This document shows positions 1 to 64,000 of a stretch of DNA of 64,000 nt, piece by piece. How positions within the stretch are numbered: the first letter of the stretch is position 1; each line of letters begins with the position of its first letter. The notes under the pieces are model-generated. The model did not search any database and was not told the DNA's origin. It saw only the letters and a list, made by a program, of their open reading frames with translations. Made by a program: the position numbers and the translations under genes. The DNA is from an uncultured Agathobacter sp. (GTDB taxonomy: Bacteria > Bacillota > Clostridia > Lachnospirales > Lachnospiraceae), in NCBI GenBank assembly GCA_944381555.1, contig CALWLL010000022.1, positions 18,135-82,134 of the forward strand, written 5' to 3'.

Positions 1-695
1 TCCCGATAGGTAATCACTTTAATTGGCTTTGGATTCTCAATAATTCTTGGGTCTGCAACCAGACAGCCTGATACATCTGTCCAGTTCTCATAGATACTGG
101 CTTTGCAAGCCTTTGCAACGATAGAACCTGTAATATCCGAACCTCCTCTTGAGAATGTACAGATTGTTCCATCCGGCTTAGCACCATAGAAACCCGGAAT
201 TACAGCCGTTTCCAATTCTTCTAAACGCTTTGAAAGAACCTTATGCGTTTTCTCTGCATCGAAAACACCCTGCTCATCAAAGAAAATAACCTCTGCCGCA
301 TCCACGAACTCATATCCAAGATATTTCGACATGATAATGCCATTCAGGTATTCGCCTCGTGACGCCGCATAGTCGACACCGGCTTTTTCTTTGAAATTAG
401 CAGCGATTACTTTAAATTCTTCTTCCAGCGACAGATTTAACTGTAAGCCATTGATGATAGAGTCATATCGATCTTTGATTTTCATAAGCTGTACCCGGAA
501 GTCCTTGCCTTCATCAGCCAAAGCATAACACGCATAAAGCATATCCGTTACTTTGGCATCCTTTGAATGTCTTTTTCCCGGCGCACTTGGTACCACATAT
601 TTTCTTGATTTGTCGGCACGGATAATTTCTCCAACCTTTGCAAACTGCTCCGCATTAGCAAGAGAGCTTCCGCCAAATTTTACTACTTTTACCAT
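1..695 (-). CDS. lysC: Aspartate kinase, N-terminal part (runs off the left edge)
   Basis: Catalyses ATP-dependent phosphorylation of L-aspartate, the first step of the lysine, threonine, methionine and diaminopimelate pathway. The protein begins MVKVVKFGGSS, the amino-acid-kinase nucleotide-binding signature, and continues about 231 residues to the window edge. A further family motif is GGSDITGSIVA (substrate-binding region of the kinase domain). The C-terminal ACT regulatory domains lie outside the window, so the feedback class cannot be judged. The start at 695 is supported by AGGAGC seven bases upstream. The leader of about 150 bases shows a promoter but no lysine riboswitch that I can recognise. 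Family assignment is firm; the choice among aspartokinase paralogues (lysC, dapG) is not. Confidence 0.93.
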   Translation of the reverse strand, partial: MVKVVKFGGSSLANAEQFAKVGEIIRADKSRKYVVPSAPGKRHSKDAKVTDMLYACYALADEGKDFRVQLMKIKDRYDSIINGLQLNLSLEEEFKVIAANFKEKAGVDYAASRGEYLNGIIMSKYLGYEFVDAAEVIFFDEQGVFDAEKTHKVLSKRLEELETAVIPGFYGAKPDGTICTFSRGGSDITGSIVAKACKASIYENWTDVSGCLVADPRIIENPKPIKVITYR

Positions 696-747
696 TTTCC
701 TGCTCCTCATTTATGTAAAATACTATCTTTTTCGTCTCATGAGCATT

Positions 748-776
748 ATCATAACAGAAAGTTATAAAAAAAGAAA
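748..776 (-). promoter_or_regulatory. Probable promoter of the aspartokinase gene
   Basis: Read on the minus strand: TTTCTT (771-776), a 17-base spacer, then TATGAT (748-753), about 50 bases upstream of the aspartokinase start. The -35 box is weak, so this is a suggestion only. Confidence 0.4.
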
Positions 777-783
777 CAAAAAT

Positions 784-831
784 CAAAAAAACTTCTACTC
801 AAAATTCTTATAGAATACATAAGCAGAAGTT
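784..831 (-). terminator. Terminator of the small Cys-rich gene
   Basis: On the minus strand, arms AACTTCT and AGAAGTT (825-831 and 790-796) enclose an inner hairpin ATTCTATAAGAAT and are followed by a run of Ts. It lies directly downstream of the 58-residue ORF and ahead of the aspartokinase promoter, so it separates the two transcription units. Confidence 0.55.
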
Positions 832-855
832 ATTGCCCTTTATTTTATTATTACA

Positions 856-1032
856 TTATGCTAAACGTTTCCATTGTTTACTACATTTATAATAAGAATA
901 GAACATACAATGTTCCGCCTGTTCACACCGGGCAGGAGCATTCTCAATATTACACTGGCAATTAACAATTGCATCTGCCATTCCCTTACAAGCACCCTTG
1001 ATCATTACATCATCTAACACTTCACCTGACAT
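856..1032 (-). CDS. Small Cys-rich protein of unknown function (58 aa)
   Basis: I do not recognise a named family. The 58-residue protein starts MSGEVLDDV and has six cysteines, spaced as one alone, a CxC pair, then three more (CEQAEHC and YKC). This suggests a metal site or disulfides, but no standard zinc-ribbon pattern fits. There is no signal peptide or membrane segment. The reading frame stays open ten codons further upstream, but the start at 1032 has AGAGGAG at ideal spacing while the upstream ATG has none. It has its own promoter region and terminator, so it is probably a monocistronic gene. It lies divergent from a tiny ORF with which it shares the promoter region. Confidence 0.6.
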   Translation of the reverse strand: MSGEVLDDVMIKGACKGMADAIVNCQCNIENAPARCEQAEHCMFYSYYKCSKQWKRLA

Positions 1033-1066
1033 ACGAAATCTCCTCTTTTCCTGTAATAACAATGTT

Positions 1067-1095
1067 TTGTTTCAAACCGATATTCATTATACAAT
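1067..1095 (+). promoter_or_regulatory. Promoter for the mini-ORF, overlapping a divergent -10 box
   Basis: TTGTTT (1067-1072), a 17-base spacer and TACAAT (1090-1095) precede the 19-residue ORF. The minus-strand sequence TATAAT (1086-1091), a likely -10 box for the small Cys-rich gene, overlaps it. The two divergent promoters would therefore compete for the same site. Confidence 0.45.
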
Positions 1096-1147
1096 ATGTT
1101 GTGGTCTAAAGTCATTCGGCAAATCTTACAGAAAAGGAGGTATAAAT

Positions 1148-1207
1148 TTGGACATTTGCACACTTGACAACGAAGTTCTACATTTATCACAGATTATAAA
1201 AGAATAG
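1148..1207 (+). CDS. Mini-ORF (19 aa) with a very strong ribosome site
   Basis: A TTG start follows GAAAAGGAGG with a 7-base spacer, which is an excellent ribosome binding site. The peptide is MDICTLDNEVLHLSQIIKE. The piece DNEVLHLSQ is reminiscent of the second helix of Spo0E-like phosphatases (usually ending SQxLD), but the first helix and the LD residues are missing. It could be a remnant or a leader peptide. The stop codon lies inside the 15 bp hairpin that ends the opposing ncRNA candidate, so the two transcripts would overlap tail to tail. Coding status is uncertain. Confidence 0.3.
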   Translation: MDICTLDNEVLHLSQIIKE

Positions 1208-1248
1208 ACGCTATCTAAAATCTCAATCGTTTCAGATAGCGCCTATTC
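1202..1248 (-). terminator. Long terminator hairpin ending the ncRNA candidate
   Basis: The arms GAATAGgCGCTATCT and AGATAGCGtCTATTC pair over 15 positions with one G-U pair and a 17-base loop. On the minus strand the stem is followed by TTTTAT. The plus strand lacks a T run, so the element points leftward. Confidence 0.6.
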
Positions 1249-1571
1249 TGTAGTTATTTCAATTTCCAACGGCTTGTACCTCACAATTCGTTAGTTTCGT
1301 ATTCCATATCCTTCTCTTTTCGTTTACCTAAATGACTTTTTAGGAATGACTCCGTATTTTAAAAATTTTCTTCCAATTGTATTCTTCTAATCTTCCGAAG
1401 CTCTATCCAATTTTTCTTTACATTTATATTGCCACTGGTTTCCTGATTCGGTATGGGGTGCTAGGGTTGCTTCTTACCAAACTTAAGTTTTTGTTGGACC
1501 GTACCTCTCTTTCTTAGATTTCATTTAACGGCTTTCTCGTCACCGTTATCTGATTTGTATTCCCTTTTGTT
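1202..1571 (-). ncRNA. Candidate noncoding RNA gene of about 370 nt, family not recognised
   Basis: A strong minus-strand promoter at 1578-1606 would start a transcript near 1571. A 15 bp hairpin (1202-1248) followed by TTTTAT would end it. No ORF of 60 codons or more lies between on either strand. The RNA would be purine-rich. Local hairpins are visible, for example TAACGG/CCGTTA (1526-1548) and CCTAAA/TTTAGG (1327-1344), and a long-range match TCCAAC/GTTGGA joins both ends. It lacks the signatures I know for tmRNA (no tRNA-Ala-like end), RNase P RNA (no GAGGAAAGTCC) and SRP RNA. The size and promoter suggest a stable structured RNA. Alternatively it is the relic of a lost gene. Confidence 0.45.
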
Positions 1572-1577
1572 AAGTCT

Positions 1578-1606
1578 AATATAACATGACATTTGTAATA
1601 TGTCAA
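1578..1606 (-). promoter_or_regulatory. Strong promoter of the ncRNA candidate
   Basis: On the minus strand, a perfect TTGACA (1601-1606), a 17-base spacer and TATATT (1578-1583). It is among the best -35/-10 pairs in the window, yet no ORF follows it. Confidence 0.65.
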
Positions 1607-1663
1607 CCATTATTTTCAAAAAATTTTAAATTTTTCTTTAATTATTTGTTATCTTTGTGTATA

Positions 1664-3274
1664 TTATATATTATTTTCTGACAATTCATTCTCTTTTTGC
1701 ATCTTCTTACGGAATTCTAACGGATTCATTCCTGTTACTTTGCGGAAAATCCGTCGAAAATGTTTATCGTCACAATATCCCACAGCCTCTACAATCTCTG
1801 CCACAGGCATATCTGTAATTCCTAGAAGTCTTTGTGCTTCTCTTACCCGGATATCTGTCAGAACGTCGATATACTTTTCCCCCGTCTGCTCTTTGAATTT
1901 CCGGCTGAAATAACTGGTGCTGAGCCCGCATTTTTCAGCCATATACTCCAAATTGATCGGCTCTGCATAATGAACCTTCATATAGGCGATTGCCTGCGTT
2001 GCCACATCCTGTTCTTCCTGTAAATCCTGCTGCATCATGTGACAGATTTCCAGCAGCAGTATCTCCAATTCTCTGTTTCGCAGGATTCCATCAAAAATGT
2101 GCTGCAATTTAAAGAATTTCCATTCCGGAAATATCACAATATGTCCAGCATTTCTTTCTGCCTGTATTTGAGCGCTTGCACGGTATACCTTCCAGCAAAA
2201 CTCAGCAAATGCTGGCGGATATTCCAGAAACTTCGGTTCGATATTCTGATGAAATTCCAAAAACCAGCTATTAACATGCCGTACGTCGCCCAGAATAACA
2301 TACCGCAGCAGCTCTTTCAACTTACGTTCCGGCACATATTCCTCTAATGATTTCGGTTCTGGAAGTTCATCGGCAAAAAGAGTATACTTTCCTAATGTCA
2401 TACGGTATTCCTGTGAGAAAGCCGCCTGATACAGGGACTCTGACACCTCTGAAATTCGCTGTACCATTTTCCCCACACCTATAGTTACAATAAACTCTCC
2501 ATAGTACTCCTGAAGATTCATAGTCTTTTCCCACAGGCGCAGGTACTCCGCTTTCCTCTCTTTTGCAGAAACGTCTTTTCCATAATATACGATACCGATT
2601 AAACCATACGGTTCTTTATATCCCAGAATGATTTCTTCTGCCAGCCGAAGCGTATGGATAGCAAGCAAAGTAACCTCCTTCAAAAAGTGGGAGGTTTTGC
2701 TGCATAACTCATACTGGTTCACGCTGATGACAAATGCCTGATAATTGCTTTCTCCAAGCTTTGTTCTATAGCGCTTATTGATTTCCGGCAGCAGGAAATC
2801 TACTTCCTCCGGTTTTTCCAATATATTAAAAAGAAGACGTTCCATGATCCTATGCTGTTTATCAAATTCATATTCCTCTAACTGCGCACGGTCCCGAAGC
2901 GCCTGTGTCACTTCTGCGATACGCAAAAGACATCTCTTCATCTGCTCTTCCATTTCATTCCGCGATGCAGGCTCCATAAGCACCGCAGTAATTCCATTCT
3001 GACATGCCCCGTACAACAGTGCAAAATCCTGTCTGGAAATCAGCAGCAAAAATGCTGCATTCATTTTTCTCGCACGAACGCTCCGGATATACTTCCACAA
3101 CTCTGTACTGTTGCGTGGATTCCGGAAAATGAAGAGTGCCGGAGCATCAGGCTTTAGATTGCTTTTATCTGTCATATTGATTTCCTGCCCAAAAAGAGCA
3201 TATTCTTTTAAACAGCGGATTTCTTTCAGCTCATCTATTGAAAAGTCCTGTAAATAAACATTTAAACGTTCCAT
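1664..3274 (-). CDS. AraC-family regulator with a degenerate receiver domain (YesN-like)
   Basis: 536 residues with the layout of YesN-type response regulators. Residues 1-125 resemble a receiver, but the position expected to hold the phospho-accepting Asp reads LFIFRNPRN, so it looks like a pseudo-receiver that is not phosphorylated. A middle domain (about 150-420) is followed by a C-terminal AraC DNA-binding domain with two helix-turn-helices (AEKCGLSTSYFSRKF and AEIVEAVGYCDDKHFRRIF). No sensor kinase or transport operon is adjacent, so the signal and targets cannot be named from context. A promoter lies upstream (3343-3371). The start at 3274 has only a loose GAGGAAAAGGTGAG ribosome site. 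It is an orphan transcription factor. Confidence 0.85.
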   Translation of the reverse strand: MERLNVYLQDFSIDELKEIRCLKEYALFGQEINMTDKSNLKPDAPALFIFRNPRNSTELWKYIRSVRARKMNAAFLLLISRQDFALLYGACQNGITAVLMEPASRNEMEEQMKRCLLRIAEVTQALRDRAQLEEYEFDKQHRIMERLLFNILEKPEEVDFLLPEINKRYRTKLGESNYQAFVISVNQYELCSKTSHFLKEVTLLAIHTLRLAEEIILGYKEPYGLIGIVYYGKDVSAKERKAEYLRLWEKTMNLQEYYGEFIVTIGVGKMVQRISEVSESLYQAAFSQEYRMTLGKYTLFADELPEPKSLEEYVPERKLKELLRYVILGDVRHVNSWFLEFHQNIEPKFLEYPPAFAEFCWKVYRASAQIQAERNAGHIVIFPEWKFFKLQHIFDGILRNRELEILLLEICHMMQQDLQEEQDVATQAIAYMKVHYAEPINLEYMAEKCGLSTSYFSRKFKEQTGEKYIDVLTDIRVREAQRLLGITDMPVAEIVEAVGYCDDKHFRRIFRKVTGMNPLEFRKKMQKENELSENNI

Positions 3275-3342
3275 CTTCTCTCACCTTTTCCTCAAAAAAC
3301 GTGGTCTTTTTTGTTTTGCAAATATTGCCAGTTGATTCTTTA

Positions 3343-3371
3343 AAAATACCATGTTATTATCCATTTGTAAA
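3343..3371 (-). promoter_or_regulatory. Promoter of the AraC-type regulator
   Basis: On the minus strand, TTTACA (3366-3371), a 17-base spacer and TATTTT (3343-3348), about 70 bases ahead of the start codon. Confidence 0.5.
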
Positions 3372-3451
3372 TAAGTGAAGAACACTTTTTTATATAACCC
3401 TTTCCTTTATTCCCCTTATATAAATAGAGCTTCCTTTGGAAGCGCACCCCC

Positions 3452-3482
3452 ACGCCGAGTGCAACGCACGAGGCGTTTTTTT
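3452..3482 (+). terminator. Hairpin with T run in a gene-free stretch
   Basis: ACGCC/GGCGT (3452-3476) with an inner TGC/GCA pair is followed by seven Ts, the form of a plus-strand terminator. No plus-strand gene lies upstream. A second small hairpin GTGCGT/ACGCAC follows at 3491-3505. Apart from these, the 300 bases between the AraC and PHP genes hold only the AraC promoter and the PHP terminator. Confidence 0.4.
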
Positions 3483-3540
3483 GTACAATTTGTGCGTTTG
3501 ACGCACACGCTAATGTATCAGGCGCTTTCCTATTATATGA

Positions 3541-3579
3541 GAAAAAGAGGCACCGCATCAAAACGACCGCCTCTTTTTC
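3541..3579. terminator. Bidirectional terminator after the PHP gene
   Basis: An 11 bp perfect stem GAAAAAGAGGC/GCCTCTTTTTC with a 17-base loop sits directly against the PHP gene stop codon. A T run follows on either strand, so it can end transcription both ways. Confidence 0.75.
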
Positions 3580-3580
3580 A

Positions 3581-4360
3581 TTATCTGTGAATCATTCCCA
3601 TGCCATCAATGAGATGCAGATTGTATTTTTCCACCAGCGCTATCCCCTTTCGGTAATAGTCCATCTTGCCAATCTGGTCAGGACTGTGCGCGTCAATTCC
3701 AATGATTACTTCGTTTCCGGCTTCTCCGGCAATCTCCCAGAACAATTCTCTCGGATAATGCCTTCCTTCTAAAATACCTAACAAATTGATTTCAAGGGGA
3801 ATCGCCATATCCTTTAATGCCACGCATAATCGTGTTATCTCTCGTCTGTACACAGTCTCTTCTCCTTCATAACGAACTAAATCAGGATGTGCCAGATAAA
3901 GAAAACTTCCTGTCTTCATTCCCTCTATCACACGGTCTACATAAGCAATCAGAAATTCCTCCGTTCTGTTTGGCATACCGGCATACACCCTCTCCTGCTC
4001 GCTGCCGAGAAAATGCTGCCCCATAATCATATAGTCGATTCCAAGTTCTTCAAACAGCGCCATCTGCTTTTCATAATACCAAGGTATATATTCCGCCTCA
4101 AAACCAACACATATCTGAATCTGATCTTCGTATTTCTTCTGTAATGCGCGAATATCCCTTACATAATCTGCCGCCTCTTCCATTCCCATACGGATTCCCG
4201 ATACAAAACCATCCTCCGGCGGACACGGAACATGATCCGCAAAGCCTAACACCTTAATTCCTGCCCTGACTGCCGCTTTTACATATTCCTCCTCTGTGCC
4301 GCTGGCATGTTTACAGCGGGGAGTATGGGTATGATAATTTGCCACTAAATATTTTTGCAT
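3581..4360 (-). CDS. PHP-domain phosphatase, histidinol-phosphatase (HisJ/HisK) type
   Basis: 259 residues forming a single PHP metal-dependent phosphoesterase domain. Metal ligands visible are HTH at residues 10-12, the ADH motif near 42, a Glu in GFEAEY, MGQHFL, YLAHPD and the late IDAHSP. This is the ligand order of the HisJ-type histidinol phosphatases, which dephosphorylate histidinol phosphate in histidine synthesis. No other his genes are nearby, so the assignment to histidine synthesis rests on family alone. It is probably co-transcribed with the upstream helicase gene (10-base gap) and ends at a strong terminator. Another phosphoester substrate is possible. Confidence 0.82.
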   Translation of the reverse strand: MQKYLVANYHTHTPRCKHASGTEEEYVKAAVRAGIKVLGFADHVPCPPEDGFVSGIRMGMEEAADYVRDIRALQKKYEDQIQICVGFEAEYIPWYYEKQMALFEELGIDYMIMGQHFLGSEQERVYAGMPNRTEEFLIAYVDRVIEGMKTGSFLYLAHPDLVRYEGEETVYRREITRLCVALKDMAIPLEINLLGILEGRHYPRELFWEIAGEAGNEVIIGIDAHSPDQIGKMDYYRKGIALVEKYNLHLIDGMGMIHR

Positions 4361-4370
4361 GATAGCACTC

Positions 4371-7061
4371 CTAAAAGTTCTTGACCTTCTTATAAGATTT
4401 CGTTCTGGCTTTTCTGTTTGCCAGCGCTTTCATTCGTCCCTCTAAGAGCAGTTGTCTGCCCTCTTCATTTCTAGTATAAACCAAATCATATTTTCCTATA
4501 TATGGTTTTATGCATTCATAAAATCCCAAAGCATCCTCTTTTCGTTTTGCAAAGCAGTCCGGCACAGCATAGAAAGCGTCCTCGCCTCTTAGTTTTCCCG
4601 GTTTTACCAGAATATAACGCTGATTGTCAATAACACCAAATAATTCATTTACACACTTTGTAAAAAGCGCCTTATCACGTCCCGTTCCGCCGGACATATA
4701 TACCGCTTGCATTCCTAATCCATTACTTTCCACTTCTACCTTGCTTCTTGTATCCTCCAGAAGTCCCTGTACCAAAAGAGCCTTTCGGATACCATTCCCA
4801 AATGCCCGCAGACGTTTTTCTGCATTCATAAGCATTAACACTTTAGGAAGTCTTGTCAGACCATAAATAATATCTGCTAGAATAGCAAGTGTACATAGAA
4901 TTTCCCATCCTGTGCCTGCAACTACAATACGGGCGGCAACCAGAACCAGTAAACCAATGCCTGCGGCAATCAGACCATTTAAGTTCTCCCTGAAAACAGT
5001 GGCAGGGATTGTTTCCTGCGCCACCTCTGTTTCTTCCACAATGTCCATCTTCTTATATACAGAAAGCGAATGATTCCAGCGTTCCTTTAACTCGGCGCGT
5101 TTTCCTGACAGCTCCAGCATCTGCTGATTCATTTCTGCCACATGCGCCTCATTAAATGGAGGCGTAATAATAGAAAGACGTCCAATTCCGCTTTCAATAA
5201 TGTCTTCCGTATAATGTAATCCAAGAAAATGCTCCATCCTGCGCTGAAGCAAAGCATAATCCTCGCTGATGCTGGTATAGGATTTATCCTTCAAAGCCTT
5301 TTCCTCCGGAAGACACACCAGATGCCAGATGTTGCTTGTTTTGTCAGGATTCGGCTTAAATACACGAATCGCACGTCCCCGCATTTGGTTGCTTAACATA
5401 AACGAGCCTACAAAACTCGCCAGAATCAAAGAGTTGATACATGGAGAATCCCATCCCTCGCCCAGCAGAGACTTCGTTCCGATTAACACCTGCATATATC
5501 CCTGTGTAAACACCTCTGTTACTGCACCTGTAAGAAAATGAGCGTCACCGACAGCATTTACCTTCAAATAATCTGTCTCGGGCAGAGTTCCAACAGAGGA
5601 AAATGTCACCTTGCCGCTATCTCCAACTGCGGCGCAGAGAGCCTCTTTTGCTTCGGCAGGAATCACAACAATTGTACCGCACAGCACACCAAGACGAATA
5701 TCTGTAGATGTTCCGGCACTTCTGCGAAGCTGTTCAAAAAACGGTAATACACCCAACGCACTTACGTCATCTTCTGTTCCAACTGCCTTTTCATATTCTT
5801 TACGGATATAGTCGGTAAGAATTAACAGGCGCAAATCTTTTCCGGTTGCACTGTATTCATGAGATACGATTTCTCTTATACTTTCACATTTGCCTCTGGA
5901 TGTGGTAAGCATCTTCTCCACAGAAGGATTCGATACCAGAGTAACCTTCTTCTTCTCTATCAGACCATCCGCTTTTAATTCCGAAATCAGTTCCTTCACA
6001 TAGCTCTCATCACAGGAATATCCCACTGTATCCTCGTATAATAATCCCTGCAGCAATTCCTCCATCCACTCCGGCGACATCTTGGGAAGGCGTTTTGCAC
6101 CCAGAAGACGCCTTAAGCGGTCAGGAAAACCGATGCCCTTTTCCTGAAGGAAAATCAAAATAGAAGCCAGATAATTTGGGTTATCGAGCAATTCGTCATC
6201 TGAAATCAGTCCGCACAGACCTTTGTGGCTCTGTATCACGCCTGCAAATGTCTGGTCTGTCATAAGGCGATGGTACATCGCCATACTGCGCTCGTTGAAT
6301 TTATGCACTTCCGCCTTTTCTTCCTCTGTCGGATAGTTAAAGTAGACAAAATCCTGATGCGGGCAGAGACTTCCCTCCTTTACCAACTCTGGAATTGCAA
6401 TCTCTTCGTCAATTTCTCCGCACATATTCATGTACCGGTTCCACATAGCCGGCGTAGAATCATATGGCGGTGTTGCCGTAAGAGCGATAACCTTTAATCC
6501 TCCCATCTCCTTTTTTAATTCCTCAAGCGCCTTCCACCATTCACTGCGAAGATGATGGCATTCATCTAAACACAGTAATCCGACATGGTTCTCACGCAGG
6601 GTCTGTATGATGTCAAAATCCGAATAATCTACTTCTTCCACATTTTCTGCCGGTACTGCGACTGCATCATCCGAATCCCCGTCATCCTCCTGCCCGGATT
6701 CATCCATTTTCCCCTTATAGCGGTTCATCGCACTGTGAAGCGCCTGATAGGTACACACCGTAATTGCGCGCGGCTCCTTTAAGTCCTGCGATATGTAATC
6801 CTCCGGGCGTATTCCTTCGCATAGAAAGCCGTCCACAATCCTCTGCACCCACTGCTCACGAATGGTAATAGAAGGCGCTAAGACCAGCGCCGCCTCCCCC
6901 ATTCTTGCAATCAGCTCAATTCCCAATGTGGTTTTCCCTGAGCCCGGCGCTGCTACAATATGCACCTTCCCATCCATTACATACCTTTTGGTATTTTCCA
7001 ATACACGAGCCTGATATTTACGCCATGTATATTTGAATTTCAGAATATTACTATAGTTCAT
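4371..7061 (-). CDS. Superfamily 2 helicase-like ATPase with two C-terminal membrane segments
   Basis: 896 residues. Residues 1-240 are an SF2 N-terminal ATPase with Walker A APGSGKTT (38-45), motif II DECH (166-169) and motif III TATPP (195-199). A very acidic insert (about 118-145, rich in D and E) interrupts the domain. The helicase C half includes GTKSLLGEGWDSPC and an arginine-finger region with QMRGRAIR. Unusually, two hydrophobic helices follow (about 692-746), then a 150-residue soluble tail of unknown fold. The related ComFA and type III restriction helicases have no such membrane pair. The start at 7061 is preferred over an upstream ATG because GGAG precedes only the former. It shares an operon with the PHP gene. 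Substrate (DNA or RNA) and role are unknown; a membrane-linked nucleic-acid process such as defence or uptake is conceivable. Confidence 0.8.
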   Translation of the reverse strand: MNYSNILKFKYTWRKYQARVLENTKRYVMDGKVHIVAAPGSGKTTLGIELIARMGEAALVLAPSITIREQWVQRIVDGFLCEGIRPEDYISQDLKEPRAITVCTYQALHSAMNRYKGKMDESGQEDDGDSDDAVAVPAENVEEVDYSDFDIIQTLRENHVGLLCLDECHHLRSEWWKALEELKKEMGGLKVIALTATPPYDSTPAMWNRYMNMCGEIDEEIAIPELVKEGSLCPHQDFVYFNYPTEEEKAEVHKFNERSMAMYHRLMTDQTFAGVIQSHKGLCGLISDDELLDNPNYLASILIFLQEKGIGFPDRLRRLLGAKRLPKMSPEWMEELLQGLLYEDTVGYSCDESYVKELISELKADGLIEKKKVTLVSNPSVEKMLTTSRGKCESIREIVSHEYSATGKDLRLLILTDYIRKEYEKAVGTEDDVSALGVLPFFEQLRRSAGTSTDIRLGVLCGTIVVIPAEAKEALCAAVGDSGKVTFSSVGTLPETDYLKVNAVGDAHFLTGAVTEVFTQGYMQVLIGTKSLLGEGWDSPCINSLILASFVGSFMLSNQMRGRAIRVFKPNPDKTSNIWHLVCLPEEKALKDKSYTSISEDYALLQRRMEHFLGLHYTEDIIESGIGRLSIITPPFNEAHVAEMNQQMLELSGKRAELKERWNHSLSVYKKMDIVEETEVAQETIPATVFRENLNGLIAAGIGLLVLVAARIVVAGTGWEILCTLAILADIIYGLTRLPKVLMLMNAEKRLRAFGNGIRKALLVQGLLEDTRSKVEVESNGLGMQAVYMSGGTGRDKALFTKCVNELFGVIDNQRYILVKPGKLRGEDAFYAVPDCFAKRKEDALGFYECIKPYIGKYDLVYTRNEEGRQLLLEGRMKALANRKARTKSYKKVKNF

Positions 7062-7171
7062 GCCCTTTCCCTCTCCTTTTTTCATAACTATAGGAATACT
7101 GCATAGCGTTTCCTAAAAATTGAGTATATCACATCCTTTGCCAAAACTGTACTTTTAATTAAAGTAATTTG

Positions 7172-7180
7172 TGATATAAT
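7172..7180 (+). promoter_or_regulatory. Extended -10 promoter for trkAH
   Basis: TGATATAAT is an extended -10 element (TG, one base, TATAAT at 7175-7180), about 38 bases ahead of the trkA start. The matching -35 region is poor, as is common for extended -10 promoters. Confidence 0.5.
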
Positions 7181-7217
7181 CTACATATCTTTATTTAGAG
7201 TAAGCGGAGGACATCAT

Positions 7218-8606
7218 ATGTTCAAAATAAAACCGCCTGCAAAGCAGGGGCTTCGCATCCTGATTGTAGGCTGTGGAAAAGTAGGAAATACTTTGGTTGC
7301 CCAATTAACCAAAGAAGGGCATGACATTACAATAATTGACAAAAACCCACAAAAAATTCAGGATATATCCAATCTCTATGATGTAATGGGCGTATGCGGA
7401 AACGGCGCATCCTTTAGCGTACAGCAGGAAGCAGGCATTGAAGAAACCGACCTGATTATTGCGGTAACGGAATCCGATGAGTTAAACCTTTTATGCTGTA
7501 CGGTTGCCAAAAAAGTAACCAACTGTGCTGCGATTGCCAGGGTTCGTACCCCTGACTATAACAAAGACATCAACTTTATCCGTGAACAGTTAGGACTGGC
7601 ACTTATTATCAACCCGGAATTAGAAGCCGCCAAGGAGATTGCACGCATTCTCTATCTGCCGGGCGCCTTAGAGGTAAACTCCTTTACCCACTCTCATGCA
7701 GAAATTGTTAAGTTTAAGATTCCCCAAGGCAACATCCTTGACCAGATGAAAATCTGGAATATCGGCAAACACATCAAGCATAATATCTTAATCTGCGCCG
7801 TTGAGCGCGGCGGAGAAGTATATATCCCATCGGGTAATTTCCAGCTTGCAAGCGGCGATATCGTATCCTTCGTAGGCACGCAGAAGGCCTGCGAAAAATT
7901 CTTCTGCAATATAGGTTTTGATACGCACCGCGTCAATAACACTATGATTATCGGCGGCAGCAAAGCGGGCTATTATCTGGCCGAACAACTGATTCAGGCC
8001 GGTATCCGTGTAAAAATCATTGAAAACGATATGAAGCTCTGTGAAATCTTAAGCAAACTGCTTCCCGAAGCAACTATCATTAACGGTGACGGGACAGATG
8101 AGGACCTGCTTCTTGAAGAAGGTATTAAGGACGCAGAATCCTTTGTTCCTTTAACCGGTATTGACGAGGAAAATATTATTCTCACGCTCTATGCAAAACA
8201 AATATCCAATGCGAAAGTTGTTACCAAGATCAACCGCATTACTTTTGACTCCGTAATTGATAAGCTAGACTTAGGCAGCGTGATTTACCCGAAATTTATT
8301 ACATCAGAAGCTATTATTGCCTATGTTCGTGCAAAGCAGGCATCTCAAAACAGCAATGTGGAAACTTTATATCATATGTTTGATTCACGCGTAGAGGCAA
8401 TTGAGTTCTTAATCGACCGTGAATCTGCTGCCACAGGAACTACACTTATGGAGCTGCCATTAAAAGACAATCTGTTGATATGCTTTATCCGCCGCAGGGG
8501 ACGCACCTTTATTCCTACCGGTCAGGACTGCCTTCAGGTTGGCGACCGCGTTATGATTGTTACCAAACACACCGGCTTTAATGAGCTTACTGATATATTG
8601 GCATAG
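7218..8606 (+). CDS. trkA: Trk potassium uptake regulator TrkA
   Basis: 462 residues, the usual length for a duplicated KTN/RCK protein. The first NAD-binding fold carries GCGKVGNTL near residue 18 and the second carries GGSKAGYYL near 245. Each is followed by a TrkA_C ligand domain. The cytoplasmic ring formed by TrkA gates the TrkH channel in response to nucleotides. The start has GCGGAGG upstream. trkH follows after 11 bases, so the pair is one operon, driven from the extended -10 promoter at 7175. Confidence 0.95.
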   Translation: MFKIKPPAKQGLRILIVGCGKVGNTLVAQLTKEGHDITIIDKNPQKIQDISNLYDVMGVCGNGASFSVQQEAGIEETDLIIAVTESDELNLLCCTVAKKVTNCAAIARVRTPDYNKDINFIREQLGLALIINPELEAAKEIARILYLPGALEVNSFTHSHAEIVKFKIPQGNILDQMKIWNIGKHIKHNILICAVERGGEVYIPSGNFQLASGDIVSFVGTQKACEKFFCNIGFDTHRVNNTMIIGGSKAGYYLAEQLIQAGIRVKIIENDMKLCEILSKLLPEATIINGDGTDEDLLLEEGIKDAESFVPLTGIDEENIILTLYAKQISNAKVVTKINRITFDSVIDKLDLGSVIYPKFITSEAIIAYVRAKQASQNSNVETLYHMFDSRVEAIEFLIDRESAATGTTLMELPLKDNLLICFIRRRGRTFIPTGQDCLQVGDRVMIVTKHTGFNELTDILA

Positions 8607-8617
8607 GAGGATATTTC

Positions 8618-10090
8618 ATGAATAATTCTATGGTTCGTTATATCCTGGGAAATGTCATTAAACTGGAAGGTTTATTCTTACTCCTTCCCTGTTCGATTGC
8701 CATTATCTATCAGGAACAGGCGGGCTTAGTCTACATGGGCATGGCTGCGGCCTGCATCCTCCTTGGAATGCTGCTTGCATGGAAAAAACCGGAAAATACG
8801 GTTTTCTATTTAAAGGAGGGCTGTATCGCCACCTCCTTTAGCTGGATTATACTCAGCCTCCTTGGCAGTCTGCCATTTATGATAACCGGCGAAATTCCAG
8901 ATTTCACGGACGCCATGTTTGAAACTGTGTCCGGTTTTACGACAACCGGTTCAAGTATTTTAAGTGATGTAGAAATCCTGTGTCACTGCTCTTTATTCTG
9001 GAGAAGCTTTACACACTGGATTGGAGGCATGGGAGTGTTGGTATTTCTTCTTGCAGTGGTTCCAATGGGCGGAGGCTCAAACATGAACCTGATGCGTGCC
9101 GAAAGCCCCGGCCCGTCTGTGGGAAAGCTGGTTCCAAAAATGCGGCATACCGCCCGTATTCTCTATCTGATATACTTAGGCATGACAATAATAGAATTTA
9201 TACTTTTATTGCTGGTAAAGATGCCCTGGTTCGATGCTTTATGCATCACAATAGGTACCGCAGGAACCGGTGGATTCGGCGTTTTAAACAGCAGTGTCGC
9301 AGATTATTCCGTAGCTGTTCAGTGGATTGTTACTATATTTATGATTTTATTCGGAATCAACTTTAACGCCTACTATCTGATACTATTCGGGCACATCAAA
9401 AAAGCCGTCAAAATGGAAGAAATCCGCGCATTTCTCCTAATTATTCTGGCAGCGGTTATATTTATTTCGATAGACATTTTCAATATGTGTTCCGGTTTAT
9501 TTGATGCTGTAACCAAAGCGGCTTTTCAGGTAGCTTCCATAATATCGTCCACCGGTTATGCTACGACAGACTTTAATTTGTGGCCGGTTACAAGCAAGGC
9601 GGTTTTAGTGCTTCTGATGTTTATTGGAGCCTGCGCAGGAAGCACCGGCGGCGGAATAAAGGTGTCCCGCATTATCATTCAGGGAAAAGCCATTAAAAAC
9701 GAACTGCATTCCTACATTCATCCACGTTCCGTCAAGCAGATTACGATGGATGAAAAAGAAGTGGAGCCAGCGGTTTTTCGCTCTGTGAATGTATATATAG
9801 CTGCATATTTTGCGATATTTTTAGCTTCCGTACTATTGATTTCTCTTGAAGGCAAAGATCTTGTAACCAACTTTACAGCAGTTGCAACAACTTTTAACAA
9901 CATCGGTCCCGGTCTTGAGCTTGTCGGACCAACACAAAATTTCGGCCACTTCAGCAATCTTTCAAAATGGGTATTCATTTTTGATATGCTTGCAGGGCGG
10001 TTAGAGCTGTTCCCACTGCTTATTATTTTTTATCCAAGCATCTGGCGGGAATTCCTCTTCTGCAAATTCAGACGCATAAGAAAGGCCTAG
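8618..10090 (+). CDS. trkH: Trk potassium uptake channel subunit TrkH
   Basis: 490-residue membrane protein with the four-fold M1-P-M2 layout of the SKT family. The four selectivity-filter loops are recognisable by their glycines: TTTGSS, TAGTGGFG, SSTGYAT and NNIGPGL. It forms the transmembrane pore for K+ uptake and is gated by TrkA, encoded immediately upstream. A good ribosome site (AGGAGG) starts it. The length and all four repeats are complete, so it should be functional. Confidence 0.95.
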   Translation: MNNSMVRYILGNVIKLEGLFLLLPCSIAIIYQEQAGLVYMGMAAACILLGMLLAWKKPENTVFYLKEGCIATSFSWIILSLLGSLPFMITGEIPDFTDAMFETVSGFTTTGSSILSDVEILCHCSLFWRSFTHWIGGMGVLVFLLAVVPMGGGSNMNLMRAESPGPSVGKLVPKMRHTARILYLIYLGMTIIEFILLLLVKMPWFDALCITIGTAGTGGFGVLNSSVADYSVAVQWIVTIFMILFGINFNAYYLILFGHIKKAVKMEEIRAFLLIILAAVIFISIDIFNMCSGLFDAVTKAAFQVASIISSTGYATTDFNLWPVTSKAVLVLLMFIGACAGSTGGGIKVSRIIIQGKAIKNELHSYIHPRSVKQITMDEKEVEPAVFRSVNVYIAAYFAIFLASVLLISLEGKDLVTNFTAVATTFNNIGPGLELVGPTQNFGHFSNLSKWVFIFDMLAGRLELFPLLIIFYPSIWREFLFCKFRRIRKA

Positions 10091-10174
10091 GAAATTTTAC
10101 AGAGCTTTTCCTATTTACCTTTTCATAAAAAAGTATTAACATGAATATATATGCTTAAGATAAGGAGGTTTCCC

Positions 10175-11500
10175 ATGTTTGTATGTCCAAACTGTGGCGG
10201 TAATTTAAAGTTTGATATTCCGTCCCAACAGCTTTCCTGCGAATATTGCCAGACTCAGGCAGACCCATATGCCTTTGATGATAAAGCAGAGGGCAGCTTC
10301 GAGAAGTTAGACTACGAGGTTACTGTTTTTAGCTGTCCGCAATGCGGCGGTGAAATCGTAAGTACTGACACTTCCGCAGCCGAATTTTGTACATTCTGCG
10401 GCGCATCAACCATTCTGCACAGCAGATTGCGCAATGAAAAGCGCCCAAAATACATCATTCCTTTTAAACAGACTAAAGAAGATTGCAAAAAGGCTTATTC
10501 TGCTATGATGAAAAAAGCCATATTTGCACCGGATGTCTTAAAAAATCCAAAATACATCGATAGTTTCCGGGGCATTTATATGCCATACTGGGCATTCCAT
10601 GTCACGCAGCAAAGCCCTTTCTCTTTGAATGCCACCCGTTCTAAACGACGGGGCGACTATATTATTACGGACCACTTTGATTTGAAGGGTAATATTGACG
10701 CATATTACAAAGGATTATCCTATGATGCCTCCTCTTCTTTTGATGACAGCATCAGCCAAAAAATCGCCCCGTATGACGTAAAAGGTATGAAGGCATTTAC
10801 ACCCGCCTTCTTAAGCGGTTTCTATGCAGATACCGCAGATGTTCCTGCCGAAGAATATCAAAATCAGGCAGAGAACACCGCTGCTGAGAACTCCATCCAA
10901 AAAATCTACGGAACGCCTGCGTTTTCCGGTATGGAAATCAGCGGTTCTTTGGGGCCGGACGCGTTGAACACGCAGACAAAAGAGGTGGACAGCACCATGT
11001 TCCCGGTCTGGTTTATGTCTTACCGGAACGGCGGACGTGTAGCTTACGCGACGGTCAACGGACAGACCGGAAAGGTTGTGACCGACCTTCCCGTAGATGT
11101 TCGCAAATATGTGACCGGTTCCCTGCTTCTGGCTGTGCCGGTTTTTATACTTTTAAATCTTCTGTTTACATTAATGCCATCTACCCTGCTGATTATTACA
11201 ACGATCCTTGCAGCAATCAGTATGATTATTTATTTCTGCGAATTAGGCACGGTTAAGAAAAAGGAGAAGTTAGAAAACAAAAAGACAGACCTTGGGCTTA
11301 TTACGGCAATTACCGCCTTAGTTCTCGGTATTGGAATCACCATACTCCAGCCTGTCAGCGACGTATTCTATTATGGAGGAGCTATTATATCTTTATGCGC
11401 CGTATTCTGCACAATCAGGGATATTATTCATTACTATAATATTCTGTCAACCCGCAGACTTCCGCAGTTCGACAGAACAGGAGGTGACGATAATGCGTAA
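10175..11500 (+). CDS. Membrane protein with tandem zinc ribbons
   Basis: 441 residues. The N terminus has two zinc-ribbon knuckle pairs, CPNCGGN with CEYC, then CPQCGGE with CTFCGA. A mid domain of about 200 residues of unknown fold includes the aromatic stretch GIYMPYWAF. The C terminus has three or four membrane helices (about 320-430). The start at 10175 follows TAAGGAGG; an ATG eight codons earlier lacks a ribosome site. Its stop overlaps the start of the TPM-domain gene by 8 bases, so the two are translationally coupled and probably work as a membrane pair. A role in membrane protein handling is guessed from the TPM partner only. Confidence 0.8.
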   Translation: MFVCPNCGGNLKFDIPSQQLSCEYCQTQADPYAFDDKAEGSFEKLDYEVTVFSCPQCGGEIVSTDTSAAEFCTFCGASTILHSRLRNEKRPKYIIPFKQTKEDCKKAYSAMMKKAIFAPDVLKNPKYIDSFRGIYMPYWAFHVTQQSPFSLNATRSKRRGDYIITDHFDLKGNIDAYYKGLSYDASSSFDDSISQKIAPYDVKGMKAFTPAFLSGFYADTADVPAEEYQNQAENTAAENSIQKIYGTPAFSGMEISGSLGPDALNTQTKEVDSTMFPVWFMSYRNGGRVAYATVNGQTGKVVTDLPVDVRKYVTGSLLLAVPVFILLNLLFTLMPSTLLIITTILAAISMIIYFCELGTVKKKEKLENKKTDLGLITAITALVLGIGITILQPVSDVFYYGGAIISLCAVFCTIRDIIHYYNILSTRRLPQFDRTGGDDNA

Positions 11501-12245
11501 AGGATGTTTCGTACTAATTCTTGTTATTACCGGACTTATTGTGCCGGCTAATTTCTTTGCAAATTCTTATGAAAACAAAGATACCGGCTATACCGCTTAC
11601 ATCATAGATGATGCAGATGTGCTTTCCCAATCGGAAGAAGCAGATTTATTAGAAGAAATGAAATTCATTACAGAGCATGGCAATGCTGCATTTGTATCTG
11701 TGAATGATAATCCAGCCTACAGCACCAAGGAATATGCCAGAAGCCTGTGCGAAGATTATTTCGGTTATGAGAGCGCTACTGTTTTTATGGTAGATATGGA
11801 AAACCGTTATTTATGGATTTATAGTCAGGGCAGTATCTATAACACGATTACGAATGATTACGCCCAGACCATTACAGATAATGTATATACATATGCTTCT
11901 GATGAAGATTACTACAAATGTGCAAGTATCGCTTTTGAACAAATTACCCGTCTCTTAGATGGAAAATGGATTGCACAGCCAATGAAATACATCAGCAACG
12001 CATTCCTCGCAGTTGCAATTGCATTGCTGATTAACTACTTTGTGGTGATGATGTTGTCCCGTTCCAAAAAGGCAACAGCAAGCCAGCTTATCAACGGCAT
12101 CTACTCTAAAGTAGATATTAACAATGCCCGTGCCGACTTTACGCACCAGACAAAACGCTACAGTCCACAGAGCTCCGGTTCCGGCGGAAGCGGACGCAGC
12201 GGTGGCGGACGCAGTGGTGGCGGCGGTGGCGGCCATAAGTTTTAA
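11493..12245 (+). CDS. TPM-domain membrane protein (YgcG-like)
   Basis: 250 residues. A signal-type N-terminal helix is followed by an extracytoplasmic TPM domain (about 30-150; YIIDDADVLS is the typical TPM opening), a membrane helix (about 172-190) and a cytoplasmic tail ending in a Gly/Ser-rich low-complexity run and HKF. This is the standard YgcG/TPM layout. TPM domains are linked in other organisms to membrane-protein turnover and to a phosphatase activity, but the function here is not established. Start at 11493 with AGGAGGTG, overlapping the upstream zinc-ribbon gene. A bidirectional terminator follows. Confidence 0.85.
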   Translation: MRKGCFVLILVITGLIVPANFFANSYENKDTGYTAYIIDDADVLSQSEEADLLEEMKFITEHGNAAFVSVNDNPAYSTKEYARSLCEDYFGYESATVFMVDMENRYLWIYSQGSIYNTITNDYAQTITDNVYTYASDEDYYKCASIAFEQITRLLDGKWIAQPMKYISNAFLAVAIALLINYFVVMMLSRSKKATASQLINGIYSKVDINNARADFTHQTKRYSPQSSGSGGSGRSGGGRSGGGGGGHKF

Positions 12246-12278
12246 GAACTTACAAAAATAACATTTCCTCTTTCAAGC

Positions 12279-12321
12279 AAAAAACGAACGATTGCACTTC
12301 TTTCTGCTATCGTTCGTTTTT
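12279..12321. terminator. Bidirectional terminator between convergent genes
   Basis: Stem AAAAACGAACGAT/ATCGTTCGTTTTT with a 16-base loop, between the TPM gene and the convergent hydrolase gene. Confidence 0.8.
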
Positions 12322-12382
12322 CATCTTATACAAAACGGTGTCCGCCGCTTCAAACAAGTCTTTCTACTACATCTTTTCTCTT

Positions 12383-13453
12383 CTACTTTTGGGTACGCTC
12401 TTCAACAAATAGTTTAATCAGCTTCACAACCAGGTCCCTCTCTTTTTTCGGCACAGAAGCCGCTGCTTTCAGCAGCGCAGCAGCCGTTTTTGCATCCAGC
12501 TGCTCGGTAAAATCATTCATTCCCGCCTTTTCAAAAAGTGTAAAAAACGTATCCACTACCGCTTTCCTCTCCTCCGTTGTTACCTTAGCCAGCCACGCCT
12601 TAACAGAATCACTCATCTCCTTGCTCCTTGGATTTAGCTGTTCTGCAAACTGAAAACTGTCGCGGTACACCTTCCAGAAAAAGCCCTCATGCTGTAAGAA
12701 TGATTTTTGGTCGCTCTTTACCACCTTATAATCCTCCTCGTGTTCCATCAGCATTCCGATAATGGACTCCTCCGGTACATAAGCTGATATTTTGTTCTTT
12801 ACAGCCAGATACGCTTCATCATTTACCATTCTGCGGTTAAATCCCGGGCCGTCAAAGCTGTATATCTGCACAATCTTCTTCTGTATTTTCGGATTGCAGA
12901 ATACGCCGGAATATATTGCCAGATTCCCCCCTTTGGAATGTCCTCCCAGATAATATTTTTTCATCAGTCCCCTCGCCGTCAGATTTACATAATCCACCGC
13001 AGACTGCTGGGCAGGAACCGGCATCATATAAACCATATTGAAATCTTCTCTCCAGCCAACAACCGTTCCATCTGTTCCGCGAAATACGATAAATGTCAGA
13101 TTCGGCGTAAGATTCACATGCATTGCCGCAAACTGTTCCTGTTCTACCAAATCAATTGTACTGATATAATTGCACAGTGTCATATCCGCATACCTTGGAC
13201 ACTGCGCCAAAAGATCAAACATTTCTTCTTTATCTGCATAATACAACATTTTTTGATATCTTTTAACATATCTGCGGTTTGCTTCCCGAATTGTAACTGA
13301 ATCTTCCTCCCCAACCTCTGGGACTACCCCATCCAGACGAAGGTATGAAAGCTGGCTGAATATCAGCGCATCCACTTCGTTTAACGGTTGTTCGCTAATC
13401 GGCAAATCTCCCCGCCATTTTAAGTATGTAAACAGATTATCATTATGTTCCAT
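12383..13453 (-). CDS. Mbeg1-like alpha/beta hydrolase (DUF2974 family)
   Basis: 356 residues. The nucleophile elbow reads GGHSKGGN (G-H-S-K-G), typical of the Mbeg1/lipase-like family (DUF2974) common in Firmicutes. The oxyanion region FRGTDGT precedes it and FDGPGFN follows. No signal peptide is seen, so it should be cytoplasmic. The biochemical substrate of this family is not known to me; lipase or esterase activity is an inference. It is monocistronic, with GGTGGAG before the start and a bidirectional terminator after the stop. Confidence 0.8.
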   Translation of the reverse strand: MEHNDNLFTYLKWRGDLPISEQPLNEVDALIFSQLSYLRLDGVVPEVGEEDSVTIREANRRYVKRYQKMLYYADKEEMFDLLAQCPRYADMTLCNYISTIDLVEQEQFAAMHVNLTPNLTFIVFRGTDGTVVGWREDFNMVYMMPVPAQQSAVDYVNLTARGLMKKYYLGGHSKGGNLAIYSGVFCNPKIQKKIVQIYSFDGPGFNRRMVNDEAYLAVKNKISAYVPEESIIGMLMEHEEDYKVVKSDQKSFLQHEGFFWKVYRDSFQFAEQLNPRSKEMSDSVKAWLAKVTTEERKAVVDTFFTLFEKAGMNDFTEQLDAKTAAALLKAAASVPKKERDLVVKLIKLFVEERTQK

Positions 13454-13523
13454 AAATTCACTCCACCTTTCTTATAATAATTATACGGTTTTCAGAAAAA
13501 AAATACAGTATTTTTGAAGAATG

Positions 13524-13532
13524 TGTTATAAT
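13524..13532 (+). promoter_or_regulatory. Extended -10 promoter for the LacX-like gene
   Basis: TGTTATAAT (TATAAT at 13527-13532 with an upstream TG) lies 36 bases ahead of the start codon. Confidence 0.5.
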
Positions 13533-13567
13533 AATTCAAAATATGTTTTCAAATAAGGAGGAATGTT

Positions 13568-14452
13568 ATGAGATATACTTTGGAAAACGATATCTTGCGC
13601 GTAGAAATCGATTCATTCGGAGCGGAGATTAAATCTGTCCAGTCCAAAGCCACCGGACAGGAATATATGTGGCAGGCAGACCCAAAATACTGGGGACGTA
13701 CCTCGCCGGTCCTTTTTCCATTTGTCGGAAAACTAAAAAATGACTCCTTCCTTCATGGCGGCAAGACCTACTCTATGCCGCAGCATGGCTTTGCGCGCAA
13801 CATGGAGCACTGCCTTGTATCTAAAACAGATTCTGCCATCTGGTTCAAGCTCGTTACCAGCAACGAAACCTTAGAGCAGTTTCCATTTTCTTTTATTTTG
13901 CGTATCGGCTATGAATTGATAGAAAATGAATTAAAGGTAATGTGGGAAGTAAGCAACAACTCGGTGGATAAACATATGCATTTTGGCATTGGTGCGCATC
14001 CTGCTTTTAACTGTCCTGTTCACGGAGAGGAATCAAAGGATGGGTATAAACTCTATTTTGCGGGACTTGATGAACTTCATTATTATAGAAATGATATGCA
14101 GACAGGTCTTGCGCTTAAAGACGGCCATGTTCTTGCTCTTGATAATCACAGAGCCGTTATTACACCGGACTTTTTTGACAAGGGTACATACATCGCAGAA
14201 AACAGACAGACCGGAGAAGTCGGCTTAGAAGACCCGCAGGGAAACCGTATCCTGACAGTTCTCTTCAATGCACCGCTGTTTGGCATCTGGTCGCCTGAGG
14301 GCAAACAGGCACCGTTTGTTTGTATCGAACCCTGGTACGGCCGCTGTGACAGCATAGATTTCGAGGGTACTTTAAAGGCCCGTGACTATGACAACGTCTT
14401 AGAAGCAGGCAATCGTTTTAATACCTCCTATGTTATAAGATTTGGTGCATAA
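13568..14452 (+). CDS. Aldose 1-epimerase family protein, LacX-like
   Basis: 294 residues of the galactose mutarotase fold. Conserved catalytic-region histidines appear in QHGFARNMEH and GAHPAFNCP, and the general-base glutamate in CIEPWYG. The sequence is closer to the LacX branch than to classical GalM. It likely interconverts sugar anomers, but the substrate sugar is not known. No sugar transport or catabolic genes are adjacent. AAGGAGG precedes the start. The downstream carB probably has its own promoter, judging by the 80-base gap. Confidence 0.85.
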   Translation: MRYTLENDILRVEIDSFGAEIKSVQSKATGQEYMWQADPKYWGRTSPVLFPFVGKLKNDSFLHGGKTYSMPQHGFARNMEHCLVSKTDSAIWFKLVTSNETLEQFPFSFILRIGYELIENELKVMWEVSNNSVDKHMHFGIGAHPAFNCPVHGEESKDGYKLYFAGLDELHYYRNDMQTGLALKDGHVLALDNHRAVITPDFFDKGTYIAENRQTGEVGLEDPQGNRILTVLFNAPLFGIWSPEGKQAPFVCIEPWYGRCDSIDFEGTLKARDYDNVLEAGNRFNTSYVIRFGA

Positions 14453-14533
14453 TTTTATAAGTTTTTTTCGCTTGTAATTTTTTGTATCTTATATAATAAT
14501 AGACGAAGAGTAAATAAGGAGGATCGTTTTTCT

Positions 14534-17500
14534 ATGCCAAAAAGAAATGACATTAACAAAATACTAATCATCGGTTCCGGTCCAATCATTATCGGACAGG
14601 CCTGTGAGTTTGACTACTCCGGTACACAGGCTTGTAAAGCCCTTCGCAGCTTGGGTTACGAAATCGTACTGGTAAACTCAAATCCTGCAACCATTATGAC
14701 TGACCCGGAAACCGCTGATGTAACATACATCGAACCTCTTAACGTTGAACGTTTAGAGCAGATTATCGCAAAAGAACGTCCTGACGCACTCCTTCCAAAC
14801 CTTGGCGGACAGTCAGCACTGAACCTTTGCTCTGAGTTAAATCAGACAGGCATCCTTGAAAAATACAATGTTCAGGTAATCGGCGTTCAGGTGGATGCCA
14901 TAGAACGCGGCGAGGACCGTATCGAATTTAAGAAAGCTATGAACAAGCTGGGAATCGAAATGGCGCGGAGCGAAGTTGCTTATTCTGTTGAAGAAGCGCT
15001 TGCTATCGCAGACAGGTTAGGCTATCCGGTAGTTCTTCGTCCGGCATACACTATGGGCGGCGCAGGCGGCGGACTTGTCTATAACAAAGAAGAATTAAAG
15101 GTTGTTTGCGCACGCGGCATTCAGACCAGCTTAGTAGGACAGGTTCTTGTAGAAGAATCGATTCTCGGATGGGAAGAATTGGAGGTAGAAGTCGTACGGG
15201 ATGCTGACAACAACATGATTACCGTATGCTTCATTGAAAACATCGACCCTCTTGGCATTCATACAGGTGATTCCTTCTGTTCTGCCCCTATGCTTACTAT
15301 CTCGCAGGATGTGCAGGACAGACTAAAAGAGCAGGCATTTAAGATTGTAGAGTCCGTAGAGGTCATCGGCGGAACGAATGTGCAGTTCGCTCATGACCCG
15401 GTATCTGACCGAATCATCGTTATTGAAATCAACCCTCGTACTTCCCGCTCTTCCGCCCTTGCTTCAAAAGCAACCGGTTTTCCAATTGCTTTGGTATCCG
15501 CAATGCTTGCCTGCGGACTTACACTTGCAGACATTCCCTGCGGTAAATACGGTACATTAGATAAATATGTTCCGGACGGCGATTATGTCGTAATCAAATT
15601 TGCCCGCTGGGCATTTGAAAAATTTAAAGGCGTGGAAGACAAATTAGGAACCCAGATGCGCGCGGTCGGCGAGGTAATGAGTATTGGAAAAACCTATAAA
15701 GAGGCCTTCCAGAAAGCCATCCGAAGTCTGGAAACAGGCCGTTACGGTCTTGGACACGCCAAGAACTTCGATACATTGACCAAAGAACAGCTTCTTAAGA
15801 TGTTGATTACCCCATCTAGTGAGCGCTATTTCATCATGTACGAAGCATTAAGAGCTGGTGCAACAGTGGATGAAATCTATGACATCACAAAAGTAAAACA
15901 CTATTTCATCGAACAGATGAAAGAATTAGTAGAGGAAGAAGAAGCCCTCATAGCAAATAAAGGCTCTCTTCCTTCTGACGAAGCACTTATCTCTGCTAAG
16001 AAGAATGGTTTTTCAGATAAATACTTAAGCCAGATTCTCTCTGTTTCGGAAGATGAAATCCGGAATAAGCGGATTTCTCTTGGCGTAGAAGAAGCCTGGG
16101 AGGGTGTTCATGTAAGCGGCACAAAAGATAGGGCTTATTACTACAGCACTTACAATGCCGAAGATAAATCCACAGTATCGGATAATAAAAAGATTATGAT
16201 TCTTGGCGGCGGACCAAACCGTATCGGTCAGGGTATCGAATTTGACTACTGCTGTGTACATGCTGCACTTGCACTTAAAAAACTAGGCTTTGAAACTATT
16301 ATTGTAAACTGTAACCCGGAAACCGTATCTACAGACTACGATACCTCCGATAAGTTATACTTCGAGCCGCTTACCCTTGAAGATGTATTAAGCATCTACA
16401 AGAAAGAAAAACCGCTTGGTCTTATTGCCCAGTTTGGCGGACAGACTCCGCTTAACCTTGCGGCTGATCTTGAGAAAAACGGCGTTAAGATCCTAGGAAC
16501 TTCTCCTGCTGTCATCGACCTTGCAGAAGACCGCGACCTGTTCCGCGCCATGATGGACAAACTTGAAATTCCAATGCCGGAATCCGGAATGGCTGTCAAT
16601 GTCGAAGAGGCAATTGCAATCGCAGACCGTATCGGCTATCCGGTAATGGTGCGTCCTTCTTATGTATTGGGCGGACGCGGCATGGAAGTGGTATATGACG
16701 AGGAAAGTCTTGAGAATTATATGAATGCGGCTGTCGGTGTAACACCAGACAGACCAATCCTCATCGACAGATTTTTAAATCATGCATTAGAATGTGAAGC
16801 AGATGCTATCAGCGACGGCACACACGCATTTGTACCTGCTGTTATGGAACATATTGAACTTGCAGGGGTTCACTCCGGTGACTCCGCCTGCATCCTTCCT
16901 TCTGTTCACATCTCAGAGAAAAATGTCAAAACCATCAAAGAATATACCCGTAAGATTGCGGAAGAAATGGGTGTTAAAGGCTTGATGAATATGCAGTACG
17001 CAATCGAAAACGGCAAAGTGTATGTATTGGAAGCCAACCCAAGAGCTTCCCGTACCGTACCGCTGGTATCTAAGGTATGCAACATTCGCATGGTACCGCT
17101 TGCAACAGAAATCATTACATCCGAACTGACGGGAAATCCATCTCCTGTTCCGGCATTAAAAGAACAGGACATTCCATTCTATGGTGTAAAAGAAGCTGTA
17201 TTCCCATTTAATATGTTCCAGGAGGTTGACCCTATCCTCGGACCTGAAATGCGTTCTACCGGCGAAGTGCTTGGACTCTCTCCTTCTTATGGCGAAGCCT
17301 TCTTCAAGGCTCAGGAAGCAACACAGTCCAGACTTCCGTTAGAAGGAACTGTTCTTATCTCTGTAAACAACAAAGATAAAGCAGAGGTTGTTGATATCGC
17401 AAAAGCCTTCCACGAGAATGGATTTAAAATTATTTCAACAGGCTCTACGCACAAACTGATAACCGAGTCCGGCATTCCCGCAGAAAAGATTAAAAAGCTC

Positions 17501-17755
17501 TATGAAGGCCGTCCAAACATCTTAGATGCGATTACAAACGGAGATTTCCAGTTAATCGTAAACTCTCCTGCCGGAAAAGAGAGCGTGCATGACGACAGTT
17601 ATCTGCGCAAAGCTGCAATTAAAAACAAAATTCCTTATATAACAACTATGGCTGCTGCCAAGGCAACTGCCGAAGGAATCCGTTATATCAAAACACATGG
17701 TAATTCAAGTGTAAAATCTTTACAGGAATTGCATAGTCAGATTCACGACAAATAA
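14534..17755 (+). CDS. carB: Carbamoyl-phosphate synthase large subunit
   Basis: 1073 residues, full length. It has two homologous ATP-grasp halves, each opening with a nucleotide-fold motif (GSGPIIIGQACEFDYSG and GGGPNRIGQGIEFDYC), plus a C-terminal MGS-like allosteric domain (about 935-1060). It uses ammonia from the glutaminase subunit, bicarbonate and two ATP to make carbamoyl phosphate for pyrimidine and arginine synthesis. The small subunit carA is not adjacent, unlike in most bacteria, so it must be encoded elsewhere. AAGGAGG precedes the start. A 12 bp hairpin terminator follows the stop. Confidence 0.97.
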   Translation: MPKRNDINKILIIGSGPIIIGQACEFDYSGTQACKALRSLGYEIVLVNSNPATIMTDPETADVTYIEPLNVERLEQIIAKERPDALLPNLGGQSALNLCSELNQTGILEKYNVQVIGVQVDAIERGEDRIEFKKAMNKLGIEMARSEVAYSVEEALAIADRLGYPVVLRPAYTMGGAGGGLVYNKEELKVVCARGIQTSLVGQVLVEESILGWEELEVEVVRDADNNMITVCFIENIDPLGIHTGDSFCSAPMLTISQDVQDRLKEQAFKIVESVEVIGGTNVQFAHDPVSDRIIVIEINPRTSRSSALASKATGFPIALVSAMLACGLTLADIPCGKYGTLDKYVPDGDYVVIKFARWAFEKFKGVEDKLGTQMRAVGEVMSIGKTYKEAFQKAIRSLETGRYGLGHAKNFDTLTKEQLLKMLITPSSERYFIMYEALRAGATVDEIYDITKVKHYFIEQMKELVEEEEALIANKGSLPSDEALISAKKNGFSDKYLSQILSVSEDEIRNKRISLGVEEAWEGVHVSGTKDRAYYYSTYNAEDKSTVSDNKKIMILGGGPNRIGQGIEFDYCCVHAALALKKLGFETIIVNCNPETVSTDYDTSDKLYFEPLTLEDVLSIYKKEKPLGLIAQFGGQTPLNLAADLEKNGVKILGTSPAVIDLAEDRDLFRAMMDKLEIPMPESGMAVNVEEAIAIADRIGYPVMVRPSYVLGGRGMEVVYDEESLENYMNAAVGVTPDRPILIDRFLNHALECEADAISDGTHAFVPAVMEHIELAGVHSGDSACILPSVHISEKNVKTIKEYTRKIAEEMGVKGLMNMQYAIENGKVYVLEANPRASRTVPLVSKVCNIRMVPLATEIITSELTGNPSPVPALKEQDIPFYGVKEAVFPFNMFQEVDPILGPEMRSTGEVLGLSPSYGEAFFKAQEATQSRLPLEGTVLISVNNKDKAEVVDIAKAFHENGFKIISTGSTHKLITESGIPAEKIKKLYEGRPNILDAITNGDFQLIVNSPAGKESVHDDSYLRKAAIKNKIPYITTMAAAKATAEGIRYIKTHGNSSVKSLQELHSQIHDK

Positions 17756-17768
17756 ATATTGTTAAAAC

Positions 17769-19118
17769 ATGAACTCCGGTGCCTTCACCGGAGTTCACGT
17801 TTTGTATACATGTGGACAAATTACCCGTGACTATATCGTTTCTAACGAATACGGCGACCTGATTTCTTCCTATGTGCCGATTTATGACTCGGAAGGTAAA
17901 GTTGTTGCAGTGTTAGGCTGTGATTATGACGCCAGCGATATAAAAGCAAAGCTTGGAATCATCACAGCAATCTGCGTAGGCTGCGCTGCCGGGTTTTTAG
18001 TTATTGCCGCAGCCATTGTTTATTTATTTATCTCAAAAATCACAAAGAATATTGTTCTTATCAATGATAAAATCTTTGACTTAGTAAACAATGAAGGAGA
18101 CTTAACACAGAAGCTGGATATTCATTCCGGAGACGAATTAGAATTAATCGGAAATAATGTAAATTCCCTGTTAGAGTATATCCGCCGCATTATGTTAAAT
18201 ATCTCCAGCAATTCCTTAGAACTAAAGGGTTCTTCCGAAGTTGTATCTGATAATCTCAGAAATGCAGAAATGAACATTACGGAAGTCTCCGCTACAATGG
18301 AAGAGATGTCTGCCGGTATGGAAGAAACCTCTGCAAGCATTATTGAGATTACCAATTCTGTCCACGAAGTATACAATGCGATTAACGAAATCAATGAAAA
18401 GGCTTCCGTAAGCGCAGAACAGGCATATACCGCAATGGAGAAAGCTGTCAGAATTTACGAAGACTCTATTTCTGCACAGAATGCCGCAAAAGAAAAAACA
18501 ACTGCCATATCATCTGAGGTTACTGAAAAGGTAGAGAAATCCAAGTCAGTGAAAGAAATTGAAGAATTGACAGACAGCATTTTAAACATTGCTGACCAGA
18601 CAAATCTTCTTGCACTGAATGCTTCCATAGAAGCAGCAAGAGCCGGCGAGGCAGGTCGCGGTTTTGCCGTAGTTGCTGATGAAATTGGTAAACTCGCACA
18701 GGATTCTGCTAATTCTGCCACACGCATCCGTCAGGTCAGCGCGGAAGTTATTGAAGCTGTTGAACAGCTTGCAGACGCTTCAAAGGATATGATCTCCTTT
18801 ATTGATGAAACTACAATGGGAGGTTTTTCTTCTCTTCAGGATACCTCTTACAGCTACAAAGAAGATATTCATCAGATGTCTGTGACCATGCAGGATTTTA
18901 CCGCTTCCTGTGAAGAGTTAAAGAGCAACATGGATAATATCAAAGAAAGTATTGAAGCAGCTAATATTGCAGTAGAGGAAAGCGCAAAAGGCATTAGTAA
19001 CGTATCTGAAATATCCGTAAGCCTTACCTCCAGCGTAAGTGATATTCAGGAAAAAGCAAATGGCAACATGAATATCGCAGGTATGCTGAATAACGAGGTC
19101 AACCGCTTTAAATTATAA
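17769..19118 (+). pseudogene. 5'-truncated methyl-accepting chemotaxis protein
   Basis: The 449-codon frame encodes the end of an extracellular dCache sensor ([18 protein letters not shown]), one membrane helix (about 58-82), a HAMP-like linker and a complete signalling domain with the hairpin tip [27 protein letters not shown]. The first membrane helix and most of the sensor (roughly 230 residues) are missing. The only available ATG lies inside the carB terminator stem and has no ribosome site. The gene therefore seems to have lost its 5' end by a deletion that placed it against carB. It would signal to a CheA kinase if intact. An internal start producing a soluble or single-pass receptor cannot be excluded. 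Confidence 0.75.
17770..17804 (+). terminator. carB terminator
   Basis: Perfect 12 bp stem TGAACTCCGGTG/CACCGGAGTTCA with a 4-base loop (17770-17797), followed by CGTTTTG. It occupies the position where the following chemotaxis gene would have to begin. Confidence 0.85.
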
Positions 19119-19170
19119 TGAATAACCATAAGAAATCTAAAAGAGGCTGAAAAAGAGCAGTCCTCTAATA

Positions 19171-19222
19171 AAGGGGAGAGGTTTTACATAGAAATCATCT
19201 ATGGTAAAGTCTCTCCTTTTTT
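19171..19222 (+). terminator. Terminator after the chemotaxis pseudogene
   Basis: GGAGAG/CTCTCC outer stem with inner CATAGA/TCTATG, followed by six Ts. A wider pair GCTGAAA/TTTCAGC flanks it. Confidence 0.7.
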
Positions 19223-19263
19223 GGGCTTTCAGCTCAATATCTCACTTTTTTTAGATAAATATA

Positions 19264-19293
19264 TTGACTAATATTCCGATAACATGATAGCAT
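19264..19293 (+). promoter_or_regulatory. Possible promoter of the DegV gene
   Basis: TTGACT (19264-19269), an 18-base spacer and TAGCAT (19288-19293), about 40 bases upstream of the start codon. Confidence 0.4.
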
Positions 19294-19334
19294 ATATTCG
19301 GTTTTGAAAATAATAAGAAAAAAGGAGATCCCAA

Positions 19335-20171
19335 ATGCTAAGAATTTTAGTAGATACCTCTGCTGATTACACCATAGAAGAATTAGAGGAGCGCAATATA
19401 GAGCTTGTATCGCTCAACATTGTAGTTGATAACGCCAGCTATCGTGATATTAAGGATATTACACGAGGCGAAGTATATGATATTTTGATTAATCAAGGCA
19501 AATTTCCGAAAACATCACAGGCATCGCCGCAGGATTTTTTAGAAATATTTGAAGATGTAAAAGAAAAGGGAGATTCTATGGTAGTTCTGACACTTTCTTC
19601 TGCCTTAAGCGGAACCTATCAGAGTGCCACTCTAGCCAAAAGTATGGCAGAATATGATGACATTTACATTGTTGACTCACTGTCTGCCACCTATGGAATC
19701 CGTCACCTTGGAGAATATGCGTGTGCATTGCGAAAGGAGGACTTGGATGCTTCTGCTATCGCAGAACGCTTAGAAGAGATTAAATCCCGTATCGTTATTC
19801 TTGCTGCCGTTGATACATTAGAATATCTCTGCAAAGGCGGTCGTGTGAGCAAAACTGCTGCTACAGTAGGAGAATTGGCAAACATCAAACCGCTGATAAC
19901 CGTAACTGAGGAAGGCAAGGTGCAGGTAATCGGCAAATGTCTTGGCCGCAACAAAGCGCTTGCAACCCTTATCAAGAATATCAGCACTTATGAGATAGAT
20001 GAACACTTTCCGGTATATTCCATCTATGCTTATGGTGAAGAAAATACCATCAAACTGGAAGAAAAGCTTTCTGCGTTAGATATTCACTGCTCAGAACGTC
20101 TTCAGATTGGTGCGACGATTGGAGTTCATGTTGGTCCCGGCGCTTACGGTGTAATCTTTATCCGTAAATAA
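19335..20171 (+). CDS. DegV family fatty-acid-binding protein
   Basis: 278 residues, the normal length for DegV/FakB proteins. Family motifs are visible: the N-terminal VDTSADY, KTSQASPQDF, TLSSALSGTYQSA, VDTLEYLCKGGRVS and a C-terminal IGVHVGPGAYG. FakB proteins bind a fatty acid and present it to the kinase FakA for acyl-phosphate formation. No fakA is adjacent, so the exact partner is unknown. AAGGAG precedes the start. It is flanked by terminators on both sides, hence monocistronic. Confidence 0.9.
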   Translation: MLRILVDTSADYTIEELEERNIELVSLNIVVDNASYRDIKDITRGEVYDILINQGKFPKTSQASPQDFLEIFEDVKEKGDSMVVLTLSSALSGTYQSATLAKSMAEYDDIYIVDSLSATYGIRHLGEYACALRKEDLDASAIAERLEEIKSRIVILAAVDTLEYLCKGGRVSKTAATVGELANIKPLITVTEEGKVQVIGKCLGRNKALATLIKNISTYEIDEHFPVYSIYAYGEENTIKLEEKLSALDIHCSERLQIGATIGVHVGPGAYGVIFIRK

Positions 20172-20228
20172 CAGCGGCTTACGATACATGGTATATAATA
20201 ATGAATTGAATAAAACAACTCGTATAAC

Positions 20229-20260
20229 AAAAGCCCCCAGCATTACGCTGAGGGCTTTCT
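20229..20260. terminator. Bidirectional terminator between degV and the BIG2 gene
   Basis: AAAGCCCcCAGC/GCTGaGGGCTTT with a 5-base loop, between two convergent genes. Confidence 0.85.
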
Positions 20261-20286
20261 TATATTCTTGATATTATCGCATTTAA

Positions 20287-22314
20287 TTAAGCAAATCTCT
20301 TCTTAGCCGCAACGATTACAACTGCACCGCCAAGTAATACCAATACTACAGGCACTACAGGAAGCATATCGCCTTTTCCGGAAATTGTAGTAACATATTC
20401 ATCAGAAACCTCAATGTCCGTTAAAGCTACTTTTTCACCTGTTAATCCAAGGTAAAGCTTTGAGCCTGAAGGAACTGTTGCTGGGAATGATGCAACTGTG
20501 CTTGCATCTCCTATCGTATATGTTGCAGTTACAGTTGTTCCGTCATACTTCACAACGATCTTACAATCTGCACCGGCTTTCATTGCTGCTGTCCAAGCAT
20601 CCCAATCTTCCGGGAATGTACGCGTAAATGTAGCGCCATCCGGTAAAGCCTCCGGAGTCTGTGTGACATCAGCATTGAACCAGCCCCATACATCTCCACG
20701 AGTGAAAATCAATTCTTTGTAATCTGCTGTGTTGAACTTATTTTCTGAATTCGTATAGATGAAATAGCATGGTGCTTCGTAAAGGTTTGTAGAAGCTGCA
20801 TCTGTTCCTTTCGCATTAAATGTAAATGTATAGGTATGACCTTTCTTTAACTCAACACCATCTGACTGTACAGATAAGAAAGCATCTACTGTAAAGTCGG
20901 CAATTGTTGACTTCTTCACTACTGTTTCCTGAGCGGTTACTTTGAATGTAACTTTTGCTTTTACATCACCGATTGCGGCTGTAATTGTAGCATTTCCGCC
21001 GCCAACTGCTGTTACAGTTCCGTTCGCATCAACTGTTGCTACTTCTTCATTCGAAGATGTCCATGTGATGGTTGTATCTTCTGTTGTATCTGCCGGATTT
21101 ACTGTAGGTACAATGTTTACAATATCGCCTTTTTCAAGTTCTGTCTTATCTACTGCTAATTTGATTTCTGTAACAGGTACTGCAGGTACGGTAATCTCTA
21201 CTGTATCTTTCATAGCTCCATCAAGTACAGAAGCTGTAATTGTTACTTTACCAGGCTTAAGGGCTGTTACTTTACCTGTTGCATCTACTGTTGCAACTGT
21301 TTCATCAGAAGATGTGTAGGTAACGGTAGTATTATCTGTAGAGGCCTTATCTGGATTTGTCAGTGTGAGTTCTGTTGAAAGCAAAGCAGTCTGACCTACT
21401 TTGATTTCCGTCTTGTCCGTTGTCACATCAACTGCTGTAATTGGATTAAGGTCTTCTAAAACTTCAAATGTACATGAATCAGAAATATCTCCACATGTAG
21501 CGGTAATTGTAACATTACCCGCAGCTACAGGTGTTACCTTACCAGTTTCATCTACTGTTGCAACTGTTTCATCAGAAGATGTCCATGTAACTTTCTCTGC
21601 AACATTGTCCGTTGTTCCTTTGAATGTATTAATTACAGTTTGGAAATCTGCTGTTTTACCCAATGTAAGCGCTTCAATCGGATTCATAATTTCAATTGAA
21701 GATGGAGCTTCCCACGAAATATCTGTTAATTTACAGCATTGTCCGGTTAAAGAAACATAGATAACATCTTCATTTGCAACCGTTTCCGGAAGTGTAATTG
21801 TACAAACTGTTTCTACATTTGCAATTGTAGATACAGCCGTTACAGTACTGCCATCACGAGTTACAACAAGCTTACAATCTGTTCCTGCAACCAACCCCGC
21901 TAAGTATGGTGTCCAGCCATTTGTCCAATCGCAATTAAGACCTCCCTCCTGAGAGCCTGTTGCACCAGAAACGCCTGCCCATCCATATATATCCGCACGG
22001 CAAACATAATGTTCACTATATCCGTCACCATTAACCTTAGCCTCATTACCACTGTAGAAAACATAAACCGGGGCATCCCAATTATCCTGTGGTAGTGTCG
22101 AATCCCAATCGGCCTGATACTGCGCCTTGAAATCAACTACATATGTTCCTCCATCGTTAATCTCAATGCCTGCTGTATGCGCTGTCCACCATCCGGTACA
22201 GTCGAGGTTATCCATTGACTGCGCATCTGCTTTTGTCGTTACCGGTGCTACCAGTAAGCTGCCGGCTACCATAACTAAGGCCATAGCGCCAGCTAAAACT
22301 TTTCTTAATTTCAT
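20287..22314 (-). CDS. Surface protein: duplicated binding module around three BIG2 domains
   Basis: 675 residues. A signal peptide (1-30) is followed by a module of about 175 residues and three BIG2 Ig-like domains (about 210-285, 290-380, 385-460; each with the TSSDETVATVD type motif). A second copy of the first module follows (about 465-635), then a membrane helix and a KKRFA tail. The two outer modules share matched blocks, e.g. DIYGWAG/DVWGWFN and LTGQCCKLTDI/LTGEKVALTDI. Their fold is unnamed by me; a carbohydrate- or ligand-binding beta-sandwich is plausible. SGKGD precedes the C-terminal helix where a sortase motif such as PKTGD is usual, so anchoring may be by membrane or by an atypical sortase signal. 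It is near a class B sortase gene. Confidence 0.8.
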   Translation of the reverse strand: MKLRKVLAGAMALVMVAGSLLVAPVTTKADAQSMDNLDCTGWWTAHTAGIEINDGGTYVVDFKAQYQADWDSTLPQDNWDAPVYVFYSGNEAKVNGDGYSEHYVCRADIYGWAGVSGATGSQEGGLNCDWTNGWTPYLAGLVAGTDCKLVVTRDGSTVTAVSTIANVETVCTITLPETVANEDVIYVSLTGQCCKLTDISWEAPSSIEIMNPIEALTLGKTADFQTVINTFKGTTDNVAEKVTWTSSDETVATVDETGKVTPVAAGNVTITATCGDISDSCTFEVLEDLNPITAVDVTTDKTEIKVGQTALLSTELTLTNPDKASTDNTTVTYTSSDETVATVDATGKVTALKPGKVTITASVLDGAMKDTVEITVPAVPVTEIKLAVDKTELEKGDIVNIVPTVNPADTTEDTTITWTSSNEEVATVDANGTVTAVGGGNATITAAIGDVKAKVTFKVTAQETVVKKSTIADFTVDAFLSVQSDGVELKKGHTYTFTFNAKGTDAASTNLYEAPCYFIYTNSENKFNTADYKELIFTRGDVWGWFNADVTQTPEALPDGATFTRTFPEDWDAWTAAMKAGADCKIVVKYDGTTVTATYTIGDASTVASFPATVPSGSKLYLGLTGEKVALTDIEVSDEYVTTISGKGDMLPVVPVVLVLLGGAVVIVAAKKRFA

Positions 22315-22368
22315 TTTCCTTATTCCTCCTTATAAAAATAGTCTACCTTTTTCCCTTAAGTATATTTT

Positions 22369-22397
22369 ATTGTAACACTTTTTAAAAAAATCGTAAA
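22369..22397 (-). promoter_or_regulatory. Promoter of the BIG2 surface protein
   Basis: On the minus strand, TTTACG (22392-22397), a 17-base spacer and TACAAT (22369-22374). A strong AAGGAGG ribosome site precedes the start codon. Confidence 0.55.
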
Positions 22398-22459
22398 TAT
22401 TTTTCTATAATATTTTAGCTTTTTGTGAACTATTTTAGCAAACTCCCTAAAAAACAAAT

Positions 22460-22488
22460 AAAAGACCCAGCAGAAAGCTGGGTCTTTT
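22460..22488. terminator. Bidirectional terminator after the sortase gene
   Basis: AAAAGACCCAGC/GCTGGGTCTTTT perfect stem with a 5-base loop, downstream of the sortase gene stop. Confidence 0.85.
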
Positions 22489-22544
22489 GGTTATTTTTTA
22501 CAAATTTACAAAAAAGCACTAAAATAATTTGTATGACTTAAGTA

Positions 22545-24440
22545 CTATTCACTTAATTCTTCCGTTGTTTCATCCGGAGCTTCCGTTGGCTCGCCTGACT
22601 CCTCCGTCGATTCGGTTGGCTCCTCTGTCGGCTCACTTGGCTCCTCCGTCGGTTCGCTTGGTTCCTCTGTCGGCTCGCTTGGCTCCTCTGTCGGCTCACT
22701 TGGCTCCTCTGTCGGCTCACTTGGCTCCTCTGTCGGCTCGCTTGGCTCCTCTGTCGGCTCGCTTGGCTCCTCTGTCGGCTCGCTTGGCTCCTCTGTCGGC
22801 TCGCTTGGCTCCTCTGTTGGCTCACTTGGCTCCTCTGTTTTTGGCGGAATCTCACTTGTGTAGCTATAACCACATGAACAAGTATGCTTCATAACGCCGG
22901 CTGTCGCAGCAGTTGCCTCTGTAACCACTTCATCTACAAATACATGCTCCGTAGAAAGAACCGCTCCGCAGCTTTCACACTTACTATGTGCATCCGCAGT
23001 TCCACCAGGTACTTCCGTATGCACATGCGGGTTCACATCTGTCAGATAATTTCCGTTGACATAACCAACACCTTTTCTTAACTGCACACGATACCAGCCA
23101 TTTTCATTACATCTTGCAAGAACCTGTACTTCCTGGCCTTTTGCCAGATAACCCATACGAACGGAATCTGCGCTCGGCTGGTTTCGGATTTTAACCCCTG
23201 TGGTCGCCCACATGGTCTGATTTATCTCCGTATATGTATATTCCTGTTCAAATCTGTCATCCGGTTCCGTATCCGGTTCTTCGGTTTCTGGTTCTTCGGT
23301 TTCCGTATCTGTGTCTGGTTCCTCCGTTTCCGGTTCCGTATCGGGATACGTTCCATCTTCATTTGGCATTACATGCTCATCTACCAGCACGGCATTTACC
23401 AGAAAGCGCTTTGTCTTATCATCCGCACAGGTTAAAAGCGTCACTGTCTTATCCTCTGCCGTTACCTCTACACCAGTCTCATGCATTGCATTGCTCTGCA
23501 ATTTCCCCAGCATGGCTTCATAGGTATTGTTCTCGTCGTAATCAACCCTGATGTAGCTAACCTCCGTTTCCTCCACGTCAAAATAGGAGAAAATCTGATA
23601 ACGATATATCATGCCGTCATATATGAGCTGAAAGTATTGATGATCCTGATAGTATCCTTCATTTTTATAGTATTTCAATTTGCCGAACATCGAAAGGTCA
23701 CGCATATTATGTCCGTAAATAATATTTCTAATATCTGAAAAATCCCATTTGTTGGTAGCCTCTAATGTAATGCTTCCACACATGGCATATACAAGGTCAT
23801 AGCGTACACGGTCGTACTCATTATTATCTGTGGAATATAAAATCGGATAACTGATGTCTTCATTTTCAAAATATATCCATCCCACAATATCTTCGTTTAC
23901 CTGTGTCTGTAGTCCCTCCAAATCAACCCATATCTGCTCATACCACTCTTTGGGCTGTTCCTGTCCGGCCGTTCCTATATCGTCTCCGGTCGGAATCTCA
24001 AGTTTATCATCCGGAACTTTTACATACTCATTCTTTATTTTTTCATAGCTTTCCTGCGATTCCTTGCTTTCGGTATAGTCCTTATAGATAGAATAGGCGC
24101 TAAACAGCAATAATCCAACACCTACGACAATCAAAAAATCATATATGAGATTATAGATGCGCTTCTTCCATCTGCGCTTTTCTTCCTCTGATGAATCCGG
24201 CACATCCTCTGGCTGTTCGATTTCCTCCGGCTCTTTTGGTCCGGCATCTTCTAAAGCCTCCTGCACAACCTGTTCTTTCGTACATTCTTCCTGTTTTTGT
24301 TCTTCCCGTTTTTGTTCTTCCTGTTTTTCCTTTTCTATCTCTTCCTGCTCTCTTTGCATTTTCAGCTTCGCCTTCAGCTCTTCTTTTAACTTTTCCGCTT
24401 CCGCCTGAAACTCAGCGTTTCTAACTTTGTTCTCTTCCAT
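22545..24440 (-). CDS. Class B sortase with SH3 domain and EPSEPTE repeat tail
   Basis: 631 residues. Order: a cytoplasmic Glu/Lys/Gln-rich coiled coil (about 8-90), a membrane helix (97-118), a sortase B-type domain (about 165-355) with catalytic His244 in YGHNM, Cys338 in LLTCADD and Arg345 in KRFL, an acidic Pro/Thr linker, an SH3b-like domain (about 408-468), a small segment with two CxC or CxxC pairs (CESC, CSC; about 488-523) and about ten TEEPSEP repeats. Ordinary sortases end at the catalytic domain, so the extracellular SH3 and proline-rich stalk are unusual and may hold the enzyme in the wall. The start at 24440 is chosen for GGAGGG; an upstream frame extension lacks a ribosome site. 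It lies divergent from a membrane protease gene and next to a surface-protein gene. Confidence 0.85.
   Translation of the reverse strand: MEENKVRNAEFQAEAEKLKEELKAKLKMQREQEEIEKEKQEEQKREEQKQEECTKEQVVQEALEDAGPKEPEEIEQPEDVPDSSEEEKRRWKKRIYNLIYDFLIVVGVGLLLFSAYSIYKDYTESKESQESYEKIKNEYVKVPDDKLEIPTGDDIGTAGQEQPKEWYEQIWVDLEGLQTQVNEDIVGWIYFENEDISYPILYSTDNNEYDRVRYDLVYAMCGSITLEATNKWDFSDIRNIIYGHNMRDLSMFGKLKYYKNEGYYQDHQYFQLIYDGMIYRYQIFSYFDVEETEVSYIRVDYDENNTYEAMLGKLQSNAMHETGVEVTAEDKTVTLLTCADDKTKRFLVNAVLVDEHVMPNEDGTYPDTEPETEEPDTDTETEEPETEEPDTEPDDRFEQEYTYTEINQTMWATTGVKIRNQPSADSVRMGYLAKGQEVQVLARCNENGWYRVQLRKGVGYVNGNYLTDVNPHVHTEVPGGTADAHSKCESCGAVLSTEHVFVDEVVTEATAATAGVMKHTCSCGYSYTSEIPPKTEEPSEPTEEPSEPTEEPSEPTEEPSEPTEEPSEPTEEPSEPTEEPSEPTEEPSEPTEEPSEPTEEPSEPTEEPTESTEESGEPTEAPDETTEELSE
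22617..22838. repeat. Tandem 21-bp coding repeat, about ten copies
   Basis: A 21-base unit encoding seven residues (TEEPSEP) is repeated head to tail about ten times inside the sortase gene. Copies differ by a few silent changes (cgcttgg/cacttgg, gtcgg/gttgg). Such arrays expand and contract by slippage, so the stalk length may vary among strains. Confidence 0.9.
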
Positions 24441-24536
24441 ACTCCCTCCGAACAAAAGATATCTCATTGCAAAACTTCTTTCGATTCTCTGATTTGTTAA
24501 TTATATACCACCTTACAGTTCTTTGCAAACACCCAC

Positions 24537-24565
24537 TTGCAATATCAAAGAAAATGGTTGATAAT
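24537..24565 (+). promoter_or_regulatory. Promoter of the membrane serine protease
   Basis: TTGCAA (24537-24542), a 17-base spacer and GATAAT (24560-24565), 31 bases ahead of the start codon. Confidence 0.5.
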
Positions 24566-24595
24566 TTCTATAAGCAAATACACATGGAGGTCCTC

Positions 24596-26236
24596 ATGGA
24601 AGATACCTTTCCAAAGAAAAATATACGAAAAATCGTACTTCTTGTCCTAAGTACAGTGATTGCTCTGGCATTAGGTGCAGGTTTATTTATGATATCCCCT
24701 TTATTTGCTGTGGAAACAGCACAAAAGAACATTACCATGGAGGCAGGAGAACGAGTTAAATTTGCTCCTTCCGAATTTTTGGATGGCGCGGATTGGTGCG
24801 TAAACATGTCCTTTATAGATGATTCTGCGGTAAACTATAAAGAAGTGGGCGAGTACCCAATCTATATCTATCATGGCTTTCAAAAGTATACCGCTTATGT
24901 CAGGGTGGAAGATACTACCGCCCCTTCTTTAACATGCAATATTCGGAATATCACTATCCAAAAGGGGGATTCTATTACCGTTAATACCATTGGCATGAAA
25001 GCAGATGACAATACCGGCATTGACCGTCTTCTTTTCTTTCATATTTCTGCTGAGAAAATCCATGTGGAAGGTGAAAAGGAAGAAGATTCTGCATATACGG
25101 AAAGCCTTTACTTAAAGGGAAGAGACATCTGGACAGAAGACTACACCTTTGAACATGGCGGTCTTTATACCATTACCGTATGTGCAATGGATGCCTACAA
25201 CAACACCTCTTACTTATCCGTAAATGTTACGGTAGAAGAACCGCCCGTACTTGAAGCCGAGGAAAAAATCTACCTTGCAACCGGTCAGACTATTGATTTT
25301 GCAGATTATATAGAGGTATGGGATTTTATGGAACCGAAATATAGCGCAGAAGATGTCGTGATTGACTCCTCAGCGGTAGATATGTCTAAAACGGGAGAGT
25401 ATCAGGTCACCTATACCGCAACTGACAGTTACGGATTAAGCACACAGGCCTCTACCACCGTGTGCGTTCATACTGCGGCAGAATTGCAGGAACTGATAAA
25501 CACACATGAGATTAACAAAGATGACAATATTATAATCGGTGCATACAACCTTTATGACAGCGGCTATTACGAAGAAAATAACCCTGCCCTTATCCAGCAG
25601 GCCATGCTCCCTGCGATTGTTCATATTGAGAATGATGATAATTACACCTTCGGCAGTGGATATATTCTGAAGATTGACGAAGATTATGTCACAATTGCCA
25701 CAAACGACCATGTAATTATGGGTGATTATGCACCTAGTGTTACATTTTATGATGGAACCGTCTGTCAAGCTGTCGTTATTGCAAAGGATGCCCGGGAGGA
25801 TATTGCTTTTCTGCAAATTCCACTCGCACAAAACAGCGATGAGTACTTTCTTAGCCGCGAATACGCAGAGTCCCTTCGTACCGTACATATCAATGAAGGA
25901 TATTGGAATGCATTGGAAAATGAAAGCAGAATAGATATCTGCTATAACTGTATTGATGAAAACGGGGAAGTCTGGCAGAGTGCAGTCGGATATATGGTTT
26001 ATAAAGAAGCCACACGCACATGGAATGAATATGAAAATATCAACGAATGTATCATTTCTATGTCCCCTGTAGGCGGCACCTCCGGCTCGGCCATCTTTGA
26101 TGGTCACGGAAGACTTATTGCTATGGTTCGCGGATATACGGAATATGACACATATACCGAGACCGTTGCGGTGCCACTGGGTGAAATCTTAGATTACTAT
26201 GAGATGGTTTTTCATGAGAAGCTGCAATATCAGTAA
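24596..26236 (+). CDS. Membrane-anchored trypsin-like serine protease with Ig-like domains
   Basis: 546 residues. A short cytoplasmic N terminus, a membrane helix (about 12-36), two or three extracellular beta-sandwich (Ig/cadherin-like) domains (about 37-290) and a C-terminal trypsin-like protease domain (about 310-546). The catalytic triad is visible as His in TNDHVI, Asp in AREDIAFLQI and Ser in GGTSGSAIF. The order is that of HtrA-like proteases, but with the protease at the C terminus and no PDZ domain. The start at 24596 follows GGAGG; upstream in-frame ATGs lack one. It is divergent from the sortase gene, which suggests that both act on surface proteins. It has its own promoter. Confidence 0.85.
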   Translation: MEDTFPKKNIRKIVLLVLSTVIALALGAGLFMISPLFAVETAQKNITMEAGERVKFAPSEFLDGADWCVNMSFIDDSAVNYKEVGEYPIYIYHGFQKYTAYVRVEDTTAPSLTCNIRNITIQKGDSITVNTIGMKADDNTGIDRLLFFHISAEKIHVEGEKEEDSAYTESLYLKGRDIWTEDYTFEHGGLYTITVCAMDAYNNTSYLSVNVTVEEPPVLEAEEKIYLATGQTIDFADYIEVWDFMEPKYSAEDVVIDSSAVDMSKTGEYQVTYTATDSYGLSTQASTTVCVHTAAELQELINTHEINKDDNIIIGAYNLYDSGYYEENNPALIQQAMLPAIVHIENDDNYTFGSGYILKIDEDYVTIATNDHVIMGDYAPSVTFYDGTVCQAVVIAKDAREDIAFLQIPLAQNSDEYFLSREYAESLRTVHINEGYWNALENESRIDICYNCIDENGEVWQSAVGYMVYKEATRTWNEYENINECIISMSPVGGTSGSAIFDGHGRLIAMVRGYTEYDTYTETVAVPLGEILDYYEMVFHEKLQYQ

Positions 26237-26254
26237 AAGAAGACCCGGATACTG

Positions 26255-26503
26255 CTACTTCTCCTTCATTATCGCTTTAAACGGACTAATCTGCTTCGCC
26301 AATTCACGGATAGTATCCTGCTCCCGTTTCATATACTGCTCTAACATCTTTATCTCTTCTTCCCGAAAACCGCTTTGGGATGTGATAACGCAATCCGGAA
26401 CACATCCCTCTGCTTTTCTGTTTCCATCTTCAAATACAACGTAAATGCTTTGTCTTCCATCCTTTGGAACAATCCCGGATACCGTCATTTTTAATTCATC
26501 CAT
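26255..26503 (-). CDS. Small conserved-looking protein of unknown function (82 aa)
   Basis: 82 residues, not recognised. The N-terminal half looks like a small beta barrel (SGIVPKDGRQSIYVVFEDGNRKAEG style, with strands ending CVPDC). The C-terminal half is a charged helix (EEEIKMLEQYMKREQDTI). No membrane segment is visible. GGGAG precedes the ATG at 26503. It lies 35 bases downstream of the CmpB-family gene on the same strand, so it is probably its operon partner, and it is convergent with the protease gene. Confidence 0.6.
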   Translation of the reverse strand: MDELKMTVSGIVPKDGRQSIYVVFEDGNRKAEGCVPDCVITSQSGFREEEIKMLEQYMKREQDTIRELAKQISPFKAIMKEK

Positions 26504-26538
26504 ACGAATCTCCCATCCCTAAGCGTGCTCTATACTTA

Positions 26539-27834
26539 CTACTCGGTAATAACCATATTTGGCCATACCTTTTCAATTAACGCATCCTTATAATTTGCGT
26601 CTAAATATTCTTCGATTACATTGTCTGCCTCAATTCCCGCCTGACGTTCTGTATACCGGATCATTGCCATTGCTGAAATAAGTGCATTGCATACCATAAA
26701 CGCAACCAGAATCCATGTGATGATTTTTCCTTTCAGAGGAGGAATTTTCTCAATGGCCTTGCTCATATTCGGATATATCAACTTAATCCAAATGACAGAT
26801 AAAATCCCCCAGAATCCCATATAAAGCAGATTCGTTCTTCCGCCAATATTAAACGGCATTTCGCTGTAATCCCAGAATACAGTGCCAAGGACTATTTCTG
26901 TAAAAACGCTGCAGGCATATTCATATACGCCGCCCAGCAAAGCTCCAATCAGAAAAACATATCGGTCCGCTTCATTTGCAAACCGGTATAACACTAGCGT
27001 GAGGACTACGGCGCCAAGTCCCCACACGATACTGAACGGACCGTACAATACACTCGAACGGCTCATCCATACACCGCCTACAGCCCGGCAATAAACCGTT
27101 TCGATTAAATCCCCTAACAGTGCCGATACCAGAAATATCCAGATAATTTTGTCTAAACAGATGCCTTTTGCAAATACATACTTATTTCCTGCATTCGGGT
27201 CATCTTCCATATTTGGATATGCCTTTTCGATACGGCTCCAGATTCTCTCATAAATCCTGCTGTTTATGCCGCTTTGGTATTCCTGCTGCTTCTGCTGATA
27301 TTCGTTTATTTTCTGATTTCCTCTATCCTTAAACATGGTATAAAGTATAAGCAAAAAATCAACAAATAATACACTGCCCACAACACCACAGAATATCTGC
27401 ACTACAATATCCGGCAAAATATGTATCAGCACAAATATGATCGGATGCAATAATTCCGCCGCGCACCACAATGCTGCCGCAAATCCTCCGGCCACCAGAA
27501 GATTTTGCCACTGTCCATTGTATGGCGTAATGTCTTCGTATTTCCAAAGCATCCTCCGGCAGATTCGCCTGCTCACAAAATCAGCAACCGACTGCACCGC
27601 CAAAAATACGACAAACGCGGCCGCAAACTTAAACAGCATATAATCCGTCAGCCTCGGCCATAAAACGATCAGTATATCCATCATAATTCCATACATAAGA
27701 CAAAACGGAAGATTTGATAATCCCCTGTTTCTGAAACGTCTGTCTTTAATTGCTACTACGCACACCTCAAGAACCCATCCCAAAAATGAATATATAATAA
27801 GATATGCTGTTAAATCCAAAATAGTATTATTCAT
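26539..27834 (-). CDS. CmpB-family multi-pass membrane protein (putative ABC permease)
   Basis: 431 residues with two homologous membrane halves, each opening with a related motif (YSFLGWVLEV and ALLGDLIETV followed by RSSVLYGPF). This is the ABC_trans_CmpB family, annotated as putative ABC permeases, although no function has been shown that I know of. About 10-11 membrane helices. A charged cytoplasmic linker (about 170-225, Gln/Lys/Glu rich) joins the halves. The start at 27834 is placed by AGAGGAG; a GTG nine bases earlier is too close to that site. No ATPase gene pairs with it: the two adjacent ABC genes belong to another family and are broken. Confidence 0.8.
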   Translation of the reverse strand: MNNTILDLTAYLIIYSFLGWVLEVCVVAIKDRRFRNRGLSNLPFCLMYGIMMDILIVLWPRLTDYMLFKFAAAFVVFLAVQSVADFVSRRICRRMLWKYEDITPYNGQWQNLLVAGGFAAALWCAAELLHPIIFVLIHILPDIVVQIFCGVVGSVLFVDFLLILYTMFKDRGNQKINEYQQKQQEYQSGINSRIYERIWSRIEKAYPNMEDDPNAGNKYVFAKGICLDKIIWIFLVSALLGDLIETVYCRAVGGVWMSRSSVLYGPFSIVWGLGAVVLTLVLYRFANEADRYVFLIGALLGGVYEYACSVFTEIVLGTVFWDYSEMPFNIGGRTNLLYMGFWGILSVIWIKLIYPNMSKAIEKIPPLKGKIITWILVAFMVCNALISAMAMIRYTERQAGIEADNVIEEYLDANYKDALIEKVWPNMVITE

Positions 27835-28012
27835 CTCTAACACTCCTCTTTATGTGCCATCCTGTTTTTCCCTCAGCATCAGACATCCGCTTGCAGGATT
27901 CTATATCCATAGTATATTTTTTGCTGGTAAGATGGTCAACATTTTTTGTCAGTTCTTCTGATATTTTATCATTAACAGCACTCTTTCGCAATTCAGTTTC
28001 ATCTTCCGTCAA
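27827..28012 (-). CDS. Doubtful 61-codon ORF in frame after the ABC stop codon
   Basis: The frame opens with TTG directly behind the TAG of the ABC pseudogene and runs in the same frame for 61 codons to overlap the start of the CmpB-family gene by 8 bases. The peptide is hydrophilic and charged and matches no family I know. Only a weak AGGA precedes it. It may be a coupled small protein, a read-through tail or leftover sequence from the deletions seen upstream. Confidence 0.25.
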   Translation of the reverse strand: MTEDETELRKSAVNDKISEELTKNVDHLTSKKYTMDIESCKRMSDAEGKTGWHIKRSVRDE

Positions 28013-29003
28013 CTATTCCTGTTCAAATGCGCCTGTGTAAAGCTGATAATACTGCCCCCTTTCTGCAATCAGTTTTTCATGATTGCCCCGCTCAATGATA
28101 TGTCCATGCTCAAGAACCATGATTACATCCGCATTTTTTATTGTGGAAAGACGATGGGCAATTACAAATACGGTTCTGCCCTTCATCAGCTTATCCATAC
28201 CATCTTGTACTAATTTTTCCGTACGGGTATCGATAGATGATGTTGCCTCATCCAAAATCATTACAGGCGGATCAGATACCGCAGCACGAGCAATCGAGAT
28301 AAGCTGTCTTTGCCCCTGTGAAAGTCCGCTTCCATCGCCTTTTAAGACGGTTTCGTAGCCTTTAGGAAGCATACGGATAAATCCGTCTGCATTGGCAAGT
28401 TTTGCGGCCGCAATACAATCCTCATCAGTGGCTTTGGGATTTCCGTACCGGATGTTTTCCATTACGGTTCCCGTGAACAGATTAACATCCTGCAAAACGA
28501 CGCCAAGTGAACGGCGCAAATCCGCCTTTTTAATCTTGTTGATATTGATTCCGTCATAACGTATTTTGCCGTCTGCTATATCATAGAAGCGGTTTAAAAG
28601 ATTTGTAATTGTTGTTTTGCCCGCAATCACTTTTACAATCTGCAATATCAGAAGCATTACAAGGACAGCAACAACGGTCAGCCATACGCTGGTATAAATC
28701 ATGCATACCAATACTGCCGCAATTGTGAACAGCGAAGAAATAAGCTGCGCCATAGACTGCGCAATCATTTGCCGGAGCGTATCGGTATCATTGGTATAAA
28801 GGCTCATAATATCACCATGCGTCCGGGTATCAAATGTGCGGATCGGCAGCCGCTGCATTTTATCAAACATTTCATCACGGATTTTTTTAAGCGTTCCCTG
28901 AGCGATCGTAACCATAACCCGGTTGTAAAGCAGACTGGACTTTGTGCGTTTCTCTGCCGGAGCGTGCATTTACAGACGGTTCTCTATTTTTATCATTACT
29001 CAT
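28013..29003 (-). pseudogene. ABC exporter subunit, broken by a frameshift and internal deletions
   Basis: This is the second gene of a heterodimeric multidrug-type ABC exporter. The original start (ATG at 29003, with AGGAG) leads into MSNDKNREPS, then shifts frame; a shorter frame starting MHAPAEK continues. It jumps at once to a mid-membrane segment (LLYNRVMVTIAQG), so the first helices are missing. A second gap joins membrane helix 4 straight to the ATPase at VKVIAGKTTITNLL, which removes the rest of the membrane domain and the first glycine of Walker A. The remaining ATPase looks normal: LSQGQ signature, ILDEATSSID Walker B, VIAHRLS. The product cannot form a transporter. Confidence 0.8.
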
Positions 29004-30011
29004 TTTCATCATCTCCTTTCCTCTGTGATTCATATATCTCACGATAAATACTGCAATTCTCCAAAAGCTCTGCTATACGGCGGGCTGAAGCAAAAGAAAT
29101 CGTAAGCATCACAAATACCATTGAGAGCATCATAAGACTTGTAAGAATCTGGGTCGCATAGGAAAGCAGGGCTGTCAAATCGCCGGTTGTCATTCCCAGA
29201 GCCGCGTTGTTTCCGCTTGCAACAATTGCCTTTGCTCCAATCCATGAAATCAGTATCATGCAGGCATACATAAAAAACTGCATAATCGGCGAATTGAAAG
29301 CAATCAGTTTCTCTCCCTTAGAGAAATCACGGTATATCTTACCGGAGATTTCCTTGAATTTGCCGACTTCATAATCCTCACGGTTAAAGGACTTGACGAC
29401 ACGGATTCCGCGAACATTTTCCTGTACAATGTTGTTCAGTTCGTCGTAGGTATGAAAGACCCCGCTCAGAATCGGGTTTACCTTACAGATAATCAGATAA
29501 AGCAAAAATGCCATAACCGGAATAACTGCAAGAAAAATCAAAGAGATTGCTGCATTGATCCGAAAGGAAACAATCATTGAAAAAATGAGCATAACCGGTC
29601 CCCGGATTGCCATCCTAATCAACATCTGATAAGCATTTTGGATGTTTGTAATATCCGTTGTCAGACGCGTCACGATGGAAGCCATCGAAAACCTGTCGAT
29701 GTTTGAAAAAGCAAGCGTCTGCACATTATCATACATATCCTGTCTCAGATTAGCAGAAAAGCCTGCTGACGTCCGGGCAGCAAAATGTGCCGATAAAACG
29801 CCTGTGCAAAGCTGGAACCCGGCAAAGGCGAGCAGAATAAGACCATACTCCACACAGCGCTCATATCTCCGACATCTATACCTTTATCAATAACCTCCGC
29901 CATACAAAGCGGTATGGCAATTTCAAAAGCTGCTTCTAATACAGACAGCATAATGGTAATGATTGAGCCTTTCTTATATTCACGAAGACTCTTCATTAGT
30001 GTTCTTATCAT
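28996..30011 (-). pseudogene. ABC exporter partner subunit, frameshifted and lacking its ATPase domain
   Basis: First gene of the exporter pair. It starts MIRTLMKSLREYKK at 30011 and shifts frame near 29850 (SAVW to EYGLILLAFAGF). It then runs through a normal type I exporter membrane domain (SAHFAARTSAGFSANLRQD, SIVTRLTTDITNIQNAYQ). After ARRIAELLEN it goes directly to CSIYREIYESQ, which is the usual extreme C terminus of such ATPases. The whole nucleotide-binding domain (about 235 residues) is therefore missing by an in-frame deletion. The junction fits recombination between similar ELLE-coding stretches at both domain ends. It overlaps the start of the second subunit. Regulated by the adjacent marR. 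Confidence 0.8.
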
Positions 30012-30026
30012 ATTTTCCCTCCTTAA

Positions 30027-30040
30027 TGTAGCGCGCTACA
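30027..30040. promoter_or_regulatory. MarR operator ahead of the ABC genes
   Basis: Perfect 14-bp palindrome TGTAGCGCGCTACA in the gap between marR and the first ABC gene. Its half-sites match the element at the marR promoter. Confidence 0.75.
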
Positions 30041-30078
30041 CTTTATATTTAAGTAAAAGCCGAACTAATCCGGCTTCC

Positions 30079-30498
30079 CTATTCCAAATTATTATACATT
30101 TTCAAAAGCATCTGCATTAGCTTTTGAATATCCTCCTGAGAGAAGGAGGCAAGAAGTTTGCGCTCATTAGCAAGAACCCTCTGCTCCATCTCAGCCCCGA
30201 TGACTTTTGCCTGTTCTGTCAGCTCAATAATTTTGTTTCGTTTATCATTCATATCCATGTGGCAGCGCAGATGTCCATTCTGCTCCATTCGTCTGACGAT
30301 GCCGACCACCGTTGGATGAGATACCTCCAGATAGATTTCCAGCTCCTTCTGGGTTGCACTGCCTCCCTGCTTATCCAAAAATGCCAGCACACGGCTTTGT
30401 GCAAGCGTCAGATTGTAATGCTTTAAATCGGCATCTGCATTTATCTTTAACTTATCGTTAATATTCTTTATTAAATAACCTATATCTTTATGTTTCAT
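30079..30498 (-). CDS. MarR-family transcriptional regulator
   Basis: 139 residues with the winged-helix MarR fold: TQKELEIYLEVSHPTVVGIVRRME is the recognition helix region and DMNDKRNKIIELT is the wing. MarR proteins bind palindromes as dimers and release DNA when they bind a phenolic or drug-like ligand. Two TGTAG-N4-CTACA sites flank this gene, one over its own transcription start and one ahead of the ABC exporter pair, so it probably represses itself and the exporter. The start is uncertain among three close ATGs (30498, 30504, 30510) behind GGGATGGG. The regulated exporter is no longer intact, so the regulator may now be orphaned. Confidence 0.85.
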   Translation of the reverse strand: MKHKDIGYLIKNINDKLKINADADLKHYNLTLAQSRVLAFLDKQGGSATQKELEIYLEVSHPTVVGIVRRMEQNGHLRCHMDMNDKRNKIIELTEQAKVIGAEMEQRVLANERKLLASFSQEDIQKLMQMLLKMYNNLE

Positions 30499-30517
30499 AT
30501 TCATTCCCATCCCATTC

Positions 30518-30531
30518 TGTAGCACACTACA
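30518..30531. promoter_or_regulatory. MarR operator at the marR transcription start
   Basis: TGTAGCACACTACA, the same half-sites as the site at 30027, placed just downstream of the -10 box so that binding would block transcription. Confidence 0.7.
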
Positions 30532-30532
30532 C

Positions 30533-30561
30533 ATTATGGCAGAAACATTCTATTCTGTCAA
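30533..30561 (-). promoter_or_regulatory. marR promoter
   Basis: On the minus strand, TTGACA (30556-30561), a 17-base spacer and CATAAT (30533-30538), followed at once by the operator. Confidence 0.7.
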
Positions 30562-30595
30562 GTGTTTTACAGATTATGCTGCGGGATACCGGCTT

Positions 30596-31660
30596 TTATA
30601 AGGACAGCAAACCGATTGTTTTTTGAAGCCCCTCCCTAATGTGTACTTTGGCTTTCCAGCCAAGTTCTTCCAACGCACTGCTATCAAGCAGAGCTTTTGT
30701 CGCTTTTGAATATCCGGCAGCTTCAATATCATCCGGCAGGTCAAAAATCACTTTTTTGTTTGAAATTTCGGCCAAAATCTCTGCCAAATCTCTTAGCATA
30801 ATATCGGAATGGCTGTCTGCTATATTATATGCACATTTACTCTTTCCCAGCAACAATATTGTCAATATTCCCATAACGGCGTCTGTTACATAAGTATATG
30901 AGTACAACTGACTTCCATCACTCTTTAAGACAATATCTTCTTTTTGGACAGCTTTATGGATAAACTGTGAGATTGCCTTTGTATCTGATTCCATTACGGT
31001 AGGGCCGTATACTCTTGATAATCTTGGAATGACAAAATCAATGCCATATTTCTTCCCGTAAGCATGGCAAAGCGTTTCACCAAGCCTTTTACTTTCCGGG
31101 TATCCTGCACGCAGTGTATTGCAATCTAAATATCCCAGATACTTCTCGTCAAACTTATCCACGTCTCCCCGGTTTTCTCCGTAAATTTCTACGGATGAGA
31201 GAAAAACAAAACGCCTGCAGCCACACTTTACAGATAAATCCAGTAAATATCTGGTACCATCTACATTTGCCGTAATCGTTCCGATTGGGTCTGTTGCATA
31301 CGCAACCGGATGCGTATTGCTTGCAGCATGAATCACATAGTCTGCCTGCTGCGTTATATCTAACGGTTCTGTAATATCATGTGATATATGGCAAAAATGT
31401 GCCTTATCAACCATATACTCCCCGAACCTGCGCTCAGCCCTCTGGGCGCTGCGGCTGACTGCAATGATTTTGATATTATCCCAACAGTGCTTATTTCTGT
31501 ACATCAAAATATCAATCAGCACAGATGCAATCATTCCCGTTGCCCCGCTTATGAGAACCGTCTTATTTCTTAAAAGGTTCCAAGGAATACGGTTGTTTAA
31601 TGCACATTGCCGTATATCCTCTTTATATTCTTCACTCTGTAAAAATCTATTATGCTTCAT
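30596..31660 (-). CDS. NAD-dependent epimerase/dehydratase (extended SDR)
   Basis: 354 residues. Extended SDR with the cofactor motif SGATGMIA (38-45), a strand with HAASNTHP, the active-site Ser in LSSVEIYGEN and the Tyr/Lys pair in GYPESKR. These enzymes modify nucleotide-activated sugars. It is the last gene of the cluster and overlaps the IspD-like gene by 11 bases, so the two proteins may act in sequence, for example on a CDP-linked or phosphorylated alditol or sugar. The product sugar cannot be read from the sequence. Confidence 0.85.
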   Translation of the reverse strand: MKHNRFLQSEEYKEDIRQCALNNRIPWNLLRNKTVLISGATGMIASVLIDILMYRNKHCWDNIKIIAVSRSAQRAERRFGEYMVDKAHFCHISHDITEPLDITQQADYVIHAASNTHPVAYATDPIGTITANVDGTRYLLDLSVKCGCRRFVFLSSVEIYGENRGDVDKFDEKYLGYLDCNTLRAGYPESKRLGETLCHAYGKKYGIDFVIPRLSRVYGPTVMESDTKAISQFIHKAVQKEDIVLKSDGSQLYSYTYVTDAVMGILTILLLGKSKCAYNIADSHSDIMLRDLAEILAEISNKKVIFDLPDDIEAAGYSKATKALLDSSALEELGWKAKVHIREGLQKTIGLLSL

Positions 31661-32387
31661 TCTTTTTTCCGTCTCCAGTCTTTAACCAGAAATCCCTTTG
31701 CGTTGTGTATAAGGCTTTAAAAATATCAATATCTTCCAGCGTTGTAATTTTTATATTCTTATTAGAGCCTAATGAAAAGTACAGTTCATCTCCTAAATCG
31801 AGCAGCAGCGTATTCGTATATACTGCATTGGTAATTCCACGGCGGACTGCTTCTTTATGCGCCTCAAGCGCTTTTTTGAATTGATATGCCTGCGGCGTCT
31901 GCACCCTCATAATGTCTTTTCTGTCAATTCCATCACTGCCACGTTCTCCATCCTCCGTGCGCATAATCGTTTCCTGACATCTGACTGCCGACAGACCGGA
32001 GCCATATTCTTTTGCCTTTAAAATGCAGTCTGTAATGATATCTTCACTTATCATAGGTCTGACTGCATCATGAATCACTACAATATCATCGTCCTGACAA
32101 TACTTCTCCAGTTCGAGCAAAGCCTTGCGTGCAGACGCCTGTCCATTCTCGCCGCCTTCTATTACCCATTTTAGTTTTGTGATACCATATGCCCCTGCAT
32201 ATCCCATTAAAACGTCCGTCCATCCTTCAATGCACGATACGATGACAGCATCAATATCCCTGTGCCGCTGAAATGCCTCCAGCGTATAAATAATAATCGG
32301 TTTTTCATATATTGGAATGAACTGCTTAGGCACAGACTGCTCCGTCCTGCTTCCGCTTCCCCCTGCCAAAATCAACGCCACATTCAT
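31650..32387 (-). CDS. IspD/TarI-like cytidylyltransferase 1
   Basis: 245 residues. Nucleotidyltransferase fold of the IspD/TarI group with LAGGSGSR then VPKQF near the N terminus, and VIHDAVRP, the CTP/metal-binding segment. IspD makes CDP-methylerythritol for isoprenoids and TarI makes CDP-ribitol for teichoic acid. Position inside a glycan cluster with a CDP-polyol transferase favours the TarI-like role. GAAGGGAAG precedes the start. A second, diverged copy lies directly upstream. Confidence 0.82.
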   Translation of the reverse strand: MNVALILAGGSGSRTEQSVPKQFIPIYEKPIIIYTLEAFQRHRDIDAVIVSCIEGWTDVLMGYAGAYGITKLKWVIEGGENGQASARKALLELEKYCQDDDIVVIHDAVRPMISEDIITDCILKAKEYGSGLSAVRCQETIMRTEDGERGSDGIDRKDIMRVQTPQAYQFKKALEAHKEAVRRGITNAVYTNTLLLDLGDELYFSLGSNKNIKITTLEDIDIFKALYTTQRDFWLKTGDGKKNEA

Positions 32388-32437
32388 ACGTTCTTCCCTT
32401 CATTTTCTTTATTGTACCCTTAAAAGTCTTTTGTCTC

Positions 32438-33148
32438 TTAGCAATAATTACTACCGCTTGTCATGTCAAACAGTGCCTTAAACATCTCCACATCTTCAAC
32501 TGTGTTGATTTTAATATTCAGATCCGACCCCTTTGAAAAAGCAATCTCTTTTCCAAGCCGAGACACCATATTGTTTGTATCGACCTCATTTAGAATGGAT
32601 TTTTCCAATGCTTCTTTATGATATTCACATAGATCTCCTAAACGGTATGTTTGAGGCGTCTGTATTCTTCGGAAAGAATATCTCGATATGGAACTTAATC
32701 CTGTTTTTCCGTCTTTTGTCAACATGACATTATCCATTGATGCTACTGCTGAAATTCCCATACCTCTTTCCTTGCAGGTGACAATACTATCCGAAATAAT
32801 CTCATTGGTAACTAACGGACGTATGGCATCATGAATAACCACTATGTCATCCTCCTGACACGCTTCCCTAAGTTTATCTGCCGCCAGCTTTGAGGTTTCC
32901 TGGCCATTTATTCCACCTGTAATAATCCACTTTAATTTGGTGATTCCAAACTGCTTTGCATATGCTTCCACCATCTTCTCCCAGCCGCTTAGGCATGCAA
33001 CCATGATGGCGTCAATCTCCGGGTGTTTTTGGAATCTTTCCATTGTATACACAATGACCGGTCTGTTATATACATTTACAAACTGCTTCGGAATGTCCAT
33101 CTTAAAGGATGGGTCTGTTCCTCCGGCTAAAAGTACTGCTATGTTCAT
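32438..33148 (-). CDS. IspD/TarI-like cytidylyltransferase 2, with altered nucleotide loop
   Basis: 236 residues, clearly a paralogue of the neighbouring gene: shared blocks include IPKQF, GITKLKW, GGxNGQ, DDIVVIHDAxRP and RxQTPQ. The CTP loop reads LAGGTDPSFKMDIPKQF, so the usual G-x-G-x-R is changed to T-D-P-S-F-K. The enzyme could therefore use CTP differently or have a separate polyol substrate. Two tandem copies suggest two CDP-activated donors. A TarJ-like reductase is not present; the SDR at the end of the cluster may take part instead. Confidence 0.78.
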   Translation of the reverse strand: MNIAVLLAGGTDPSFKMDIPKQFVNVYNRPVIVYTMERFQKHPEIDAIMVACLSGWEKMVEAYAKQFGITKLKWIITGGINGQETSKLAADKLREACQEDDIVVIHDAIRPLVTNEIISDSIVTCKERGMGISAVASMDNVMLTKDGKTGLSSISRYSFRRIQTPQTYRLGDLCEYHKEALEKSILNEVDTNNMVSRLGKEIAFSKGSDLNIKINTVEDVEMFKALFDMTSGSNYC

Positions 33149-33195
33149 GATAATTCACACTCTTTCCTGTCTTTTGTCCAAAACCAATCATAAGA

Positions 33196-34209
33196 TTAAC
33201 ACCACGAGCCCTCAAAATGATGGACTGCGACTGTGGCATTCGTCTTCATACATTCATTCGTTTCCTTGATCATTGGTGCTAAAACCTGATACGGATAAAT
33301 AGTTATTCCGTCTATAACCTGATACTTTCCATTATTCACATATCCGTGCTTATGAAACGTCTCAATTTCTTTTCCCAGACTCGTCGTGTAATAGAGAAGA
33401 TTGCTGCTGTCTAATTGCTCATACACACTCATAAGCTCCTTAACAAACGGATGGCCTTTTACTGCGCCAAAGCCAGAACCTTCATTGATACCTCCCGAAA
33501 CCTCTGTTCCAAAAAAAGCTTCATTTTGTCGCAATATGTCTAAGGACTGTAACAATTCCACATCCGTGTCCATATAAATACCACCATGCTGATATACAAC
33601 ATCAAGCCTTACATAATCCGGCAAATGCGCCCATCTTCTGTTTGCATACGCTTCTCTTGTATATGGTATCTTATCAACGTCATAATTCTTTTCATTCCAG
33701 CAAATAAATTCATAGTCCGGACATAATTTATGCCAATTATCAACTTCACGCCTCAAATGTGCGGGCATTTCTTTTCCGCCAAACCAGCAATAATGTATTC
33801 TTTTGGGAATAACAGCTTCCGATAGACTTGTATGTAATACTTCATATGTATCGGTGCTATTTTTCTTTAAATCATGATAGGAATATATCTCTACACGGTT
33901 AAAATAGTCTATATTCTGAATCTGCTTTAAAACATCCTGATAAAATGCCGTTGTAATCAGCAGCACAATCTCCTCCGGTTTGTATTGCTCCATTATTGCG
34001 CCAATAGATAATACCGGAATGTACTCTTCCCCAACGGCTATACATTTTCCGTTTTTTCCAGAATCGTTATCAATAACTCCCCATACCTTAAAGTCTTTAT
34101 TTCTGTATGTAAAATCATGATACATAATATGAAAATAACTGCCCGCACCAAAACAGATAATTTTTTTACTTTTTCTCCAAATAAATTCGTCCAATTCCTT
34201 TTTACCCAT
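33196..34209 (-). CDS. GT32-like glycosyltransferase with N-terminal Rossmann module
   Basis: 337 residues. Residues 14-112 form the cluster's recurring module (KIICFGAGSYFHIMY ... WGVIDND). The second half is a GT32/OCH1-like glycosyltransferase: IPKRIHYCWFGG (134-145), DYVRLDVVYQHGGIYMDTDVE with the metal-binding DTD at 214-216. This transferase family uses nucleotide sugars to add residues to glycans. It lacks a membrane segment. It sits between the methyltransferase and the cytidylyltransferase genes. Confidence 0.83.
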   Translation of the reverse strand: MGKKELDEFIWRKSKKIICFGAGSYFHIMYHDFTYRNKDFKVWGVIDNDSGKNGKCIAVGEEYIPVLSIGAIMEQYKPEEIVLLITTAFYQDVLKQIQNIDYFNRVEIYSYHDLKKNSTDTYEVLHTSLSEAVIPKRIHYCWFGGKEMPAHLRREVDNWHKLCPDYEFICWNEKNYDVDKIPYTREAYANRRWAHLPDYVRLDVVYQHGGIYMDTDVELLQSLDILRQNEAFFGTEVSGGINEGSGFGAVKGHPFVKELMSVYEQLDSSNLLYYTTSLGKEIETFHKHGYVNNGKYQVIDGITIYPYQVLAPMIKETNECMKTNATVAVHHFEGSWC

Positions 34210-34222
34210 CTTATCACTCTTC

Positions 34223-35149
34223 TCAATTTACTTTTTCCAATAAAGTTATACAATCTAAATCCTTGTAGCCCCAGTCGATAACCTGCTGTTCAACAACAGT
34301 AAATCCTGCCCGGTATGCCAGATGGGCAAATATTTTTTTACTCATAAAATTACGTCCTTTTTTCGAGTATTCAAAAGAAGCCTTATAATCCTCATCATTA
34401 TTGGAATGATGTATCAGCGCTTTTCCGCCCGGGACTAATACGCGATAGATGTCAACTAAGTATTCATAGATGTCTATCAATTCAAAATGAACCATTGCAT
34501 CATAAGAAAACAGCGCTGTATATTCGCCGCTTTTGAGTTCTTTCAGGTTATATCCGTCATTGCAGTAATAACTAATATTTGAGACATCTGAAAATCTGCT
34601 CCGGCAGAAATCTATATTTTTCTGCAAAATGTCAACCAAAGTAATTCTTCCTGCTTTATCTATATATTGTTTTACATGCCTTCCCCTTCCGCAGGCGAGT
34701 TCTATAACATTAGTCAGATCTAACTGTGAAAATAAACGATAAAACTCTGTTTCCGCATTCCAGAAGCCATCCAACTCTGTTTCCGCATCTTCAAAATAAG
34801 CATCCATATTATCAATATGAAAAAATGCACAGTACTCTCTGTTAAACTCAACCTTATTTTTGTTTACCAAATGAGCAAGTTCATCCAATGCGCAATATTC
34901 CCTGCCATCTGCATCCAGCATATCGCATATCTCTTCTGCCCCAACAGCTACAGCAATAATAAACTTTGCCCCCAGCTCTTTGGCTTCCTGATAACTGTAT
35001 ACTTTTTTATCATATACGCTCTGAATTTCTTTATGACGTTTATCACAAAATCCGATGATATAAGCGCTTAATCCCTGATTTTTTAAGAACTCATAACACC
35101 CCTTTCCCTGTCTGCCTGCACCATAAATAATATATCTATCCTCTGTCAT
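34223..35149 (-). CDS. SAM methyltransferase with N-terminal Rossmann module
   Basis: 308 residues. Residues 1-95 are the recurring module (RYIIYGAGRQGKG, ending with a strand IIAVAV). From about 140 on it is a class I methyltransferase with motif I VIELACGRGRH, an ILQKNIDFCRS motif II region and LVPGGKALIHH. It probably methylates a sugar or its acceptor lipid. GAGAAGGA precedes the start. Part of the long leftward operon. Confidence 0.82.
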   Translation of the reverse strand: MTEDRYIIYGAGRQGKGCYEFLKNQGLSAYIIGFCDKRHKEIQSVYDKKVYSYQEAKELGAKFIIAVAVGAEEICDMLDADGREYCALDELAHLVNKNKVEFNREYCAFFHIDNMDAYFEDAETELDGFWNAETEFYRLFSQLDLTNVIELACGRGRHVKQYIDKAGRITLVDILQKNIDFCRSRFSDVSNISYYCNDGYNLKELKSGEYTALFSYDAMVHFELIDIYEYLVDIYRVLVPGGKALIHHSNNDEDYKASFEYSKKGRNFMSKKIFAHLAYRAGFTVVEQQVIDWGYKDLDCITLLEKVN

Positions 35150-35175
35150 TTTCTAATCCTTCTCACATTTGTTTT

Positions 35176-36375
35176 TTAATCCTGATTTTCTATCCATTGC
35201 GGCAATTTTGTATTTGTTAATGCTTTTTCTTTAATCCAATCAATCTTTTCTTCACTGATTCCTTTTGAAACCATTTCATCTTTGATCTTTACCGCCAATT
35301 CTTCATTTAAGATTGCAATCAGCATAATATCAAATTCCTGTTCTGCCGCCTCATCAATACTGATTACATCTATTCCCTGCTTTCGTAGGGATTCATAATG
35401 CAAATCTGACAATACGGCAACCTCTATATGCTCTTTCTGCTCACAATACAATCTAAGAGTGTTTCCAAAGCCTCCAAGTCCGTAAATGGCAATCTTCATT
35501 CCGGCCTTTACTTTCTCATAAGGAAACAACACGCTGCCACTTTGTATTTTCTCATATCCCTTTACCAGCAACAGAAACCACATATAAAGCTTCAATTGTG
35601 CATTGAGCATCGCTTCGGACTTTCTATCCAGCTTTTTAAATTTCTTTTTTAAAAGATGATAAATTTTGATAAAATTATCATTTGCTGCCGGTTTATTTGT
35701 TCTGACAATTGACCCGTTCCTCTGCCGGTAATGATAGCACAGAAGATTGGATACAAAAATGGATTCTGCATCAATGATACACGGAAATATACATGCTGCA
35801 TCCTCCCCATAAACAACTGCATCCTCCACCTTCTTCTGATTTTCTATCAGCACTTCCCGTTTAATCAGTTTATTGCACAAAGAGGGAGAAATCCCAAACT
35901 CAAAAAAATTATCACACATAAGCATTTTTGAATACAGCTTTGACAGCTCTTTGGGCGCCGAATAATATCCCTCCGGTATTTTATTCGGTTTCGGTACACG
36001 ATACCCTTCATACTCCTCATAATACCCATATGCAATAATATCTGCATATCTTCCGATTGAGATTAGCTGTTCATATGTGTTTTCGTCTATCCAATCATCC
36101 CCGTCCACATAGGTAACATATTCCCCGTCTGCATATTCTAACCCTTTTTTTCTTGCGCTGACAAGTCCTCCGTTTTTTTTATGAATAACTTTAATCCTGC
36201 TGTCCAAAGCTGCGTATCTGTCACAAATTACACCGCTTAAATCCGTAGAACCATCATCAACGAGGATAATCTCAAGATTGGTGTAAGTCTGATTTAAAAC
36301 ACTGTTCACACACGCAGTAAGATAATCCTGCACATTGTAGATTGGAATAATTACACTAATTAAGATACTCTTCAT
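35176..36375 (-). CDS. GT2 glycosyltransferase with C-terminal Rossmann module (copy 1)
   Basis: 399 residues. GT2 (GT-A) transferase with SVIIPIYNVQDYL, VDDGSTD (39-45) and YVDGDDW. The recurring module follows at about 290-385 (KIAIYGLGGFGNTL, then VAVLSD). No membrane helices are evident, so it acts at the cytoplasmic face. The sugar transferred is unknown. It belongs to a series of four GT2 genes in this operon that share the layout transferase plus C-terminal module. Confidence 0.85.
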   Translation of the reverse strand: MKSILISVIIPIYNVQDYLTACVNSVLNQTYTNLEIILVDDGSTDLSGVICDRYAALDSRIKVIHKKNGGLVSARKKGLEYADGEYVTYVDGDDWIDENTYEQLISIGRYADIIAYGYYEEYEGYRVPKPNKIPEGYYSAPKELSKLYSKMLMCDNFFEFGISPSLCNKLIKREVLIENQKKVEDAVVYGEDAACIFPCIIDAESIFVSNLLCYHYRQRNGSIVRTNKPAANDNFIKIYHLLKKKFKKLDRKSEAMLNAQLKLYMWFLLLVKGYEKIQSGSVLFPYEKVKAGMKIAIYGLGGFGNTLRLYCEQKEHIEVAVLSDLHYESLRKQGIDVISIDEAAEQEFDIMLIAILNEELAVKIKDEMVSKGISEEKIDWIKEKALTNTKLPQWIENQD

Positions 36376-36387
36376 CCTTCTTTATCC

Positions 36388-37662
36388 TTATTTAAACTGC
36401 TGGCGGTATTCTTTCTGCATCATATAATATAATTCTATCCTATCATAATCTATACAGAAATCCTTACCATACCCCAATGCTTCCACATATTTGTATATCT
36501 GTGACTTATACTTACAACTGACAGCTATCAGTATCCCTGTACTGCCCTCTGCTAATTCTTTTTCATAATTTTCTATTGTTTTTATGGGATAATCTCCCAT
36601 TTTCTTTGGAGTGTCCGCTGTAATATCTGTGACTGCAAATCCAAGCACTCTCTGATTCATATTTTCTTCAAGCAGTTCCAAGGCTTTTTTCCCATAATGA
36701 CCGGCTCCGTAAATCACGATATTTCTAAATCGCCGCAATCCGGTTCCTTCCTTTTGCGCCTCAAAATAGTATTTCTGTATCTCTTCTTTTGTAGTTAATG
36801 GACCACTATCTTTTGCCTTACAATCAGTCCGTAGTTGATTTATTTCCTTCAGGGCAGCGATTATTGCTCTGTCATTACGCAGAACATAATATGAAACAAC
36901 ATTTCTCATCTCACCATATGTCAACTGCTCTGTCTGACTCCGATACAAATCCCATAAATGATTATCCGCAGCAAGGCGCATTACATCTTTATATCCGCGC
37001 AATACATCCAGTACCACTTCTCTAGTATATTTTACTTTTTTATGCATGATACGATATGTATAAACTGTTTCCGCAACAGCATGGAAACGCTTTGCTGTTG
37101 TCATGGCTTTTACAAAGAAAACAGGATCCTCATATCTTTTATACTGTGGGAAAAATATTTTATTTGTTACTAAAAATTCTCTGGAATAAATATATTTATG
37201 AAACCAATAGGATTCCTGTAGCTTTTCATAATCTAAATCTTCCTCCCCGCTAAATTGAATATTCTCTGCCTTCTTATAACTGCCTTCTGCCTTCATTAGC
37301 AGATTCCCGCCGCAAATATTCTTTTGGCTGCTTTCTGCGGAGGTATACAATTTGCGTAAGGTATCCTGATGCGGATAGCAGTCATCCGCATCCATAAAAG
37401 CGATATATTTCCCGGATGCATATTCTATTCCTCTGTTTCTGGCCGCACCCGCACCTTGATTCTCCTGCCTTAAAAGTTTTATGTAAGGAAATGCTTTCCG
37501 GTATGCCTCAATAATCGAAACCGAGCCATCTGTAGAACCATCATCGATACATATAATTTCAATATCCTGTAACGATTGCTGTACGACACTGCCAAGACAC
37601 TCTTTTAGATAGGTTTCTGCATTATAAACCGGTATGATTACTGATATTGTACTATCTTTCAT
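36388..37662 (-). CDS. GT2 glycosyltransferase with C-terminal Rossmann module (copy 2)
   Basis: 424 residues from the start at 37662, which has GGAGGG; the frame is open 17 codons further but without a ribosome site. GT2 motifs VIIPVYNAETYL, IDDGSTD and AFMDADD are followed by a C-terminal module (about 310-405: NIVIYGAGHYGKKAL, LGFAVTD). It overlaps the upstream WcbI-like gene by 11 bases, so translation is probably coupled. Confidence 0.85.
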   Translation of the reverse strand: MKDSTISVIIPVYNAETYLKECLGSVVQQSLQDIEIICIDDGSTDGSVSIIEAYRKAFPYIKLLRQENQGAGAARNRGIEYASGKYIAFMDADDCYPHQDTLRKLYTSAESSQKNICGGNLLMKAEGSYKKAENIQFSGEEDLDYEKLQESYWFHKYIYSREFLVTNKIFFPQYKRYEDPVFFVKAMTTAKRFHAVAETVYTYRIMHKKVKYTREVVLDVLRGYKDVMRLAADNHLWDLYRSQTEQLTYGEMRNVVSYYVLRNDRAIIAALKEINQLRTDCKAKDSGPLTTKEEIQKYYFEAQKEGTGLRRFRNIVIYGAGHYGKKALELLEENMNQRVLGFAVTDITADTPKKMGDYPIKTIENYEKELAEGSTGILIAVSCKYKSQIYKYVEALGYGKDFCIDYDRIELYYMMQKEYRQQFK

Positions 37663-38806
37663 ACGAATCCCTCCAACACCACCAGATGTATTCCCGTACA
37701 TATTCTTCCACATCCATAGACGCTGCTGCTCTTTTTTCTGATTTTACCCGGATTTCGTCTTCTTCCCATGCTAAACCAAGAACTTTCTTGACCCATGAAT
37801 ACACCGGAATCTCATGCGAATCCAGACATTTTTCCGTATAAACCTCTTCCGTAATTCCCAATATTTCTAATATTCCTTTGGAAATCATCTTCAAAACTGC
37901 GTTTGCTGGATGTCCGGCATCATAAAAAAGTTTTTCCTGCTTATAATTATCAAGAATAAAATCTACCACTTTAATATCCCATGCTTTTTCACGCTCACGC
38001 ATTTTCAATATATATTCATGAAAGTTATCTTCTATCTCTTTGCGGGGTATAATGTTATCCTGTTCTACATATTGACAAATCTGGTTCACGCTCATTTTAC
38101 GCCGGAGACAATTTTCAATCACATAATCTCTATAAGGAAACATTCCGTTTTTGTCCTTTCCGTTCAGCAAAGCGCAATTATTTGGATTCTCCTGCTTTGC
38201 ATACGGAAAGAATGCTGCGCCATATCCAAATAAATTAGGAACCACAATTTCTATAACGTTATGAACGTTATGCTTCATATATTCATCCGAATATTGATAA
38301 CCATACCCGTTATCTGGCCGAATATCCTGATGAACCCATATATCCATATACTGCATTATCTCTTTATCAATAACAGGCTTTTCAAAAATCCTCGGCACAA
38401 AATAGACGATATAATCCTCTTGAAACTGTCTGGATGATTGCAGATAGGATTCCACAATATCCATGTGGCAGTTTCCGAAAATAAATACTAGCTTTTTGTC
38501 CAGATAATTAAAATATATAAAATCCTCAAACTCTGCTTTTTCCATTTGAACCAGACGTTCCCTGATTTTTGGGTATATCCGGGGAGGGCAGGCAGCTATT
38601 ATGTATTTTCCCTGTAATAATTCCCGCTTTGGAGCATATACTTTATAATTAGCAAAATCTCCGTAATCTCCATCGTCATCAATCATAAACTCAACGGATA
38701 CTCCATTTTGTTCCAGATAATAAATACATTTGGCAGCAAATGAGCCTGTACCATATACTACTATTTCTTTGTCTCTGATTTTTTCCAATAAAATCACGGT
38801 TTTCAT
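37652..38806 (-). CDS. WcbI-like polysaccharide protein with N-terminal Rossmann module
   Basis: 384 residues. The recurring module fills about 1-110 (EIVVYGTGSFAAKC, EFMIDDDGD). It is followed by a domain resembling WcbI, a capsule-biosynthesis protein implicated in acetyl transfer: LVFIFGNCHMD, YIVYFVPRIFEKP and VPNLFGYGAAFFPYA. The short FGNCHMD motif is the typical WcbI opening. The substrate is unknown. AAGGGATGG precedes the start. Confidence 0.7.
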   Translation of the reverse strand: MKTVILLEKIRDKEIVVYGTGSFAAKCIYYLEQNGVSVEFMIDDDGDYGDFANYKVYAPKRELLQGKYIIAACPPRIYPKIRERLVQMEKAEFEDFIYFNYLDKKLVFIFGNCHMDIVESYLQSSRQFQEDYIVYFVPRIFEKPVIDKEIMQYMDIWVHQDIRPDNGYGYQYSDEYMKHNVHNVIEIVVPNLFGYGAAFFPYAKQENPNNCALLNGKDKNGMFPYRDYVIENCLRRKMSVNQICQYVEQDNIIPRKEIEDNFHEYILKMREREKAWDIKVVDFILDNYKQEKLFYDAGHPANAVLKMISKGILEILGITEEVYTEKCLDSHEIPVYSWVKKVLGLAWEEDEIRVKSEKRAAASMDVEEYVREYIWWCWRDSYER

Positions 38807-38832
38807 CCATCCCTTCTGCCTGCCATATGGAA

Positions 38833-40272
38833 TTAGCCATTTAATAAACTCTCACTTACTGCTGTGATGTCATATATATCCCTTTCATCATATAACAAAC
38901 AAATATGTTCCTCACAAATTCCCTGCTGAAGCAACGCTGCCTTCATCTCCTCCTGATACACCTTGCTTGAAATGACAAATTGAGTACTATCCTGCGGTAA
39001 GTGATTATACAAAAACACCTGCCTGTCCATAAAAGTTTTTTTCGTATCACCTGATGTAATGATAAAATATAACTCACATTCTATGCTTCCTATAAAATGC
39101 CGGTATAGCTTCAACAAGGCATCCGTATGTTTTCCGATTCCATATATCCCTATTTTTTCCGTTTTTTTACCTAAAGGAATCTTAATCAGCATATTCACAA
39201 TGTATTGCCTGTTTTCTGCAAATAAACTATCATAATATTCTATAAAGCATGATTTATCCAGCCAGTATTTATGAATCAGATTATCATACTCTCCAGATTC
39301 CATTTCTTTTCTGATTTGATATAGGATTACCAGCAAGCCAGTGCTGTCAAAGCTGTCTGCATCGATGTTCTTATTTATCACATCCCATTTTTCAAAGAAT
39401 TTCTCTATTAACTTCTTTTTTTGTTCCCGCACGAAATTATCATTGTTACACATGCCTAATCGGTTTATCATCATGGCTGTCTGATATATTGCAAACTTCC
39501 GGGCAAGCAGTACATTCTCATTTAGAAAATCTTTTTCATAAATATATGAAACCATTAATTCCTGGGTTTTAACCAAATCCCGGTACTTTATTTCACTCAT
39601 CGCGCCCGTCATAATGGAATTTTCTCTATACCGCCTGATGTAAAGCGAATCCGGCAATACTGTTGTTTTATCCGCATTTAGTATTACTTGCAGACTAAAA
39701 AAGTTGTCCTCAAAATACATTCCATGCGGAAATACAATTTTATGCGTATTCAGAAATTCTCTCTTATAAGCCGCCATACATGCAGAAACAATATAATAAT
39801 TGGGAAAGACCTGTTCAAAATACTCTATTCCCGACATTATACCTTCATTTTGAAGCGCTTTTCTATGATATTCATTCTGATTCATATTGACTTTAAAATC
39901 GAATACTACATCTGCACTATAGTACAAGACATCCACCCGGCAAGTCTTCAGCTTTTCTTTTACAGCAGAAACCAAGCGCAGGCTAACGTAATCATCTGAA
40001 TCAATAAATACAATATAGTCGGCGCGTGAATGTCTCAGCCCCGTATTTCTTGCTGCTGCCAATCCCTGATTTTCTTGATTTACCAGTACAAAATTAGAAA
40101 ATCTCTCCTTATATGACTGACATATCTGCAAGCTGTTGTCTGTAGAACCGTCATTTATTAAAATAATCTCATCAAACGGAGTTTCCTGCATAGCTAAACT
40201 ATCCAGACATTGCTCTAAATATTCTTCTACATTATATACCGGTACAATTGCGCAAACTGAAGATTTTTCCAT
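38833..40272 (-). CDS. GT2 glycosyltransferase with C-terminal Rossmann module (copy 3)
   Basis: 479 residues, the longest of the four GT2 proteins. IVPVYNVEEYLEQ, INDGSTDN and VFIDSDDYV give the GT-A core. A helical region of about 130 residues is followed by a diverged module (about 368-470: KIGIYGIGKHTDALL). GGGGAG precedes the start. It sits between two other modular genes in the operon. Confidence 0.83.
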   Translation of the reverse strand: MEKSSVCAIVPVYNVEEYLEQCLDSLAMQETPFDEIILINDGSTDNSLQICQSYKERFSNFVLVNQENQGLAAARNTGLRHSRADYIVFIDSDDYVSLRLVSAVKEKLKTCRVDVLYYSADVVFDFKVNMNQNEYHRKALQNEGIMSGIEYFEQVFPNYYIVSACMAAYKREFLNTHKIVFPHGMYFEDNFFSLQVILNADKTTVLPDSLYIRRYRENSIMTGAMSEIKYRDLVKTQELMVSYIYEKDFLNENVLLARKFAIYQTAMMINRLGMCNNDNFVREQKKKLIEKFFEKWDVINKNIDADSFDSTGLLVILYQIRKEMESGEYDNLIHKYWLDKSCFIEYYDSLFAENRQYIVNMLIKIPLGKKTEKIGIYGIGKHTDALLKLYRHFIGSIECELYFIITSGDTKKTFMDRQVFLYNHLPQDSTQFVISSKVYQEEMKAALLQQGICEEHICLLYDERDIYDITAVSESLLNG

Positions 40273-40324
40273 ACATCTCCCCTTCCAAAATAGTAATAGG
40301 CCGAACCAGTGGCTTATTTCCTCT

Positions 40325-41470
40325 TTACATGTATATATTTTTGTAATACAGATACGTCTGCCATGTGCAATAATGATTGATTTTCTGCTCCGATAACTGC
40401 TGCATGATTTCGGGAATATATCTGCGGCCTACCGCAATGATTATGGTGTACTTATCAACGTCCTTTTTGAGCGTCTCGACAGACTTCACATCTAATCCCA
40501 ATATTTGCGTTCCGATCTTTGTTGGATCGTTGTCAATAAAACCGGCCGTACGCTCACCTAAAATATCTGCTGCTTTTTTTCCAGATTCTCCCGCACCGAA
40601 AATCAGAACTGTTTTTTTACGTTTTGCTTCATCTGTAAAAAGCGATCTGGCCACATCCGCATCCTGCTTGATAAATGGAGAACATTCCTCTATTTCCTTT
40701 AAATGCTCCTGTTCTCCATACATTCTTTCTATTGCATCATAGTAAATCTGGCTTAATACAAAAAAAGAAGCCTGTGCAGATTTCATGATATACTTCCAAT
40801 GCTTTTTTCTAAGCGCTGCAAGGTTTCTGTTTATCATTTCCTTTTTCGTTGCAGTAAGGCTTCCCTGATGTATTCTGTATTCATACAATACTTCGGGGAT
40901 ATATCCGGCACTTCCGAAGTTTTCCTCTATGCGGAGCCAATAATCATAATCCTCTACGCCATACAGGCTGGTATCATACTGTCCCACTTTCCGATATACT
41001 TCTTTTCTGTATAAAAAACAGGCTCCGATATTATTTGTTATAACCAGAGGTTCCTCCATTTCCACATGATACCCGCTTACCAAACGACCTTCCGCATCTA
41101 TCCCTCTCATTGCAGACTTTACCATGTACTTTTGGGGATGCTTATCTAAGTACCCGGTCATTACAGCTAGTGCGTTCGGTAAATACCGGTTATCATCTGA
41201 AGTCCATGTAAGATATTCTCCTTTTGCATACTCAAATCCAATATTCAAAGAAGCCGGAAGTTTTTTATTTGCTTTATTATGAATCACCCGAATACGCGCA
41301 TCCTTCTTTGAAAATTCTTCTGCAATCTTTGGGGTATTATCTGTTGATGCATCATTTACAATAATAAGCTCCCAATCCTGAAATGTCTGGGCTGCTATGC
41401 TTTCAATTGATTGCCTGATATATTGTTCGCCATTGTATGTTGGAAGAACAATTGAAACCTTTGTTTCCAT
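40325..41470 (-). CDS. GT2 glycosyltransferase with C-terminal Rossmann module (copy 4)
   Basis: 381 residues. GT2 motifs SIVLPTYNGEQYI, VNDASTDNT and TWTSDDNR (a DDN in place of the usual DDD/DGDD), a later ED in YGVEDYDYW, then the module (about 285-375) in its most complete form: TVLIFGAGESGKKAADILG and AGFIDND. It starts five bases after the stop of the wecB-like gene, so the two are coupled. Confidence 0.85.
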   Translation of the reverse strand: METKVSIVLPTYNGEQYIRQSIESIAAQTFQDWELIIVNDASTDNTPKIAEEFSKKDARIRVIHNKANKKLPASLNIGFEYAKGEYLTWTSDDNRYLPNALAVMTGYLDKHPQKYMVKSAMRGIDAEGRLVSGYHVEMEEPLVITNNIGACFLYRKEVYRKVGQYDTSLYGVEDYDYWLRIEENFGSAGYIPEVLYEYRIHQGSLTATKKEMINRNLAALRKKHWKYIMKSAQASFFVLSQIYYDAIERMYGEQEHLKEIEECSPFIKQDADVARSLFTDEAKRKKTVLIFGAGESGKKAADILGERTAGFIDNDPTKIGTQILGLDVKSVETLKKDVDKYTIIIAVGRRYIPEIMQQLSEQKINHYCTWQTYLYYKNIYM

Positions 41471-41475
41471 ACATT

Positions 41476-42585
41476 CTATTCCTTTTCTGCAAAATATCTT
41501 AAAATTATCCCGGCTATTCTCTCTGACGCCTGTCCATCTCCATACGGATTTGATGATAAACTCATTCTTTGATACTCTTCTTTGTCCGTTAAAAGCCTTA
41601 CGGTTTCGTCATAAATGCGCGTTTCGTCCGTCCCCACAAGTTTTAGTGTTCCCGCCGCAATCCCTTCCGGTCTTTCTGTTGTATCTCTCATTACCAAAAC
41701 AGGCTTCCCCAGCGAAGGAGCTTCTTCCTGTATCCCTCCGCTGTCTGTTAAGATAAGAAAACTTCTTGCCATATAATTATGAAAATCCATAACATCAAGG
41801 GGGTCTATCAGACGGATTCTGTCATGATTTCCTAATTCTGTATCTGCTATTTCACGCACAACCGGATTTAGATGTACCGGATAGATAACTTTAACATCCG
41901 AAAATTCATCCACTACCCTCTTGATCGCGCGAAACATATGATGCATTGGTTCTCCAATGTTTTCACGTCTATGTGCAGTCACAAGCAACAGTCTTGAATT
42001 CCCCAGCCACTTAAAATCTTCATTTTCGTAATCCTCAATAACCGTTGTTTTCATTGCATCTATTACCGTATTGCCTGTAACATAAATCTTTTCTTTTGCT
42101 TTTCCCTCTTTCAGCAGATTTTCCTTTGCTGTTTGAGTTGGAGCAAAGTACAAATCCGCAATTAAATCCACTGCCTGCCGGTTAAATTCTTCCGGATACG
42201 GCGATTTCATATTATAGGTACGCAAGCCCGCTTCTACATGTCCAACTGCAATTCCTGCATAAAACCCGGTCAAAGCCGCGGCAAAGGAAGTCGTGGTATC
42301 TCCATGCACTAAGATAATGTCTGGTTTTTCTTCCTGAACAATATGTCCTAACGTATTTAGCACACTTGTTGTAATAGAGCCTAATGTTTGCTTCTGCTTC
42401 ATAATATGCAGATTATAATCTTCACGCACGCCAAATACCTTCATTACCTGCATGAGCATTTCCTCATGCTGTCCAGTAAGGCATACGCAGCATTCTATAT
42501 TTTTATGTTTTGCCAATTCCAAGATAACCGGACACATTTTAATTCCTTCCGGCCGTGTACCAAATACTGCAAGAACTTTTATCAT
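41476..42585 (-). CDS. wecB: UDP-N-acetylglucosamine 2-epimerase (non-hydrolysing)
   Basis: 369 residues. It opens IKVLAVFGTRPEGIKM, the family signature. Other conserved pieces are GDTTTSFAAAL, GHVEAGLRT, TAHRRENIGE and LTDSGGIQEEA with RDTTERPEG. It interconverts UDP-GlcNAc and UDP-ManNAc, a precursor of linkage units and capsules. ManNAc is also part of the wall teichoic acid linkage unit, which fits the CDP-polyol genes in the cluster. The start at 42585 is chosen to match the family N terminus; it leaves an 8-base gap to the upstream gene. Confidence 0.93.
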   Translation of the reverse strand: MIKVLAVFGTRPEGIKMCPVILELAKHKNIECCVCLTGQHEEMLMQVMKVFGVREDYNLHIMKQKQTLGSITTSVLNTLGHIVQEEKPDIILVHGDTTTSFAAALTGFYAGIAVGHVEAGLRTYNMKSPYPEEFNRQAVDLIADLYFAPTQTAKENLLKEGKAKEKIYVTGNTVIDAMKTTVIEDYENEDFKWLGNSRLLLVTAHRRENIGEPMHHMFRAIKRVVDEFSDVKVIYPVHLNPVVREIADTELGNHDRIRLIDPLDVMDFHNYMARSFLILTDSGGIQEEAPSLGKPVLVMRDTTERPEGIAAGTLKLVGTDETRIYDETVRLLTDKEEYQRMSLSSNPYGDGQASERIAGIILRYFAEKE

Positions 42586-42593
42586 CGTATCAC

Positions 42594-44405
42594 TTACTTT
42601 CTGTCTTTTGTGCCTATCCATGCTAGAAATAGACCTTCTATCTGCTCATTTTCATAATGGATACTGCGTTTTACTTCCACCCTGACTCCATTATCAGACA
42701 TCATTTCTGCCAATTTATCCGCATCAAACCACTGTTCCCACTCTTCTATCAGAATACTTCCGAGTTTTTCTATATTCTTATCAATCACAACTATTTTACC
42801 GCCTGGTTTTGTAACCCGAACCAACTCTTTTATTGCACTTCCGATATCTATAGCATGTTCCAATGCTTCGCAGGTATAAACAACATCAAATGTTTCATCA
42901 CTGTATGGAATATTCGTTAATGCACCTTGCTTTTTTTCCATTACCTGTTCCGACACATTCCGCAAAACATTTTGTGATATATCAACGGAAAAATAATTAT
43001 TGTCCGGATATTGCTCAATTAAATTCTTTAAATATCTTCCTTTTCCACATCCCACATCACAGATGTCAATATTGGTTCCTGCTCCTGCAACAATTTCTTG
43101 TACAATTTGATATCTTCCATCCCCTTTGCCTATATCTTCGCAAAAGGATTCTGCCAAGTTCTCAAACTCAGCCAGATTTTTATAATAAAGCGCATCAAGG
43201 AAAAACTTGACTGCCCAGCTTATTTCCTCCGATGGAAAATAATCGTTTACCTCATCTCTGCTGTTCTGGCTTAAATAGCTTCCATACCAGCCGCCCGTAT
43301 CGTTCTGTAATTTACACGCATATTCAAACGCTGCCTGTCCGTGCTTTATATCTCCTAACCGGAACCAGATCATTGCCAGTTGAAATAAGCCGGTTGAACA
43401 AACCCAGTCTGCATCCGCATAACCGGGAACTGCTCCGTTTTCTTTCTGATATCCGGCCATATTGTTCATTGCCTTAACGGCAATATCCACTTCTCCTAAA
43501 TCGATCATTGCCTCTATGACGTAAGCATGAAAATGTGACAGTAATGTAAAATTGATTATATCGTCATAATAATGCTCTTTATAATAGTTCAGGATTTTCT
43601 TTGCCTTTATCTTATATTCTTCACATTGAAAAACTTCTCCTGCCTGTATAAGAGGAGAAATGCAATATATATGTATGATTTCCGAACACGTTCTTTTCTC
43701 CCCCCATGCATCTGTTGCCGGAGTTATCAGTCTTCCGTCCGGTGACATTTTACTTAATATCCAGTTACATCCCCGCCTGATATGTTCATCTGCTTCCGGC
43801 AGCAACTCCCTGATTGCAAGCAATCCTTTTAGAACCTGCGCGGAATCAAAAATATACGGAGCCTTATTATCCGTGTCATACCATGCACCGTCTTCTTTTT
43901 GAATCTCACATAGCCATTTCGCATAAATTATAGCCAAATCACGGTATCCCCATTGCAGCAGCGTTGGAATATAGTAACCAGTAACCTCAGGATATGGAAG
44001 CCGCTTGCACGAATGGCATATGATTCCCTTATCCTGTATGCTGTTTGCAAGTATCCAGTTTATTGCTTTCCTGTAAATGCCTAAATAGTCTGGACGCTGA
44101 GTCATTTTTTGTCTTATCGTTTCAGCATGAAAATCATTTACCGTAATGTAATTGCTGATACCTTTGCTGTCTAACTGCTCCATAATCTGCTTTTGAAAAC
44201 GCACTGATACTGTGATAACAATGAAATATCTTTGCAGCTCTTTCTCTACGTCGGATACTGCAAAAACAGGAATCCCCTGTATTGTCTTTCCCCGCTTTGC
44301 CAAGTCGTTATCCAGAAAAAAGGCTATTTTTTCTTTTCCGATAAGCTCTGCTGTTTTTTCTCCTATATCCCCCGCTCCAAAAAGGATCATCTTCTGATCG
44401 TTCAT
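42594..44405 (-). CDS. Three-part fusion: Rossmann module, alpha/alpha toroid, methyltransferase
   Basis: 603 residues. Residues 1-105 are the recurring module (KMILFGAGDIGEKT, AFFLDND). About 115-405 form an alpha/alpha toroid like terpenoid-cyclase or glycan-processing barrels, with repeated signatures of the type QKEDGAWYDTD, ENGAVPGYADADWV and NDTGGWYGSYL. About 425-595 are a class I methyltransferase (ICDVGCGKGRYL, VVYTCEALEHAIDIG). No characterised enzyme with this order is known to me. The toroid might bind or cut a glycan or hold the lipid carrier while the last domain methylates. ATG at 44405 is preferred over an upstream TTG. Confidence 0.75.
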   Translation of the reverse strand: MNDQKMILFGAGDIGEKTAELIGKEKIAFFLDNDLAKRGKTIQGIPVFAVSDVEKELQRYFIVITVSVRFQKQIMEQLDSKGISNYITVNDFHAETIRQKMTQRPDYLGIYRKAINWILANSIQDKGIICHSCKRLPYPEVTGYYIPTLLQWGYRDLAIIYAKWLCEIQKEDGAWYDTDNKAPYIFDSAQVLKGLLAIRELLPEADEHIRRGCNWILSKMSPDGRLITPATDAWGEKRTCSEIIHIYCISPLIQAGEVFQCEEYKIKAKKILNYYKEHYYDDIINFTLLSHFHAYVIEAMIDLGEVDIAVKAMNNMAGYQKENGAVPGYADADWVCSTGLFQLAMIWFRLGDIKHGQAAFEYACKLQNDTGGWYGSYLSQNSRDEVNDYFPSEEISWAVKFFLDALYYKNLAEFENLAESFCEDIGKGDGRYQIVQEIVAGAGTNIDICDVGCGKGRYLKNLIEQYPDNNYFSVDISQNVLRNVSEQVMEKKQGALTNIPYSDETFDVVYTCEALEHAIDIGSAIKELVRVTKPGGKIVVIDKNIEKLGSILIEEWEQWFDADKLAEMMSDNGVRVEVKRSIHYENEQIEGLFLAWIGTKDRK

Positions 44406-44435
44406 TTCCCAATTCCCGTCTTTCAATAAATATAT

Positions 44436-44912
44436 TTAGCTTATTTCATAAATTACATCTTCCAGCGAAATAACAGGGCAGTCAGCATATTGAGACATCT
44501 CTCTCTCTATCTCACCAAAATAATGTATTGCCGTTACTACTATTACATCAACAGGCTCCATCTGTTCATCCGGCGAATATATATCAATATCTGCCAGCAA
44601 TTTCTCTTTATCTTTGTCAATCGCATACTTTACTTCTATTTCGGAATCCTTAAGTTCCGCATAAAGCCTTTCTCCCAATTCCTTCATTCCGTAAATTGCA
44701 ACCGTTTTATAATTATTCCTTTTAAAATACTGCTCCAAGGATTTCCCCTGTTGTTTTACTTCTAACCATGTTACCAGAATATTATAAAACTCGGACATCT
44801 TTATAAGACTCTCCTGTTTCGCCTTTAACTCTTTCTGGTTAATATAATTAACTGCGGCTCCGCCTGCCAGCGCGCCGGTTATGGTAGTTAATACCGGAAT
44901 TATTTTCTTCAT
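44436..44912 (-). CDS. Membrane-anchored stand-alone Rossmann module (158 aa)
   Basis: 158 residues. An N-terminal hydrophobic helix (about 3-24) and a short coiled linker are followed by only the recurring module (about 70-158: TVAIYGMKELGERL, VKYAIDKDK). It has no fused enzyme. In a cluster where eight enzymes carry the same module, a membrane-bound solo copy could serve as a docking or assembly partner at the membrane; this is inference. Start at 44912 because GGAG precedes it; upstream in-frame starts lack one. Confidence 0.7.
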   Translation of the reverse strand: MKKIIPVLTTITGALAGGAAVNYINQKELKAKQESLIKMSEFYNILVTWLEVKQQGKSLEQYFKRNNYKTVAIYGMKELGERLYAELKDSEIEVKYAIDKDKEKLLADIDIYSPDEQMEPVDVIVVTAIHYFGEIEREMSQYADCPVISLEDVIYEIS

Positions 44913-45007
44913 CTTAATCTCCATTTCTGCGCCGCATTCTGCATATGAAGCTTTGAGCCAGACAGCGCACAGACTCAAAGCGCCGTGTGAAAGATTTATT
45001 TTTCACA

Positions 45008-45928
45008 CTACATCCTCTCGATCATACTTTTTGTTTTGCTTACTATGTTCTTCTTTTGTTTTTCTAATATTTCTTCATTGCATTTCCAGAATGAACCGGA
45101 TTCGTAAACAGCCTCAACTGCATCAAACACTTGCGCTCTGCCATCTACCCCTTTGAATTGAACCGGAACTGCGTATTGCAAGGCAGGAATTGTTGCGTGA
45201 ACCAAGTCTGTGTATACACAATCCGCATTCGCATAAAGAGTAAGATAATCATATGGAGAGTCTGACAGGAAAAAATTTTGTTTCATATTTTTCATGTTTT
45301 CTCTGAAGCTATATGGGAAATGAAATGGTCTTACAATCTTTTTCGGCCAATCCCCATTTCCAAAGATATCCGGTTCTTTTGAACGGTTATATGCCACAAT
45401 ATCATATTCACCTGCCGTATCTAATTTGGGATAATATGTATCTTTAATCCAAAATGCGCAGTCAATTGCCTGCATACAATTACATACCGACTCATAGTTT
45501 TTATATGTTGCCGCATCTCTGGTTGTTATCAACACAGGATTTAGCTTATCTAACACCTTTTTAACTTTTTCGCACTCTGTATCGTCATACTTCTCTCCGC
45601 CTAAACCCAGAAAAATCAATTTTGCTCCCCGCTTAACAAATTTATGCAGCATTTTATAGGTAATCCAGTCCGTATCGGCAAATCCTTCTGTTGCGAGCAT
45701 TCCCGCCAGCACCACATAATCTCCTGTAAAGTCTTCACTCATATCATAACAGTTTAAAAGAACTTCTTCTGCTGCGTTATTGAATTTAGAATACATAAAA
45801 TTCATATGACTGAAATTAACTACTTTTTTATCCGGGAAGATTTGCTTTAATAGCTCCATTGCCCCAACATCAATAAATGCTTCCCCTATATTTGTAAACC
45901 AGCAATTGTTAAAATACAAAACACTCAT
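45008..45928 (-). CDS. Polysaccharide pyruvyltransferase family protein 1
   Basis: 306 residues with the CsaB/WcaK-type fold. It opens YFNNCWFTNIGEAFIDVGA, and a late motif reads CVYTDLVHATIPALQYAVPV, where this family normally has a D-x-x-H motif. The family transfers pyruvate from phosphoenolpyruvate onto sugars as ketals, and some members have other transferase activities. It is the shorter of the two copies. AGGAGA precedes the start. It neighbours the FrhB-like gene, a common pairing in glycan clusters. Confidence 0.8.
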   Translation of the reverse strand: MSVLYFNNCWFTNIGEAFIDVGAMELLKQIFPDKKVVNFSHMNFMYSKFNNAAEEVLLNCYDMSEDFTGDYVVLAGMLATEGFADTDWITYKMLHKFVKRGAKLIFLGLGGEKYDDTECEKVKKVLDKLNPVLITTRDAATYKNYESVCNCMQAIDCAFWIKDTYYPKLDTAGEYDIVAYNRSKEPDIFGNGDWPKKIVRPFHFPYSFRENMKNMKQNFFLSDSPYDYLTLYANADCVYTDLVHATIPALQYAVPVQFKGVDGRAQVFDAVEAVYESGSFWKCNEEILEKQKKNIVSKTKSMIERM

Positions 45929-45937
45929 ATCTGTCTC

Positions 45938-47167
45938 CTATCGAACCATCTTCCTGCCTTTATACATTTTATGTGGATTTCTCACTTTACTCCCTCCACC
46001 CATAACCATATAAGGCAGTTCGTTTATGAAGTTCTCTATACTTTTTCTCCATTCTTCTGTTCGGTTATTCTGTTTCGTACCACATTTTCTTACCGCCTTG
46101 CTAAAAGGAACTCTATATAATAAATCAAAAAATTTCTCTCTTTGCTCAAAATATGCGGGCGGCTTTTCCAATGCAGAATTTCCTTTTAAAACCTCTTGTA
46201 AATCATAGCTCTTACATTTCAATTGTTCCTGAATATTTTCAAAAACATCCTTTCCTTTTTCAGAATTTATTAGTACTGCGGAAACCCCCTTAAATAAATT
46301 CTGCCTGCTCACAGTTCTTATTCCCCAAAAATCACCTACAGATATATCTGCAATTCTGGGGATTTTCCGATACTTACACTGGTAGCACGATGGACGAATA
46401 TAGAGGTTATATTCAAGAAATCCTTTTAACCAGAAATCTTCATCTTTATTAGCCTGGAAAGTTTTTCCGTTTTTAAACTCCATATAAATTCCAAAATTCT
46501 GCCATCCCTGTTTCTTATTTCTCATATGGATATATCTTACATCAGAATTATGAATCCGTTCTTGCTCAGTAACATATGCCCAAAAAGACTTAGGCGAATT
46601 TACTCCCATACAAAAAAAATCCATAGTAACCAACTTTGAATAGGTGTGTGGAAGAAATTCATACAATGCCGCAACCTGACAAGGCGTTCCACAAAATAAT
46701 ACCAGTTTGTTCAGGTCTAATAATCTTTTAACTTTTTTATAAATTCTACGGGTGTCGCTTTGAAGATATTTTGAGCCGATAAATTTTTCCAAATCATCCA
46801 CTGTATGGGCAATGCTATGGTACACACTTTTACAATTATTTCCATACTGACATCCTACAACATATCCTCCCTGCATAATAATATTTTTTGCTAACGCATA
46901 GAAGACCCCACCTGACGAACTATTCATTCGGATTTTATCATCTTTAATCCAAGCAGAATAAACAGCTGGTTTCTTCATATTTCCGCTACTCTGCTTGTTT
47001 TGAGGGCACACATTAACGCATTTTCCACAGTTAATACATTTGTCCTTTCTAATTTCCGGATACCAGAAACCTTCTTTATCAAATTGAAAACCAATGGCCC
47101 CAGTCGGACAACTATCTGCACACATTTTACATCCTGTACATTTCTCATATGATGTTATTCTTTCCAT
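45938..47167 (-). CDS. FrhB-like Fe-S protein (F420 hydrogenase/dehydrogenase beta family)
   Basis: 409 residues. Two N-terminal 4Fe-4S clusters (CTGCKMCADSCP and CINCGKCVNVCP) are followed by an FrhB-type flavin/F420 domain (SSGGVFYALAKNI, FCGTPCQVAALYEFL) and a late SCYQCKYR pair with ADISVGDFWG. In polysaccharide operons such proteins occur beside pyruvyltransferase-like genes, as here on both sides. They are thought to act in a redox step on the sugar or lipid, but the reaction is unproven. It has no membrane segment. Confidence 0.85.
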   Translation of the reverse strand: MERITSYEKCTGCKMCADSCPTGAIGFQFDKEGFWYPEIRKDKCINCGKCVNVCPQNKQSSGNMKKPAVYSAWIKDDKIRMNSSSGGVFYALAKNIIMQGGYVVGCQYGNNCKSVYHSIAHTVDDLEKFIGSKYLQSDTRRIYKKVKRLLDLNKLVLFCGTPCQVAALYEFLPHTYSKLVTMDFFCMGVNSPKSFWAYVTEQERIHNSDVRYIHMRNKKQGWQNFGIYMEFKNGKTFQANKDEDFWLKGFLEYNLYIRPSCYQCKYRKIPRIADISVGDFWGIRTVSRQNLFKGVSAVLINSEKGKDVFENIQEQLKCKSYDLQEVLKGNSALEKPPAYFEQREKFFDLLYRVPFSKAVRKCGTKQNNRTEEWRKSIENFINELPYMVMGGGSKVRNPHKMYKGRKMVR

Positions 47168-47205
47168 ATACTATGTCCCCTGTTTACTTTACTTCTTTTT
47201 TCATT

Positions 47206-48327
47206 TTATTCTCCACCCAACGCCTTTTGTAGAAAAGCAAATGATTTTTCCCGTTCTTTTATATAGTTTCCTTTATAAGTAACATAGTCTGCGTTTTTCT
47301 TACAATTTTTCAATTCAGTAACGCTTTTTACCTTTCTTCCAGTTATATTTAATCTGTCCATGATATCATCCAGACGCGGATCCCCTGCCATATTTTTTTT
47401 TCCATACTTTCTATCCAGAACAAAAAAATTATTCTGAAATTTAACCGAAAACATTAACCCGTGAAAGGAATCTGTAATAACGACTTCTGCAAAACGCACA
47501 TACGATAAAAAATCTTCCGGAGATGCCATGACTACTTTTTTTACATTTTTGCCCGCCAAATGTTCATTTTTAATTACACTGAGCCAAACAATACTTTCTA
47601 CCTGATACATCGCGGCAATACTATGGATAAGCTCCGTATAAGTATCATCAATTTTTCCCAGCACATAAACAAATGCATATTTTCCTTTATTCTTTCTCTT
47701 TGATGCTAAGACGGCCCATTCTTTATATGGTACTAACAGCGTAGGATCCAATACAACCGCAATGTCTTTTTCCACCCGGCTTTCCAATATTTCTTTTGAA
47801 ACCGTTTCCCTGACCGAAATGAAATCCAGTTTTTGGAGATTCTTGACCATATTTGCAACAGTTTTTTCTTCTGTTCTTAAAATCTTATTAACCCCCATAC
47901 TTGGAGCATAAGAAATCCGTACCACACTCCTCTTTCCGAAATTCAGTGTGTATATTCCATCTTTATCATAAGATGCGGGATTCCATATTTGGTCGCTTCC
48001 GCATATATAATAATCATATCCCCTGCTTTCCTGTTCCACTTCCTCTTTTGTGCTGCACTGTATAACCGGATTCATATACTTTTTCACAAAATTTTTGAAA
48101 CGCCAATACCCAACAGCATTCTCTTTGTAAATAGTATTTTTCTTCAATCCCTGCCTTGTTGCATTGTCCAGATAAGAAATCGTAACAGCCTCTACGCCAA
48201 ATTTTCTCAAAACAGACTGCACCGCATATGCCTGTAGCATTTCACCATAGTTTAGACTTGTTAAGCACCATGTTATTACAACTGCCTTTTTTGAAGATTT
48301 TGGAGTAGTATAGTGTTTCTTTTTCAT
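47206..48327 (-). CDS. Polysaccharide pyruvyltransferase family protein 2
   Basis: 373 residues. Family motifs are a Rossmann-like start with NYGEMLQAYAVQ, GSDQIWNP, SYAPSMGV, VRE, and ITDSFHGLMFSV, the usual D-x-F-H substrate motif. It is better conserved than the second copy downstream. It probably adds a pyruvyl ketal, making the polymer acidic. It begins one base after the stop of the TagB-like gene, so translation is coupled. Confidence 0.88.
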   Translation of the reverse strand: MKKKHYTTPKSSKKAVVITWCLTSLNYGEMLQAYAVQSVLRKFGVEAVTISYLDNATRQGLKKNTIYKENAVGYWRFKNFVKKYMNPVIQCSTKEEVEQESRGYDYYICGSDQIWNPASYDKDGIYTLNFGKRSVVRISYAPSMGVNKILRTEEKTVANMVKNLQKLDFISVRETVSKEILESRVEKDIAVVLDPTLLVPYKEWAVLASKRKNKGKYAFVYVLGKIDDTYTELIHSIAAMYQVESIVWLSVIKNEHLAGKNVKKVVMASPEDFLSYVRFAEVVITDSFHGLMFSVKFQNNFFVLDRKYGKKNMAGDPRLDDIMDRLNITGRKVKSVTELKNCKKNADYVTYKGNYIKEREKSFAFLQKALGGE

Positions 48328-48328
48328 A

Positions 48329-50800
48329 CTATGACACCTCGCCCTTTATAAGTTCTTTTAACCCAACCAGTTCATTTTCTTTTTCCTGGATGCTGCATTC
48401 TAATGTCAGTTCCCTAACCTTCTCATAATCACGCTCTGTCAGTCTGAATCCAAACTCTTTGATAGTTTTATAATTCTCCCAAAGATACATCCTGTTACTG
48501 CACGGATTATAATAGAGTACTTTATTCCTGTGTGTATTCAGGCACTTATATCTTCCGTAATAATTATCCGGTTTTAAGGAATTGGATTTAGAATCCGCAT
48601 TTTTTTGTTCCTCATATACCAGATTCCAGTCAGAATCCCTGACCATCAATTCCCCGGATTCCACAAAATCCACTATGACGTCACTGCTTATTGTTCCAAT
48701 CCTTACAAGAGAGGCCGGTGCTTTATATGAAATTCCTTCAAGATTATCCGTTTTAAGAGAAAATACATCTATTTTAGAATTCAAAACATCATACAAAAAC
48801 AATCTGCCATCCGTATATGCCATAGTTCTGTAATCACATTTGCTGCTTTTTACTATTTTTACAGAAAACTTGTCCGAATTTATGTCATATATTCCTATTG
48901 CATTTGTATTGGCAATGGCACATACAATTTTCTCATCTATCTGTACTGCATCATTAATATACAATCCATTTGTCTTCAGTTCCCTTTTCGAGATTCCTAT
49001 TGCATCCGTCTTATACTCCGCTATCATTTTATCCATATCTATCCTTACTATGGAATGATAACAATATGGTATACAGTACAAATATTTTCCATGAGCGAAA
49101 GACCTGCAGAACATAAGACTTCCGTCACATTTTATATCTGTCCTAAGCGGAATTTTTTTAAACGATTTTCTTTCAGTATCGTATACCGCCACTTCTTTTG
49201 CGCGGCAGGGAACCAGAAATATTTTGCCCTTATACTGGCATATGTTTGCATACAACATAGATGTAAGCATTTTTTCTTCAGGAACGCTGCCCACCATTGA
49301 TGTGGTATCATTCAACATATTATACCGAATCAGCATATTGATTTTGCCGTGAAACAGCCATATGTCATTGCCGTTTACACAAAAATCTGCTGGCCAAACC
49401 GGTACGTCTTCAGCATTTTCCTTCATAAAACGGCTGTTTACATACACATCCTGTATCATCAGCGGCTTCCCTGTTTTCTGATACAACTCCAGAACGCTGC
49501 TCTTATCCCCGTAATACCCGTCACTTATTACTATGGCTCTGTCCAAATCTGCCGTATCATCATAGATTCCCCAGCCCTCTGCCTTATATCGTTCTACCAG
49601 CTTCTCATATTCTTCCCACAACTGCGGAAGCATGGATTTAACGGTGTTTTCTATCAAAGGATGCGGTCTCCACAAAAGCGCAGTCTCAGCTTTGTTTTCT
49701 TTGAAGATTCGAAATACATCTTCCATTTTTTCGAGCATTTTTTCCTTATGCTCTAAAAGCGCAGCAATACTCGTATTGTAAAAAATAATCTTTTTCCAAC
49801 TGCCGTCCGTTTTTTCTATGACTTTTAACCATTCCTGCGGTATTTCCAAATCTTCCTTTTTCGTGTTTTGCACCTTATCCAGCTTAGGCGAACCTAGTCC
49901 TAAGAATTTTTCTTCAAGAAGTTTTCTATCGGTATGCTTTCCCCCAAGTCCGTTTTCTTTTGCGGCTTTCAGGTATTCATTTACATAAATCTGTTTCATC
50001 TTCTCCGATTGGACAATCACTTTATCTGCATGGATAATGCCCGGAAGGAAACAAAAATGCTTCATTCCATCGACCGCAGCCTGATCGTCCGGCTCTATTT
50101 CGAGAAGTACAAAATATGGAATATATACCAGTTCTTGCGTGTATTTCTTCAAATTTGCAGAATAATAGCGCGGATGCACGCTTGTGACAGTGTTGCAGTC
50201 ATCATATGGATTGTGAATATAGATAACATCCGGTTTTCTTTCCTCAAGGTCATACTCCCGCCAATCTGTTATCTCTATATTTTTCGGGTATTCCCCACCT
50301 TCATAATGAAATCTGCCAAAACTATGGTCAGGGTTCAAATCGTAATATGGTATTGGCACACAATACGCATCGCAGTCCAGATTTTCTTTTGCTGCAAGAT
50401 AGACGCTTTCCAAAGAATCCCACATAGAGGCTTTGTACGGAAAAAACACAATCTCTTTGCGCACACCTATATTGCGCTCTATGTTATCTTCTATACGCAG
50501 CAATTGTTTCTCCAGAGTATTATATATTTTATTAACATCTGCATTGTCAGCATTATCTAATTCCTGATAGATGCGAAAGAGCAGATCGCAGTATTCTTCC
50601 ATGTCAGAGATGACAGCCGCGCTTTCTCCTTCACTCTTCCCGATGGCATCTCCAATACAAATAGCGCACTCCTGACACTGTACCAGAATGTCCTGTGCGC
50701 ATACATAATCACCGCTCTTTGCCTGTTCATATACAATCCCATGCGCCTTATGCATGGTCGTTATCAGCTTAAGAATTTCCTGCTTTTGTTTCTTTCTCAT
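48329..50800 (-). CDS. CDP-polyol transferase (TagB/TagF-like) fused to a beta-propeller-like domain
   Basis: 823 residues, first gene of the cluster. About 1-100 are helical. About 110-470 resemble the CDP-glycerol:glycerophosphotransferase fold: KPDVIYIHNPYDD, LGLGSPKLDKV, IIFYNTSIAALLE, LLWRPHPLIENTV and a late SDGYYGDKSSVLELYQ where TagF has its ITDYSS motif. About 480-770 contain repeated four-strand blocks with aromatic turns that look like a beta-propeller and are unusual on this family. It likely transfers glycerol- or ribitol-phosphate to a glycan. AAGGG precedes the start. No strong promoter is obvious in the 240 bases upstream. Confidence 0.8.
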   Translation of the reverse strand: MRKKQKQEILKLITTMHKAHGIVYEQAKSGDYVCAQDILVQCQECAICIGDAIGKSEGESAAVISDMEEYCDLLFRIYQELDNADNADVNKIYNTLEKQLLRIEDNIERNIGVRKEIVFFPYKASMWDSLESVYLAAKENLDCDAYCVPIPYYDLNPDHSFGRFHYEGGEYPKNIEITDWREYDLEERKPDVIYIHNPYDDCNTVTSVHPRYYSANLKKYTQELVYIPYFVLLEIEPDDQAAVDGMKHFCFLPGIIHADKVIVQSEKMKQIYVNEYLKAAKENGLGGKHTDRKLLEEKFLGLGSPKLDKVQNTKKEDLEIPQEWLKVIEKTDGSWKKIIFYNTSIAALLEHKEKMLEKMEDVFRIFKENKAETALLWRPHPLIENTVKSMLPQLWEEYEKLVERYKAEGWGIYDDTADLDRAIVISDGYYGDKSSVLELYQKTGKPLMIQDVYVNSRFMKENAEDVPVWPADFCVNGNDIWLFHGKINMLIRYNMLNDTTSMVGSVPEEKMLTSMLYANICQYKGKIFLVPCRAKEVAVYDTERKSFKKIPLRTDIKCDGSLMFCRSFAHGKYLYCIPYCYHSIVRIDMDKMIAEYKTDAIGISKRELKTNGLYINDAVQIDEKIVCAIANTNAIGIYDINSDKFSVKIVKSSKCDYRTMAYTDGRLFLYDVLNSKIDVFSLKTDNLEGISYKAPASLVRIGTISSDVIVDFVESGELMVRDSDWNLVYEEQKNADSKSNSLKPDNYYGRYKCLNTHRNKVLYYNPCSNRMYLWENYKTIKEFGFRLTERDYEKVRELTLECSIQEKENELVGLKELIKGEVS

Positions 50801-50992
50801 ATAAACCCTTTTTTATCCTTGTGGTCATAGAAATTCCACAATATTTCCATTTACCAGTAGTTTATCATAATTTTGTCGAAATTACTATACTTCTTGTAGT
50901 TATATGTCGTATAATCAGACTATTTGCAGACCTTCGAATATTTCCATTATCCTGCTGCGGGAGCAAAGTTTTTCTCCATAACGAGACAAAAT

Positions 50993-51029
50993 GCCCCGCT
51001 ATCAGCGCATTCCACATTGACAGCGAGGC
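50993..51029 (-). terminator. Terminator after nagA
   Basis: GCCtCGCT/AGCGgGGC stem directly downstream of the nagA stop, followed on the minus strand by ATTTTG. It separates the amino-sugar operon from the polysaccharide cluster. Confidence 0.55.
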
Positions 51030-51042
51030 AATCCATACCTGT

Positions 51043-52179
51043 TTATATTTGTTTTCCGTCTATAATTACCTTTTTTAACACAAGATTATCTTTCTCCAGC
51101 AACACCATGCTTGCCTTTTTCCCCGGAGTGATGCTTCCATATTGGTCATAAATTCCAACTCTCTTCGCCGGATTTACCGCAGCGCATTTTACCGCAGATT
51201 CTAACGGTATTCCCATTTCAAGCACTGCAGTGCGAAGACAATCCATCAGATTAGTAACCGAACCGGCGATTGTTCCATCCTTAAGGGTAGCCTTGTTTCC
51301 AACCACCTTAACATCCTGTCCGCCAAGTGTGTAATCGCCATCCTTAAGGCCCGTTGCCCGCATACTGTCACTAATCAATATGATACGGTCGTCTCCGAAT
51401 ATTTTAAAGGTCGTCCGAACCGCAGCCGGATGAATATGAACGCCGTCGCAGATAAGCTCCACCTTTGTTTTTTCACAGTCAGCCGCCGCTCCGATTGGTC
51501 CCGGCGCCCGATGCGTATACGGATTCATCGCATTATAAAGATGCGTCATATGGCAGGCGCCTTTTTCAAACGCCTTCATGGCAGTATCGTAATCACAGGC
51601 TGTATGTGCAAGAGAAATAACAACGTCGTCATGCTTTTTCTCAATAAATTCCATTGCGCCATCCTCTTCCGGCGCAATAGCAAGAAGACGGACTATACCT
51701 CCGGAGGCTTCATTGCATCTATCAAACATCCGGACGTCCGGTTTTCGGATATAGTCTGCATTCTGTGCGCCTTTCTTGCTCTGTGACACAAACGGTCCTT
51801 CCATATTGATGCCGCAAAGCCTTGCCCGATTTTCCTTCTTTTCCAGTTCATTATATTCTTTTGCTGTCCGACATATGTGAACTATCGTTTCCTCATCCAA
51901 GGTCATTGTGGCAGGAACAATATTTGTCACTCCCACTGATGCCTCGTAAGCTGCGAGCGCATCAATTGCTTCTATGGTTCCATCACAAAAATCATAGCCG
52001 GCACAGCCATGAAAATGAATGTCCGTAAGTCCCGGTATTGCGATGCAATCCGTTCCGTCAATTTCTGTCTTATCCGCCAGATGCTCCTGCGTATCCACAA
52101 AATACCCGCCTTCGATATAAACGTCTTTCCTTGCAAACACGCCATCTTCCGTATATACGCTTGCATTTTTTATAATCAT
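51043..52179 (-). CDS. nagA: N-acetylglucosamine-6-phosphate deacetylase
   Basis: 378 residues of the amidohydrolase family. Metal and active-site motifs: HFHGCAGYDF, GINMEGPF, LAHTACDY, HLYNAM, ICDGVHIHP and LISDSMRATG. It removes acetate from GlcNAc-6-P to give glucosamine-6-P for NagB. GGAG precedes the start. Last gene of the operon; it follows nagB after about 80 bases. Confidence 0.96.
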   Translation of the reverse strand: MIIKNASVYTEDGVFARKDVYIEGGYFVDTQEHLADKTEIDGTDCIAIPGLTDIHFHGCAGYDFCDGTIEAIDALAAYEASVGVTNIVPATMTLDEETIVHICRTAKEYNELEKKENRARLCGINMEGPFVSQSKKGAQNADYIRKPDVRMFDRCNEASGGIVRLLAIAPEEDGAMEFIEKKHDDVVISLAHTACDYDTAMKAFEKGACHMTHLYNAMNPYTHRAPGPIGAAADCEKTKVELICDGVHIHPAAVRTTFKIFGDDRIILISDSMRATGLKDGDYTLGGQDVKVVGNKATLKDGTIAGSVTNLMDCLRTAVLEMGIPLESAVKCAAVNPAKRVGIYDQYGSITPGKKASMVLLEKDNLVLKKVIIDGKQI

Positions 52180-52262
52180 AGTTTGTCTCCATTCCGAGAA
52201 CGCTTTTGTTTCGGTTTATTTGTGGCGCTCCCGACACAAATAGCCGCGCAGAAGGGCTTCTC

Positions 52263-52988
52263 CTAGATAAGGGAGAGCGCCGCTTCGTCCGCAACAATTG
52301 TAACGTCATTATGAAGCTGTAAGACAGACGCCTGTACCTGCGGAGTGATCGGTCCGAAAAACGCTTCTTTTATAATCTGTGCCTTATCTTCTCCGCTGGC
52401 CAGCAGCAATATCTTTTTGGCCTGCATAATCGTCTTAATTCCCATCGTATATGCCTGTCTTGGCACATCATCTATTGATTCAAAAAATCTCTGGTTTGCT
52501 TTCATGGTAGATTCTGTCAAGTCCACACAATGGGTTTCTGCTTCAAAACTTGTCCCCGGTTCATTAAAACCAATGTGGCCGTTATGCCCGATTCCCAATA
52601 CCTGCAAATCCACTTCGCCCAGATTTGCAATTAGACGGTTATAATCTGAACACGCCTTATCGCTGTCTGTTTCCATACCGTCCGGCAAAAAGGTCCGTTC
52701 CGGATTGATATTTACTTTGCTAAACAGATTTTCCTTCATGAAGTAATAGTAGCTCTGCTCATTATCTCTGGACAGACCCTTGTACTCATCCAGATTTACC
52801 GTTGTTACCTCTGAAAAATCCAAATCGCCTTTGTTATACCATTCTACAAGCTGCGCATAGGTTCCAATCGGTGTGGAGCCTGTGGCAAGTCCCAGCACGC
52901 AGTTTGGCTTCATAATAATCTGTGCGGATACGATATTTGCCGCCTTTCTGCTCATATCCTTGTAGTCTTTTGCCCGAATAATCTTCAT
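52263..52988 (-). CDS. nagB: Glucosamine-6-phosphate deaminase
   Basis: 241 residues. Family motifs are LATGSTPIGTY, VNLDEYKGL with the catalytic Asp, and GIGHNGHIGFNEP. It converts glucosamine-6-P to fructose-6-P and ammonia. The start at 52988 is preferred over a TTG two codons upstream. It lies behind an internal hairpin after nagE, so its level may differ from that of the transporter genes. Confidence 0.96.
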   Translation of the reverse strand: MKIIRAKDYKDMSRKAANIVSAQIIMKPNCVLGLATGSTPIGTYAQLVEWYNKGDLDFSEVTTVNLDEYKGLSRDNEQSYYYFMKENLFSKVNINPERTFLPDGMETDSDKACSDYNRLIANLGEVDLQVLGIGHNGHIGFNEPGTSFEAETHCVDLTESTMKANQRFFESIDDVPRQAYTMGIKTIMQAKKILLLASGEDKAQIIKEAFFGPITPQVQASVLQLHNDVTIVADEAALSLI

Positions 52989-53016
52989 ATACAAATCGCC
53001 TCTCCTTCCAAAAATA

Positions 53017-53042
53017 AACGGAGATCCCGAAGGACCTCCGTT
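53017..53042 (-). terminator. Hairpin between nagE and nagB (partial terminator)
   Basis: AACGGAG/CTCCGTT stem with GGTCC/GGATC continuing it and a short loop; on the minus strand it is followed by TTTATTTTT. It would reduce or stop read-through from the PTS genes into nagBA. Confidence 0.75.
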
Positions 53043-53076
53043 TCGCTAGGGGTTTCGGTATTATTTTTTATAATAC

Positions 53077-54525
53077 CTATAACATTTTCTTCATCTCATC
53101 TGCAACAAACTGAACTTTTGTTCCTACAATTACCTGTACGGATGTCTTGCTTGGTCTCATAACACCTGCAACGCCCGCAGACTTGATTTTCTTTTCATCC
53201 ACTTTGGTGTAATCCTTAATTTCCAGACGAAGTCTTGTTACACAGTTATCTAATGAAGTAACGTTTTCTTTTCCGCCAAGACCTTCCAGAATAACCATTG
53301 CAACTTCTGTAAAGTTGTCATTGCTGAGAACAACTTTCTTCTCTGCCTCTACGTCATCATCTTCTCTGCCAGGTGTCTTCAGATCAAACCTGGTAATCAT
53401 GAAGCGGAATACAACGTAGTAAACAACAGCTACAACCAATCCGATTGGAATAATCATCCATGTATTTAATGCAGCCGGAAGCTTTGCACAGAGAACCCAG
53501 TCAATAAAGCCGCCGCTGAATGTAAATCCTGCTCTTACCGGAAGAAGCGTACATACTGCACATACGATACCGGTTAATACTGCATGAACTACATATAATG
53601 CAGGAGAAAGGAACATAAATGCAAATTCGAAAGGTTCCGTAACACCTGTTAAGAAAGAACAAAGTGCTGCTGCACCAAGAAGACCTGCTGCAACTTTTTT
53701 CTTATTTGATTTTGCAGTATGATACATTGCAAGTGCTGCTGCCGGAACACCAAACATCATTACAGGGAAGAAACCTGTCATATACTGTCCTGTTTCTCCA
53801 ACAACTGCCTGAGAAGCGTCATATCCGCCCATTCCCCAGAACTTGTAGAGGTCTGCGATACCAATTGCGTCAAACCAGAATACAGAGTTTAATGCATGGT
53901 GAAGACCAAATGGAATTAATAATCTGTTAAAGAAACCGTAAAGTCCTGATCCGATTGCGCCTGTAGCAGATACGGCTGTACCAAAAGCTACCAATCCGCT
54001 GTAAAGAACAGGCCATGCAAAGAACAGTACTAAGCTTACCAGAATTGTAACACCTGCGGTTACAATAGAAACACATCTCTTTCCACTAAAGAAAGACAAC
54101 GCATCCGGCAGCTTAGTGTTTTTAAATTTGTTATAACAGGTTGCTCCGATAAGACCTGCTAAAATACCGATAAACTGGTTCCCTGCGATTTTTGAGAAAG
54201 CAACGTTTGCTTCCTCACCTGTAAACATCTCAACCGTAGCCGGTGATAATAATGTAGTAATCATCAGGTAAGATACCAGACCTGCTAAACCGGAAGTTCC
54301 GTCATTGTCATCTGACATACCTACAGATACACCGATAACAAACAGGAGCGCCATGTTGTCAATCAGCGCAGAGCCTGCTTTACAAAGGAAGGCTGCAATT
54401 ACGTTGCCGCTTCCCCATCCCGCAGGGTCAATCCAGTATCCAAGACCTAACATAATACCTGCAACCGGAAGACATGCAACCGGAAGCATTAATGATTTCC
54501 CCAATTTTTGTAAATATTTCATCAT
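53077..54525 (-). CDS. nagE: PTS EIICB, N-acetylglucosamine type
   Basis: 482 residues: a membrane IIC domain (about 1-380) of the glucose/GlcNAc family with FGLHHALNSVFWFD and GVTEPFEFAFMFL, then a IIB domain (about 405-480) with the phospho-cysteine in DNCVTRLRLEI. It takes up and phosphorylates the sugar. The co-operonic nagB and nagA make GlcNAc the likely substrate. The IIA function is supplied by the separate EIIA gene in the same operon. GAGGAGG precedes the start. Confidence 0.92.
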   Translation of the reverse strand: MMKYLQKLGKSLMLPVACLPVAGIMLGLGYWIDPAGWGSGNVIAAFLCKAGSALIDNMALLFVIGVSVGMSDDNDGTSGLAGLVSYLMITTLLSPATVEMFTGEEANVAFSKIAGNQFIGILAGLIGATCYNKFKNTKLPDALSFFSGKRCVSIVTAGVTILVSLVLFFAWPVLYSGLVAFGTAVSATGAIGSGLYGFFNRLLIPFGLHHALNSVFWFDAIGIADLYKFWGMGGYDASQAVVGETGQYMTGFFPVMMFGVPAAALAMYHTAKSNKKKVAAGLLGAAALCSFLTGVTEPFEFAFMFLSPALYVVHAVLTGIVCAVCTLLPVRAGFTFSGGFIDWVLCAKLPAALNTWMIIPIGLVVAVVYYVVFRFMITRFDLKTPGREDDDVEAEKKVVLSNDNFTEVAMVILEGLGGKENVTSLDNCVTRLRLEIKDYTKVDEKKIKSAGVAGVMRPSKTSVQVIVGTKVQFVADEMKKML

Positions 54526-54583
54526 AGATTTTTCCTCCTCATTGAAATATATTTGTCAGTTCCTCCCTAGCATGGAACTCAAC

Positions 54584-54841
54584 TTACAAGTTACTCTTAA
54601 AAAACTTTTGCAGCGCTTCTGCCGCTGCCTCCTCATCTTCGCCCTCTATCCGGCAGGTCACTTCCATCCCCTTCTTAATGCCAAGACTCATGAGCATAAT
54701 GAGCTTTTTTCCGTCTGCATCCTTCCCGTTCGCGCTTACCGTAACCTTGCTTTGAAATGCTCCTATTTCCTTTACAAGCAAACCCGCCGGTCTTGCATGC
54801 AGTCCGATTGGATCTGTAATCGTATACTGAAATTCCTTCAT
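54584..54841 (-). CDS. ptsH: PTS phosphocarrier protein HPr
   Basis: 85 residues. The phosphorylated histidine lies in GLHARPAG, and the regulatory serine of Firmicutes HPr lies in LMSLGIKKG. It carries phosphate from enzyme I to EIIA, and its Ser-phosphorylated form links to catabolite repression. The start at 54841 follows GGGAGG. It lies in the same operon as ptsI, downstream of it, the reverse of the usual ptsH-ptsI order. Confidence 0.95.
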   Translation of the reverse strand: MKEFQYTITDPIGLHARPAGLLVKEIGAFQSKVTVSANGKDADGKKLIMLMSLGIKKGMEVTCRIEGEDEEAAAEALQKFFKSNL

Positions 54842-54879
54842 ATACACCCCTCCCTTCTTAATCACTATAAAAAAGATTC

Positions 54880-56493
54880 TTAAATGTCCCTTACTGCTTT
54901 GCGTACTCTCAAAAGAGATGATGGCGATACACTTAGTTCATCTACGCCCATATCTAAGAACATACCTGTCAGCTCCGTATCTGCTGCCAGTTCTCCACAG
55001 ATGCCGACCCAGATTCCCTTTTCGTGTCCGTTTCTTACCGTCATCTCAATCAGGCGAAGCACCGCCGGATGATGGGTATTACAGGTGCTTTCCAGTTTTT
55101 GGTTCTGCCTGTCTACCGCCAATGTATACTGTGTCAGATCGTTGGTTCCGATACTGAAAAATTCCACTTCTTCTGCCAGTTCATCCGAAATGACCGCCGC
55201 CGCCGGTGTTTCCACCATAATCCCAAGTTCTACATCTCCGATTGGACAACCCTCATCTGCCAGATCGGTTTTGACCTGATTTACTATCTCTTTAATTCTT
55301 CGGATTTCATCCACCGATACGATCATCGGAAACATAATTGCTGCTGTCCCATAGAAAGAGGCGCGGTAGATTGCCCTAAGCTGAGTGATAAATATCTCGG
55401 GACGATCCAGACAGATTCGGATTGCACGGTAACCCAATGCCGGATTTTCTTCTGGCTCCAATTGAAAATAGTCCACTTTTTTATCTGCTCCGATATCCAG
55501 CGTCCGGATAATAACCTTCCTGCCGTTCATCTTTTCCAAAACCGCTTTATAACTTCTAAACTGCTCTTCCTCTGTCGGATAATCATTCCGCCCAAGATAA
55601 AGGAACTCACTGCGGAACAAACCGATTCCGCCCGCGTCCGCCTCAAGCGCCGCGTCAACATCCTTTACACTGCCGATGTTCGCATACAAACTGATGACTC
55701 TTCCATCACTGGTTATATTTTCTTTCCCCTTTAACAATTGGAGTTCTCTGGTATCCGTTTCCCACTTATTTTTCCGGCGAATCATCTCCTCAAGCAGTTC
55801 TTCCTGCGGCTCTATCAGAAACTCCCCGTTAAAACCGTCCACCACCGCAATCTTCCCATTTAGTCCGTCGTTTAATTCCATCTGCGTATTTACAAGAGAC
55901 GGAAGATTCATACTTCTTGCCAGAATTGCAGTATGGGAATTTGAAGACCCTCTTATTGTAACAAAAGCCAGAATTTTGCTCTTATCCATCCGGATTGTTT
56001 CACTTGGCGTTAAATCCTCCGCCAGTACAATAACCGGAGAATCTGTATGTATTGTGTCTTCGCCCACGCCCGCAAGAATATTGATAAGTCTGTCGGAAAT
56101 ATCCCGGATATCTGCCGCCCGCGCCTGCATGTACTCATCATCCATAGATGCAAACAGGTCAGCATACTTTTCCTTTGCACTGTTTACTGCATATTCGGCA
56201 TTCGTCCCTTCACCTATAGCAGTTCTTACTGTATCCAGATAATCCTCATCTTCCAGCATCATCCTGTGGATTTCAAAAATCATCGCCCGTTCTTCGCCGA
56301 CAGTTTCCAATGCTTCCTCATACAATGCCGTAAGCTGTTCCTTTGCTGCCTCAAGCGCTTCTTCGAAGCGTCCTGCTTCTGCTTTCTTATCCGAAACTTC
56401 TGTTTTTTCCAATGTATAATTTTTCTTCTTATAGCAGTAAATCTTTCCTACCGCAATTCCCTTTAATACACTTTTCCCGGTATACTTTTCCAA
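54880..56493 (-). CDS. ptsI: PTS enzyme I
   Basis: 537 residues. The phospho-histidine lies in RGSSNSHTAILARS. The C-terminal PEP-binding barrel has the GIGLFRSEFLYL and FSIGTNDLTQY motifs. It phosphorylates HPr using phosphoenolpyruvate. The general PTS enzymes sit here inside a sugar-specific operon under LicT control; if this is the only copy, all PTS uptake would depend on this operon, so a second ptsI may exist elsewhere. Confidence 0.95.
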   Translation of the reverse strand: MEKYTGKSVLKGIAVGKIYCYKKKNYTLEKTEVSDKKAEAGRFEEALEAAKEQLTALYEEALETVGEERAMIFEIHRMMLEDEDYLDTVRTAIGEGTNAEYAVNSAKEKYADLFASMDDEYMQARAADIRDISDRLINILAGVGEDTIHTDSPVIVLAEDLTPSETIRMDKSKILAFVTIRGSSNSHTAILARSMNLPSLVNTQMELNDGLNGKIAVVDGFNGEFLIEPQEELLEEMIRRKNKWETDTRELQLLKGKENITSDGRVISLYANIGSVKDVDAALEADAGGIGLFRSEFLYLGRNDYPTEEEQFRSYKAVLEKMNGRKVIIRTLDIGADKKVDYFQLEPEENPALGYRAIRICLDRPEIFITQLRAIYRASFYGTAAIMFPMIVSVDEIRRIKEIVNQVKTDLADEGCPIGDVELGIMVETPAAAVISDELAEEVEFFSIGTNDLTQYTLAVDRQNQKLESTCNTHHPAVLRLIEMTVRNGHEKGIWVGICGELAADTELTGMFLDMGVDELSVSPSSLLRVRKAVRDI

Positions 56494-56509
56494 AGGAAGC
56501 CCCCCTGTC

Positions 56510-56998
56510 CTATTTTCTTAGCATAATGATCGTATCTCCAACAGCAACTTCTCTGTCTGTTTCTGTCCCGATATCAGAATAATCTGCTGAATTGCAGATT
56601 ACAACCGGTGTGACGATTTCATAACCCGCTGCCTGAATCTGTTCAAGATCTGCTTCAAGCAGCAGCTCCCCTGCTTTTACCTTTTGTCCTTCCTGTGCTA
56701 AAACACGGAAATGTTCTCCATTTAGCTTTACCGTATCAATCCCTATATGTATCAGAACCTCTGCCCCCTCGTCCGTTGTTACGGCAACTGCATGACCGGT
56801 TGGAAACACCGTTGTTACGGTTCCATCCGCAGGGGCATGGAATTTCCCTTCCTTTGGGATAACCGCTACGCCTTTCCCTAAAATTTCCTCCCCGAAAGTA
56901 GGATCACTTACTTTCCTGATGCTGATAACTTCTCCTGCAGCCGGAGAAACAATCACTCCTATTTCTTTTCTTTTTAAGATGTTTTCTAAAAAACCCAT
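56510..56998 (-). CDS. PTS EIIA, glucose family
   Basis: 162 residues of the Crr fold. The active histidines are visible in FHAPADGTV and LIHIGIDTVKLNG. It passes phosphate from HPr to the IIB domain of the neighbouring NagE. It is free-standing, in contrast to fused forms found in many Firmicutes. It lies between licT and ptsI. Confidence 0.93.
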   Translation of the reverse strand: MGFLENILKRKEIGVIVSPAAGEVISIRKVSDPTFGEEILGKGVAVIPKEGKFHAPADGTVTTVFPTGHAVAVTTDEGAEVLIHIGIDTVKLNGEHFRVLAQEGQKVKAGELLLEADLEQIQAAGYEIVTPVVICNSADYSDIGTETDREVAVGDTIIMLRK

Positions 56999-57026
56999 AC
57001 CTCTTCTCCTTCTGTACTATTTTATT

Positions 57027-57866
57027 TTATAAGGCATATAGGTCATTCATTCTTTTCACATGCAGCGTAAGATAGATTTTCTCTTCTTCCGTCATGAAGC
57101 AGCCATACGCCTTCTCGATATTCCGTCCAATTTTCTCAATCAAACGATACTCATTGGGATAATTGCTCTCCACAAAATGATAAAACTCCAAATCGCACCT
57201 TCCCTGCAGCGGTTCTTCACACAGCAGTCTCTTGGCGAGATGTTTAATGTTTGTAATCAGAATATCTCTCGGATAGTCCGATTTTCCCGATATTTTAATC
57301 TCGCTCTCTATGATTTCCATCATTTCGCGCATCATCTTAATAATTAAATAAGTGCTGCTGATTTCAAAATTTAATTCCGCATTGATGATGTGAATGGCGA
57401 TAGCCGCCGCTTCGTCCTCCGGCAGCTTGCAGCCTGTTTCATCTTCAATTAAATACAGCGCATGATTTCCAACCATATATTCACGGGGATAAAATAGTTT
57501 TACCTCATCATATAAGGCATTGCTGAAAATCATTCCTTCTTTGTTCCTCTTAACCGCGAAACTGATATGGTCTGTCAGCGTCAGATATACATTCTGATTC
57601 AACCCGACGCCAAGCGTTTCTTTCGCATATGAGATAATGCGGTTCGACAGCCGGACGTATTCAATAGGGAAGGAGGCAAGTAATTTTTTAAACTTCTCTG
57701 AATCGTCCGTATTTTCTAATCGGAAGACTTTCTCAATATCCGAATCCGGGATTATGCTTCCGGGTTTCTTGCAGAAGCCAATCCCTCTTCCCATCACAAC
57801 CAGTTCGGTGCCATCTGCATCTTTCGCCGATATGATATTATTGTTAATTACTTTCTCAATAACCAA
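57027..57866 (-). CDS. licT: BglG/LicT family transcriptional antiterminator
   Basis: 279 residues. An N-terminal RNA-binding CAT domain (1-55; begins VIEKVINNNIISAKD) and two PRD domains (about 65-165 and 170-279) with conserved histidines such as LTDHISFAVKR. Dephosphorylated or HPr-phosphorylated PRDs switch the dimer so that it binds the RAT RNA hairpin and prevents termination. A RAT element and an overlapping terminator lie in its own leader. It thus controls the whole operon through to nagE. Confidence 0.93.
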   Translation of the reverse strand: MVIEKVINNNIISAKDADGTELVVMGRGIGFCKKPGSIIPDSDIEKVFRLENTDDSEKFKKLLASFPIEYVRLSNRIISYAKETLGVGLNQNVYLTLTDHISFAVKRNKEGMIFSNALYDEVKLFYPREYMVGNHALYLIEDETGCKLPEDEAAAIAIHIINAELNFEISSTYLIIKMMREMMEIIESEIKISGKSDYPRDILITNIKHLAKRLLCEEPLQGRCDLEFYHFVESNYPNEYRLIEKIGRNIEKAYGCFMTEEEKIYLTLHVKRMNDLYAL

Positions 57867-57906
57867 TCCCCGTTCTCCCCATAACAGAAAAAATCCTTAA
57901 TAAAAC

Positions 57907-57978
57907 AAAAAACCAGATCTCATAAATCAATCCCTACAAATATCCTATTTGTCTGATTAATTCATAAAATCCGGTTTT
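57907..57978 (-). terminator. Leader terminator controlled by LicT
   Basis: Outer arms AAAACCgGAT and ATCtGGTTTTT enclose an inner ACAAATA/TATTTGT hairpin. The first arm shares bases with the RAT element, so RAT folding and terminator folding exclude each other. Confidence 0.75.
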
Positions 57979-58002
57979 GCCTGCTTTTCACAGTAACAAC
58001 CC
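57973..58002 (-). promoter_or_regulatory. RAT antiterminator RNA site for LicT
   Basis: On the minus strand the 30-base element begins GGGTTGTTACTG and ends GCAGGCAAAACC. This closely follows the LicT/SacY RAT consensus as I remember it. It overlaps the first arm of the leader terminator and lies about 110 bases ahead of licT. Confidence 0.88.
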
Positions 58003-58037
58003 TTTGTGTCAATATTACTGGTGTCTTTACTGTTTAT

Positions 58038-58066
58038 AGTATAGCAAGTTGCACATGATAAGTCAA
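58038..58066 (-). promoter_or_regulatory. Promoter of the licT-PTS-nag operon
   Basis: On the minus strand, TTGACT (58061-58066), a 17-base spacer and TATACT (58038-58043), about 40 bases ahead of the RAT site. Confidence 0.7.
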
Positions 58067-58142
58067 GTGTTGACTTGGATTCGTATGCATTTTGTTCAAT
58101 TTTCATTATATTTCTATTACATTTTTGTAAAATTTTTCTGTT

Positions 58143-58940
58143 CTATGTGCTTTTTCCGCCCGTCAGAACAGATACATAATCTCCTCCTAGGGCATGAATT
58201 TCCTTCAATGCTGTTTTTAACAATCCCGCTGTTTTTACCTGAAATGGTGCGTTTTCCGATACGATTATTTCATAACTGCCGGCTTTCATCTGTTCATATA
58301 ATCCTTCTACAGTATTTACCGCAATATGGAAGTTCGTGCGGATGCATCCATACTGGACCGCCTGATGCGTATCGCTTCCGCCAACCATCGGAATATTCAG
58401 TATTTTCGCAAGAGAGCCTGTTTTTACTTCATAATATGCCCTGTCTGATGCAACATCCTTTCCGTTTAAATCCAAAAACTGCAAACGTTTTAACTGCTCA
58501 AACGGAAGCTGCGGAATATGTCCGCCCTCCCGGTAAGGATGTGCCGCTCCTGTAACAACCGGATACTCTTCAAACAAATCCATCAGTTCCTCAAAAGGCA
58601 GAAAGTTTCCTTTTCCCTTATAAGGCTCTAATCGGGCATTCAGCTCCATTATATTCTCCAGAGAGCCGATGCATAAGATATGCCCGCCTTCTGCAATATC
58701 CGTTTCCATACCTGCGAAAATGCGAAGACCATCCTTTGTAACCAGCAAATCCCCATCTCTTATGCACACATTTTTCAAATACCCATACAATTCCTCAAAC
58801 TGCAGGGTATTGAAATGCTCCGTCAGGCATATTGCATCCAGTCCCGCAGCTTTTGCTTCCCTCATAAGCCAGTCTGTATATTCTGTAGAAAAGGGCAGCT
58901 TTTTTGCCAGTTTTCCGTGTGTGTGGAAATCAACATACAT
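58143..58940 (-). CDS. PHP-domain metallohydrolase linked to the ECF transporter
   Basis: 265 residues. PHP ligands are visible: DFHTHGK at the start, LTEHFN, a Glu in AGMETD, AAHPYREGG and a final GGSDTHQ. The PHP family hydrolyses phosphoesters. It differs from the HisJ-like protein at 3581. It follows ecfT after 14 bases, so it is probably transcribed with the ECF transporter and may act on the imported nutrient or its phosphorylated form. The substrate is unknown. Confidence 0.78.
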   Translation of the reverse strand: MYVDFHTHGKLAKKLPFSTEYTDWLMREAKAAGLDAICLTEHFNTLQFEELYGYLKNVCIRDGDLLVTKDGLRIFAGMETDIAEGGHILCIGSLENIMELNARLEPYKGKGNFLPFEELMDLFEEYPVVTGAAHPYREGGHIPQLPFEQLKRLQFLDLNGKDVASDRAYYEVKTGSLAKILNIPMVGGSDTHQAVQYGCIRTNFHIAVNTVEGLYEQMKAGSYEIIVSENAPFQVKTAGLLKTALKEIHALGGDYVSVLTGGKST

Positions 58941-58953
58941 TTTATTTACTCTC

Positions 58954-59790
58954 CTATATGTACGATATTACTACAAAAACGATTGCCATCCAAAGGAAAG
59001 AAACTGCCAGAAACAGCATATCGTCATATGTAACCTTTAAAGAAGACAGCTTCATTTTCTTAACCTTCTTATTGGCCGCAGCATAACGGTAGCCTCTTAT
59101 TTCCAACGCTTCAACTGTAGTGCGGGAACGTTTCGCTGTATTTAGCATCAGTGGGTAAAATGCCTGCACAATAATCTGTACCTCATAAATAAGATACTTT
59201 ACCTTGCCTATAAAACCACTGCTTTCCGGCGCCTTCCCTCTCAAACGGTAGGAAAGAAGTACGTTCTGAAATTCTTCCATCAGCATCGGAAGCATACGGT
59301 ATGCATAAGAAATGGAAAATGACAGCTTCTCCGGGCAGCCAAACCACATCAAACCATTCGACAGTCTGTCCGGGTCTAATCCTGAAAATACAGTAATGGA
59401 CGCCAGCGATACCGTTGCTACCTTAAGGGTTAATACGAGAAGGGGAATGACTGTTTCTGCGTTTCCACCAAACAGCAGTGATACGAGAAAAAGGTATCCT
59501 GTTTGCGAAAATACGCCTAATAGGAACAAAAACAATACCAATCCCGCAACCCGTGCAAGAATCGTGGTGGCTGCTACCAGTATAAAGCAGCCAGCCAGAA
59601 ACAGTACATTTCCGGAAAACCAGGGCACAAGCCCAAAGAACAAATACCACACAATCAGAACTCTGGGGTCTAGTTTAGCGATTACAGTATCATCATTGCC
59701 ATATGCATTCTTGAGTACCTGATTGCGCAGAAAGTCCAAAGACAGTTTATCCAATATGTTTTCCGAAAGTTTTTTCATTGTCTTTTCCAT
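58954..59790 (-). CDS. ecfT: ECF transporter membrane coupling subunit EcfT
   Basis: 278 residues, about six membrane helices. The two coupling helices carry the family's A-R-G motif signature: SYRLRGKA and ALEIRGYRY. It couples ATPase movement to the substrate-binding S component. The start at 59790 follows GGAG; the frame is open ten codons further upstream without a ribosome site. Belongs to the operon S component, EcfA, EcfT, PHP. Confidence 0.9.
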   Translation of the reverse strand: MEKTMKKLSENILDKLSLDFLRNQVLKNAYGNDDTVIAKLDPRVLIVWYLFFGLVPWFSGNVLFLAGCFILVAATTILARVAGLVLFLFLLGVFSQTGYLFLVSLLFGGNAETVIPLLVLTLKVATVSLASITVFSGLDPDRLSNGLMWFGCPEKLSFSISYAYRMLPMLMEEFQNVLLSYRLRGKAPESSGFIGKVKYLIYEVQIIVQAFYPLMLNTAKRSRTTVEALEIRGYRYAAANKKVKKMKLSSLKVTYDDMLFLAVSFLWMAIVFVVISYI

Positions 59791-59812
59791 CTTAAAACTC
59801 CATTTCCGCCGA

Positions 59813-61498
59813 TTATACAAAACTTTGCAAAAATTCTTCTACCGTATAGCAGAAGGCGTCTTTATGTAATAGTTTTCCCATAGTAAAAATCTCCGGGGGT
59901 CTGATTCCGGCCTTTTCTACGACTTCTTGATTGCCGAAGATTTCGTTCCTGCTTCCGTCTGCAACCACTTTCCCCTGATATAACACAATAATTCTTTCTG
60001 CCCATTCTGCTACTAACTGCATATCGTGGGTTGCAATCAGAACCGTATCTGTTACATCTTCCATATCTTTTAAAGTCTTCATAATCTCTTTTCTGGTTGC
60101 AATATCAAGGTTTGCCGTTGGCTCATCTAACAATAAAATCTCCGGGCCAAGCACTATCCCGATTGCCAGACTTGCCCTTCTCATCTGTCCGCCGGAAAGC
60201 AGTCTTCCATCTCTGTTTTTGAGTTCTTTCAAACGGAATCTCTCCAGTAAGCCTTCTGTTTTTTCTTTCCATCCGTCTACGCTGCGGACCTGCATGGCAT
60301 ATGCAATATCTGCTTCTATGGAATCCTTGATAAACATATCCTCGGGATTCTGATATACCATTGACACATACTTTGACAGATGTTCGGGTTTTGTTTCGTG
60401 AACGGGTATCCCTTTGAGAAATATTTCACCCTTGTTTGGTTTTACAAGGCCAGTCATCAGTTTCATCATAGTTGATTTTCCTGCGCCGTTAGAACCTATC
60501 AGAGCTATTTTTTCGCCTTTATATAAGCTTAGGTCAAGACCTTCATAAATTTTTTTAGGTTCGCCCTTTACCGTCCTGTATGATACTGAAACATTTTTAA
60601 AAGATACCAGCACTTCCCTGCCCTTGGATTTCTTTTCGTATATCCCCGGATTGGCAAAGTCCAGCTTTCCAAATACTTCTTTTCCTTCCGGAATTGTAGC
60701 AGGCAGCACAAAATCCCGTTCCAGTCTGCCCTGCTCTCTTAAATAGTACGCCGCCAACGTTACCTGCGGAGGGAAAACATTGCTTGCCTGTAGTACCTCT
60801 ACCTTATCAAGAGCCTCTTTGGCTGGAAGCATCCACTCCACATGACCTTCTTTAAGCAGCACCACATGCTTGCAGTAATCCGCTATGTATTCCGTATGAT
60901 GTTCGATTACGATAATCGTCTTTCCCAGACGCTCATTCAAATCCTTTAATATGCCGTAAATCAAATCGGCGTGCCTTGGGTCTAACTGTGCAATCGGTTC
61001 ATCGAGTATCAGCACTTCCGGCTCTAAAGAAACTGCTCCCGCCAGTGCTAAAAGATGCGTCTGCCCACCCGAGAGCTGCCAGATATACTCTTCATCTTTT
61101 CCTTCCAGTCCGCAGTTTTTTAACGCCTGTCTGCCTCTTTCCAGATAATCCGGCATGGCATAATTCATACACGCATAAGATGCATCATCCAATACCGTCG
61201 GACGTACAATCTGATTTTCAAAATCCTGATATACATAACCGACTATCTTTGCTAAATCCCCGATTTCCACCGTCTGCGTATCTACGCCGCCGACAGATAC
61301 AGCTCCTTCAAACTCTCCTGTAATAAAGTGCGGAATCAATCCATTGAGTACTTTGCAGAACGTAGATTTACCGCAGCCGTTATTCCCAACGATTGCGATA
61401 AAATCGCCTTTTGGGATATTCAGATCGATATGGTTTAATGCAGGCACATCCGCACCCGGATAGGTAAACGATAAATCTTTAACCTCTAATACATTCAT
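59813..61498 (-). CDS. ecfA: ECF transporter ATPase, two domains fused
   Basis: 561 residues with two ABC ATPase halves. Half 1: GNNGCGKST, LSGGQTHLLALAG, LILDEPIAQLDP. Half 2: GSNGAGKST, LSGGQMRRASLAIG, LLLDEPTANLD. The fusion replaces the usual separate EcfA1 and EcfA2. The signature region of half 1 reads T-H-L-L where K-Q-R-V is common. It powers vitamin or metal uptake with EcfT. The S component that confers specificity is encoded upstream in the same operon. Confidence 0.92.
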   Translation of the reverse strand: MNVLEVKDLSFTYPGADVPALNHIDLNIPKGDFIAIVGNNGCGKSTFCKVLNGLIPHFITGEFEGAVSVGGVDTQTVEIGDLAKIVGYVYQDFENQIVRPTVLDDASYACMNYAMPDYLERGRQALKNCGLEGKDEEYIWQLSGGQTHLLALAGAVSLEPEVLILDEPIAQLDPRHADLIYGILKDLNERLGKTIIVIEHHTEYIADYCKHVVLLKEGHVEWMLPAKEALDKVEVLQASNVFPPQVTLAAYYLREQGRLERDFVLPATIPEGKEVFGKLDFANPGIYEKKSKGREVLVSFKNVSVSYRTVKGEPKKIYEGLDLSLYKGEKIALIGSNGAGKSTMMKLMTGLVKPNKGEIFLKGIPVHETKPEHLSKYVSMVYQNPEDMFIKDSIEADIAYAMQVRSVDGWKEKTEGLLERFRLKELKNRDGRLLSGGQMRRASLAIGIVLGPEILLLDEPTANLDIATRKEIMKTLKDMEDVTDTVLIATHDMQLVAEWAERIIVLYQGKVVADGSRNEIFGNQEVVEKAGIRPPEIFTMGKLLHKDAFCYTVEEFLQSFV

Positions 61499-61504
61499 GA
61501 TATT

Positions 61505-62341
61505 TTATTTCTGCATCTGTGCCCTTTCTGCATTTTTCTTCATGATGACCAGTACAACTACTGCTGCTACCGCAGCAATCAGCATACCAACTGCCATTGC
61601 TCCTGTACTTTCTGCCCAGTCTGCCTCCCAGCTAACCAGTTCAAAACCGCTTTCTGCCAGAAACTCTGCTGCAATTGCCCCAAGAAATGCGATTACGCAT
61701 ACGATTGCGGTCTTTACTCCGATTGCAGAAAGAGCCGTATTTTCCGTTCTTGGCTGCATACCAAGCAGCGGTTCGATTTTGCCGTAAAGCCTAGGTACTA
61801 AGAATAGTGTTGGAAGCAGACAGAAAAGTATTCCTGAAAACAGCACGTCATTGAGGAACGCAAAGCCTTCTGTTACAGCTACCGCCTCAGGAAGTCCCTC
61901 TACTGCTTCAAAATCTTCGATGGCAAACTGTACCTTCAGTATGTCCACCATAGTTCCCAGAAACTGCTGCACGATTACGCCAAGCATCGCTGCAATTCCA
62001 ACCATCTTCTGATTCTTAGGATTTCTTACAAGACGTCCTGCAACATATATGCCTATTGTAACGGTAATAAATTTTTCAACTTCCCCAAGTCCTCCAAACT
62101 GTCCCAGCATGATTTCACTGAATACCAGCTCGCCGGTTGCTGCCCCCAGCGCTGCTGATAACGGATCAAAAAGCATTCCTAAAACCAGAGGAATAAATAA
62201 GAAATATTCTACGGAGAACTCTACAATCCCCACCTGAAACTTTGGAATTAACTCCGTAAACAAAGTCGCTAATCCATAAAGTGACATGGTAAGCACAAAT
62301 ACCATCAATTTCTGCGACTGTGTCGCCTGCTCTCTTTTCAT
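61505..62341 (-). CDS. ECF transporter S component, large form, substrate unknown
   Basis: 278 residues, about seven to eight membrane helices, longer than the 170-210 residues of usual S components. It opens with a short basic segment then LMVFVLTMSLYGLATLF, and it includes the ECF-type helix pair GIVEFSVEYFLFIPLVLGMLF and GAATGELVF. Negative residues (FEAVEGLPEAVAV) lie in an outside loop. The start at 62341 is placed by AAAGGA; an open frame extends 47 codons upstream but would overlap the alkA-like gene. Adjacent PHP and ECF genes give no clear substrate. Confidence 0.78.
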   Translation of the reverse strand: MKREQATQSQKLMVFVLTMSLYGLATLFTELIPKFQVGIVEFSVEYFLFIPLVLGMLFDPLSAALGAATGELVFSEIMLGQFGGLGEVEKFITVTIGIYVAGRLVRNPKNQKMVGIAAMLGVIVQQFLGTMVDILKVQFAIEDFEAVEGLPEAVAVTEGFAFLNDVLFSGILFCLLPTLFLVPRLYGKIEPLLGMQPRTENTALSAIGVKTAIVCVIAFLGAIAAEFLAESGFELVSWEADWAESTGAMAVGMLIAAVAAVVVLVIMKKNAERAQMQK

Positions 62342-62456
62342 AACTACATATATTCCTTTCTCTTTTTTCACGATTATATACGCAGTTTTGTAAAGTTCGC
62401 TATCCTGCTCCAGTAAAACATAGGTAAGTTCTGGGTAAAATGCTTTCGGTTTTAAA

Positions 62457-63101
62457 TTACTTTCGGTTCTTCTGCGGGGCATAATCTTTCATTTCCGGTA
62501 TTGCCCCTCCTGCTACCGCCCAAAAGTACAGACTTGCCACACTGCAATACGGACTTAAACGTCTGCGGTATTTTTCAAAAAGTTTACGGTCAATCTTTCT
62601 GTGATGATACACCATACGCATACCGCGCAGAATACCTAAATCCCCATAGCTTAACACGTTAGGGCGCTGCATACAAAACAGCAAAAGCATTTCTGCGGTC
62701 CAAACCCCGACGCCTTTTAAAGCCGTAAGTTCCGTTATTACTTCATCATCCGCCTTTTCCCATATGCCTTCTAAATCAAAAGCGCCATTTTCCACTTTTT
62801 CTGCAAAGTCTGTAATATACTCCGCCTTTCTGAAGGTTATCCCGAAGGACTGCAATTTATCTGTTCCTGCCAAAAGTATTGTGTCTGCATTCATTTCACC
62901 CAAAGTATCTTTCATCCTCTGCCAGATTGTTGCCTGTGCCTTTGTTGAAATCTGTTGTCCAATAATGTGATGAACAACGGCAGAGAACAAGTCCGTATCA
63001 ACCTCACGCTCAATCTTTCCGATTTTGTCAATGACTTCTGCAAGACGCTTATCCTTTTGTTTTAAGTATTCTATTTCTTTTTCGCCATATGAAAAGAACA
63101 T
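62457..63101 (-). CDS. DNA-3-methyladenine glycosylase II (AlkA-like)
   Basis: 214 residues with the helix-hairpin-helix glycosylase fold: IIGQQISTKAQATI, the hairpin LTALKGVGVWTAEMLLLF and the catalytic aspartate in SYGDLGILRGM. It removes alkylated bases from DNA. It is shorter than E. coli AlkA because the N-terminal domain is lacking, as in many Firmicutes. AGGAGG precedes the start. No partner gene is nearby. Confidence 0.9.
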   Translation of the reverse strand: MFFSYGEKEIEYLKQKDKRLAEVIDKIGKIEREVDTDLFSAVVHHIIGQQISTKAQATIWQRMKDTLGEMNADTILLAGTDKLQSFGITFRKAEYITDFAEKVENGAFDLEGIWEKADDEVITELTALKGVGVWTAEMLLLFCMQRPNVLSYGDLGILRGMRMVYHHRKIDRKLFEKYRRRLSPYCSVASLYFWAVAGGAIPEMKDYAPQKNRK

Positions 63102-63257
63102 TCTGTTGGGCCTCCTGATAAAATCTCACTGTTTAAATAAAAGTATCATAGTGTGTATTTGCCTTATAATGGCTAAATTCCTCGCATAGACTGCCAAAAA
63201 GCAGCGGAGGGACTTAATGTCTGCACTTTCCATGATACTCAGCCGGTACAAATATTG

Positions 63258-63620
63258 TCAATACGGCAATCGCAGCAGCTCCTTTGCAGGGCAGCCCTGC
63301 ATTTTCATCTGGTTCTCGTTAAAGATATGAAAACCACTATCAGAAAAATATTGCTCCCAATAAGTATCAGCAGGTTTTCGGTTTTGATGTTTCCGTTTAT
63401 AACAGGAAACATATAACCCATCCAGTTTATAGTTCTCCATAATGGAAACACCGCCACTTACTCCCTGTTTGGTTACAATGGGAATCCCCGCTTTGCATAA
63501 ATCTTCGATGTCTCTGTTTATTGTCCGACGGGAAACCTCAAACTTTTCTGCCAGATAAGGCGCGGTAACCGTTTCTTTTTGCAGCAGCACGGATAAAATT
63601 CCAATCTGGAAAGAGATTTG
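63258..63620 (-). pseudogene. Truncated HTH regulator (YafY/WYL type)
   Basis: The frame holds an HTH_11-type DNA-binding domain (LLQKETVTAPYLAEKFEVSRRTINRDIEDL) that continues QGVSGGVSIMENYKLD, then breaks into a short unrelated tail. The start of the domain is cut: the frame is open upstream to about 63620 without an initiation codon or ribosome site. The WYL ligand domain (about 200 residues) is missing. The gene is therefore a remnant. Confidence 0.6.
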
Positions 63621-63650
63621 TCAAGGGTGTTTTTCCGCTAAAAAGCAACA

Positions 63651-63693
63651 AACGCCAAAGGGATTCCAAACTGATATGGAAGTCCTTGGCGTT
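63651..63693. other. Long imperfect hairpin
   Basis: AACGCCAA and TTGGCGTT outer arms with further pairing inside (TCCA/TGGA). No T run follows. It lies in the stretch between the broken regulator and the gene at the right edge. Confidence 0.45.
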
Positions 63694-63720
63694 CACACCC
63701 GCCAAAAATAAATATCAGAA

Positions 63721-63770
63721 AACAGCCTGAGAAATCCAAAATTTTTTTAGATATCTCGGGCTGTTATTTT
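63721..63770. terminator. Terminator hairpin near the right edge
   Basis: AACAGCCtGAGA/TCTCgGGCTGTT arms and a 21-base loop, followed by ATTTTTAT on the plus strand and TTTTCTG on the minus strand. It probably ends the gene entering from the right. A small CTATACC/GGTATAG hairpin follows at 63785-63804. Confidence 0.65.
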
Positions 63771-63856
63771 TATCCAATAATGGACTATACCTATTTCGGT
63801 ATAGGATATAGCATCCACTTTTCTATTTCTTTAATTAGCCATTGTATGGCTGCCAA

Positions 63857-64000
63857 TTACTCCAAACGATTACTCCAGATATCCTCCCCCAGAAGAATGA
63901 CTGTGCCGGACTCGTCCCCCAATACCTCCATAGCGGCCTGGGGTTCATAGATATCCATGTCCAGATTCTCACTGTCACTGTGGATCAGGGGGATGTCGGC
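63857..64000 (-). CDS. C-terminal end of an unrecognised gene (partial)
   Basis: An open frame enters from the right edge and ends after 47 residues (ADIPLIHSDSENLDMDIY ... EDIWSNRLE). Codon choice is richer in CTG, GGG and GCC than in the neighbouring genes, which may mean a foreign origin. Too short to identify. Confidence 0.5.
   Translation of the reverse strand, partial: ADIPLIHSDSENLDMDIYEPQAAMEVLGDESGTVILLGEDIWSNRLE

Follow-up and report, generated by a model that had tools for sequence, protein, structure and literature searches.

Nine adjacent glycan-building proteins of a gut bacterium, an uncultured Agathobacter sp., were found to carry a common small add-on domain, hereafter called the module. 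They are encoded in a window of 64,000 nucleotides, which is the whole stretch of DNA analyzed here. Our first choice of explanation, a tentative one of somewhat less than even confidence, is a portable, non-catalytic accessory domain by which the enzymes of a single surface-glycan pathway are marked, mainly those working on the growing glycan; most likely it is a membrane assembly tag, possibly a nucleotide-gated one. The modules would bind one another and, where it exists, a membrane-anchored solo copy, which would bring differing transferases and tailoring enzymes together on the cytoplasmic side of the membrane. This contact may be strengthened or released by a nucleotide bound in the glycine loop that the enzyme copies have retained.

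All nine open reading frames (p1 to p9, in order of position) and the features described within them lie on the minus strand; E-values are those of a window-free HMM characterized below. The module is N-terminal in p1, p2, p5, and p8, C-terminal in p3, p4, p6, and p7, and located behind a hydrophobic segment in p9, as the initial annotation had described. The protein p1 (33196-34209) is a GT32-like protein (Gly_transf_sug, PF04488) with the module at residues 16-99 (33913..34164; E 3e-11), and p2 (34223-35149) is a SAM methyltransferase (PF13649) with the module at residues 5-79 (34913..35137; E 2.6e-17). Two GT2 transferases (PF00535) follow, p3 (35176-36375; module at residues 294-368, 35272..35496, E 5.5e-16) and p4 (36388-37713; residues 331-411, 36481..36723, E 6.2e-14). 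The WcbI-like p5 (37652-38806; PF18588) carries the module at residues 15-88 (38543..38764; E 8.4e-14). The GT2 protein p6 (38833-40272) contains the most divergent copy (residues 373-449, 38926..39156, E 3.4e-10), and in the GT2 protein p7 (40325-41470; residues 288-361, 40388..40609, E 5.5e-20) PglD_N and CoA_binding are matched above their cut-offs. In p8 (42594-44426) the module (residues 12-87, 44166..44393, E 1.6e-21) is followed by a squalene-cyclase-like region and then a SAM methyltransferase. Finally, p9 (44436-44978) is a stand-alone copy (residues 93-163, 44490..44702). Its hydrophobic, glycine-rich N-terminal segment (44853..44903; Kyte-Doolittle 17-residue mean 1.62) is presumed to be a membrane anchor and is connected to the module by a linker (44703..44795) with the motif W..K..GK.L..Y, conserved among 10 solo proteins. 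An internal contrast is provided by a 381-aa protein inside the cluster (41476..42621, likewise on the minus strand), which we take from its sequence to be UDP-GlcNAc 2-epimerase-like and which gave no module match.

The common unit was confirmed with a profile built on 250 modules of other genomes and free of window sequence, although these outside modules had first been gathered via a window-seeded profile, which gives the collection a window history. Exactly the nine named proteins rank 1-9 among the 335 window ORFs (E 1.6e-21 to 3.4e-10), and the next-best ORF follows at E 6.4e-5; a chance likeness of Rossmann loops is thereby ruled out. A solo-class HMM built without the window sequence matches p9 with E 2.9e-38. 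With leave-one-out HMMs eight of the nine units were recovered before any non-cluster window ORF, the exception being p6 (E=0.02), which came behind ORF 7218-8606 (E 1.8e-4), presumably a TrkA-like protein. Pairwise phmmer comparisons between units are weak taken singly, above all for p6. Searched against the window's genome, the nine-unit profile gave no further match below E 0.05, all nine matches lying in the cluster, and outside the cluster the module profile matched just two frames, one of them Rex-sized (E 1.9e-7) and the other at E 8.9e-4. Accordingly, a genome-wide glycosyltransferase trait was rejected; this genome has 16 GT2 matches, and among the 12 listed the four in the cluster all bear the module. 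The profile alignment (A5) used 62 of 128 modules, the solo class being left out, and the N-terminal alignment (A2) used 52 of 53 proteins, leaving out one truncated by the locus edge.

Judging from profiles and predicted structures, the module is a Rossmann-like domain of the superfamily that includes PglD_N, Rex, and the DUF of WbaP, in which strands and helices alternate, strand 1 leads into a glycine loop, and strand 2 is followed by an acidic residue. AlphaFold models were made for two units, namely the p8 module (segment 44100-44405; pLDDT 92.2) and p9 (pLDDT 80.4, with 78-96 in 10-residue blocks over the module); the other seven were assigned by sequence profiles. The nine units thus align by profile, two of them also as models, and Foldseek gave probabilities of 1.00 to Rex, 3nkl, VioB, and WbaP. 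The best match of both models is the NAD-binding domain of Rex (module E 2.1e-5; solo E 3.9e-3), the solo model having no Foldseek match below 1e-3. The N-terminal winged-helix DNA-binding domain of Rex was not among the Pfam domains matched in the nine proteins, and the module is fused to transferases instead. PglD_N (PF17836), known from the NeuD/PglD/VioB acetyltransferases, gave weak to significant matches in p7, p2, p4, and p3 (24.2, 23.0, 22.8, and 18.2 whole-protein bits against a gathering cut-off of 23.4) and no match in the other five proteins; the genome search yielded three matches above the cut-off. VioB (7txp) is among the best folds, but the C-terminal hexapeptide acetyltransferase domain of such enzymes, a left-handed beta-helix, is absent from the Pfam matches of the nine proteins.

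WbaP and other large phosphoglycosyl transferases have a DUF (PF13727, CoA_binding_3) of the same fold, and its sequence relation to the module is clear: the module profile matches 3nkl, a UDP-D-quinovosamine dehydrogenase domain, with E 4.3e-12 and WbaP chains with E 1.5e-4 to 1.2e-3, and Foldseek matched 8t53 with a probability of 1.00 (TM 0.65 over the query). PF13727 itself was not matched by any of the nine proteins up to E=1, a search in which the HMMER filters drop most weak matches, and no WbaP-type swapped beta-hairpin follows the last strand in the p8 model (102 residues; one enzyme copy, as a monomer). Like the module, the WbaP DUF is an accessory domain on membrane glycan enzymes. 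According to excerpts of the WbaP study, it makes most inter-chain contacts of the WbaP dimer and is stabilized by UMP, UDP, and UTP, WbaP is inhibited by UMP (apparent IC50 4.1 uM), and the authors propose a role in flux modulation for domains of this type (PMC10942596). Excerpts on EpsZ describe a modelled DUF dimer aided by EpsW (PMC12802240). In contrast to the WbaP DUF, the module occurs throughout a cluster on enzymes of many families and has a dedicated solo copy.

Further relatives are C2185-like_N (PF22674) with structure 2g6t, whose residues 3-91 are matched by the module profile (E 4.7e-5), and the FkbM methyltransferase 2py6, a Foldseek match to the solo model (E 1.7e-2). We assume 2g6t to be CAC2185 of Clostridium acetobutylicum. 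Of 100 sampled module bearers, 8 were matched by PF22674; an existing Pfam model therefore overlaps with part of these modules. These are single structures or families, however, and cluster-wide reuse and an anchored copy are absent from their entries. A literature search found no description of the module set and nothing relevant on CAC2185, DUF1919, or 2G6T.

A full G-x-G-x-x-G loop, which had been attributed to all nine units, is present in five (p2, p3, p4, p7, and p8), whereas the third glycine is missing in p1, p5, and p6 and the second in p9; likewise, the D-N-D after strand two is found in p1, p7, and p8 and not in the remaining six. Across the enzyme copies G6 (97%), G8 (91%), and D30 (79%) are conserved. 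The second loop glycine is kept in 91% of the enzyme copies (n=491) compared with 26% of the copies in proteins <200 aa (n=130), which keep the fold; its frequent loss there is as expected for a copy kept for contacts. The glycines retained in the enzyme copies are unneeded for pure scaffolding and weaken the tag reading. They would suit a pathway-wide sensor, in which one nucleotide (UMP, UDP, CMP, or NAD(H)) is recognized by the regulatory domain of every enzyme and slows or activates many steps at once, the solo copy being a decoy or reporter. This alternative is a strong one, though we consider it somewhat less likely than the tag. It is favored by nucleotide binding in the nearest sequence and fold relatives (Rex, VioB with a TDP-sugar, and the WbaP DUF, whose stabilization and inhibition by uridine nucleotides stand in the same excerpts of PMC10942596) and by modules on some cytidylyltransferase fusions. 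However, four precursor-enzyme families, the usual targets of feedback, are free of modules (0/76), the third glycine is retained in only 60% of enzyme copies, the second is mostly gone from the short proteins, and in one family of 8 proteins the alignment of a degenerate copy starts only past the loop (hhalign probability 92).

The reuse on unrelated enzymes noted in the window extends far beyond it. In relatives the module occurs, clustered, on members of >20 Pfam enzyme families: GT2, GT4, GT32, GT-D, WbsX, RgpF, LicD, DUF4422, and WcbI, as well as FkbM and other SAM methyltransferases, cytidylyltransferase fusions, Glyphos_transf, GDSL-lipase, and radical-SAM proteins. Families so varied have no evident common substrate. 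It could be imagined that the module recognizes something that the acceptors or the donors of the pathway share, e.g., the nucleotide moiety of a donor or a lipid-linked acceptor, and hands it to each catalytic domain. VioB with its bound TDP-sugar (7txp) and a weak profile match to the sugar C-methyltransferase 4rv9 (E 0.027) are in line with this, but the partner families use unrelated donors (SAM, nucleotide sugars, CTP) and homologous enzymes do without the module, which makes substrate presentation improbable. Across eight genomes the cluster regions contain 77 of the 98 matches with E up to 0.01. Of the matches with E up to 1e-5, 9 lie elsewhere, and each of these is a frame of the size of Rex (213-235 aa) or of a dehydratase (626-633 aa); an equal abundance outside such clusters was therefore not observed, as far as tested. 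The tally of 126 falls short by one or more, as two double-Rossmann proteins were left out as presumed dehydratases (L045:12599-14380, GDSL-lipase-type by Pfam, and L047:6074-7855). Internal modules were scanned in 9 of 10 proteins (L058:5141-7369 being left out) plus L045:12599-14380, and cytidylyltransferase-like fusions make up 4 of the 10 scanned proteins with internal modules. NTP_transferase was matched in 1 of 51 C-terminal bearers.

The module behaves as a plug-in. Six families, each with at least five homologous complete proteins, occur both with and without a detected module, and in five of them proteins with the module exceed those without it by 78 to 153 aa (median lengths 400/322, 367/247, 514/372, 385/293, and 538/385.5 aa for bearers/non-bearers). 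In the sixth the medians are equal (447.5 with and 444.5 without), and its apparent non-bearers are probably missed module copies. The distribution over enzyme types is uneven: 84 of 153 GT2-like proteins carry the module compared with 0 of 76 proteins of the precursor families (Fisher p 3e-20), which were designated IspD-, DegT-, ribulose-phosphate-epimerase-, and SDR-type from their sequences and a Pfam tally of a sample rather than per member. Absence is not confined to precursor enzymes, however: the remaining 69 GT2-like proteins lack the module, as do one GT4-like (0/22) and one asparagine-synthase-like family (0/15).

Modules of the same locus are not clearly more alike than those of different loci (mean score 0.621 within loci vs. 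0.605 in 60 permutations, sd 0.009, highest 0.626; 367 rows kept after dropping rows with <60 aligned residues, solos, and window rows). There is thus no sign of locus-specific co-evolved pairs, and local duplication inside the cluster was rejected as the main source. Neutral hitch-hiking, in which recombination between adjacent genes of diversifying clusters spreads a domain without shared function, would account for this, for presence and absence within families, and for a degenerate copy. We regard it as very unlikely, since the glycines and the Asp are conserved over ~490 diverse copies, the spread over enzyme families is uneven, and the solo copies form a family of their own in which some residues are invariant.

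This membrane-anchored solo copy is a conserved family beyond the window, comprising 105 proteins without catalytic domain that are distributed over 77 of 78 loci. Of the 105, 87 have a strongly hydrophobic stretch at the N terminus, compared with 54 of 863 module-less ORFs, and W71, K75, G78, and Y84 are present at >=90% in 10 solo proteins. The p9 model shows one long helix (20-76), with residues 1-30 at pLDDT <50. Co-occurrence, which the initial annotation had proposed to look for, is pronounced: 72 of the 78 loci fetched with a solo copy contain at least one module-bearing enzyme, and 56 contain at least three. However, a free anchored solo is absent from 6 of 11 module-containing genomes, some of the six being incomplete. 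In G004, G016, and G029 a solo-like segment was found only inside a larger protein, G004 having in addition a bare 107-aa module protein without anchor, and in G011, G034, and G026 neither a solo nor a solo-like segment was found. Conversely, L130 encodes a full-length solo with no visible module cluster or sugar-cluster genes, and L102 a solo with only two sub-threshold module matches. Genes adjoining the solo are not enriched in modules (68/208 vs. 472/1243 complete ORFs of the same loci, solos included).

The assembly tag is thus supported by the many bearing families without evident common substrate, the longer bearers among homologues in five of six families, the contrast between GT2-like and precursor enzymes, the genomic clustering together with the anchored, non-catalytic copy, and the loss of the second glycine in short copies along with the WbaP and EpsZ precedents. 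The putative adaptor of the initial annotation is in this way partly supported, its reuse, clustering, and membrane-bound solo copy all extending beyond the window. The assembly tag is weakened by the genomes without a free solo, by the solos of L130 and L102, by the tagged precursor-type fusions and the untagged GT4-like, asparagine-synthase-like, and GT2-like proteins, and by the solo neighbors and the lack of locus-specific similarity.

In cohesin-dockerin cellulosomes and in polyketide docking domains, a common tag on many enzymes meets an anchored partner. The likeness to the module would be one of working only, no homology being claimed and binding being hypothetical here. A tag-and-hub glycan system of this kind, with an interchangeable module fitted to nearly every type of enzyme working on the growing glycan, the anchored solo as the usual hub, and enzymes joining by gaining the module, appears somewhat unlikely on present data. 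If true, glycan diversity would evolve via re-tagging, in the way enzymes enter the cellulosome. The question at stake is how glycosyltransferases without a common membrane segment meet each other and the lipid-linked glycan; a single tag on many pathway enzymes, missing from several families of precursor enzymes and often accompanied by an anchored copy, would make it directly testable. The module would also show which enzymes of a large, variable glycan cluster belong to the same pathway and offer a handle for moving enzymes between pathways.

As a side observation, no flagellin genes lie near the modules on the window's own contig, and in 5 of the 11 genomes (G011, G016, G022, G026, and G034) flagellin genes are located within ~12 kb of modules on the same contig. 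The product may be a flagellin glycan in some genomes and another surface glycan in others.

The module, a Rossmann-like unit, is carried by nine minus-strand proteins of the glycan cluster at window 33196-44978, numbered p1 to p9 by rising coordinate. All nine ORFs claimed in the initial annotation are present where it had placed them, and the catalytic partners that it proposed (methyltransferase, GT32-like, WcbI-like and four GT2 proteins) are all named by Pfam. Here, p1 is GT32-type, p2 a SAM methyltransferase, p5 WcbI-like, p3, p4, p6 and p7 are GT2 proteins, and p8 combines a squalene-cyclase-like region with a methyltransferase. No match over any cut-off was found by the Pfam scan for p9 (44436-44978). 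The ORFs listed for p4 (36388-37713) and p5 (37652-38806) overlap by 62 bases. Since the GT2 domain of p4 begins at residue 24, its true start is probably a later in-frame Met.

The module itself is only weakly seen by Pfam, with PglD_N matches in p2, p3, p4 and p7 and CoA_binding over its cut-off in p7 and p8. A plain alignment of the nine copies has one invariant column, and the motif G-x-G-x-x-G, reported for each of them, is present in its strict form in five and missing in that form from the other four. Leave-one-out profiles recovered eight of the nine modules before every non-cluster ORF of the window; p6 failed (E 0.02), being ranked behind an ORF which we take to be TrkA-like. When a profile built on 250 modules of other genomes was used, p1 to p9 occupied ranks 1 to 9 among 335 window ORFs (E 1.6e-21 to 3.4e-10; next ORF 6.4e-5). 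This profile contains no window sequence, but the collection was gathered by a search begun from the nine.

The AlphaFold model of the p8 module reached a pLDDT of 92.2, and that of p9 80.4, with residues 1-30 below 50. The top Foldseek matches of the p8 module were Rex, 3nkl and VioB with TDP-sugar, while WbaP (8t53) followed at rank 20 (E 9.7e-4, probability 1.00). For the stand-alone (solo) copy, Rex was first (best E 3.9e-3). Sequence profiles concur, and their weaker scores also reach unrelated NAD-binding enzymes.

The solo protein p9 and nine relatives have in common the linker W..K..GK.L..Y and a module that shows invariant residues of its own, preceded by a hydrophobic N-terminus in most of the relatives. 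A scan of genome contigs with this family gave 78 loci from the best 80 of 139 relatives. Most bear the title Lachnospiraceae or a genus name, for example Roseburia, Blautia or Butyrivibrio; some are titled just 'bacterium', and one is a Bacteroides MAG. The solo family has 105 members across 77 of these loci. At least one module-bearing protein (bearer) of 230 aa or more is found at 72 of the 78 loci and at least three at 56 (median 5); among the 60 loci with full flanks, the numbers are 58 and 49. Four of the six bearer-less loci are cut contigs, three of which keep about 10 kb on one side. The other two have full flanks: L102 shows two sub-threshold module hits, and no sugar cluster or glycan genes are visible around the solo copy of L130 (10001-10477). 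The latter is followed by two tandem 558-559-aa proteins starting MSGF(F/Y)VSNFDT. The free anchored solo, the putative hub, is thus common, but not obligatory: it is present in 5 of 11 module-holding genomes, G004, G016 and G029 have only a solo-like segment within a larger protein, and G011, G034 and G026 have neither.

Co-occurrence, which the initial annotation proposed to check, holds in the window's own genome, where the nine-unit profile finds these nine proteins and nothing else at E <0.05. It also holds in clusters beyond the window: when eight genomes were searched whole with a 62-module profile (E up to 0.01), 77 of 98 matches lay within cluster regions. By protein size, six of the 21 outside matches are Rex-like (213-235 aa) and six dehydratase-like (626-635 aa), leaving nine of other sizes; at E up to 1e-5 the outside matches number nine, each of them Rex- or dehydratase-sized. 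Matches at E up to 0.001 occur in 24 of 60 relatives searched. In the phylum sample, 13 of 299 genomes besides the window's own, spanning eight families, have at least three matches at E up to 1e-8, mostly on a single contig per genome among the matches listed; most other genomes with any match show just one. The cluster region is not always compact (about 63 kb in G022) or single (two contigs in G026, several short ones in G028 and G031). G016 has 50 GT2 matches; among those listed, the ones on contig C1 lack a module in the same frame and the three on C8 carry it. In G011 (C3), G016 (C8), G022 (C1), G026 (C22) and G034 (C1), flagellin genes share a contig with modules and lie no more than about 12 kb from them, so the cluster may be an island for flagellin glycosylation in some relatives.

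In 20 stretches from nine same-genus genomes plus the whole window, at least 126 of 342 ORFs are bearers at E <1e-6, an undercount by at least one, with the module N-terminal in 53, C-terminal in 51, internal in 10 and in 12 short proteins. For N-terminal bearers, of which 52 were scanned, the first 25 of 49 matched families include methyltransferases, GT4, FkbM, GT32, Caps_synth, DUF4422, WcbI, LicD, GT-D and MptE-like proteins. Of the 51 C-terminal bearers, 33 match GT2; WbsX, RgpF, GT4 and others also occur. Ten further proteins, nine with an internal copy and one with a double copy, include four cytidylyltransferase-like ones, and among the rest are matches to Glyphos_transf, GDSL lipase, radical SAM and FkbM. 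With 100 more bearers, the partners exceed 20 Pfam enzyme families, some mutually related, which bears out the suggested reuse on unrelated enzymes.

Six protein families contain members with a detected module as well as members lacking one. For five of them the absence is real, because bearers exceed the other members in length by 78 to 153 aa. In the sixth, bearers and non-bearers are equally long and the module is matched by the family profile (hhalign 98.7), so its two members 'without' are probably missed copies. Across the 78 loci, 84 of 153 GT2-like proteins carry the module, in contrast to none of 76 proteins of four precursor-making families (cytidylyltransferase, aminotransferase, ribulose-phosphate epimerase and short-chain dehydrogenase types). 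This agrees with a Pfam tally that covered 100 of the 330 bearers (41 families in all) and 115 of the 428 non-bearers (99 families): IspD, DegT and Epimerase are among the 25 families listed for non-bearers and absent from the 25 listed for bearers. The contrast is incomplete, as a GT4-like (0/22) and an asparagine-synthase-like family (0/15) lack the module at these loci and cytidylyltransferase-like fusions bear it in relatives. The latter are about 750 aa long, with the internal module shortly before the cytidylyltransferase domain (L044:6319-8649, L052:2950-5184, L060:7263-9497, L062:11867-14218); three of the four have an N-terminal methyltransferase match, one of them below cut-off.

Contact-making and nucleotide sensing both have precedent in the module's superfamily. 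The WbaP DUF holds most inter-chain contacts of the dimer and is stabilised by UMP, UDP and UTP, with WbaP inhibited by UMP (PMC10942596), and the EpsZ DUF was modelled as dimerising with EpsW (PMC12802240). The main rival to an assembly tag is a pathway-wide nucleotide sensor. In about 490 enzyme copies, conservation of the three loop glycines is 97, 91 and 60 per cent, and that of the Asp which follows strand two is 79 per cent; because these residues are retained, enzyme copies could still bind nucleotide. In 130 copies from proteins <200 aa the values are 100, 26 and 93 per cent, with Asp in 97 per cent, and solo copies probably lack the usual mode of nucleotide binding. The eight proteins of family 23 (about 518 aa; found at 7 of the 78 loci, such as L131:14987-16543) have a degenerate module whose alignment begins past the glycine loop (hhalign 92). 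Similarity between modules is not clearly higher within a locus than between loci, so the copies look like exchangeable parts, not like matched sets. Our best explanation, to which we give somewhat less than an even chance, is that the module makes contacts at the membrane and would gather the enzymes there. In favour of such contacts are the scarcity of modules on precursor enzymes, the anchored solo copy with its lost glycine and the varied chemistries of the partners; the retained glycines, genomes missing the solo, module-free transferase families and lack of matched sets keep this reading tentative. A word search of the literature, with most subscription journals outside its coverage, found no description of the module set.

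Near the cluster, two adjacent IspD-like cytidylyltransferases (window 31650-32387 and 32438-33148), adjoined by an SDR-type protein, are closest to the IspD and D-ribitol-5-phosphate cytidylyltransferase models, below cut-offs. This arrangement points to CDP activation of two polyols or to divergence within the pair. Finally, in the protein at window 28013-28969, presumably an ABC exporter half with 28996-29853 as its partner half, the membrane region abuts a Walker-A-like GKTT motif, as though the intervening stretch were missing.
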